A stretch of DNA of 32,968 bases, taken from positions 1 through 32,968 of IMG/VR virus record IMGVR_UViG_3300007540_000049, one strand, 5' to 3'. How positions within the stretch are numbered: position 1 is the stretch's first letter; the number at the start of each line of letters is the position of its first letter. A program made the translations under genes and the position numbers. Source of the DNA: a virus. The notes beneath the pieces were generated by a model. The model did not search any database. It was not told the DNA's origin and worked only from the letters and a program-made list of their open reading frames with translations. This document shows, piece by piece, positions 1 through 32,968 of the stretch.

Positions 1-88
1 ACCAGACTAGAAAAGCTGTCATAGGCTTAGGGCCGATTTTGAAGTTACCTTTCTGGTCACGATCAAGCGAAAAATTTTCTTCTGACAT
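1..88 (-). CDS. N-terminus of an unidentified leftward gene (partial)
   Basis: An ATG at 88 (complement) opens 29 codons to the left window edge, beginning MSEENFSLDRDQKGNFKIG, with no stop. A good Shine-Dalgarno (AAGGA) lies about 10 bases upstream. The fragment is polar and I do not recognise a family. It is the first gene left of the 89-730 control region and points away from the virion genes, so it is probably the first gene of the leftward (early) arm. The existence of the gene is fairly well supported by the start, ribosome binding site and open frame; its function is unknown because most of it lies outside the window. Confidence 0.6.
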   Translation of the reverse strand, partial: MSEENFSLDRDQKGNFKIGPKPMTAFLVW

Positions 89-131
89 ATATCATGTTTC
101 CTTACTCATATGAGCGTTGATATTTTCCCCT

Positions 132-162
132 GCGCGATAGCCGGAAAAAATCCGGGGCGCGC
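132..162. repeat. Two-part hairpin (GCGCG outer, CCGGA inner stem)
   Basis: GCGCG at 132-136 pairs with CGCGC at 158-162, and inside this CCGGA (141-145) pairs with TCCGG (151-155) around an A-run. On the leftward transcript it would sit in the 5' leader of the gene starting at 88, about 45 bases from its start codon. It could be a processing site, attenuator or protein-binding cruciform. Confidence 0.4.
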
Positions 163-223
163 ATCAGAACGGGAGAGTTGTAAAAAAGCAGATCTGCAGA
201 CCCCGCACACGCGAGAAAAGCAG

Positions 224-246
224 GGGAGGCTTTAGAGAATCCTCCC
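224..246. repeat. Inverted repeat GGGAGG...CCTCCC
   Basis: GGGAGG at 224-229 and CCTCCC at 241-246 form a 6-bp stem with an 11-base loop in the non-coding region. No T-run follows on either strand, so it is not a convincing intrinsic terminator. Function unknown. Confidence 0.35.
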
Positions 247-337
247 ATGTGCAGAAGCCGAGATCCACACGTGACCGAACGAGAAACCCTAGGAAGTTGC
301 AAAGTTTTTAAGTTAGGGCTTTGTTAGGTTTGATAGA

Positions 338-353
338 TGATAATCGATTATCA
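338..353. promoter_or_regulatory. Perfect 16-bp palindrome, candidate operator
   Basis: TGATAATCGATTATCA reads the same on both strands, and an extra half-site ATTATCA follows directly (354-360). Perfect dyads of this length in a non-coding region often bind dimeric helix-turn-helix regulators. The helix-turn-helix protein encoded at 731 is a possible partner (inference). Confidence 0.4.
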
Positions 354-502
354 ATTATCACCCCGCTCCCGAGGGGGGGCATGGGGGTAGCGGCGCCGAG
401 GGGCGCAGGATTCTTGCACTCACGAATTTTTCCCCCAAAATCATCCCTAGAGAATTCCCGATGCTAACAATATCCCCTGCGTATGCTCGATATCAAACTC
501 GT

Positions 503-520
503 GAGTATATAGGGCCTTAC
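503..520 (+). promoter_or_regulatory. Candidate phage RNA polymerase promoter core 1 (rightward)
   Basis: GAGTATATAGGGCC shares TATAGGG with the T7-type promoter start site. The same 7-mer recurs 21 and 69 bases downstream (starts at 508, 529 and 577) in a non-coding region ahead of the virion arm. The upstream half matches T7 poorly. Confidence 0.3.
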
Positions 521-521
521 A

Positions 522-540
522 TAGTCTCTATAGGGCTTTA
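522..540 (+). promoter_or_regulatory. Candidate phage RNA polymerase promoter core 2 (rightward, best match)
   Basis: AGTCTCTATAGGG matches 11 of 13 positions of the T7 core ACTCACTATAGGG (-10 to +3). It lies about 200 bases upstream of the first rightward gene. The phage encodes a T7-like polymerase with a different specificity loop, so only partial similarity to T7 is expected. Confidence 0.45.
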
Positions 541-570
541 TTTTCTTTATCCTTTTTATCCTTTCCTATG

Positions 571-590
571 GGTCCTTATAGGGTCCTATA
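571..590 (+). promoter_or_regulatory. Candidate phage promoter core 3, overlapping leftward copies
   Basis: TATAGGG recurs at 577-583. The same stretch read leftward also gives TATAGGACC and TATAAGGACC, so the element is nearly symmetrical and could initiate in either direction or bind a dimer. Confidence 0.3.
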
Positions 591-601
591 TAGCTATATA
601 G
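586..601. repeat. Perfect 16-bp palindrome (two CTATATAG units)
   Basis: Two head-to-tail copies of the self-complementary octamer CTATATAG form a 16-bp perfect dyad between the rightward and leftward promoter-like cores. It is AT-rich, and could be an operator or an easily melted site. Confidence 0.4.
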
Positions 602-612
602 TGTCGTTAAAT
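594..612 (-). promoter_or_regulatory. Candidate leftward phage-type promoter
   Basis: The complement reads ATTTAACGACACTATATAG. It shares ATTTA and GACACTATA with the SP6 promoter family (ATTTAGGTGACACTATAG), with one base fewer between the blocks. It points toward the leftward gene at 88, about 500 bases away. The match is by eye only. Confidence 0.35.
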
Positions 613-730
613 AAAAACAAAAACAAGGCTCCATAACATCTTGTGGCGTCTTGTCTTAGCGTCTTGGCTTTCCAGAGCCTAATATTTTTAGCATTTTGTT
701 TGTCGTATTCCGCAGTCTGCGTGGTATTAC

Positions 731-967
731 ATGGAGGATATGGTCTCTCTACGAGATAAACGAGACAAGATACTATTCTACGATTACATCGGAATGCCTC
801 ATCCTGAGATCGCATCTCTCCTTGGCCTGTCTCTCAAGACCATCCAAACTACTCTCCGCAAACCAGTCCTCAACCACCGCACGATATTTTTCGTTGGCTA
901 CATGGACACTAGCACAGAAATCATCAACAAAATAACCAACACGGTACAGGACAAAGAACATGGCTGA
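731..967 (+). CDS. Small helix-turn-helix DNA-binding protein
   Basis: 78 aa. Residues about 22-45 (PHPEIASLLGLSLKTIQTTL) have the spacing of a helix-turn-helix of the sigma-region-4/LuxR type: a helix ending in the Leu-Gly-Leu-Ser turn, then a recognition helix. It is the first gene of the rightward arm, directly after the control region, so it may bind the palindromes there (inference). The ATG at 731 has no clear Shine-Dalgarno; GGAGG at 732-736 is too close to the second ATG (740) to serve it well. The end overlaps the next gene's start by 8 bases, which suggests coupling. A different overlapping frame at 696-935 lacks any recognisable domain. Confidence 0.6.
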   Translation: MEDMVSLRDKRDKILFYDYIGMPHPEIASLLGLSLKTIQTTLRKPVLNHRTIFFVGYMDTSTEIINKITNTVQDKEHG

Positions 968-1373
968 CAGAAACTATCTCAATCAAACGCAGGGTGACGC
1001 TGACTCTGCTGAGGCTCTCAAGCACGTACGCGTGTTTGGCTTCAGCATTGCGGCTGGGCAAAAAAGTGCTTACTTTTATCCCGGAAACGCTAAAAATATT
1101 ACGTGGGTTTCTTCGACAGGGGCTGCAAAAACTGATGGAGTGGCCGCTGTAATGCGTCAGTCAGATCCGTCGGCAAGCCACGAAGGCAATGGGGCAGCAA
1201 GCGGCACAGACGAGGATAACGTAGCATTTTTTCTTGATGATGCTCCGAACACAGTGGCCTACGGATCTACATCAGTAGGTTTTATTGCTGCATCTCACGT
1301 TCCCCATGAGATGGCACTGCACAATTTACACGGTAGCTCGACCGCAAAAGTCACCCTGTACATCAACTACTAA
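960..1373 (+). CDS. Unknown 137-aa protein, possibly a virion surface protein
   Basis: 137 aa, rich in Ala, Ser, Gly and Asn with alternating hydrophobic residues, suggesting a beta-rich soluble domain. No signal peptide, membrane segment or catalytic motif is visible. AGGAC about 8 bases upstream of the ATG is a usable ribosome binding site, and the start overlaps the end of the upstream gene. Its place just before the portal is where some T7-like phages encode small structural proteins. The C-terminus ends in a strand-like VTLYINY. With no tail fibre recognisable in the window, a decoration or head-fibre role is worth considering, but this is speculation. Confidence 0.65.
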   Translation: MADRNYLNQTQGDADSAEALKHVRVFGFSIAAGQKSAYFYPGNAKNITWVSSTGAAKTDGVAAVMRQSDPSASHEGNGAASGTDEDNVAFFLDDAPNTVAYGSTSVGFIAASHVPHEMALHNLHGSSTAKVTLYINY

Positions 1374-1375
1374 GC

Positions 1376-1570
1376 TTGAACTTCCCCGGTATCCCCTACG
1401 CTCTTCTAGTTTTTCTCGACGAAGCCATTCCTGAGCGATGCCCAGCACCGTCCGATTCTTCAACGGAGGTGATGTTCTATGCAGGTCAGCGGCAGACTGT
1501 CAGGATGCTCATCGAGAGATTCAAAGACGAGAACAACATTGACCCCCAAGAAGACTGGAAACAACGATGA
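1376..1570 (+). CDS. Conserved-type small protein upstream of the portal (TTG start)
   Basis: 64 aa starting from TTG two bases after the previous stop; no ATG or GTG lies near the beginning. It has a hydrophobic N-terminus and a central FYAGQRQTVRMLIERF segment. Short proteins with an AGQR-x-x-V pattern are, as I recall, frequently encoded just before the portal gene in marine T7-like phages. No catalytic motif is visible. The stop overlaps the next ATG (ATGA at 1567-1570), so it is the first of a chain of four translationally coupled genes leading into the portal. Confidence 0.6.
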   Translation: MNFPGIPYALLVFLDEAIPERCPAPSDSSTEVMFYAGQRQTVRMLIERFKDENNIDPQEDWKQR

Positions 1571-1668
1571 TGCTACGCAAATTAATGACTAAAGCAGTCA
1601 CCAAAAAAAAGAAAAAGAAGTCTCTTGGGAAGTCATCTCGTCAGGCCCTTATGAGTGATAGCTACTAA
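1567..1668 (+). CDS. 33-aa lysine-rich peptide
   Basis: Begins MMLRKLMTKAVTKKKKKK and ends in ALMSDSY. It overlaps the upstream stop as ATGA and the next start as TAATG (1666-1670), the arrangement expected of coupled real genes. The run of six lysines suggests nucleic acid binding, perhaps in the capsid. The alternative is that this is non-coding spacer, but two perfect stop/start junctions argue for translation. Confidence 0.45.
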   Translation: MMLRKLMTKAVTKKKKKKSLGKSSRQALMSDSY

Positions 1669-1814
1669 TGTGTTCTGGACCTAAAAGAGTCAAGCCGATG
1701 AAAATAACGGCAGATACTCCTGAGATTAAAACATTCGGCAAAATGTTTACACAAGCATTGATGGCGAGCAATCCTACACAGATCAACCCCAGCCCTACAA
1801 TTAGACAGCGGTAA
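1668..1814 (+). CDS. 48-aa hypothetical peptide before the portal
   Basis: Starts MCSGPKRVKPMKITADTPE and ends in PTIRQR. It joins the upstream gene through TAATG and the portal through another TAATG (1812-1816). It is basic, with no recognised domain. The exact junctions on both sides and the lack of any other open frame here support it as a gene. Its function is unknown; proximity to the portal suggests an assembly or virion role. Confidence 0.45.
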   Translation: MCSGPKRVKPMKITADTPEIKTFGKMFTQALMASNPTQINPSPTIRQR

Positions 1815-3355
1815 TGTACGGATCTGCCCAGCAACAATACGATAGTGGCTCAGAGGATCGACACAGCTATGTACAGCGTGCCGAGGACTCTGCTAAGTAC
1901 ACTATCCCTGCCATCATGCCCCCTGAACACGCAGGTGGGCAGCACAAGCACAATCGGCTATACCAGCCGTACCAGTCTCTAGGATCTCGTGGGGTTAACG
2001 CCCTCTCAGCGAACCTCCTGATTAGTCTCCTGCCTCCCAACCAGACGTTCTTCCGTCTTGTTATGGATGACGCAGCCGTAGCACAGCTAGAAGATCCGCA
2101 GGTAATTAGTGAGATTGAGTCTTCTCTCTCACAGATTGAGCGCATTGTACAAAAAGAAATCGAAGTCATGGCGTTCCGCCCTGTCATCCACGAAGCTCTT
2201 CGTCTTCTAGTTGTTACAGGAAACGCTCTCGTCCACATGGACAAAGATGGCGAGCTTCGCGTCTTCAGGCTTGACAGCTACTGCGTACGCAGACGACCTA
2301 ACGGCAAAGTTCACACGATTATTCTGAAAGAATCCACGTACGTAGACAGCCTCTCTGCTGAGATGCAGGAACTGCTGATTCCCTCTATCGGTGGTGGGCA
2401 TAAAGAAAAAACCGTAGACCTCTACACCTGCGTACACTGGCAGCCTGAGACACAGGACTACAAAGTCTATCAGATGATCAAGGACATTGTGGTTCCGGGA
2501 TCAGAAGCTACGTACAAAGAGCCTGATCTCCCCTTCCTTGCCCTACGATTCACTAGAGTTCAGGGTGAAAACTATGGTCGTTCTTTTGTTGAAGAACACA
2601 TCGGAGACATACGCTCTCTTGAGGGGCTCTCACAGGCAATCCTAGAGGCTAGTGCAGCCAGTGCTAAGACTTTGTTCCTTGTCAATCCAAATGGCACTAC
2701 AAAGGCTAAGGTTCTGGCTGAAAGCAGCAACGGAGCTATCGTACAGGGAAATGCGGCTGACGTAACATCTCTTCAGGTAGGTAAAGCTGCTGACCTGAGC
2801 GTAGCACTCAGCACAATTAACCTAATCAAAGAAAGACTAGGCAAAGCTTTCCTGATCACAAGCGATCTCTTTCGAGATGCAGAGCGTGTCACAGCCACAG
2901 AGATCCAAGCTGTTATTAGGCAGGTTGAGAAATCTCTTGGTGGTTTGTACAGCCTCCTCTCCAACGAGTTTCAGCTTCCGATGATCAACCTGATTCTCAA
3001 ATCGCTTGCTCGCCGCAAAAAAATCCCGAAGCTTCCCAAGGAAGTCTCCCCCACAATCGTGGTTGGTATGGATGCAATCGGCAGAGCAGCAGAACTTGAG
3101 AAACTAGACATGCTGCTGACAGGACTAGGACAACTCTTTGGTCCTGAAGCTTTGGCTAATGTAGTAAACGTAAACGAGTATGTGACACGTAGGGCTGCAA
3201 GCCTTGGCGTTGACACTGCTGGTCTTATTAAAACTGAAGAAGAACTGATGGCCGAGCAACAAGCTCAAATGGCCCAGATGGCTGGACAGCAGATGCTCGA
3301 AAAAGGAACAGAAGCTGCCGCTAACGTCGCATCCCAACAACCCCCACAACAATAA
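1814..3355 (+). CDS. Portal (head-tail connector) protein, T7 gp8-like
   Basis: 513 aa, close to the T7 gp8 length of 536. The dodecameric portal is the DNA entry/exit channel at one capsid vertex, and it docks the terminase and later the tail. The N-terminal stretch at residues 49-77 (YQSLGSRGVNALSANLLISL) is the characteristic opening of podoviral connectors. The middle contains the alpha/beta wing and stem regions, and the C-terminus is Gln/Ala-rich (last 45 residues), likely the crown. It starts by TAATG coupling to the tiny gene upstream and is followed after 3 bases by the scaffold gene, the standard portal-scaffold-capsid order. Confidence 0.95.
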   Translation: MYGSAQQQYDSGSEDRHSYVQRAEDSAKYTIPAIMPPEHAGGQHKHNRLYQPYQSLGSRGVNALSANLLISLLPPNQTFFRLVMDDAAVAQLEDPQVISEIESSLSQIERIVQKEIEVMAFRPVIHEALRLLVVTGNALVHMDKDGELRVFRLDSYCVRRRPNGKVHTIILKESTYVDSLSAEMQELLIPSIGGGHKEKTVDLYTCVHWQPETQDYKVYQMIKDIVVPGSEATYKEPDLPFLALRFTRVQGENYGRSFVEEHIGDIRSLEGLSQAILEASAASAKTLFLVNPNGTTKAKVLAESSNGAIVQGNAADVTSLQVGKAADLSVALSTINLIKERLGKAFLITSDLFRDAERVTATEIQAVIRQVEKSLGGLYSLLSNEFQLPMINLILKSLARRKKIPKLPKEVSPTIVVGMDAIGRAAELEKLDMLLTGLGQLFGPEALANVVNVNEYVTRRAASLGVDTAGLIKTEEELMAEQQAQMAQMAGQQMLEKGTEAAANVASQQPPQQ

Positions 3356-3358
3356 CCG

Positions 3359-4120
3359 ATGCCCGAAGAATTCACACCGCCCGTTGACGAGACTCCCGCC
3401 TACTCTCCCGAGCAGCAAGAGCAGTACAACATTGATCCTCAAGGAAACCCGCTAGGTGAGCAACCTGCTGCGGTAGAACCCACAGACGATCTTATTCTTG
3501 GTAAGTTTAAGTCTGTAGAGGATCTAGCTAAGAGCTACCAAGAGCTTGAGGCGGCACAGTCAGGCAAGAAAGTAGACTCTCTAAAAGCCTCGGACGCTGA
3601 GAACGCAGGAACAACTCCTCTTACAGAAACGCTTGAAGCAGTCAGTGAGCACTTTGGCGAGCATGGTGAGATTGGAGAAGAGCAGTACGACGCTCTTGAA
3701 AAGCTAGGGCTCAACCGTCAGTACGTAGACTCGTACCTCGGTGGAATTGCTGCACAACAAACACAAATGCAAAACCAACTCATGGGTATTGTGGGTGGTG
3801 AGCAAGAGTACGGTGAGATGATGCGATGGATGAATGAATCCTTAGCCCCTGATGAAGTACAAGCATACGACCGTGTGGTTGGCTCAGGAGATATGGAGCA
3901 AATCTCTCTACTCATCCAAGGGATGGCAGCACGCTTTAAGTCTGCGAACCCCGGTGGTCCTCAGACGCAACTACAAGGACAAACAGTTCCCGGCGCATCC
4001 GGGTTCAGAAGCAAAGGTGAGATCATGGAAGCCATGAACGATCCTCGCTACGCAACAGACGCAGCCTTCCGTGAAGATGTCTCAAGAAAGATGTCGTTAA
4101 CTGCTGATACCGTTTGGTAA
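3359..4120 (+). CDS. Capsid assembly scaffolding protein, T7 gp9-like
   Basis: 253 aa (T7 gp9 is 307). Scaffolds co-assemble with the capsid protein to form the procapsid and then leave. The protein is highly acidic and Gln/Pro-rich at the N-terminus, carries the family's short GKFKSVEDLAKSYQELEA segment (residues about 48-65), and ends in a mixed-charge helical region (last 35 residues), where scaffolds usually contact the shell. It lies 3 bases after the portal and ahead of the capsid gene. It is followed by a 111-base gap with a small hairpin and an inverted repeat. Confidence 0.85.
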   Translation: MPEEFTPPVDETPAYSPEQQEQYNIDPQGNPLGEQPAAVEPTDDLILGKFKSVEDLAKSYQELEAAQSGKKVDSLKASDAENAGTTPLTETLEAVSEHFGEHGEIGEEQYDALEKLGLNRQYVDSYLGGIAAQQTQMQNQLMGIVGGEQEYGEMMRWMNESLAPDEVQAYDRVVGSGDMEQISLLIQGMAARFKSANPGGPQTQLQGQTVPGASGFRSKGEIMEAMNDPRYATDAAFREDVSRKMSLTADTVW

Positions 4121-4144
4121 CAAACAAAGGTTCTGAGAGAAGGC

Positions 4145-4158
4145 CACCCTGCGGGGTG
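4145..4158 (+). repeat. Short hairpin after the scaffold gene
   Basis: CACCC (4145-4149) pairs with GGGTG (4154-4158) around TGCG. No T-run follows at once, so it is more likely a processing or stability element than a terminator. Confidence 0.35.
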
Positions 4159-4162
4159 ACAA

Positions 4163-4225
4163 CCTCCTATGGCAGATCCTTTTATTTCTCTTTTTATTCT
4201 TACTTAGTAATTAATCCATAGGAGG
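4163..4225 (+). promoter_or_regulatory. 10-bp inverted repeat masking the capsid Shine-Dalgarno
   Basis: CCTCCTATGG (4163-4172) is the exact complement of CCATAGGAGG (4216-4225), which contains the capsid gene's AGGAGG ribosome binding site 6 bases before the ATG at 4232. The 43-base loop is A/T-rich and should be unstructured. Folding would block ribosome access; opening by a ribosome, protein or RNA cleavage would release it. Confidence 0.5.
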
Positions 4226-4231
4226 ATTATT

Positions 4232-5326
4232 ATGGCTATTACCCCCTCAGTAGGTGGACAGACTACATTTAGTGTATCCGCTGACCGAGAATTGTTTCTT
4301 AAAGTATTTTCGGGCGAGGTTATGACAGCGTATGAACGCGCAATCAAAGTCTCACCGCTACTAACCACTCGTACGATCTCTTCTGGCAAGTCTGCTCAGT
4401 TCCCTACCACTGGTGTGGCTGCTGCGCGTTACTTCCAAGCGGGTGATGATTTGTTCTCTGACACTAATGGTGATGGAAAGTCTTACCTTTCTTCCATTAA
4501 GCAGTCAGAGCGTGTCATCTACGTTGATGATCTCTTGACGGCTTCTTGCTTCATCGACCAGCTTGATGAAGCCATGAGCCACTATGACTACCGTTCTGCT
4601 TTTGCAACTGAACTGGGCCGTGCGTTGGCGCGTCACCAAGATAACTACGCTGTCCAAACTTTGTTTGCGTCAAGCGTGGATGTCAACAATGTTGCGAGTG
4701 AGCAGACCCCCGGTGGTGTTCTTGGTAACATCAACGACAACGACTTTTACACCAATGCTGTGAGTGCGCTTTCGACAATCTACGCAGCAGCCCGGAAAAT
4801 GGACGAGGCTGATGTCCCCGCCGAAGACCGCTTTGTCGTGTTGCCTCCCATTGCTTACTACAACCTCGTAGAGGCTGGTGTTCTTAGCGTTGGTGGTCAC
4901 GTAACAAGCGATGCGCGTCCTCGTTTTAGTGGTGGTGTTCGTGCCGAGGGTCCGATGACCATCGGTGGAATGTCCGTTATTGTTTCAAACGCTGATGGTT
5001 TCACCAGTGATGACGAAGCAGATGATGGTGCGTTCCACATTGACACCAAGTCTTCCGAAGCTTCTGCTGAAGATTACGGAATTCGCAACCTTGCCACTGC
5101 GGGTAACAAGCCCACTGGCGTGGCTGGTGGAACTGGAGCTACTAGCGCAATCTTGCAAGCAATCTGCTTCCACAAGTCTGCGGCTGGTGTTGTCAAGCTT
5201 AAGGATCTCAGCATGGAGTCTGAGTACATCATCGAGAAGCAAGGCACACTTATGGTTGCGAAGATGGCCCAAGGCATGGGTGCTCTCCGCAACGATGGTG
5301 TTGTTTGCGTCCTTGATGCTGCTTAA
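4232..5326 (+). CDS. Major capsid protein, T7 gp10-like
   Basis: 364 aa (T7 gp10A is 345). This HK97-fold subunit builds the icosahedral shell. The N-terminal part matches T7 gp10 closely: ELFLKVFSGEVMTAYERA (residues about 20-37), then RTISSGKSAQFPTTG, and EAMSHYDYRS further on. It has the strongest Shine-Dalgarno seen in the window (AGGAGG, 6 bases before ATG), as expected for the most abundant protein. No 10B-type frameshift extension is apparent: the alternative frame ends 10 bases after the main stop. It is followed by a strong hairpin at 5344-5370. Confidence 0.97.
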   Translation: MAITPSVGGQTTFSVSADRELFLKVFSGEVMTAYERAIKVSPLLTTRTISSGKSAQFPTTGVAAARYFQAGDDLFSDTNGDGKSYLSSIKQSERVIYVDDLLTASCFIDQLDEAMSHYDYRSAFATELGRALARHQDNYAVQTLFASSVDVNNVASEQTPGGVLGNINDNDFYTNAVSALSTIYAAARKMDEADVPAEDRFVVLPPIAYYNLVEAGVLSVGGHVTSDARPRFSGGVRAEGPMTIGGMSVIVSNADGFTSDDEADDGAFHIDTKSSEASAEDYGIRNLATAGNKPTGVAGGTGATSAILQAICFHKSAAGVVKLKDLSMESEYIIEKQGTLMVAKMAQGMGALRNDGVVCVLDAA

Positions 5327-5343
5327 TTCTGACTGACTGATAC

Positions 5344-5374
5344 GGGGGGCCTCCCTAGTGGGGGCCTCCCATTC
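5344..5374 (+). terminator. Strong hairpin after the capsid gene (T-phi-like)
   Basis: Positions 5344-5354 pair with 5360-5370 in an 11-bp, very GC-rich stem (two G-U pairs) with a 5-base CTAGT loop, followed by the weak tract ATTCTC. T7 places its main late terminator T-phi at exactly this point, between genes 10 and 11. The poor T-tract suggests partial termination. Confidence 0.65.
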
Positions 5375-5403
5375 TCACACCTCTACTACACACATTATCT
5401 GTT

Positions 5404-6066
5404 ATGGTTGAAACAACGATAGGACGAGTATCAAAAGTAGCTGCTGTTAGCCGAGTGCTTGCGACTATCGGTGTAGCACCTATATCTTCATTGGCAGATA
5501 CTTTGTCGCTGACTGTTGAGCTTGCTCAAACCGCTATTGATAATGTTAGTAGAGATATTCAAGGAACAACATGGGGATTCAACACTGAGCGAGACGTTCC
5601 GTTTACGTCAGATGGTTCAGGGCGTATTGTTCTAACAGGAAGTACGTACGCTGGAGCGTACGTTAGTAGCTTTGATCTTGAAGAACCCACTTCAATTGAT
5701 CCTGTTATCAAAGCAAATCCTGATGACAGCAATAACGCAACTATCTGGGACCGTGAATCAAAAAGCTTTACAGCCTTTGCAGCAAGCACTGTGTACAAAG
5801 CTACGGTCACATACTACTTGCAGTGGCGTGATCTTCCTGAAGCTGTCAAAGCATACGTGATGGCTCGTGCTGCTCGTGAGTACCAGCTACAGATGGTAGG
5901 CAATCCGCAGATGGATCAGATGCTTGTCACACAGATGTTGATTGCACAGCAGAACTTAACTGAGTTTGAAGCAGCACAGTTCGACTACACAATCTTTGAT
6001 AACTACGATGTCTTCCGAAGCCTTGAGCGTGGGCCGGGAGCAGTTGTCTTATTGGATCGTAGCTAA
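5404..6066 (+). CDS. Tail tubular protein A, T7 gp11-like
   Basis: 220 aa (T7 gp11 is 196). It forms the adaptor ring between the portal and the nozzle. Recognised from the typical sequence of mixed helices, a central beta region, and the C-terminal LPEAVKAYVMARAAREYQ and QMLIAQQNLTEFEAA segments (residues about 148-195), together with its position between capsid and gp12. No Shine-Dalgarno is visible before the ATG at 5404, which is unusual for a structural gene. The stop overlaps the gp12-like start as TAATG (6064-6068), consistent with fixed-ratio synthesis of the two tail proteins. Confidence 0.88.
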   Translation: MVETTIGRVSKVAAVSRVLATIGVAPISSLADTLSLTVELAQTAIDNVSRDIQGTTWGFNTERDVPFTSDGSGRIVLTGSTYAGAYVSSFDLEEPTSIDPVIKANPDDSNNATIWDRESKSFTAFAASTVYKATVTYYLQWRDLPEAVKAYVMARAAREYQLQMVGNPQMDQMLVTQMLIAQQNLTEFEAAQFDYTIFDNYDVFRSLERGPGAVVLLDRS

Positions 6067-9000
6067 TGGCATCAGTTAGTTACCCTGTTTCAAATATTAC
6101 TGCTGGCGTTAGTACGCAGGAGTATAGCTTGCGTCTTGATGGGCAAGCATCTGAGCAGCGTAACGTATTGAACAGCCCTCGCTACGGACTCTGCAAACGC
6201 CCAAACAGTCATTACCTTGCAGGACTTGAGGTAGGCTCATGGGCTGCTCCTCTTGTCATTCCGTTGACGTACGGTGCTGTAGAAAACTTGTTTGTTGCTG
6301 GGGTCAACACACCAAAAACAATCCGAACATCTACAGGCGCATCAACGGATGTTTGCTTGTTTCCATCTTCTTCTGCTGTAGGTACGTCAGCATGGCAAGC
6401 GTACAAAGCTGGGACAGGTTCTGTTGCTGGCTATCCAAATGAGTTTGCACACGTCCGCGTTGGCGATGTGACGTTTATTGCAAACAAAACACGGCAGCCA
6501 GCTATGTCAAGCGATCTGTGGCTCGGGTACAACTCAGCAACTGATGTAACAAACGGTGGGACGGCTGTTGTGCAGGGCGACGGTACTGGCACAACAACAG
6601 TAACTAATGGTGATGTGTGGGCAGCGACTATTAAGCAGTTTGACCCCAACCAAGAAGAAGACTTTAGTATTACGTGGTCCGAAAAGATTGGAGACACAAC
6701 GTCGGAGTATTCTGTAAAAGTTGCACGCGAAGAAGATTCATACGTGCCTGATAGTAGTCATAACAGTTTAGATGAGCCAGCGGCAGAAAACATAAAACAT
6801 GTTGCTGCAAAACTTGCGTATGGTGTGTCAGCAAAACAAAACGGCAACACGCACAACATGATGCAAGCTACAAGTCTTGCAACGGTTAGCTACTCTGCTG
6901 GTACAAATACGGTAATAGACACGACAGGCACTACCTCAATTATGGGGCGGTACACAAACCAGACGGGAACAACTCCGGGAAGTCTTTCATCTATTGAGTC
7001 CGAGACTTCACGCGACAACGACTTTATTGATCTTGCGTGGAAAGAAGTCAAAAGCCTAGCAGATCTTCCTCCGCGTTCTTGGGAGTCACACACGCTTAAA
7101 GTTAGTGCTGAAGACGAAACACCATACGGCTTCTACATGAAGTTTGTTACAGATGAAGAGTCTCCCGTGCTTCGCTCACACGCTGTAGACTCTACAAGTG
7201 GGTCGCAATACGCACAGTTTACTTCTTCTTCTATGCTCCCACGCAAAGGGCACTGGGAAGAGTCGTGTGCTGTAGACATTGAAACTACAGTAGATTCTAC
7301 AACAATGCCGCACATGCTAGTACGCCGCCCTGATGGCAGCTTTGCTTTCATGGAGGCTCGTGGAAGCTTCGTTGTCAACAGTGCTGCTGCTGGGGTTACG
7401 TTTAATGCGGCTGGCGCTTATTTTACGGTTGATAATTTTGATGACGGGTTTAACGATGGTGCAACAGCCTCTCCTCTTGTGGTAGGTGACACAATCGAGT
7501 TTACTGTTGGAGGAACAGGCTTTCCAGTAACGCTAACGACAGACAAAACGTATTATATTGAAAGTGCAAATTACGTTGGCAGTGCATGGCAATACAAACT
7601 GTCTGCAACTCTTGACGGATCTGCGCTTGCTTTTACACTTGGTGCTTCTGCTAGTACATGCAAGATTAAGTTAACAACGTACAAAAACCTCACGTACTCT
7701 GACCGCATTGCTGGGGATGACACAACAAACAAGCTTCCTGATTTCTTTACAAACCCCATTGAAGGATTGTTTAGCTATCAAGACCGTCTTGGCATCTTCA
7801 CTGAAAACGAGATAACTCTTTCGGGCACGGACGCAGAGTTTACGTTTTTTAGAACAACGGTACGCAGCCTCCTTGATTCAGATCGGTTAAAGGTCCGGCC
7901 TTCTCAAGCAGACAACGAAAGCATTCTACAGGTATTGCCGTTTAAGTCAGCGTTGATGATTATGACTAATCGTAAACAGCTAATGATGTACGGTAATGAC
8001 GGATCATTGTCGCCGGGAACAATTACTGTTGCAGAAGCTTCTGCTGTTGAAACAGATACGTATACAACTCCTGTAGCGGTTGGTGATTCTTTGTACGCAG
8101 CGTACAGTGCAGGGTTTGGTGGGGGGATGTACGAGTTGTTCCCTGAGTCCGAAAGCGGCTTTGCCTCTCGGGATGTCTCGCTCCAAGTTCCCGGCTATCT
8201 TCCAGAAGGCCCTCGTGCTTTGCGAGCGTCATCAAAGCACAACATGATATTCTGGCTTGATGACGGTAGCGGGAGTAACGCAGAGATAGCTGACCGAGAG
8301 CGGATCTTTGTTTACACGTTTGACCAGAGCGGTCCTAAGAAGACACAGTCTGCGTGGACTAAGTGGTCCTTTAACTACAACAACACAACTGGAACGGCGG
8401 GATACCATATTCACAACATGGTTACTATGGGTGACCGCCTGTATCTTATTGTTGAGTCAAACGGTCATGTCATTATTGAATACATTGATCTTGATATTCT
8501 TGTCCCGCAAACTGACCTTGACGATACTACCGAGTCTGCGTTTGCAGGAGTTATGCTAGATCGGTTGACATCTTTTACCCCTGCAAGTGCTAGTGAGGTT
8601 GTTCTTAATAGCGGAAACACTGAGATAACTGTGCCGTGGGAAGTCTTAACCTCTACGGACATGGACAATAACCTGCGGATTGTTGCCACATCAAACGCAG
8701 GAGCTACAACGGTGTACACACCGACAAGCATTAGCTCATCTACAACGTCATCGACTAAGCTTACTCTTAACAGCACCGACCTAAAGAACGGGCATGCTAA
8801 GGTTTGGGTGGGCTTTAACTACGACATGATACACACATTAGGTCCGTTCTCTCCTGTGATTGGTGAGCGAGCCGTACGTGGTCGTAATGTTTTTGTTCGT
8901 GGTGGTCGAATGACGTACTCAAAACTAAACACGTTAGGCATTACCGTAGAGGGTAGAACGCAAACAATTAGTGCTGGTGGTACAGCGACAAAACAAGGCG

Positions 9001-9140
9001 AAGAGTTCTTTGCTGTAGGTCAGAAAGTAGAAGATCTTTCTGTGACTCTAACAAACAGCACGCCGTGGCAAAGCATGGTGCAAGGCATCACGTATGACTT
9101 GAATATTCAAGAAGGAATGAATCAAGCAGTATGGCGTTAA
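6066..9140 (+). CDS. Tail tubular protein B (nozzle), T7 gp12-like
   Basis: 1024 aa (T7 gp12 is 794). A hexamer of this protein forms the tail nozzle through which DNA leaves. It starts with the family's typical MASVSYPVSNITAGVSTQ opening and SLRLDGQASEQRN, is Ser/Thr/Gly-rich and beta-rich throughout, and ends NIQEGMNQAVWR. It is about 230 residues longer than in T7; the extra length appears to be in the central beta-rich region (about residues 420-560), possibly an added surface domain for receptor contact. It is coupled at both ends: TAATG at its start and a 10-base overlap with the gp13-like gene. Confidence 0.9.
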   Translation: MASVSYPVSNITAGVSTQEYSLRLDGQASEQRNVLNSPRYGLCKRPNSHYLAGLEVGSWAAPLVIPLTYGAVENLFVAGVNTPKTIRTSTGASTDVCLFPSSSAVGTSAWQAYKAGTGSVAGYPNEFAHVRVGDVTFIANKTRQPAMSSDLWLGYNSATDVTNGGTAVVQGDGTGTTTVTNGDVWAATIKQFDPNQEEDFSITWSEKIGDTTSEYSVKVAREEDSYVPDSSHNSLDEPAAENIKHVAAKLAYGVSAKQNGNTHNMMQATSLATVSYSAGTNTVIDTTGTTSIMGRYTNQTGTTPGSLSSIESETSRDNDFIDLAWKEVKSLADLPPRSWESHTLKVSAEDETPYGFYMKFVTDEESPVLRSHAVDSTSGSQYAQFTSSSMLPRKGHWEESCAVDIETTVDSTTMPHMLVRRPDGSFAFMEARGSFVVNSAAAGVTFNAAGAYFTVDNFDDGFNDGATASPLVVGDTIEFTVGGTGFPVTLTTDKTYYIESANYVGSAWQYKLSATLDGSALAFTLGASASTCKIKLTTYKNLTYSDRIAGDDTTNKLPDFFTNPIEGLFSYQDRLGIFTENEITLSGTDAEFTFFRTTVRSLLDSDRLKVRPSQADNESILQVLPFKSALMIMTNRKQLMMYGNDGSLSPGTITVAEASAVETDTYTTPVAVGDSLYAAYSAGFGGGMYELFPESESGFASRDVSLQVPGYLPEGPRALRASSKHNMIFWLDDGSGSNAEIADRERIFVYTFDQSGPKKTQSAWTKWSFNYNNTTGTAGYHIHNMVTMGDRLYLIVESNGHVIIEYIDLDILVPQTDLDDTTESAFAGVMLDRLTSFTPASASEVVLNSGNTEITVPWEVLTSTDMDNNLRIVATSNAGATTVYTPTSISSSTTSSTKLTLNSTDLKNGHAKVWVGFNYDMIHTLGPFSPVIGERAVRGRNVFVRGGRMTYSKLNTLGITVEGRTQTISAGGTATKQGEEFFAVGQKVEDLSVTLTNSTPWQSMVQGITYDLNIQEGMNQAVWR

Positions 9141-9598
9141 AGGCATTAGTACGAGACGCTGAGAAAGGTGATGGGTACGACTTAGGCCCTTCCTTGAGGC
9201 AAGCAGACAAAGAAGAAATCTTTGCAGCTACGGGCCATAACAGCCCGTCTGAAGCATTAGAGGCAGGGCTGTGGCACAGCGATAAGTGCTGGACTGTAAC
9301 ACTAGCTGACGAGCCGATTGCTATTTTTGGTATTACTGCTGATGAAGACAACACCGCAAACGTCTGGATGCTAGGCTCTGACAAGATTGAGGACATACGT
9401 TGGCAGTTCTTGCGCGAAAGTAAGAAGTGGATTAAGCGTATGTCTAAAGACTTTTCAATGTTATGGGCCTGTGCTGATGCTCGTAACACTAAACACACTG
9501 ACTGGTACACTTGGCTAGGCTTTGAGATTGCTGTGACAAAACCACACGGCCCAGCTAAACTACCGTTCCACCGCATCGTCTACTTACCGGAAAAGTAA
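9131..9598 (+). CDS. GNAT-fold protein, T7 gp13-like
   Basis: 155 aa (T7 gp13 is 138). It lies exactly where T7 gene 13 does, between gp12 and gp14, and has the matching layout: an N-terminal charged segment, EALEAGLWHSDKCWTVTLAD, a beta hairpin (PIAIFGITAD), a helix rich in basic and aromatic residues, and WYTWLGFEI, which resembles the end of a GNAT acetyltransferase fold. T7 gp13 is needed for proper internal core assembly. Acetyltransferase activity is not implied, because no clear acetyl-CoA-binding Q/RxxGxG/A loop is seen. Confidence 0.75.
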   Translation: MALKALVRDAEKGDGYDLGPSLRQADKEEIFAATGHNSPSEALEAGLWHSDKCWTVTLADEPIAIFGITADEDNTANVWMLGSDKIEDIRWQFLRESKKWIKRMSKDFSMLWACADARNTKHTDWYTWLGFEIAVTKPHGPAKLPFHRIVYLPEK

Positions 9599-9599
9599 T

Positions 9600-10364
9600 A
9601 TGTGCCTACCCCCTGTTTTTGCGGCTTTAAATGCTGCTGGAATAACCTCCGTAGCTCTTCCTGCTGCTGCTCCTGTTGTTGCTAGTACGCTCGCTCCTGT
9701 TGTTGCGACTACTGCTGCTGCTGCTCCTGTTGTTGCTGGAGGAGTTGCTACGACAGCACAATTAGCTACGGCTGACGCAATGATTGCAGAGCTTGCGTCA
9801 GAACTTCTCTTAGAACAAACTGCTGTAGAAATGGCATCATCAAACTTTTTGATGGATGCTGGCGCAAACATAATTTCTTTTGGGCTTCAAGCTCAACAAG
9901 CTAACTTACAAGGTGATGCGGCGCGTGCGCAGTTCTTAGCAGAACAAGCACAACGCAAAGAAGTTCTGCGTCAGAAAGAAATTCAAACTGCTGTAGAGCT
10001 AGATGCACTTGCGCAGAACGCAGTCAGAGGGGCAGCCACAGCTAAAACAAAAGGTGCTGCCTCGGGGCGAAACATTGAAGAGATGGCTATGCAGTTTAAG
10101 ATCCAAGAGGGATACCTTGCTGGACTACAGGAAGCTAACCTTGACAACTTTAGACAAAACATCCAACAACAGAATACCTTTGCAGCACGAAACACTAACG
10201 CAGCAATACGGCAAGCTCAGTCAGCAACAGGACCGTTGGCTTTTGCTGGCCTTGGTTTGAACATAGGTTCTGCTTATTTTGATCAGTTTCCGCGCTACAA
10301 TGCTTTCCCGTTTGAGTCGCAAAAAAGCTACGCAAAACGAACGCTTGGCCTAAACAGAGTATAA
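9600..10364 (+). CDS. Internal virion (ejection) protein, T7 gp14-like
   Basis: 254 aa (T7 gp14 is 196). Ejection proteins leave the capsid with the DNA and build a conduit across the cell envelope; gp14 sits in the outer membrane. The MC start, the Ala/Val-rich hydrophobic N-terminus (residues 8-50) and the following long Gln/Ala-rich helical region are typical of gp14. The hydrophobic part contains three copies of APVVA encoded by near-identical DNA. The gene order gp13-14-15-16 supports the call. It starts one base after the previous stop. Confidence 0.8.
   Translation: MCLPPVFAALNAAGITSVALPAAAPVVASTLAPVVATTAAAAPVVAGGVATTAQLATADAMIAELASELLLEQTAVEMASSNFLMDAGANIISFGLQAQQANLQGDAARAQFLAEQAQRKEVLRQKEIQTAVELDALAQNAVRGAATAKTKGAASGRNIEEMAMQFKIQEGYLAGLQEANLDNFRQNIQQQNTFAARNTNAAIRQAQSATGPLAFAGLGLNIGSAYFDQFPRYNAFPFESQKSYAKRTLGLNRV
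9669..9736 (+). repeat. Three copies of a 14-bp repeat in the gp14-like gene
   Basis: GCTCCTGTTGTTGC occurs at 9669-9682, 9693-9706 and 9723-9736, each encoding APVVA. Sequence identity at the codon level suggests recent slippage or duplication. It expands the hydrophobic N-terminal segment. Confidence 0.7.
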
Positions 10365-10367
10365 AGT

Positions 10368-13184
10368 ATGGCAAACGAATATAGACAATTAGGAACGCCG
10401 CGCTATCAGGTACAACAGCAGGTTGGTGGCCTTAGTGGGCAAGCACCGCAAGACCTTGGAGCACAAGCTTTTTTAAGAGGTTTTGCTGGTTTATCTCAAA
10501 GTATCTCTAGTGCGCAGCAGGTAGCAAACAAACAAAACATTGAAAAAGCTTTGGCAGAAGGTGATGCACTGCAAGCAGCGTCACAAAAAAACTACAAGGA
10601 TGCCGTAAAGGACGGAGATATAGATCCTATGCAGAACCCTTGGGTTGCTGTTGGAGCTATGAAACGTGACGGAGATAAACAAGCTACAGCACTAATCCGT
10701 GAAGCGCGTAACGAATGGAAAGCAATCGCAAACGACCCAAACGATTCAAGAGGTACAGAGCCTGACGGGTTTACAAAGTTCTTTGAAGCCAAGAGGCAAA
10801 CTGTAATTGACGCTAGTGGGACACAGTCACATTACTGGGAGGGGGCTTTTCACAACAAAGCAAACACTTACTTTGAAGAAGTTGTTGATAAAGAAACTAG
10901 CCTCGCGCACCGACGAGCTTTAGCAAGACGAACCGACGCGGACGTTGAATCTATTGCGGCTGCTATTGTTGACATAACTAACGCCGCAGATGACGATGAA
11001 ATAAAGGATATAATAGGCGGCGTACAGACAACCATTGATGCGTTAGCCGATGGAGCTTTATGGACCCCTGAGTTTCAGGATGCTATACTTTCTGGAATTA
11101 AAGGTCTTCTAACATCACCGACGCACGCAAAGAGTGCTAACACACTTTTGCAGAGTATACTGACTGGACCTAAATCTACTGACCCAGCTACGCCACGCAC
11201 TACCAAGTGGGCCGACACAAAAAAAGTTAAAGCATTTTTAGGTGATGGTGTTGACGATGATCGGAAAGCCGCAGAGTTGTCTCACACAAAAGCTCAACTA
11301 ATTGAATACAGTGGAAAACTTGGAGATCTTAAACTAGCTCTTGTAAATCTTGACACGGCTGTACTTAACGGGACTATGTCTTTTGATGAGGCAAACACAA
11401 AAAGAAAAACACAAGCACAAGAAATTGTAGATTATTACCTGACGCTTGGTCCTACATATTCTAGAGAGATGCTTTCTTTTGTTAAGTCTCAGCTAGAACA
11501 AGACAAAAAATACGCAGAAATGCAAGCTAATCAATTTGCTATTAACTCTGCGTTTACGTCTGTTACTACTGGTGGTAGCTATCTTTCGGCAACGAGTTCT
11601 TTAACTACTGCGCAGCGCAACAGTTTAGATCCTCAATTTATGGCCGAAATTCAGCAAAGAGTGGCTAAGAAACTATCGCAAGGTGTGCAAGCAAACGTAG
11701 TTGACGAATTGATTTTGTTTCATGCCTCTAGCGGCCACGTTCCGCGTCAATACAAGTGGATGCTTGCGCAGCAAATGCGGAGCTTTGTTACCAGCACTCC
11801 TGATACCATTGATGATGTAGACCCTAACTTTGTTCAAGCTGCTGAAACTTACAAGCGTATGCGCCAAGGCGGTGTTGGAGACTTTGGGAGTGCTGATCCT
11901 GCATACGTTCTTCTTGAGGAAGTGCACCAAGCTCTAGAAAGCGAACCATCAAAATCTCCTGACAAAGTATTGTTTGAGATACTTCAAGCAGGAGGTACAG
12001 AAAAGTACAAAAACTTACAAGCTCAAAGAGATTCTGTGCTTCCCGAATTTATTGCCGATTCTGTTAACGGATTGTTTTCAGAGGAGGGGCTTAGTGAAGA
12101 CACAATGATACGCCTTAACAATGCAGCTACACAAAAGCACGATGAGTTACGTACACGGTACGGGCCTGAAGAAGCCGCAGAAAAACTTAACGAATTCTTA
12201 GAGGGTATCGAGCGTAACGAAAACGACTTGAACTTAAGCAACGTCGCCTTTACAAGTGAGGGTGAGTCCTTGGAGGATTTTGCGCAACATGTTGGCAAGA
12301 TGCATAATGAAGTCCAACTAGAATTGTTAGAGCAGAAGTTTTCAGGTGCGGGCATTGATCTAGATCATCTTCTTATTATGAATGACTACTCAACCCCTTC
12401 AAGTCTAAATATGCTTGGCAGCATGGGTGCTAATATAGAAGACTTATTCAAGTTTGGAGAAGATGATCGGTTACAGCACAGACTTGACACTGATGTTCCT
12501 TATAAAGTATTTAGACCAAAAACTACTTTTTTAGGTGATCTTAAAGGAGCTGCTGGTAACATACTTGGTGTATCATACGATGAACCAGTATCTTTTAAAG
12601 GGCTGTTTAAACGAGAGCCCGATGCTATCTTAGAGTATGCTGAAGCGCTTGGCATTGATGTAGCGATTGATGCACCTGTTGATGACGCAGGGGCAAGGGC
12701 TGCTTCTGTCGTACTAAATGAAGACGGCTCTATTAGCACTATAGATCAAAACGGATATCTTCACATTATTGCTGATCATCGTGCTACGGAGATTATTAAA
12801 AACTACCGAGGAGACGTAAAAAACAAAAGATATGAAAAGCTTGCTAATTCAGACTTGGCACATGATGCTTTAAATCAAGACCGTACTCGCCGTGACTCTT
12901 GGTTTCCTGCTGACATTACAAAAGAAGAGGCGGGAGTAATACGTGCTTGGTCAGACAGCGTGGGTGGTTATATCTCTGATGTTGTGAGTCCATTAGGAAA
13001 AGCTCTTGCAGAACGTGACTACAGCGGAATACCCTCGGCAGTACTGGACGCGTACATTGCTAGTAGCCCCTTCTCCCTCGATTTTGGGGGGCGTTTTAAA
13101 AATCTCGCGCGGGGGTTCCAAGTAACGCACGCTAGGGGCACAATGGCACTACAAGAACTAGCACAGGGGGCTTTCGGTGAGTAA
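10368..13184 (+). CDS. Internal virion (ejection) protein, T7 gp15-like
   Basis: 938 aa (T7 gp15 is 747). gp15 is the periplasmic tube component of the T7 DNA-ejection machine. The N-terminus has the family pattern: a Gln-rich start, FLRGFAGLSQSISS, ALAEGDALQAAS, and a DPMQNPWVAVGAMKRDGD segment matching the gp15 region around its NPF(F)KYG motif. The rest is long, acidic and helical without membrane segments. It lies 3 bases after gp14 and overlaps the gp16-like GTG start by 8 bases. The function is assigned by position, size and N-terminal similarity. Confidence 0.85.
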   Translation: MANEYRQLGTPRYQVQQQVGGLSGQAPQDLGAQAFLRGFAGLSQSISSAQQVANKQNIEKALAEGDALQAASQKNYKDAVKDGDIDPMQNPWVAVGAMKRDGDKQATALIREARNEWKAIANDPNDSRGTEPDGFTKFFEAKRQTVIDASGTQSHYWEGAFHNKANTYFEEVVDKETSLAHRRALARRTDADVESIAAAIVDITNAADDDEIKDIIGGVQTTIDALADGALWTPEFQDAILSGIKGLLTSPTHAKSANTLLQSILTGPKSTDPATPRTTKWADTKKVKAFLGDGVDDDRKAAELSHTKAQLIEYSGKLGDLKLALVNLDTAVLNGTMSFDEANTKRKTQAQEIVDYYLTLGPTYSREMLSFVKSQLEQDKKYAEMQANQFAINSAFTSVTTGGSYLSATSSLTTAQRNSLDPQFMAEIQQRVAKKLSQGVQANVVDELILFHASSGHVPRQYKWMLAQQMRSFVTSTPDTIDDVDPNFVQAAETYKRMRQGGVGDFGSADPAYVLLEEVHQALESEPSKSPDKVLFEILQAGGTEKYKNLQAQRDSVLPEFIADSVNGLFSEEGLSEDTMIRLNNAATQKHDELRTRYGPEEAAEKLNEFLEGIERNENDLNLSNVAFTSEGESLEDFAQHVGKMHNEVQLELLEQKFSGAGIDLDHLLIMNDYSTPSSLNMLGSMGANIEDLFKFGEDDRLQHRLDTDVPYKVFRPKTTFLGDLKGAAGNILGVSYDEPVSFKGLFKREPDAILEYAEALGIDVAIDAPVDDAGARAASVVLNEDGSISTIDQNGYLHIIADHRATEIIKNYRGDVKNKRYEKLANSDLAHDALNQDRTRRDSWFPADITKEEAGVIRAWSDSVGGYISDVVSPLGKALAERDYSGIPSAVLDAYIASSPFSLDFGGRFKNLARGFQVTHARGTMALQELAQGAFGE

Positions 13185-16100
13185 CGAAGACTTTTTTAGC
13201 TCGCTGCCGCAGCACCCGACACGCGAAGAAGAGCGGCAAAGAGAGCGTGATGCTGCACGAACGCAAAGTAAGATCCGAAATGCTTCGGGTGGTGATCTTT
13301 TTGCACACGCATTTTCTGAAACAAGTACGTTTACTCCGTACTTTTCTGACTACGCACCGCAAAACTTTGTTGATGATCCTGACTTTGTCATGGATGAAGA
13401 GACGTTTGCACGCTTTTCAGATGGTCTTCCAGCGAGTGCTGATGAGCATATCTATACAGCTAAGTCTGAAGCTCATGCCCAAGCTATTCGAGATCACACA
13501 CTTAAAACGCAAGAAGCGTCGCAGATCTTTTCTGAAAAGTACGGTACTGCTGGAGTAATGGGCGCATACATTGTTTCTGGTTTCTTTCAGCCAGAAGCTT
13601 TACTGGTTAATGCGGCTGGCGCTCCTGTGTATAAAGCTGCCGCCAATGCTGCTAAGTTTACACGCCTACAACGGTTTAGGAATGTTGGCGCATTAGCAGC
13701 GGGGGAAGGCGCAGCGTTTGCCGCTGTCCGTGCGCCCGGAGATCCCCTGATGTCTGAAGGAGATATCCTTACCGTGGGAGCTATCTCAGGAGTCTTAGCA
13801 GGTGGTCTATCATCGCTTGCTCGTACTCGTATTGGAGACTCAAGCCAAGTAATCGACGGAGCAAACACACGACAGGCGGCTACTGAGCAGGGGTATCGAG
13901 ACGCTTCAAAAGGATCAAACTGGTGGAAGTCAGTTTTTGATGATCATGAAATGTTTTTCGAGTGGGTTCCTGACCACCTCCAGTCCAACTACATGGACTT
14001 TAGAAAGGCAGCCTTTGGAGTTTTAGGGGACACCACTGGCGCACAGGCGACCGCCATCTCCGGTGATGGCTCTATAAACGTACGACGCGTCTCACCAAAA
14101 CCAACTAGAGAGCCTATTAAGGACAAGTTTAACCGCCTTGCAACAGAGGATGAGGCTAACTTTCCAGACTCAGTTGACGAAGGGATAGCCAAGCATCAAA
14201 GAAGTGCTCGCAAAAACTTCAGGCAAGGCGGGATGACTGCAAACCAGCAAGGCCGCAACAAGAAGATTTCGGACACAATCAGGGAAAATGTAACCAGAGA
14301 CAAGGGTAAAGAAGCTGGAGATGCCGCTGGTGACGCTTATTTAGAGACATTTGAGAGGCTCAACGAGGCGCTCAAGCAAGATCGCGCACAGCCTAAGCCT
14401 GTTAGTGGAGTAGTCCCGCCCCCCGGACCTCGGCGCGTCTCACCAAAACCAACAAGAAAAAGCTACGGATCTATTTCTTTTATTGGTGATCGTTTCCGCA
14501 ACTTTAAGAGCATTGCTTTTGATCTAGGCGATGACATGGGGATGGTTGTTCATCACGATAAGCGTGTTGTTATTCGTGATGGTGTTAGGACTATGCACGG
14601 TGCACTAGATGACACAGGCCGTCTTCAGATTGACGGTGACTCAATCACTATCCAAGAAGGCGCACAAGCATCACGACTTGATACACCTATCCACCCAGAA
14701 ACAATAGAAGCAAAATTTAACAAAGCTTGGTCAGACTCTCAGGAAGTTATTGCTGATGATGTTGACGCATTATTTAACGGTCGCCCTGACCACATTATGC
14801 GTAAGTATCCTAAGCCGTCTTCACGAGAGATTGACAAGGCAGACTTGCGGCAACACATTGACCCGGACGGCGCAGAGGTCGATGGACAAGGAGCTACGCG
14901 CTACCCTGAGCACCTTGGTGATACGATCCGTGCGTTATCCCGCAAGACTCGAAACATCTTTGGTGATGAGTACATGCGTCGGTGGTTGCCTGAGAGACTA
15001 CAGCGTTTCTCTGCCAACATAGACAAAGCTGCCGTAAGCACACTGCGTAAAAGCCTCACATCAAAAGCTGCTCTGCGGCGCATGGAAGATGTTTATGAGG
15101 GGATGCCTGAAGCCGAGCTACGTTCTGTAAAGCAAGGGGCTATTGATCTTGAAGCAGAAGAAGCTTTCAAGGAGTTTATGCGTGATGTGTACTACAGACG
15201 CTCTGGCGGCAAAGACTACATTGATGGCTTAACATACGAAGACATTAAGTTTTTAGCTGATCACAACCCTGAGTCTTTAGCTAAGTTGTCTACGTCAGCG
15301 TTAGAGCGCTTGACAAGAGGACAACAAAAACGAGTACGCAAAAAACTTAATGCGGCAAGAGATAAGGTTCTGCAAGCAGAGCGTGAAGCAAAGCAAGCTG
15401 CACTTGACAGCCCGAAGCGTAGCGGCAATCTAATCTACGATCCAAAGACGCACGAGATTGGCGTAGTCACACGAGTGTACAAAAACGCTGATGGCGAAGA
15501 TGTCATGGATGTAGACTTTGGAGAGATCCGTGGAGTTGAGGGAGATCGCCCTATTCTTACAGGCGGTCCTGACGTAAAGGGTGCGGATGTTTTAACTCCG
15601 GGCAGACAAAGGACTGTTGGTCAGAAGGATGTTGAGATCCTTCTTCCCCCAAGAGTCACAAAGTCTAAGCTTAAAAACACACAAGTTCGCGTTAATGATA
15701 CGCCTGAAATTACAAACGCACGTAATTTTATTAATGACCTTAAGCGCAGACTTCGCATAGCAACGGACAAACGCGACAGCTTAAAGCGAGAAGTTGCCGC
15801 TCCTTCGGAGAGTATAGGACGATCTGGTGACATTAGGTTTGCTGATGAAGCTCTCGAAGAAGCACGGCGGTTATCAAATGACCCAGAGAGTAATGTACAC
15901 CTTGTCTACATGACTCCTGATGAGTTTGGTTCTTTTACTGTTCCTCTGCGTGAAGGCACTATAGGAGACAAGGGGCAGTCTGTAGATAGTGTCCGTGATC
16001 TTATGGAGGCAGGAACAAAAATGGACGAACTGCCCACCTTAACTGTGTCACGCGAGGCTGCATCAAAAGGTAAGCCAAGTCGTGAAGGTGCATACGAAGT

Positions 16101-19100
16101 AACAGGGCACGATGGGCGGCACCGTGTGGCGGCTATGGATGAGCTAGGCGATGGTCTTGTTCCTGTACTTATTAAAGGCGGTCAGCGTATTGATCCCAAG
16201 ACAGGAGAGGCAGTTGGGTTTGACCTAACTGGGCTTCTGGAAGACCTTGACGTTAAAGTCCTTAAAAACGAACGCGGCTACGGTTACGGTCAATTTAAAG
16301 ACATTAAACAAACTGATTTTGATTTTCCGACAGCCAAAGAAACCCCGGACGCGCCAGCAGAAGGCGTTACTCCTATACCTGACTATGAGCATGTCCCTCC
16401 AACAGCTTACAAGTCTTGGTCTGATCTTAAAAAAGCGCGTAAGTTATTTCAAGATGATGTCTGGAGCCTACATCCTGAAAAACGCAACTACTTAAAGGCT
16501 ATACACAAGCTGTGGAAAGACGGCATGTTGAGCGACACAGATGTTGAACTGCTTGACATGGCGTTAAAGACAGTCAATCTAAACGCTCACCCATACTTAG
16601 TTAATTTTGCAGTAAGTCCAAGACAACTGGTAACTGGCGGTACCGAGCGAACATTTGGGGCAGCGAGAGGTTTCATTAATCCTAGCGCTCCCGGTCGTGG
16701 TGTTGGTATTCCTAAGACACAGAACTACAGAGTTGATAGAAAAGTTATCGAGTTAAGCAAACGCGCATTAATGACTTCTGGAAGAACATCTCCCGCTGAA
16801 AGATCGCCTTTGTCTGTTTTGCTTCACGAGCTTGGTCATATTTTAGATGGCGTATCAAGCGAACAAATATTGCTCCCTAGTGGGCGAAAAGCAAAGCCTA
16901 AGACAATCACACTTCAGGGTGGTGCAAGGTACGTGGGGACTGAAACGCAAAGTTTACTTGTAAAAACAGCTAACGAAATTAAATCAGATCTTGGTGATTC
17001 GTACCCAGAGTTTGTTCGGTCTGTTATGGGGACACGAGATGTTGGTCACTACGTCTCTATGACAACTGAGTTTGGTGCTCAGTTAATGTCTACGTTTGTT
17101 ATGCGCAGGATGCGTGCAGCATCGCGTAGTAAAAAGTTTTTAGCAGCCGAGGCAAAAGCTGAAGTAGCTGTTAACACTTTTTGGGGTAAGATGTTGGACA
17201 AGATAACTGGCACACTTAAGGAAATGTCTGACGTATCTCCGGGAGTAATACAAACTCTTGATGTTGTTGCAGCACTTACTCTAGGCATTAGACCTAATGT
17301 TAAAAAAGGAAGTAAGTTAGCTACGGCACTGCTGAGGCAGCGGGATAAGTTTATTAAAACAGCTACGGAGGATGTAAAAGCAGGTAACCTTACTTCTACA
17401 ATGCCCCGAACAAAACACGAAGTTGACGCCGCTGTAGAAGCGCAACTTAAGATTCTGCTTGGTGGTGTCAAAGAAACTGAGTTTACCGCACCTGAATTTC
17501 AAGCAGTGCTTGGTCAGTTAATGGATCAAAATGGCATTAAAGGTGTAGTCGAAGTTCTTGATGACATGGACTGGGCGTCAGACGAACTTATGCAGTCATT
17601 GCTGGACGGCCATAAGGCTGCCGAAGTGATTGGTAAAAAGATTGGTGAAGGCGTCCAGCCACCTAGAAAAGTTCCTTCGGGTAAGTCTGAACCTATTACC
17701 GAGCCGGGACCTATTGTTGATCCTGATACTGGCAATACAACAAAACCTAGAAAAGAACGCTTGGTAAAGCGGCCTAAGCCTGAGCCCAAGCCTGAGCCTA
17801 TCCGACCCAAGCGTGTACACCCCACAAAGGGCGGTAAGATTAAACCTGAGCCTGAGCCCATTGCGCCTGATCCGATCCGTGTAGAAGCTTACGATGCGGC
17901 TCGTGCGGAAGTAGACGCACTGTCAGCGCAGCTAACTAAAACACTAAGCGATCTAAAAAAACAAGAAGGCAAGAACTCAGTTGCCACTGAGATAACTGGC
18001 ACAATCGAAGATACGTTTGTTGTTATTCGTGTAAGTGATGAGACAGGTGCTCCGTTAACGCGAGGAAGCAAGAAGGTTTTTGAGCTTGACTTGCATGGTT
18101 CTTCACGTAACTCAATCAAACTACAAGCACGAACAAAGTCTGCTGCCATTGAAGAAGCGCAGTTAATTATCAGAAGAAATAAACGTCAGAAGCAAGCTGA
18201 CGATGTTCGAGCATGGAGAGAGCAACAACTTGCACGCACAGAGCAAGATCTTTCTGAAGAGGTAGCAACGCTCAACCAAGCCCGGAAGGCGGTCAGAGGG
18301 AAGGCAGAGGTCGGTCGAGCCGCCCTTGAGCGCCTAGCCGATATACCCGCACTTAGGCGTCTTCCTGTTTGGCAAGCTTTGAAAGCTGCGCTTGATGATC
18401 TAGAAGTTAAACCTACAAAAGCAAAAGCACGCGAGCTTAAAACACCTGACGGAAAGGTTGTTGGTAAAAAGACAAAGAAAGACACCAGCCTTACCGACGA
18501 AGATATCGTTGTACTAGACGGTCGTGGTGAGGTTATTAGTGGCCGTGTTGACTCAGACTTTGTTCCTCCTGCTAAGAAGATCTTTAACACAGGAGCACAG
18601 GATGTTTTCTTTATCTACAACAAACGCACAGGTGAGGTTACCGCACCGAATCAGTTAATGAATCAACTCGATGAGTTAACTACACGACATGATGCGCTTA
18701 CACGTAGAAAGAACAATGCAGATCACGGGCAACAGGATCCCGGAGCATTTGATGATGTGCAAAAAGCTTTAGACGAAGCTGGCATTACGGCTGAAGAAGC
18801 TTTTGGCGACGTTGGCGTTAGCCCTCGGATTCTTGGCAATGTACTTGGCACTGGGGACAAGGTATGGAACTCTCTTAAAACAAGAGCGCAGTCAAGTGTA
18901 AGCGGAGCGATGCGCTTTTTAGGGTTTGACGTATATGGTAATCAGGCTGGCATGCAGTCTGCTGATGGAACAATCAAACCTGTTGTAGATGCTGCTGACG
19001 GCATTAACCGTTTAGGTATTGAAACTACACGCCAACAGCTTAGAACAGGTCGGTTTGCCAAAGCTCGTTTAGAGTCGTGGGACATCTACCACAAGTGGCG

Positions 19101-21234
19101 CAAGTTAAATAAAATGGGCTTTGCAAAACACCTTGCTGGCCTTGCTCAGGAAGAGTTTGGTGAGCAGATTACGCGACATCTTGGTGATCCAAAAATGATG
19201 TCAATTCCTAGAAGGCAACTAAGCGACTCTGATAAGTTGGTACGCGATGCTGCGTTGTTACATCAAGATCATTATCGAGACATTCTTAAGTGGCTTAAAA
19301 AGAATGACCCTGAGCGTTGGAAGGATATCCCTGACAACCCTAACTACGTCCCTCGTATTTTCTCAACAACCAAGTATCAAAAATTATTATTGGAGTTTGG
19401 TGAAAAGAACGTAACAAAACTTCTTTCGCATGCTCTTCGGCTTGGGAACCCTAAGTTAAACAAAGAGAACGCAGACAAGTTTGCAAAGATGTACCTAACC
19501 AAGTCAGGCCAAGCAAAGTCTGGGATGACTTGGCTTAACGATCCGCGTACTACACGAGATCCATCTAAGTTTGCAGATAAGCTTGTTAAAGAGTTTGGGA
19601 TAGATCCTGAGCAAGCAGATGAAATGGCGGCTTTCTTTGCCCAGTCAGAAAAAGGACCGGGGCGTGCACTGCATCGCATTGCTATGGACGAAACAGCGCA
19701 CCTTGAGCTAGTTGGTAAGTCAGGCCAGCGTAACGTAGATATCCGTGAACTGTTTGAATCAAACATGTTTAACCTTACGGATAGGTACAACTGGGAAGTT
19801 ATTAGCAGCACACTTGTTGCAGAAACAATTAAACGATTTAACAACAAACTTGGAAGGCCGGGACTGTTCACCAACCTTGATGATATCAAGTCGTTTATTG
19901 TTGATGACGCTAGAGCACGAGGTCTTGATGTTCGCCACATAACAGAACAACTTGACATGGTTATCCGTACGGCGCGAGGACGGGGTTTCCAAGACTCAGT
20001 TAAGTTTGGTGAGAATGCATCAATGTTTAAAGATGCCGTGTTCTCCTTTGGTTATGGATCTACTTTTGGAAGAGCGGCACTAAGTGAAGTTATTCCTACG
20101 CTGTTTGGGCGGGGGATTGCCAACATGCTTAAGGCAAACGGAGTGCTTCGTAGAGTCAGTACTGGTGAAATACCTATCTCGCGCAAAGACATTAAGTTTA
20201 TGCTTGAGGCGCAGGGCATGGGTCTTTCAGCAAGGCGCTTTGGCAAGCTAGACTTTATGTCGCAACACCTTGAAGAAGGTATGCCGGGATCTAACTTTGC
20301 TGCTGACGCACGCAGGTTGCTTAAAGGCGCAACAAACATAACGGCTGAGTTGTCAGGTCTAAACCCGATTACTCAATGGACAGAAGAAATGTCTATGCGA
20401 ATCAACACGTACGCAAACGTGCAAGCCATGCTAAAGGGTGATGTACCTAATCAGGCACGGCTCTCTCAGATGGGTATAACGCTTGATGATTGGAACGCTA
20501 TGACAGCGCAGCTTAGAAAGCACATGCGAAACACCACTGGGGAAAATGGCTTGGACTCCTTGAGTTTAAACCTTGACGAGTGGGATGATCAGATTGTTGC
20601 AGCTAAGTTTATGAACGCTATGTACTCTGAAGTCTTGGCAAACGTAACGCGAGGAGATAGGACTGACCTTCCTGAGTGGTTTGCGAAGTCAGGGCTGCAC
20701 CGCGCTCTTGGACATATCCTTCTTCAGTTTAGACGCTTTGGTATTTCAGCGCACCGTAACGTCTTGACAAGAAACGTAACAGCCGCTGACGGTCGTGCAG
20801 CAATGATGTTTACAACAAGTGCTATGGGCGGTTTGTTTACTTACATGTTAAGTAACCTCTTTGCTTACGAAGATAGCGCTGACGGTCGCCGCAAATTAAA
20901 AGAACGCATGAGCCCAACTCGTTTGGCTATCGGAGCAATATCACGCTCCCCGTTCTCTGGAACGCTAATGGATGTAGCTAACCCAGCACTAAGTTTGACT
21001 CTTGGTGTTGACACGTACGGTAATACGCACCGTTACGGACTAGCTGATTCAACTTTTGAACAAGTCCCGTTGTTCTCATGGCTTGGCGATATTGCTGGGT
21101 CTGGTCGAGCCGCTATTGGCATAGGCACTGGGCAGCGAGACTTTGAATACCATGATTGGGCGCGGACCAAACGTGTGTTTGGTTGGTTAAAGCACCCTCT
21201 TCTTCAACCCGTTGTCCGACAATTAGAAAAATAA
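13177..21234 (+). CDS. Giant gp16-like ejection protein with inserted metallopeptidase and ParB-like domains
   Basis: 2685 aa, about twice T7 gp16 (1318). It starts with GTG behind AGGGGG and overlaps the gp15-like gene. Order: residues 1-110 polar; 125-215 Gly/Ala-rich hydrophobic, as in gp16 membrane regions; RRVSPKPTR at 303-311, repeated at 419-427; a helical region; a ParB-like segment with GHDGRHR at 977-983; a zincin motif HELGH at 1217-1221 (possible third ligand near E1298); a Pro/Lys/Glu-rich linker with KPEP repeats at about 1494-1568; then a gp16-like C-terminal part from about 1890 (with PNYVPRIF near 2054, and LLQFRRFGISAHRN late). No lytic transglycosylase motif is seen at the N-terminus, unlike T7. 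The protein should be packed in the core and injected, so the inserted domains may act in the envelope or cytoplasm (inference). Confidence 0.85.
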   Translation: MSNEDFFSSLPQHPTREEERQRERDAARTQSKIRNASGGDLFAHAFSETSTFTPYFSDYAPQNFVDDPDFVMDEETFARFSDGLPASADEHIYTAKSEAHAQAIRDHTLKTQEASQIFSEKYGTAGVMGAYIVSGFFQPEALLVNAAGAPVYKAAANAAKFTRLQRFRNVGALAAGEGAAFAAVRAPGDPLMSEGDILTVGAISGVLAGGLSSLARTRIGDSSQVIDGANTRQAATEQGYRDASKGSNWWKSVFDDHEMFFEWVPDHLQSNYMDFRKAAFGVLGDTTGAQATAISGDGSINVRRVSPKPTREPIKDKFNRLATEDEANFPDSVDEGIAKHQRSARKNFRQGGMTANQQGRNKKISDTIRENVTRDKGKEAGDAAGDAYLETFERLNEALKQDRAQPKPVSGVVPPPGPRRVSPKPTRKSYGSISFIGDRFRNFKSIAFDLGDDMGMVVHHDKRVVIRDGVRTMHGALDDTGRLQIDGDSITIQEGAQASRLDTPIHPETIEAKFNKAWSDSQEVIADDVDALFNGRPDHIMRKYPKPSSREIDKADLRQHIDPDGAEVDGQGATRYPEHLGDTIRALSRKTRNIFGDEYMRRWLPERLQRFSANIDKAAVSTLRKSLTSKAALRRMEDVYEGMPEAELRSVKQGAIDLEAEEAFKEFMRDVYYRRSGGKDYIDGLTYEDIKFLADHNPESLAKLSTSALERLTRGQQKRVRKKLNAARDKVLQAEREAKQAALDSPKRSGNLIYDPKTHEIGVVTRVYKNADGEDVMDVDFGEIRGVEGDRPILTGGPDVKGADVLTPGRQRTVGQKDVEILLPPRVTKSKLKNTQVRVNDTPEITNARNFINDLKRRLRIATDKRDSLKREVAAPSESIGRSGDIRFADEALEEARRLSNDPESNVHLVYMTPDEFGSFTVPLREGTIGDKGQSVDSVRDLMEAGTKMDELPTLTVSREAASKGKPSREGAYEVTGHDGRHRVAAMDELGDGLVPVLIKGGQRIDPKTGEAVGFDLTGLLEDLDVKVLKNERGYGYGQFKDIKQTDFDFPTAKETPDAPAEGVTPIPDYEHVPPTAYKSWSDLKKARKLFQDDVWSLHPEKRNYLKAIHKLWKDGMLSDTDVELLDMALKTVNLNAHPYLVNFAVSPRQLVTGGTERTFGAARGFINPSAPGRGVGIPKTQNYRVDRKVIELSKRALMTSGRTSPAERSPLSVLLHELGHILDGVSSEQILLPSGRKAKPKTITLQGGARYVGTETQSLLVKTANEIKSDLGDSYPEFVRSVMGTRDVGHYVSMTTEFGAQLMSTFVMRRMRAASRSKKFLAAEAKAEVAVNTFWGKMLDKITGTLKEMSDVSPGVIQTLDVVAALTLGIRPNVKKGSKLATALLRQRDKFIKTATEDVKAGNLTSTMPRTKHEVDAAVEAQLKILLGGVKETEFTAPEFQAVLGQLMDQNGIKGVVEVLDDMDWASDELMQSLLDGHKAAEVIGKKIGEGVQPPRKVPSGKSEPITEPGPIVDPDTGNTTKPRKERLVKRPKPEPKPEPIRPKRVHPTKGGKIKPEPEPIAPDPIRVEAYDAARAEVDALSAQLTKTLSDLKKQEGKNSVATEITGTIEDTFVVIRVSDETGAPLTRGSKKVFELDLHGSSRNSIKLQARTKSAAIEEAQLIIRRNKRQKQADDVRAWREQQLARTEQDLSEEVATLNQARKAVRGKAEVGRAALERLADIPALRRLPVWQALKAALDDLEVKPTKAKARELKTPDGKVVGKKTKKDTSLTDEDIVVLDGRGEVISGRVDSDFVPPAKKIFNTGAQDVFFIYNKRTGEVTAPNQLMNQLDELTTRHDALTRRKNNADHGQQDPGAFDDVQKALDEAGITAEEAFGDVGVSPRILGNVLGTGDKVWNSLKTRAQSSVSGAMRFLGFDVYGNQAGMQSADGTIKPVVDAADGINRLGIETTRQQLRTGRFAKARLESWDIYHKWRKLNKMGFAKHLAGLAQEEFGEQITRHLGDPKMMSIPRRQLSDSDKLVRDAALLHQDHYRDILKWLKKNDPERWKDIPDNPNYVPRIFSTTKYQKLLLEFGEKNVTKLLSHALRLGNPKLNKENADKFAKMYLTKSGQAKSGMTWLNDPRTTRDPSKFADKLVKEFGIDPEQADEMAAFFAQSEKGPGRALHRIAMDETAHLELVGKSGQRNVDIRELFESNMFNLTDRYNWEVISSTLVAETIKRFNNKLGRPGLFTNLDDIKSFIVDDARARGLDVRHITEQLDMVIRTARGRGFQDSVKFGENASMFKDAVFSFGYGSTFGRAALSEVIPTLFGRGIANMLKANGVLRRVSTGEIPISRKDIKFMLEAQGMGLSARRFGKLDFMSQHLEEGMPGSNFAADARRLLKGATNITAELSGLNPITQWTEEMSMRINTYANVQAMLKGDVPNQARLSQMGITLDDWNAMTAQLRKHMRNTTGENGLDSLSLNLDEWDDQIVAAKFMNAMYSEVLANVTRGDRTDLPEWFAKSGLHRALGHILLQFRRFGISAHRNVLTRNVTAADGRAAMMFTTSAMGGLFTYMLSNLFAYEDSADGRRKLKERMSPTRLAIGAISRSPFSGTLMDVANPALSLTLGVDTYGNTHRYGLADSTFEQVPLFSWLGDIAGSGRAAIGIGTGQRDFEYHDWARTKRVFGWLKHPLLQPVVRQLEK
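14086..14105 (+). repeat. 20-bp direct repeat, copy 1
   Basis: CGCGTCTCACCAAAACCAAC, identical to 14434-14453, encodes RVSPKPT in the gp16-like protein. The two copies flank about 330 bp and may mark a duplicated linker or an inserted segment. Confidence 0.8.
14434..14453 (+). repeat. 20-bp direct repeat, copy 2
   Basis: Second exact copy of the 14086-14105 sequence, in the same reading frame, following a short run of prolines. Recombination between the copies would delete 116 residues in frame (348 bp). Confidence 0.8.
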
Positions 21235-21236
21235 CT

Positions 21237-21542
21237 ATGAAAAAACTCAGCCTCATCCCTATCTACTTTTTTATTCCTGCCTGTGCAACCGTTGGCAAAC
21301 TTCTCCCCGGTGGTGAAGAGCAAGCTGTTGAAATGGGTGACACCATGATGGAGAGTGCTCCCATGCTTGCCGAGCAAGCTGGCACAATCACCACAATGAT
21401 GACAGGCAACCCTGCTATGGGTGGTGCTGTCGCTACCATGCTTGGCGGTGCTGCTGCTTTGTTTGCTGCTAAGAAGCACAAGGCAAAGAAGGACGCTGAA
21501 GAGTGGGAGGTTGTGGAAGAAGAGGAGGAAGCTGCTGTATGA
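21237..21542 (+). CDS. Small lipoprotein with a C-terminal membrane segment (spanin-like)
   Basis: 101 aa. The ATG at 21237 follows the gp16 stop by 2 bases and gives a short signal sequence MKKLSLIPIYFFIPAC with a lipobox-like IPAC at Cys16. A Gly/Ala-rich hydrophobic segment at residues 59-78 is followed by a strongly charged tail (KKHKAKK, then a run of Glu). Lipobox plus a later transmembrane segment is the layout of unimolecular spanins, which join outer and inner membranes and fuse them at the end of lysis; a holin-related role is also possible. The stop overlaps the next start as ATGA. Confidence 0.6.
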   Translation: MKKLSLIPIYFFIPACATVGKLLPGGEEQAVEMGDTMMESAPMLAEQAGTITTMMTGNPAMGGAVATMLGGAAALFAAKKHKAKKDAEEWEVVEEEEEAAV

Positions 21543-21796
21543 AAGACCCTCGGTTAGCTAGGGCTGGTGTGTCAGGGTTTAACAAACCTAAGCGCACCCC
21601 GTCCCACAAGACGAAGTCTCATGTGGTTGTTGCCAAATCTAAAGGCACGATCAAAACAATTCGTTTTGGTCAGCAAGGAAAGACTGGGGACAGAGGCAAT
21701 ACAGCTAGATCTCGTTCCTTCAAGGCTCGACATGCTAAAAACATAGCCAGAGGACCGCTCAGTGCTGCGTACTGGGCTAACAAAGTAAAATGGTAA
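21539..21796 (+). CDS. Small basic conserved phage protein (DUF6321-like)
   Basis: 85 aa from the ATG overlapping the upstream stop. Very basic, with the C-terminal SRSFKARHAKNIARG and SAAYWANKVKW. This ending is, to my recollection, common to a conserved small protein of marine T7-like and other phages (DUF6321); the family name should be checked. No catalytic motif is visible; the charge suggests nucleic acid binding or a virion-associated role. It sits between two lipoprotein genes in the lysis region and overlaps the next gene by 7 bases. Confidence 0.6.
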   Translation: MKDPRLARAGVSGFNKPKRTPSHKTKSHVVVAKSKGTIKTIRFGQQGKTGDRGNTARSRSFKARHAKNIARGPLSAAYWANKVKW

Positions 21797-22212
21797 AATC
21801 TTTTTTCGTTGTCCTGCCTCTGTTGTTGGTTTCTTGTACCGCAACAGAGGTAGGCAACACCCTACTTCCTGATGAGCTTACATTTGGGGCTAGTTCTGGC
21901 GATCACTACGGTGAAAACAAACTAGGCCAATTAGATGGTAAGTATGAGGGAGCCTCAGAGAGCACGTACGCCGCTCTAACGTGGCATCTCCCTGAAATAG
22001 GGCATGAACGCATGTCCGTAGAAGAACGAGCAGAGATCCGTACAGCAGCCTTAGAAGCAGAGGCTGAAATTGCGGAGCCAGAAATAAAAATGAACATCCG
22101 TGACGGGGTAGAGCCTCCTCCTAAATGGGTGCTTCTGATTGCAGCATTTATACTTCTTATTTTTGTTTTAGCTGTGGCTTGGAAGGCTCGGCGTAACAAC
22201 CAATGGCACTAG
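21790..22212 (+). CDS. Candidate unimolecular spanin (u-spanin)
   Basis: 140 aa. The N-terminal signal peptide ends in a clear lipobox LVSC at Cys16. A soluble periplasmic stretch with a charged helical part (residues 74-100) leads to a C-terminal transmembrane helix (about 113-131, WVLLIAAFILLIFVLAVAW) and a short basic tail. An outer-membrane lipid anchor plus an inner-membrane helix in one chain is the definition of a u-spanin (known in phage T1), which removes the outer-membrane barrier in lysis. T7 instead uses separate gp18.5 and gp18.7. Neighbouring membrane proteins support a lysis role. It overlaps both adjacent genes. Confidence 0.6.
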   Translation: MVKSFFVVLPLLLVSCTATEVGNTLLPDELTFGASSGDHYGENKLGQLDGKYEGASESTYAALTWHLPEIGHERMSVEERAEIRTAALEAEAEIAEPEIKMNIRDGVEPPPKWVLLIAAFILLIFVLAVAWKARRNNQWH

Positions 22213-22568
22213 ACTGGCTACTTAAAAGGATTCGACCAATGACAGAAGCAGATCAGACGCGCAGAGCGAATGTGATTGATACGCAAGCGGAGGTAATGCT
22301 TCGTGAAGTCGAGGCTAAGGCTCGCATGGCAGAGATGAAGGCAAAGCAGTCAGCTTCCGAGCTTGCTGCTCTTCACCTGAGCACATGGGCAGGATTGTAC
22401 ATGACTCTCATGGTGACAATTTTCCTGTTTTCGTGCTTGTATTTGCCAGCAGAATCTTTAGGCACAATCACGGGGCTTATCACGCTCGTGGTGACATCGC
22501 TGGCTGCGATTCTTAAGAGCATCGTTGACGGTAAAGAAGAAAAACCAAAGAAGAGTGATGGTGAGTAG
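22203..22568 (+). CDS. Holin-like protein with two membrane segments
   Basis: 121 aa. An N-terminal charged, Ala/Glu/Lys-rich amphipathic region (residues 14-55) is followed by two transmembrane segments (about 62-81 and 87-105) separated by a short turn, and a charged C-terminal tail (KEEKPKKSDGE). Two segments with both ends probably inside resemble class II holins, which make the inner-membrane hole that starts lysis. The size and the neighbouring spanin- and XhlA-like genes support this. No sequence family is firmly recognised. It overlaps the upstream gene by 10 bases and the downstream gene by 11. Confidence 0.6.
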   Translation: MALDWLLKRIRPMTEADQTRRANVIDTQAEVMLREVEAKARMAEMKAKQSASELAALHLSTWAGLYMTLMVTIFLFSCLYLPAESLGTITGLITLVVTSLAAILKSIVDGKEEKPKKSDGE

Positions 22569-22809
22569 TCAAGATATCCTCCAACTTAGCAGAAAGCTTG
22601 ATGATCTACAGGAAACTGTAGACAGGATTGACGTATCTCTTCGTGGCAATGGGAAGAAAGGACTCTTTACAGAGTTTGCGCTGCAACAAGAAAAGATCCA
22701 CGCGCTTGAGGACTTCCGCACAGAGCAGGAGTCGATGAAGCGGTGGATCAGTCTTGGTGTGCTCGGTGCTATCGGCACACTAGTCTGGAATATCGTGACT
22801 AGCTACTAA
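22558..22809 (+). CDS. XhlA-like coiled coil with C-terminal membrane anchor
   Basis: 83 aa from ATG 22558 (GTG 22561 is possible; AAGAAGAG is upstream). A coiled coil (residues about 5-28) is followed by DVSLRGNGKKGL, a second helix, and a C-terminal transmembrane helix (63-80, ISLGVLGAIGTLVWNIVTS). Coiled coil plus C-terminal anchor and the RGNGK turn resemble haemolysin XhlA-type proteins of phage lysis cassettes. It is the last gene of the rightward arm, and its end overlaps the end of the leftward arm by 11 bases, leaving no room for a terminator between the arms. Confidence 0.6.
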   Translation: MVSSQDILQLSRKLDDLQETVDRIDVSLRGNGKKGLFTEFALQQEKIHALEDFRTEQESMKRWISLGVLGAIGTLVWNIVTSY

Positions 22810-23107
22810 TGTATGCGGCTCTGTAGCAACGTGCGTACATCATACCCCACAAACTACCGTGCTCGGTATACTCATGGACTAGTGGCGTGAGTAGACCGTG
22901 TGCCCACTCATGCACTAGCACATCTGCTTGCATACCTTCCGATAGTTTCTTATCCACTACGATGCTTATCTTCGTAGTGCCGTTCATTAACAATTTACAA
23001 TAACCCTGTAACCCGTTGGATAGCTTACGTCTTGACACTGTTACTGGGAATGGTAACGGCTCGCTTACTCGTAGGTTTTCCAGAGTTTCTTTCCAGCTAA
23101 CCTGCAT
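22799..23107 (-). CDS. Small zinc metallopeptidase-like protein (HEWAH)
   Basis: 102 aa. HEWAH at residues 66-70 is a zincin HExxH motif, followed by HEYTEHGSLWGMMYARCYRA, in which His83 and its neighbours could supply the third ligand as in SprT/WLM-type phage proteins. The N-terminus is a beta-rich half domain. The substrate is unknown; related small phage proteins are often annotated as putative metallopeptidases. It is the last gene of the leftward arm, joined to the metallophosphoesterase by TGATG. An endolysin role is conceivable because no other lysis enzyme is visible, but there is no direct support for it. Confidence 0.7.
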   Translation of the reverse strand: MQVSWKETLENLRVSEPLPFPVTVSRRKLSNGLQGYCKLLMNGTTKISIVVDKKLSEGMQADVLVHEWAHGLLTPLVHEYTEHGSLWGMMYARCYRAAYISS

Positions 23108-24099
23108 CAGTCAAGCCAGATCAAGCTGTCAGCAACAGGGCCATGCTTCTTGTTAAAGAAGACTACTCGTTGGCAGGGTCTTCCTGACTCACCGATAACT
23201 TCAAGAGCCCAGTCGTTGTCACTCTCGATAGTGCCGTTAGCAAAGAAGATCTTATCTTGAACTACACCAGACATTGGTCTGTGGAAGTGTCCAAGAAAGA
23301 TGTAGCCCCACTCTTCAGGGAGACTGCCGCTCCATCCTGCTACCTTTCGAGCAAGTCCTGTGAGCGGGTAGCCTCCAAGACCACCTCCCCCTGAGATTTG
23401 ATCGCCATGAACAAGGAGTAAGTTATGTCCTTCCGCATTAACGACACGATAAAAAGAATCATGGTCTACGTCCCACGTAATGCGGGAGTCTTTGATCACG
23501 CTCGTTACCATAAGCCTCGTCACAACCGTAGCAATCATGTCGAAGTTGGTGCGCGGAGAAGCTCCAGCATTCTTGGGCTGGCTCCTGCCGTGGTTACCGG
23601 GGACAGCACTGACCGTTATGCTGCGGAACGCGCTAGACATTTCGATGATAAAATCAGAGAGTATCTTTGGGGCGACTTTGATGGCTTGATCCCATAAGTC
23701 TGAGTCAACTACCCAAGGCTGGTGAGCAAAGATTGTCTCGCCCTCTACGATATCACCACCAATCATAATGACTGCGTTATCTATCTTAGCACCAGACCGA
23801 CGAGTCTCGACAACCTTAAGTGTCTGCTCTGCCAGCTTCTTCATGCGCTGCTTGGCTACCTTGCTGTCAAACGTAGAGGTAAGCTTGCCGATCTGGGTGT
23901 CACTGATATGAATGACAGCAGTCTCTGAGTGCAGCTTGCGCTTGTCTCTTTCTTTTCTCTTTGGTGGTGTCCACCTAAAGTTCTTTAGTGCCTCGTCTGC
24001 ACGCCGCAAGATAATAGTCTCGATAGCCTCACGGTTCTCAAGCTCCTTGGACAGGCGGCGTATTTCTTTTTCTAATAAGGGGATGTCAGTCATCGTCAT
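23107..24099 (-). CDS. Calcineurin-like metallophosphoesterase
   Basis: 330 aa. After an N-terminal coiled coil (residues 6-40) come the metallophosphatase motifs in order: SDTQIG (66-71), GGDIVEG (114-120), PGNHGR (167-172), LLVHGDQ (228-234) and LGHFHRP (269-275). The first motif has Gln69 where the family usually has His (DxH). Such enzymes cleave phosphoesters, including nucleic acids (Mre11/SbcD), and occur in many large and T7-like phages; the true substrate cannot be read from the sequence. Met1 or Met3 may start it; both overlap the upstream gene. It is coupled by TGATG to the next. Confidence 0.85.
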   Translation of the reverse strand: MTMTDIPLLEKEIRRLSKELENREAIETIILRRADEALKNFRWTPPKRKERDKRKLHSETAVIHISDTQIGKLTSTFDSKVAKQRMKKLAEQTLKVVETRRSGAKIDNAVIMIGGDIVEGETIFAHQPWVVDSDLWDQAIKVAPKILSDFIIEMSSAFRSITVSAVPGNHGRSQPKNAGASPRTNFDMIATVVTRLMVTSVIKDSRITWDVDHDSFYRVVNAEGHNLLLVHGDQISGGGGLGGYPLTGLARKVAGWSGSLPEEWGYIFLGHFHRPMSGVVQDKIFFANGTIESDNDWALEVIGESGRPCQRVVFFNKKHGPVADSLIWLD

Positions 24100-24301
24100 C
24101 TGAGTCCAGCCAGTCGGCCAAGAACTCTGTCTTAAGTGGTTGGGAAAGAAGGGAAAAGATCGCGTGGTTTAGTACACGAACTTGAGCAAGCGATTCTAGC
24201 TGCTCACATAACGCTATTAATCTCTTGGCTAGTAGTAGCCTCTCCCCAAACTCATCTAACAAATCCTCCAGAACCTTATTTGTCATAATAAGGTTAGCCA
24301 T
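24086..24301 (-). CDS. Hypothetical leucine-rich helical protein
   Basis: 71 aa from the ATG at 24301, chosen because GAGG stands about 8 bases upstream; a longer version from 24355 (89 aa) has no ribosome binding site and would leave only 5 bases to the divergent gene at 24361. The protein is almost all helical (LEDLLDEFGERLLLAKRLIA), with an acidic end. No family is recognised. It overlaps the metallophosphoesterase start by 14 bases. It follows a 262-base stretch in which the opposite strand carries the small terminase gene. Confidence 0.55.
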   Translation of the reverse strand: MANLIMTNKVLEDLLDEFGERLLLAKRLIALCEQLESLAQVRVLNHAIFSLLSQPLKTEFLADWLDSDDDD

Positions 24302-24331
24302 TGTCACTGCCTCATCCGGGGCAGGTATACT
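24301..24331 (+). promoter_or_regulatory. Sigma70-like promoter for the lone rightward gene
   Basis: TTGTCA (24301-24306) and TATACT (24326-24331) match host -35 and -10 elements with a 19-base spacer. They sit just upstream of the only + strand gene in the leftward block. A start near 24338 would give a leader of only about 8-23 bases. Confidence 0.4.
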
Positions 24332-24360
24332 ATCGTCACTATCTAATGAATCCATTAACC

Positions 24361-24567
24361 ATGAAAGAAGAAAAACTCAGCCGACTGTGGGATCTCACAG
24401 TTGATCGACTCATTGAACGCCTCGAATCTGGTGAGGCATCGTCTCAGGATATCAATGTAGCTAGGCAAATGCTCCGTGATCATGGGGTAAATGTAGAGGA
24501 TGTGGATGAAAGTCCCATTGCTGATCTGTCTAAGGTGCTGCCATTCAAGACTGGTACAGATAATTAA
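24361..24567 (+). CDS. Probable small terminase subunit (DNA maturase A, gp18-like)
   Basis: 68 aa (T7 gp18 is 89). The segment LTVDRLIERLESGEASSQDINVARQMLRDHGVNV (residues 12-45, quoted here only as a span) has the pattern of small terminase proteins of T7-like phages: a helix, Gly-Glu-Ala-Ser, then a helix ending DHG. It would recognise phage DNA and regulate the large subunit during packaging. ATG 24361 is used; ATG 24346 is possible, and neither has a clear Shine-Dalgarno. It runs opposite to all neighbours and its stop overlaps the terminase large subunit stop by 4 bases, tail-to-tail. It is a plausible gene, less certain than its neighbours. Confidence 0.6.
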   Translation: MKEEKLSRLWDLTVDRLIERLESGEASSQDINVARQMLRDHGVNVEDVDESPIADLSKVLPFKTGTDN

Positions 24568-26204
24568 ACATTAAACCACGTCGGGGGTTCGTTCCCTTTT
24601 TCCATGATTGAGTCTAGCTCCTTCTGTAGGAGTTCGTCCTTTCTTTCGTTGATTGCATCTCGTGCATCTCTAGCCATTTGCTCTGTCCAATAGGCAACTG
24701 CCATGGTCAGGGCATCTAGCTTATCATCGTGATCTAGGCAGCCTCTGTCCCGGCTGAGTCTGCTCATCTGGTGGGGCAGGGAATACTGTACGGCTGTGTC
24801 GGGGGAGCGGTCTAGCGTTTCCTCGTAGTCCTTACGTATAGCCTGAGCGTTCACAACGAGTCTGTGCTGGTTCATCACAGGCTCTAGGGTGTCGGCCATG
24901 CGAGCTTCCTTCATCCCCTTAGCGGTCGTTTCCTCGACAGTAACCGGGTATATCTCACGGAGATGCGGCTTAAGAAGCTCGGTGAACATTCCTCCACCGT
25001 AGTTACTTTCGGTGACGATGACATTGACTTTGTATTCTTTAGCCTTTGTCGCCAAGAGACGCATCGTTGCGTCCGTATATCCTTGGGTGGTCCCGCCCCA
25101 ATCAAGTAGATAGAGAAAACCATTGAGATACTTAAGTACACAATAGGAGGTTTCATCAGTTCCTCTACCACTTGGGTCCACGGTAAGGATAGATCCTGTG
25201 TAAGGGACCATGTCACCATGGATTGATAAAGGTCGGCAGTACTTATCACGCGAAAATCCTGTGTTGGGTAGGTCTTCCCATACGTCTGAGCTCTGCCACA
25301 CTACACGTTCTGGTGCAACCTCAGAGTCACAGTCCATGACAATGAGATCAGTGAGGCGCAGCGGGTGGCGGGAGAGATCTGATAGGCGTACGTCTAGTTG
25401 GTATTGTAGTTGGAATCCAGTCCGTCCATAGGAAGCTTCCCTTTCAATAAGCTCTTCATCAGAGAATCGGTCTGGGTCTGTAGGCTGTCCTGCTTGTCCG
25501 TCAAGTGAAGAAACATAATCGGCAAGTCTACCTCCATATACTCCCGGATCTTCTGGCATTCTTGCAGGATAGATTCTAACATCATACCCTCGTTCGGGGA
25601 GTTCGGTATAAATCGATTCTTGTGATTGGGGAGTTCCAAGGTAAACTATTTCTCCAGTATCAGGGACGATGATTGCTTCGAATTCTTTCGTAGATTCTGC
25701 CAGCTTAGACCGCGCACCCACCGTAGCACTGTTGCCGGGAACCTCGACATCATCTGCAATAATAAGGTCGGCACGACTACCAGTAAGCTGCCCAGTAATA
25801 CCAACAGACTTGCAAGAAGGAGAGTGTGCGGCCCTAGCTGGACCGACATCCCATGCGATCTTGGATGATCGCTGTGCTTCGTCGGGAGCGAGGTGTTGTA
25901 GGACGGGCATCTCTCGAATGAGACGGTGACAGAAGGAAGAGAAATCATCGGCGCGGGATTTGGATGCGGAGACTACGAGTATCTTTGTGTCTGGGTCCAT
26001 GTATAGATTCCATAGACCAAAGGCAGAAGTAATCCAAGACTTACCAACACCTCGGAAAGCTTGAACCATGCGTCGGCGTGGCCCGTGCTGGAGATAATCA
26101 GCGATGTCATACTGGACAGGAGTAGGGTCAGGAAGGCCCAAGTGTTTCCACGTAAGGTAGAGGAAGTTGCGGAAGTCCTTGAGTTCTTCGGGGATCTCAT
26201 GCAT
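24564..26204 (-). CDS. Terminase large subunit, T7 gp19-like
   Basis: 546 aa (T7 gp19 is 586). This is the ATP-driven motor and nuclease that packages concatemeric DNA. N-terminal ATPase: Walker A FRGVGKS (residues 50-56), Walker B LIIADDVE (147-154), and a coupling motif VYLGTPQSQ (187-195). C-terminal RNase H-like nuclease: TVDPSGRGTDET (341-352, Asp343), VTESNYGGG (397-405, Glu399) and DHDDKLDAL near residue 505. It overlaps the upstream zinc-protein gene by 8 bases. It is on the leftward strand with the replication genes rather than with the head genes, unlike in T7. Confidence 0.95.
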   Translation of the reverse strand: MHEIPEELKDFRNFLYLTWKHLGLPDPTPVQYDIADYLQHGPRRRMVQAFRGVGKSWITSAFGLWNLYMDPDTKILVVSASKSRADDFSSFCHRLIREMPVLQHLAPDEAQRSSKIAWDVGPARAAHSPSCKSVGITGQLTGSRADLIIADDVEVPGNSATVGARSKLAESTKEFEAIIVPDTGEIVYLGTPQSQESIYTELPERGYDVRIYPARMPEDPGVYGGRLADYVSSLDGQAGQPTDPDRFSDEELIEREASYGRTGFQLQYQLDVRLSDLSRHPLRLTDLIVMDCDSEVAPERVVWQSSDVWEDLPNTGFSRDKYCRPLSIHGDMVPYTGSILTVDPSGRGTDETSYCVLKYLNGFLYLLDWGGTTQGYTDATMRLLATKAKEYKVNVIVTESNYGGGMFTELLKPHLREIYPVTVEETTAKGMKEARMADTLEPVMNQHRLVVNAQAIRKDYEETLDRSPDTAVQYSLPHQMSRLSRDRGCLDHDDKLDALTMAVAYWTEQMARDARDAINERKDELLQKELDSIMEKGNEPPTWFNV

Positions 26205-26544
26205 TAGCTTTCTTTATTCGTGCTCGTATCTTGCAGTCATACTTGTGGCACTCTTTGCAGAAGTGACTGAGGTAATCTTTGGAGTCCCACTTCATATAGA
26301 ACTGGTCGGATGGTTTGACTTCGTCACATACCTTACACCATTTCTCTGTGATCACAGTAAGTTTACCTGATTCGTAAGCTTCTTTGATCCTGACCCTCCG
26401 CTCTTCTTGTGTTGTACGTACGGCGGCTGTCACACAAAAGCGGCACTGTGGTACGCGCCACCCCGGCCTGTCGCTACGAGTATAGAACTCTTCGATTAGG
26501 TACTCGGTCTTGCACTTGGTGCATGTCTTGAACTCTTCAGTCAT
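26197..26544 (-). CDS. Zinc-binding protein with two four-cysteine modules
   Basis: 115 aa from ATG 26544 (AGGGAG 4 bases upstream), preferred to a non-supported start at 26580. It holds two similar modules: CTKC...CRFC (Cys8, 11, 34, 37) and CKVC...CKEC (Cys70, 73, 96, 99), each followed by basic residues. The cysteine spacing resembles zinc ribbons at the start of endonuclease VII-like phage proteins, but no nuclease core follows, so it may be a DNA-binding or adaptor protein. It is next to the terminase gene and overlaps genes on both sides. Confidence 0.7.
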   Translation of the reverse strand: MTEEFKTCTKCKTEYLIEEFYTRSDRPGWRVPQCRFCVTAAVRTTQEERRVRIKEAYESGKLTVITEKWCKVCDEVKPSDQFYMKWDSKDYLSHFCKECHKYDCKIRARIKKANA

Positions 26545-26857
26545 CTGTCTCCCTCGGTACTGAACCCTGTAAGAATACAAGGTAGTTGATTATATCAATA
26601 ATACTGTCATCGAATGACTCATCACCTACCAACCCATCATGGTTACAGTGTGTGATCAGCCGCCCTAGCTTGTCAGATATACGAGCTAGGATTCCAGTAG
26701 GTACGGAGCAGATCTGTAGATCCTCCACCCTTCTGAAGTTTGTGTAGGCGTCACCTTCACCAGAGTAGTTCCTAACCTTGATGGTTAAGATGTTCTTGGC
26801 TTCGGTTGTTATCTTATCGTGTAGTGCTAGTAGCTGTGCTGTGTTCATGGGGTCCAT
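26537..26857 (-). CDS. DUF1599/Nmad1-like small protein
   Basis: 106 aa from 26857, or 103 aa from the ATG at 26848, which forms ATGA with the exonuclease stop. The pattern KVRNYSGEGDAYTNF, then ARISDKLGRL (58-67) and ESFDDSIIDIINYLVF (80-95) matches a small all-alpha phage family often called nucleotide modification associated domain 1 and distantly like MazG pyrophosphatases; the Glu/Asp set could bind metal. It may act on nucleotides in the replication pool (inference). It sits between the exonuclease and a zinc protein. Confidence 0.65.
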   Translation of the reverse strand: MDPMNTAQLLALHDKITTEAKNILTIKVRNYSGEGDAYTNFRRVEDLQICSVPTGILARISDKLGRLITHCNHDGLVGDESFDDSIIDIINYLVFLQGSVPRETDD

Positions 26858-27585
26858 AGCTTAGGGGTTTGCCTAACAAAATCATACTCACCGGGGCGTA
26901 GGATTCTGGCAAGTCGTGCGTTTAGTAGAGCTTCCTCTTCGTCGAGGTTAGCGTTGGCGTACGCTCTCCTTACTGTGTCCCACGTAGCTCCGTCAGCATC
27001 GAGGATCTTGTCAGACTTCTTGTCCCCTACTCCGGGGATTCCTTTGAAGCCATCAACAGCATCACCCATCAGCGTCTGCTTGAGGTGCAGCCTGTCAGCT
27101 TCTTGCTCGTTAACTCTGAACACACCGTCCTCTCTCTTGCGTGGCTTGAAGTGCAAGCCCGGAACTGTCAGCAGATCCTTATCGTCTGAGCATATGATGG
27201 TGTTGTGTGAGGATAACATACCCATTATGTCATCGGCCTCTAGGTTATTAACCAGTACACTTGGGTGCTTTTTTATTAGATGCTGTTTCACTTCTGGGAC
27301 ACATACAGGGCGGCGTACATTTGTACGGTTAGCCTTGTAGTCTGGAAAGAGATCATGCCTGAACGTGCGTGAGTCACTCCAGCACATAAGGTATGAGGCA
27401 GGGTTAAGCTGGGCAAACATACCAAGTAACATACCATCGAACACTTCGATAACAGCATGATCATCTACTGTGCGCACAGCATCATCACCGAAATCATATG
27501 TATCCTCACAGCTAAAGGCTGCGCGATGCCAGATGATGTCAGCATCTATGAGTAGTTGAAAGGTGGGGTCAGTGTTTTCATTCAT
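26845..27585 (-). CDS. 5'-3' exonuclease, T7 gp6-like (FEN family)
   Basis: 246 aa (T7 gp6 is 300). Metal-dependent 5' nuclease used to degrade host DNA and remove RNA primers. Acidic motifs in order: LIDADIIW (Asp14, Asp16), FPDYKANR, the arch Lys/Arg region, NLEADDIMG, CSDDKDLL, and GDAVDGFKGIPGVGDKK, whose last part is the helix-hairpin-helix that holds duplex DNA. It starts by TAATG coupling with the DNA polymerase stop. It is shorter than gp6 at the C-terminus. Confidence 0.92.
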   Translation of the reverse strand: MNENTDPTFQLLIDADIIWHRAAFSCEDTYDFGDDAVRTVDDHAVIEVFDGMLLGMFAQLNPASYLMCWSDSRTFRHDLFPDYKANRTNVRRPVCVPEVKQHLIKKHPSVLVNNLEADDIMGMLSSHNTIICSDDKDLLTVPGLHFKPRKREDGVFRVNEQEADRLHLKQTLMGDAVDGFKGIPGVGDKKSDKILDADGATWDTVRRAYANANLDEEEALLNARLARILRPGEYDFVRQTPKLWTP

Positions 27586-29375
27586 TAGTGGATCTCGCTC
27601 CAGTTCATTCCGATCATTGCGTCCCCATCCATAGGGCAGCGTAGTTTGTATTGCTCTGTTGTTTCCTTAAAGGATTGTATAGCTGTACTCACAACGTCAC
27701 CAACATTAGTGTCGGGTGTCTCGATGATCATCTCATCATGAATGAAACCAACGATGTGTGTGTCCGCCCAGTTGTTAGACATTATGTGAAAGTCTAGGTT
27801 TAGTGCAGCACGTTTGGATACACAGGCTCCAGCACTTTGGATCAAGAGATTAACAGCAGAGTGCTCAGACCTAGGCCGTAAGATTCTACCGTCCAGTCCC
27901 TTGAAGTATCCCTTCTCTGCGCTGGTCTTCTTTACTTTGTTGATGAGCCTACGCATAGCTGGCCGCTCATTAAACAAGCGTGTGACTAGAGCACTGGCCC
28001 TACGCATAGGGATGTCAAGCATCGCCGCAATCTTGCGTGAGCTTGCGCCATAGATCAGGGCAAAGAATGTGTTCTTCGCTGTCTGTCTATCACACTCCAT
28101 CATGTCAGCGTTTGCTTGGTGTATGTCACCACGAAGAACTACGTCAGCAAACTCACCGTCATCGAAGCGTGCCATGTAGTGAGCGAAGCATCTAACCTCT
28201 AGAGATTTAGCATCACAACCAACCAAGACATTGTCCTTGGATGCCGTGAACAGAGCGCGGCACTCCTTACCGAATGGTAGTCGAGTGCTTGGCACTTGCT
28301 GAAGATTAGGATCAACGCAGGATGTACGCCCAGAGTACGCGCCTAATGTTTTAAGCTTCGGGTGTACCCTGCCGTTACGTTCAAGACTGAGCCAGCCTCT
28401 CCTGTCCCCTGTGAGCATTGCAAAGATCTTCTGTACTCGGTACAGGTCAGCGACTAGCGAGGCTTCAGGGATGTCAGGGATCTGGCTAAGGATAGATTCA
28501 TCTACCTTCACCTGACCAGTGGCCGTCTTTGCCGATGGCTCCCACCCACGAGTGACTAAGAACTCAGCCACCTGCGGTCGAGACATAGGATTAAACTTTG
28601 TCTCCTTAACCTTGAGTGGTCCAGCTACTAGCTCCTTGCGTATACCGCTGGGTGCATCAGTCTTCTTAACAAAGTGTACGTCAGTGACTGGATCAATCCA
28701 GTACTGCGGTGTCTTCATCTCTTGTCGTTTCGGTGGGACAAGATCAACAAGAGCGTCAAGGATCTCTCCCTTCTTCTCGTCCAGTTGTTTGAACAGATCA
28801 ATGGCAGCATCTCGATCAAACTCGATACCCTTCTGCTGCATACGAAAAGCAAGACAAGCAAACTCTGTCTCCATCCGCACGGCAGGGCCAGTGATACCAC
28901 TCGATGGTAGCTTCTCCCACAGCCTGTGCGTTACGCGCACATCTTGCTTGCAGTACTCAGCCATCTCATCTGTGTAAGCTGTCCAGTCATCGTAGTCTCC
29001 CTTGTGCATCCCAAGCCTGTGCCCGAAGGAGCGCAGAGAATACTTACCCCACTCTGTGCGTGGGATCTTGGCAAGCTTGGCATCCTTGTGCAGCAGGTCA
29101 GGGAAACACATACGAGTAAGAAGGAAGGTGTCCTTTATCTGTACACCTACTGGTACATCCCACCCCAGTAGCTTACGCAACAGAGGTAGATCGTACTGGA
29201 TAATGTTGTGCCCAATAAGATTGGTTGCACCCTTCATCCACTCCAGTGCTTCTTGTAGTTTGTCCGGCCCGTAGCACACGGGCTCGTCACCATTCTCTGA
29301 TACAGCGATGCAGTGAATGTCGGTAGCTTCATCGAGTAGACCGTTAGCTTCGATATCAAATACTATATCTCGCAT
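27585..29375 (-). CDS. Family A DNA polymerase, T7 gp5-like
   Basis: 596 aa (T7 gp5 is 704). N-terminal 3'-5' proofreading domain: FDIEANGL (Asp7, Glu9), HNIIQYD, YCKQDVRVT. Polymerase domain: motif A VGCDAKSLEVRC (Asp388), motif B RQTAKNTFFALIYG (Lys434, Phe438, Tyr442), motif C FIHDEMII (His546, Asp547). Phe438 is at the position called 762 in E. coli Pol I, where T7 has Tyr. The thumb insertion that binds thioredoxin in T7 is about 27 residues shorter here, so host thioredoxin may not be the processivity factor. Joined to primase-helicase by TGATG and to the exonuclease by TAATG. Confidence 0.96.
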   Translation of the reverse strand: MRDIVFDIEANGLLDEATDIHCIAVSENGDEPVCYGPDKLQEALEWMKGATNLIGHNIIQYDLPLLRKLLGWDVPVGVQIKDTFLLTRMCFPDLLHKDAKLAKIPRTEWGKYSLRSFGHRLGMHKGDYDDWTAYTDEMAEYCKQDVRVTHRLWEKLPSSGITGPAVRMETEFACLAFRMQQKGIEFDRDAAIDLFKQLDEKKGEILDALVDLVPPKRQEMKTPQYWIDPVTDVHFVKKTDAPSGIRKELVAGPLKVKETKFNPMSRPQVAEFLVTRGWEPSAKTATGQVKVDESILSQIPDIPEASLVADLYRVQKIFAMLTGDRRGWLSLERNGRVHPKLKTLGAYSGRTSCVDPNLQQVPSTRLPFGKECRALFTASKDNVLVGCDAKSLEVRCFAHYMARFDDGEFADVVLRGDIHQANADMMECDRQTAKNTFFALIYGASSRKIAAMLDIPMRRASALVTRLFNERPAMRRLINKVKKTSAEKGYFKGLDGRILRPRSEHSAVNLLIQSAGACVSKRAALNLDFHIMSNNWADTHIVGFIHDEMIIETPDTNVGDVVSTAIQSFKETTEQYKLRCPMDGDAMIGMNWSEIH

Positions 29376-30847
29376 CAGTCATCTCCGAAGGGATCACCTT
29401 CATCTTCATCTTGATGATTGTGCAACCTACCAGTGGGAGGATCGTAGCGTATGAAACCACTCGGTCCTGTCTCTCCGCTGTACCTATTCTTTAGTACGCG
29501 GATGTGCATGAGGTTCTTCTCATCGCCATCAGCTTGTTGGCTACGCTCAAAGGCACACACAATATCACTGAGTTGTGCGATACCATGTGACCCACGCAGA
29601 TGCGCCAGTGATACAGAACCACCCTCTTCGTGTGGCCTACCGTCTGATCTACGCAGGTGAGATACCAGCACCATAGCACAGCCCGTCTCCTCTACTAACC
29701 CACGCAGCTTAGTCATCGTGGAATCAATAGCAGTTCTCTCCTGCGTGTCAGCAAACTCACTGACCACAATAGATAGGTGATCAAGGAAGATAACCTTACA
29801 GTCCATAGCCTTGATGGCATACCGAATCTTAGTAAGCAGTGCATCGCTGTGCAGTGAGCCGAAGTGATCAAACAAAACAAGGTTACCGTTACCTACAGAT
29901 TCTTGGTAGGCAGCCTTCATTGTCTCGTCTGATATCTCCTTGAAGTTTTCCTCTAGCTCAAAGAGTGGCATGCCTAGATGCAGTGCCATGAAGTTGAGCG
30001 CAGTCTTACGTACGCTTTCCTCTAGTGCAAAGTATCCTACCTTCCAGTCCTGCTGTGCAAACTGGTACGCAATCTCTCTACACACCTGAGACTTACCGAT
30101 ACCTGTACCAGCAGTGAACGTGACCAGTTCTCCTAGGCGTAGCCCACGAGTCTTGGTCTGCATGTTTATCCACGGGTACTGGATAGCTGTAGTCTCTGGG
30201 ACATTACTAATAACATCCCATAGATCCTCACCCTTGACGAGCCCACCGGGGATGTACTCTCGTGCATTCCACACCGCTCGCTTCAGTTCTTCTCTGTCAC
30301 CTGACACAAGAACTTCACTGGCATCCTTCTTCGTCAGCGTGGCAATGTATGCTTTGCCGGGAGGCAGGAGGAACGCACATTCTTCTGCTGCTTTACGACC
30401 GGGATCATCCTGATCAAACATCAAGACTACCTTCTCGAATCCACACAGCCACTCAAGGTTCCTCTTGAATACAGAGGTAGCTGACTGTGCACCGTTAGGT
30501 ACTGAGACTGTAGGCCAGCGGCAGCCATGCGTCTCCGCATAGCTCATGGCATCTATCTCTCCCTCGGTAACCACCAGCATCTTTCCACCCGAAAATTTTT
30601 GTTGACCAAAAAAGGTTCCGGGTTGCGTACCACGCCACATGAACTTCTTGTTCTGCTGACGTATCTTAATACCAGCAGCCGTACCATCTACGTTGAAGTA
30701 CTGAGCAAAGTGAGCGCGGTCCCCGTTGTGATCTCCAACGGAATACTCATAGAAGAAACAAGTCTCCTTTGATATGCGGCGCTTAGTTAATGCTGCGAAT
30801 TCTCCTTGCGGTTTAATGATCGGTGCTTCTTGCTTCTTCTCTTGCAC
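29375..30847 (-). CDS. Internal-start form of the helicase lacking the zinc module (4B-like)
   Basis: Same frame as the full-length protein, from GTG 30847 (codon 55), 490 aa. GGAGGAG lies 2 bases before the GTG, and its first GGAGG is about 4 bases away. T7 makes two gene 4 proteins, 4A (with zinc domain) and 4B from an internal start at Met64. Here the internal start falls just after Cys46, so the short form would be helicase without efficient primer synthesis. This is a prediction from the ribosome binding site and the T7 parallel. Confidence 0.5.
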   Translation of the reverse strand: MQEKKQEAPIIKPQGEFAALTKRRISKETCFFYEYSVGDHNGDRAHFAQYFNVDGTAAGIKIRQQNKKFMWRGTQPGTFFGQQKFSGGKMLVVTEGEIDAMSYAETHGCRWPTVSVPNGAQSATSVFKRNLEWLCGFEKVVLMFDQDDPGRKAAEECAFLLPPGKAYIATLTKKDASEVLVSGDREELKRAVWNAREYIPGGLVKGEDLWDVISNVPETTAIQYPWINMQTKTRGLRLGELVTFTAGTGIGKSQVCREIAYQFAQQDWKVGYFALEESVRKTALNFMALHLGMPLFELEENFKEISDETMKAAYQESVGNGNLVLFDHFGSLHSDALLTKIRYAIKAMDCKVIFLDHLSIVVSEFADTQERTAIDSTMTKLRGLVEETGCAMVLVSHLRRSDGRPHEEGGSVSLAHLRGSHGIAQLSDIVCAFERSQQADGDEKNLMHIRVLKNRYSGETGPSGFIRYDPPTGRLHNHQDEDEGDPFGDD

Positions 30848-31009
30848 TACTCCTCCATCTCCTACTGTCTGGCATGAGAAACAGAATGTATGCCCATCGT
30901 CATAGACGGCATTAGCATCGCTGCTCCCACATTTACTACATGATGTGTGTCCTACGAATGACGAGTCGGAATCCTTGCTCCGCTCGCTTTGATACTTTTT
31001 CTTGATCAG
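29375..31009 (-). CDS. Primase-helicase, T7 gp4-like (CTG start proposed)
   Basis: 544 aa if started at CTG 31009 (T7 gp4A is 566). Zinc-binding module with Cys24, Cys27, Cys43 and Cys46, the same 2-15-2 spacing and an almost identical DGHTFC as in T7; TOPRIM part with VTEGEID and LMFDQDDPGRKAAEE; RecA-like helicase with Walker A GTGIGKS, Walker B VIFLDHLS, and RVLKNRYSGETG near the end; acidic tail. The frame is open back to a TAG at 31022-31024, and within it there is no ATG, GTG or TTG before the zinc module. CTG is 7 bases after AGGAG. The N-terminus overlaps the RusA gene by 74 bases in another frame. Unwinds the fork and makes primers. Confidence 0.9.
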   Translation of the reverse strand: MIKKKYQSERSKDSDSSFVGHTSCSKCGSSDANAVYDDGHTFCFSCQTVGDGGVVQEKKQEAPIIKPQGEFAALTKRRISKETCFFYEYSVGDHNGDRAHFAQYFNVDGTAAGIKIRQQNKKFMWRGTQPGTFFGQQKFSGGKMLVVTEGEIDAMSYAETHGCRWPTVSVPNGAQSATSVFKRNLEWLCGFEKVVLMFDQDDPGRKAAEECAFLLPPGKAYIATLTKKDASEVLVSGDREELKRAVWNAREYIPGGLVKGEDLWDVISNVPETTAIQYPWINMQTKTRGLRLGELVTFTAGTGIGKSQVCREIAYQFAQQDWKVGYFALEESVRKTALNFMALHLGMPLFELEENFKEISDETMKAAYQESVGNGNLVLFDHFGSLHSDALLTKIRYAIKAMDCKVIFLDHLSIVVSEFADTQERTAIDSTMTKLRGLVEETGCAMVLVSHLRRSDGRPHEEGGSVSLAHLRGSHGIAQLSDIVCAFERSQQADGDEKNLMHIRVLKNRYSGETGPSGFIRYDPPTGRLHNHQDEDEGDPFGDD

Positions 31010-31289
31010 GTCTAAACTCCTCTATCACTGAAGGATTGTCATCCTCCAGAATTCCGCACTGAACCAGTGCATCTCCTAGTAACTTAAACGAACCAGCCGC
31101 ATTGTCCCAGTCCATGAGACGTATGCTGCGGCGGCAATACTCCACGATGACAGGCCCCTCAATAGGTTGGCAATCGTGGTTGTCTTGTATGTGCTGAACT
31201 AACTCAGCTTGTAGTTTCTTCCGCACAGCCCAGTGCATACGCAGCAAGCGGTTGATGCCGGGAAGAATAAAATGTGAATCGAATTCCAT
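30936..31289 (-). CDS. RusA-like Holliday junction resolvase
   Basis: 117 aa (E. coli RusA is 120). Cleaves four-way junctions in replicating and recombining phage DNA and so replaces T7 gp3 (endonuclease I). It opens with the typical FILPGINRLLRMHW. The catalytic region is MDWDNAAGSFKLLGDAL (Asp60, Asp62, Asp73) followed by LEDDNP (Asp83/84). The lysine four residues after the second Asp in E. coli RusA is Gly66 here; Lys69 is nearby. It has no Shine-Dalgarno, and a strong hairpin ends about 10 bases before its ATG. Its last 74 bases overlap the start of the primase-helicase frame. Confidence 0.85.
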   Translation of the reverse strand: MEFDSHFILPGINRLLRMHWAVRKKLQAELVQHIQDNHDCQPIEGPVIVEYCRRSIRLMDWDNAAGSFKLLGDALVQCGILEDDNPSVIEEFRPDQEKVSKRAEQGFRLVIRRTHIM

Positions 31290-31292
31290 GAG

Positions 31293-31335
31293 ATAAAACG
31301 AGGGGATGGGAGATGAACTAAACTCCCACCCCCTC
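31293..31335 (-). terminator. Intrinsic terminator or attenuator upstream of RusA
   Basis: On the leftward strand 31335-31323 pairs with 31312-31300 in a 13-bp stem (one G-U) with a 10-base loop, followed by GTTTTATC. It follows the SSB and 71-aa genes and stands directly before the RusA start codon, so it would set the ratio of SSB to the rest of the replication genes or act as a processing site. Confidence 0.7.
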
Positions 31336-31358
31336 TAGGAAACACACTTCGTGTCTGT

Positions 31359-31574
31359 TTATTTATTCACCTCAGACCGCAGTGAGCTAGGGACTTCTTC
31401 AACATCAGGGAGCTTCTCGGAAACTCCTAGAATCTCTGCAATCTTAGAGGCGCATGTATCAGATGCGTGTCCGTATTCCACTAAGACTTTCTCAATGTCC
31501 TGCATCATGCCTTCGGCACGTACAAGCATTGACATGTTCGTGATCTCTTCCTGTAGTTCTAAGTTATCGTCCAT
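31359..31574 (-). CDS. Hypothetical acidic helical protein between SSB and RusA
   Basis: 71 aa, mainly helical with heptad-like leucines (LELQEEITNMSMLVRAEGMM) and a second helix EKVLVEYGHASDTCASKIAEILGV (residues about 28-51, given as a span). No recognised family. It has no convincing Shine-Dalgarno before ATG 31574, and ends 24 bases before the terminator hairpin. It is the only open frame of size in this stretch and lies in a compact operon, so it is probably real. Confidence 0.5.
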   Translation of the reverse strand: MDDNLELQEEITNMSMLVRAEGMMQDIEKVLVEYGHASDTCASKIAEILGVSEKLPDVEEVPSSLRSEVNK

Positions 31575-31622
31575 AGTAAAGGTGAGCAGTTTAGCCTCGT
31601 GCTCAGGAGGGAGGGGAGGAGA

Positions 31623-32249
31623 TTAATCGAAGTAGTTATCGTCATCTGACGATGTAGCCGCAGTTGTAGATTCCCCATCAGAGAACTCATCATCGAAACC
31701 TGATGACTCGGACCCTGAGAATTTCTGTAGCTCGATAACCTTAACAGCTTGAAGCTTCAGTGTCACACCAAGACCTAGCGTAGGTACGTAGTACGGTGTG
31801 GCAACAAGCCCTAGCCTAATGATGCTATCGTTTCCGATAGAGTCATAGTCCACAGCATCCCAGTCAATCTTCTTACCATCAACGTATGTGTCAACGGGGC
31901 GAGATGCTGGCTTACCTGACTTGGCAGGGAAGTGACGCTTCTTAGATTTGAGTTGTACAAATCCCTCGGGCACACGCTCATCATCTGCGTGTGTGCTCCA
32001 CGGGTTGAAGTGGGAACGTCTCATGTTCCGATCCTCCTTGCCGCACATATCAATCAGCTTCTCTTGAATACCAGTGATGGTATCAATGATAGGCTGTGCC
32101 TCCTCCTCTGTCAGTAAGATATTACAGAGATAATGTTCTTTCTCATCTCCCGGAAATCCCTTCGGAGTTTTAAGTGATGCCCATCGTGCCTTACCCGCAG
32201 GGGTAGTGATCTTCTGAGCGTAGTCTTTCGGTTCAAATAACTTTTTCAT
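31623..32249 (-). CDS. Single-stranded DNA-binding protein, T7 gp2.5-like
   Basis: 208 aa (T7 gp2.5 is 232). Coats single-stranded DNA and coordinates polymerase and helicase through its acidic tail. The body has an OB-fold-like beta pattern (VQLKSKKRHFPAK, RLGLVATPYYVPTLGLGVTLKLQAVKVIEL), and the last 30 residues are Asp/Glu/Ser-rich, ending DDDNYFD. In T7 the tail ends in an essential Phe; here the Phe is second to last. Location directly after the RNA polymerase gene matches marine T7-like gene order. The ATG at 32249 has no Shine-Dalgarno. Confidence 0.88.
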   Translation of the reverse strand: MKKLFEPKDYAQKITTPAGKARWASLKTPKGFPGDEKEHYLCNILLTEEEAQPIIDTITGIQEKLIDMCGKEDRNMRRSHFNPWSTHADDERVPEGFVQLKSKKRHFPAKSGKPASRPVDTYVDGKKIDWDAVDYDSIGNDSIIRLGLVATPYYVPTLGLGVTLKLQAVKVIELQKFSGSESSGFDDEFSDGESTTAATSSDDDNYFD

Positions 32250-32365
32250 TTGTCTATTTATATAGAAGAAGTAAGTAATCTAGCATAGCTAGAACGATCC
32301 CTAATGATCCACATAGATCAATAGGTGTTTTATATTTTTGTTTCCTTTTTTATGAAGCCCCATAA
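32250..32365 (-). promoter_or_regulatory. Intergenic region between RNA polymerase and SSB
   Basis: 116 non-coding bases. It contains a 15-bp dyad (32279-32293, TCTAGC-ATA-GCTAGA on the + strand), three GATC sites starting at 32296, 32306 and 32316, exactly 10 bp apart, and a leftward TATAAAT about 12 bases before the SSB start, which could be a -10 element. A promoter or operator for SSB is likely; no strong terminator is seen. Confidence 0.4.
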
Positions 32366-32968
32366 CTAACTGAAGAGATAGCTGTTGGGTCCTCTAGGGA
32401 TACTATATACATCGGCTGGGTACGGGGGGACTTGACCCCTTTCTTGAATTTCTTTTGTGCCATTAATGGGAATACCAAGTTGCATTAGCTCCGCTCGCAT
32501 CCCGTCGATAGCCCATGTGAACGACAAGCCTAGCTGTCTCTGTACTTTGTCTACGTCAGCAGCATGCATCCCTATACTATCGTGAATAGTACACAGAGAT
32601 AGACAATCAGAATAAACAACAGCATGGCAGAGAAGAGAAGCGTCGATAGAATGCGTAAAGTTTGGAACAAATGCTGCACCTAGTTTTGTGTAGTTTGGTT
32701 TGTCTGTATCAGAACGATAAGAATAAAGATGTCCCTTAATGGCTGTCCGTATCCTCACGATCTTTTGTTTCTTGTATGTCTGTGTTACTCGTACACCTGA
32801 TGGAGCACACCATGTGTATGAATGTTTGTCTGTCTCTCTGGTTTGTCGTGAGACTGTCTCTTCTGCTGTGTCCTGAAACTTTACTAGACTGTTGAGCATG
32901 TCTGCTGCTGTGTCGTAAAGTCTTTTAGCTAACCACACTGATGCAACAGATGGTATGTGTGGTATCTC
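32366..32968 (-). CDS. T7-like RNA polymerase, C-terminal 200 residues (partial)
   Basis: The frame runs off the right edge; an internal GTG at 32938 is not the true start. Aligned by eye to T7 RNA polymerase: WCAPSGVRVTQTYKK matches T7 WVTPDGFPVWQEYKK; FVPNFTHSIDASLL matches IAPNFVHSQDGSHL; and TIHDSIG matches LIHDSFG, which holds catalytic Asp812. Between the first two blocks lies the promoter specificity loop, which differs from T7, so its promoters should differ too. The protein ends in YLFS rather than FAFA. It is the first known gene of the leftward arm inside the window and would transcribe the late genes. Confidence 0.95.
   Translation of the reverse strand, partial: EIPHIPSVASVWLAKRLYDTAADMLNSLVKFQDTAEETVSRQTRETDKHSYTWCAPSGVRVTQTYKKQKIVRIRTAIKGHLYSYRSDTDKPNYTKLGAAFVPNFTHSIDASLLCHAVVYSDCLSLCTIHDSIGMHAADVDKVQRQLGLSFTWAIDGMRAELMQLGIPINGTKEIQERGQVPPYPADVYSIPRGPNSYLFS

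Follow-up and report, generated by a model that had tools for sequence, protein, structure and literature searches.

A conserved RNA leader upstream of the major capsid gene in T7-like phages and its possible role in hiding the ribosome-binding site

Genome context and relatives

The window, that is, the whole 32,968-base stretch of viral DNA analyzed here, is part of a T7-like phage. Its plus strand encodes portal, scaffold, capsid, and tail proteins, whereas the minus strand encodes a terminase, an exonuclease, a DNA polymerase, a primase-helicase, and the end of a single-subunit RNA polymerase. The leader described below lies between two plus-strand open reading frames, the scaffold gene for head assembly (3359–4120; phrog_1052, 1.4e-46) and the T7 gp10-like major capsid gene (4232–5326; phrog_267, 1.8e-54), and all of its features are on the same strand. 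A nucleotide search of phage records gave no match, and relatives were retrieved with the capsid protein, the search of viral contigs returning 80 loci; the capsids of the closest 12 (L001–L012) share 53–71% amino-acid identity with that of the window. A capsid search of bacterial genome contigs yielded 50 pattern-matching stretches, none of which encodes a relative.

Several other features of the window are recorded here in their own right. The replication, terminase, and RNA polymerase genes occupy the minus strand at 21503–32968, after the plus-strand structural genes, unlike the single direction of T7, and the C-terminal part of the RNA polymerase lies at the record end (32366–32938). Just past the capsid stop, a strongly G+C-rich repeated stretch (5344–5369), a possible terminator, has a similar string near 366–382. 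The virion gene block contains a single open reading frame of 2,685 amino acids (13177–21234), and a small protein encoded at 26197–26580 matches Lar-like restriction alleviation and endonuclease VII families.

A conserved inverted repeat at the capsid ribosome-binding site

Immediately before the capsid gene, CCTCCTATGG at 4163–4172 is the exact reverse complement of CCATAGGAGG at 4216–4225, with a spacer of 43 nt. The 3′ arm holds the Shine–Dalgarno (SD) sequence AGGAGG at 4220–4225, upstream of the capsid ATG at 4232, and the 5′ arm is accordingly an anti-SD; the helix that the two would form is referred to as P3. These coordinates confirm the initial annotation, which had reported exact complementary arms 43 bases apart, the second holding AGGAGG, and had judged a 10-base exact partner so close by to be improbable. 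The latter judgment holds as well: no other exact 10-nt inverted repeat in the window has a spacer of 3–60 nt, this exact partner arises in just 14 of 200,000 shuffles of the 95-nt leader, and 18 of 20,000 leader shuffles give 4212–4231 an exact 10-mer partner of any kind. The minimum free energy of 4140–4270 does not stand out (z −1.0; 31 of 200 shuffles are equally good). Given this unimpressive folding energy, conservation, the stronger evidence, was used as the test of P3.

Both arms are kept in 12/12 of the close relatives retrieved through the capsid protein, a count in which L007 repeats L006, L010 repeats L009, and L005, whose arm 1 is one base short at the contig end, repeats L004. 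Arm 1 varies only as CCTCYTRTGG, and all of its variants can pair through G.U. Covariation of the arms, the check proposed in the initial annotation, thus gives a divided answer: every change in arm 1 remains pairable, but arm 2 is invariant and the clade offers no two-sided compensation, the 5′ arm changing only to G.U, which counts against the explanation preferred below. A pattern scan requiring both arms added L084, whose capsid is far more distant (about 38% identity), L095, and L088, which is identical to the window in this region; the three are excluded from the 12 because the pattern that retrieved them demanded both arms. As a control, at least 116 sites outside the clade, among the matches listed, carry ATCCATAGGAGGAT shortly before an ATG; none of these 116 listed sites has a full 10/10 partner within 110 nt upstream, and five have a 9/10 partner when G.U is counted. 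Relatives that keep AGGAGG while losing the upstream arm, named in the initial annotation as the observation that would speak against it, do not occur among the 12, and with no full partner at the listed control sites the predicted pairing of the SD by P3 is well supported by sequence comparison. Two single contigs, L398 and L429, each have at least three ATCCATAGGAGGAT copies a short distance ahead of an ATG, none with a partner arm, a ribosome site of unusual uniformity that belongs to some other phage group.

An outer helix and a pseudoknot

P3 is flanked by a second helix, P1, defined by folds and by a matched-versus-swapped duplex test, in which 4126–4135 pairs with 4173–4182, with one U.U mismatch in the window. 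Over 11 sequences, the mean duplex energy of the P1 arms is −12.5 kcal/mol with their own partner versus −7.0 kcal/mol with swapped partners, a difference reached in 0 of 20,000 permutations and amounting to covariation between relatives. Taken alone, P1 is weak against shuffles in the window, L009, and L084, in which 74, 103, and 192 of 500 shuffles, respectively, are as good. P1 begins 4–8 nt past the scaffold stop in 11/11 clade sequences, and its 3′ arm starts on the base right after the 5′ arm of P3 (offset 0 in 10 of 11 sequences).

Since arm 1 of P3 lies within the loop of P1 and arm 2 lies outside it, P1 and P3 interlock in the predicted fold as an H-type pseudoknot, that is, two interlocking, stackable helices, which may stack end to end. 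The T-rich and, judging from the sequence, weakly conserved linker at 4183–4215 would constitute the third pseudoknot loop.

Given that such a pseudoknot 4–8 nt beyond a stop codon has the usual readthrough geometry, stop-codon readthrough or a frameshift after the scaffold gene was considered and rejected as very unlikely, because the reading frames past the stop are not kept: the extension runs from 5 to 32 codons without conservation, and the capsid ATG is not in a constant frame with respect to the scaffold gene.

A core hairpin shared by distant capsid leaders

Within the loop of P1 lies a small hairpin, here called the core, defined by a search rule and a model (4144–4162). It consists of a C at 4144, a stem formed by 4145–4149 and 4154–4158, a UGCG loop at 4150–4153, and ACAA at 4159–4162. 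On its 5′ side, GAGAAGG at 4137–4143 is the 5′ side of a lower stem and, in folds of the truncated leader, an alternative partner of the anti-SD at 4163–4168.

R1, a covariance model of the window clade, gave weak matches before the capsid gene in distant loci, from which a search rule was derived: a four-base loop on a stem of at least four pairs whose base is C-G, followed by AYAA (or AAAA) and then a pyrimidine. The rule was applied to 91 non-redundant leaders, which remained from 194 loci with a capsid start and 200 nt or more of upstream sequence after removal of 103 that were more than 90% alike. The rule finds the core in 78/91 of them, versus 0.9% of shuffles and 0/91 reverse complements. 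A second model, R2, built from 31 of 38 picked cores, namely those with a 4-bp stem, recovers 10 of the 13 rule misses at E 0.009 or better, so that 88/91 leaders carry the core; by rule and R2 together, it is absent from L045, L048, and L051 among the 91. In the window, R2 matches 4134–4172 at E 9e-5.

The consensus can be written R-C-(stem)-YNMG-(stem)-AYAA-Y. A comparison of 63 distinct cores shows C as the base 5′ of the stem in every one, which the rule did not demand, and a UGCG, UGAG, or UACG loop in 60. The bulge of all 63 reads ACAA or AUAA, as the rule largely imposes; cores added by R2 also carry AYAC and AGAA bulges. The stem itself changes freely, with 26 sequences among the 63 cores and an upper part of usually only 4–5 bp. 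Pairing in the lower helix, which the rule did not fully demand, stands at 87%, and the 31 sequences compared show 31 two-sided changes. The first pair of this helix is G-C or A-U in 63/63 cores, although the rule demanded the pyrimidine side of this pair, which raises its chance value to 78%. The covariation score of the core is 0.921 versus 0.222 for shuffled and at most 0.178 for slid versions, its stem pairs being those demanded by the finding rule. By sequence comparison, then, both P1 and the core have the covariation-supported helices of a structured cis-regulatory RNA. Against Rfam 15, no family reaches its gathering cut-off in the window, and lax thresholds gave nothing convincing in the loci.

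The small size of the core bears on another reading of the leader, a self-cleaving ribozyme releasing the capsid mRNA. A compact pseudoknotted RNA with an invariant internal loop would suit such an enzyme; however, Rfam, ribozyme families included, gives no match, and P1 and P3 are not universal, so the conserved core would be very small, making this reading highly improbable.

Position and distribution of the core

The distance from the AYAA of the core to the capsid ATG ranges from 61 to 132 nt (median 76). In other clades, the core lies 345 to 1,183 nt downstream of the scaffold gene yet close to the capsid start. The core thus has a fixed place before one gene, another property of structured cis-regulatory RNAs. 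When 23 records were searched with R2, 17 matched at E up to 1, and 16 had exactly one match; LUZ100 has a weak match (0.097) before the capsid gene plus a weaker one elsewhere. The remaining six gave no R2 match, and because the records of L084 and L228, which carry the core by other tests, are among them, the R2 record search evidently loses some.

The core is clear in 10 of 20 records of named T7-like phages (P-SCSP2, HTVC048P, HTVC309P, RHEph01, HTVC011P, HTVC019P, CRP-114, HTVC025P, BB8, and MedDCM-OCT-S45-C18) and weak, with an enlarged upper stem, in two (LUZ100 and Pasto). It is unmatched in the other eight: MedDCM-OCT-S39-C11, ctgrD200, Vibrio N4, T7, SP6, phiKMV, P-SSP7, and RCIP0234. 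By eye, a comparable sequence whose bulge reads AUAC can be made out in P-SSP7. In T7 and phiKMV, a phage promoter is annotated immediately ahead of the capsid gene, and SP6 presumably has its own promoter there, recognized by eye. An early proposal that the core is confined to marine phages was dropped, as phages of Rhizobium and Bordetella also carry it and a Pseudomonas phage shows a weak match.

The controls point to the same gene. In 652 kb of 80 other viral loci among those listed, R2 gives one match at E up to 1, in L161, where it sits before a T7-like capsid gene absent from the capsid-search listings; in 632 kb of 78 further loci among those listed, nothing is better than E 0.67. Thus, in 1.28 Mb of other listed viral loci, the sole match better than E 0.5 precedes a capsid gene. 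Two side observations concern the same region. The Pelagibacter phages HTVC048P, HTVC309P, and HTVC019P (L376, L377, and L380) carry a second hairpin-like stretch 5′ of the core, GUUGUG...CAACU with a changing inner stem, about 90–145 nt upstream of the capsid ATG, and a tRNA-Asn gene lies upstream of the capsid gene in RHEph01 (L378, 382–452) and LUZ100 (L385, 313–388).

SD pairing in other clades

In several other groups, the bases right after AYAA also pair with the SD region, using different letters: UCCUGUG(UUG) with (CAA)CAUAGGA, CUUAUUA with UAAUAGG, CCUUGAGA with UCUCAAGG, and UUAAUUGUC with GACAAUUAA. Across 35 representatives, own SD pairs beat swapped ones, and 2 of 20,000 permutations do as well; leaving out the window clade reduces this to a modest signal over 33 representatives, matched by 169 of 20,000 permutations. 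Core-bearing leaders without clear SD pairing are many, HTVC019P, HTVC048P, and the L013 and L297 groups among them, so hiding the SD is not the universal job of the core. On the sequence evidence, SD hiding appears to be an elaboration in some clades, strongest in that of the window. The initial annotation, which took the repeat to sequester the SD region, therefore stands in part: the arms are kept together in the close relatives, their changes are pairable, and analogous SD-proximal pairings recur elsewhere. It was too narrow, having missed the larger conserved RNA to which the repeat contributes one helix, P3.

A proposed two-state leader

The CCUCC that follows ACAA has two possible partners. 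Besides forming the 5′ part of P3, it is the 3′ side of the core lower stem, opposite GNAGG in most clade members, L002 being an exception. When truncated before arm 2, the window leader folds as P1, lower stem, and core; of 11 truncated leaders, seven form the lower stem and four do not. In all 11 complete leaders, the form with a paired SD has the lower energy, by 3.7 to 13.7 kcal/mol, even without P1. The calculated probability that the SD is paired is 0.98 in the window and 0.40–1.00 over the 11 sequences, the lowest values (0.40–0.42) belonging to L011 and L012. The SD is thus paired in the predicted fold, as in SD-sequestering leaders.

Taken together, 4126–4225 is probably a cis-acting leader of the major capsid mRNA that switches between an SD-free and an SD-hidden state. 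The core stem is kept through many letter changes, P3 is conserved, and the place before the capsid gene is fixed. Covariation shows the pairings of P1 and the lower stem; the switch, its direction, and its trigger are inferred. In the proposed mechanism, P1 and the core hairpin, with its C/AYAA internal loop and YNMG loop, would form as soon as they are transcribed. In state A, the CCUCC 3′ of AYAA would close the core hairpin against GNAGG, leaving the SD free and the capsid translated. In state B, the same CCUCC would pair with the newly made SD as the 10-bp P3 stacked on P1, and the SD would be hidden. State A might be held by early ribosome loading, by a protein bound to the core, or by a ribosome on the leader; given that state B is favored at equilibrium, the leader would keep capsid translation low unless state A is held. 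The folding model thus suggests that a newly made leader is open and then shuts, except where ribosomes have loaded or the core is bound by a factor, and the predicted hiding of the SD may decide when the shell protein is made.

Alternative explanations

The pattern of an invariant C, a near-invariant AYAA, and freely covarying stems is what is expected of a protein or ligand site, and most records have a single match, located before the capsid gene. It is conceivable, if somewhat doubtful, that the C/AYAA and YNMG hairpin is a putative operator to which the capsid, scaffold, or another late protein binds, repressing or activating capsid translation. Such an operator is compatible with the two-state leader preferred here.

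Unlikely, by comparison, is a core hairpin that acts chiefly on mRNA stability or processing, as a nuclease site or a hairpin near the 5′ end that marks or protects the capsid mRNA, with SD pairing secondary. The many cores without SD pairing and the short distance between core and capsid gene agree with this, as does the lack of a core in T7, SP6, and phiKMV, with their actual or apparent promoters directly upstream of the capsid gene. However, it leaves the retention of both P3 arms in all 12 close relatives unexplained, and an upper stem of usually only 4–5 bp speaks against it.

The initial annotation proposed that capsid synthesis might be delayed, giving scaffold a head start, until scaffold ribosomes or RNA cleavage opened the repeat. 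A plain long-range SD hairpin of this sort, opened by ribosomes as they complete the scaffold gene, is less likely again. The start of P1 so soon after the scaffold stop throughout the clade would fit it, but melting of P1 alone would leave P3 intact, and because the core of other clades lies far past the scaffold gene, opening by scaffold ribosomes cannot be general. The two-state leader, in which ribosomes or a factor bound to the core may keep the SD free, remains the preferred explanation.

Comparison with known systems

The best reading of the predicted folds is that the leader works like an SD-sequestering leader, a known kind of translation-controlling phage leader. Among the phage leaders of this kind treated in passages of PMC3014915 are those of T4 genes e (lysozyme), soc, 49, and I-TevI, which likewise place the SD in an intramolecular helix before a phage gene and thereby time its translation. 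According to the same passages, a late promoter inside the 5′ arm of T4 gene e makes an open mRNA. Such a promoter in the linker of the capsid leader was considered and rejected, since a comparison of intergenic sequences, made on both strands, yielded there only low-complexity matches among the 40 best of 74 pairs and no repeated promoter-like string. Also unlike T4 gene e, the capsid leader has the P1 pseudoknot, a widely conserved core hairpin, and the capsid gene as its target.

The gene 32 leader of T4, T2, and RB69 offers a second parallel, being a coaxially stacked mRNA-leader pseudoknot that acts on the translation of a phage gene; as presented in passages of PMC3014915, it may be the sole viral example of a pseudoknot used in translational autoregulation. 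In contrast, the gene 32 pseudoknot serves the binding of the gene's own single-stranded DNA-binding protein, while the predicted pseudoknot of the capsid leader itself holds the SD. As for LUZ100, a local promoter and terminator are credited in PMC10134795 with controlling capsid expression, and the passages concerned mention no RNA element at the capsid site. No description of the element was found in the open-access literature (PubMed Central), within which this RNA family appears to be undescribed.

The arrangement also recalls riboswitches. Translational riboswitches of the SAM-II and preQ1-II type are H-type pseudoknots whose downstream arm is the SD, and the predicted capsid leader is built likewise. 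It differs from them in having no Rfam match, much longer helices, and a late virion gene as its target.

Few late phage genes are expressed as heavily as the capsid gene, and the balance of scaffold to capsid matters for head assembly. In T7, the leader of gene 10 occupies the same scaffold-capsid interval and has the promoter phi10 but not the core hairpin; the solution of T7 is a promoter next to the capsid gene. It is tempting, though tentative, to speculate that an undescribed RNA class gates capsid translation across much of the T7-like (Autographiviridae) phages: the invariant hairpin would be the receptor for a phage or host factor that decides between closing of the hairpin and covering of the SD, thereby setting the dose or timing of capsid synthesis, and the full SD-hiding pseudoknot would be present in some clades. 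If many T7-like phages share an RNA leader instead of the promoter used by T7, this would represent a concrete, testable form of post-transcriptional control of virion assembly in an abundant family, and cultured carriers, such as HTVC019P, HTVC011P, RHEph01, CRP-114, and BB8, make the question amenable to settlement at the bench.
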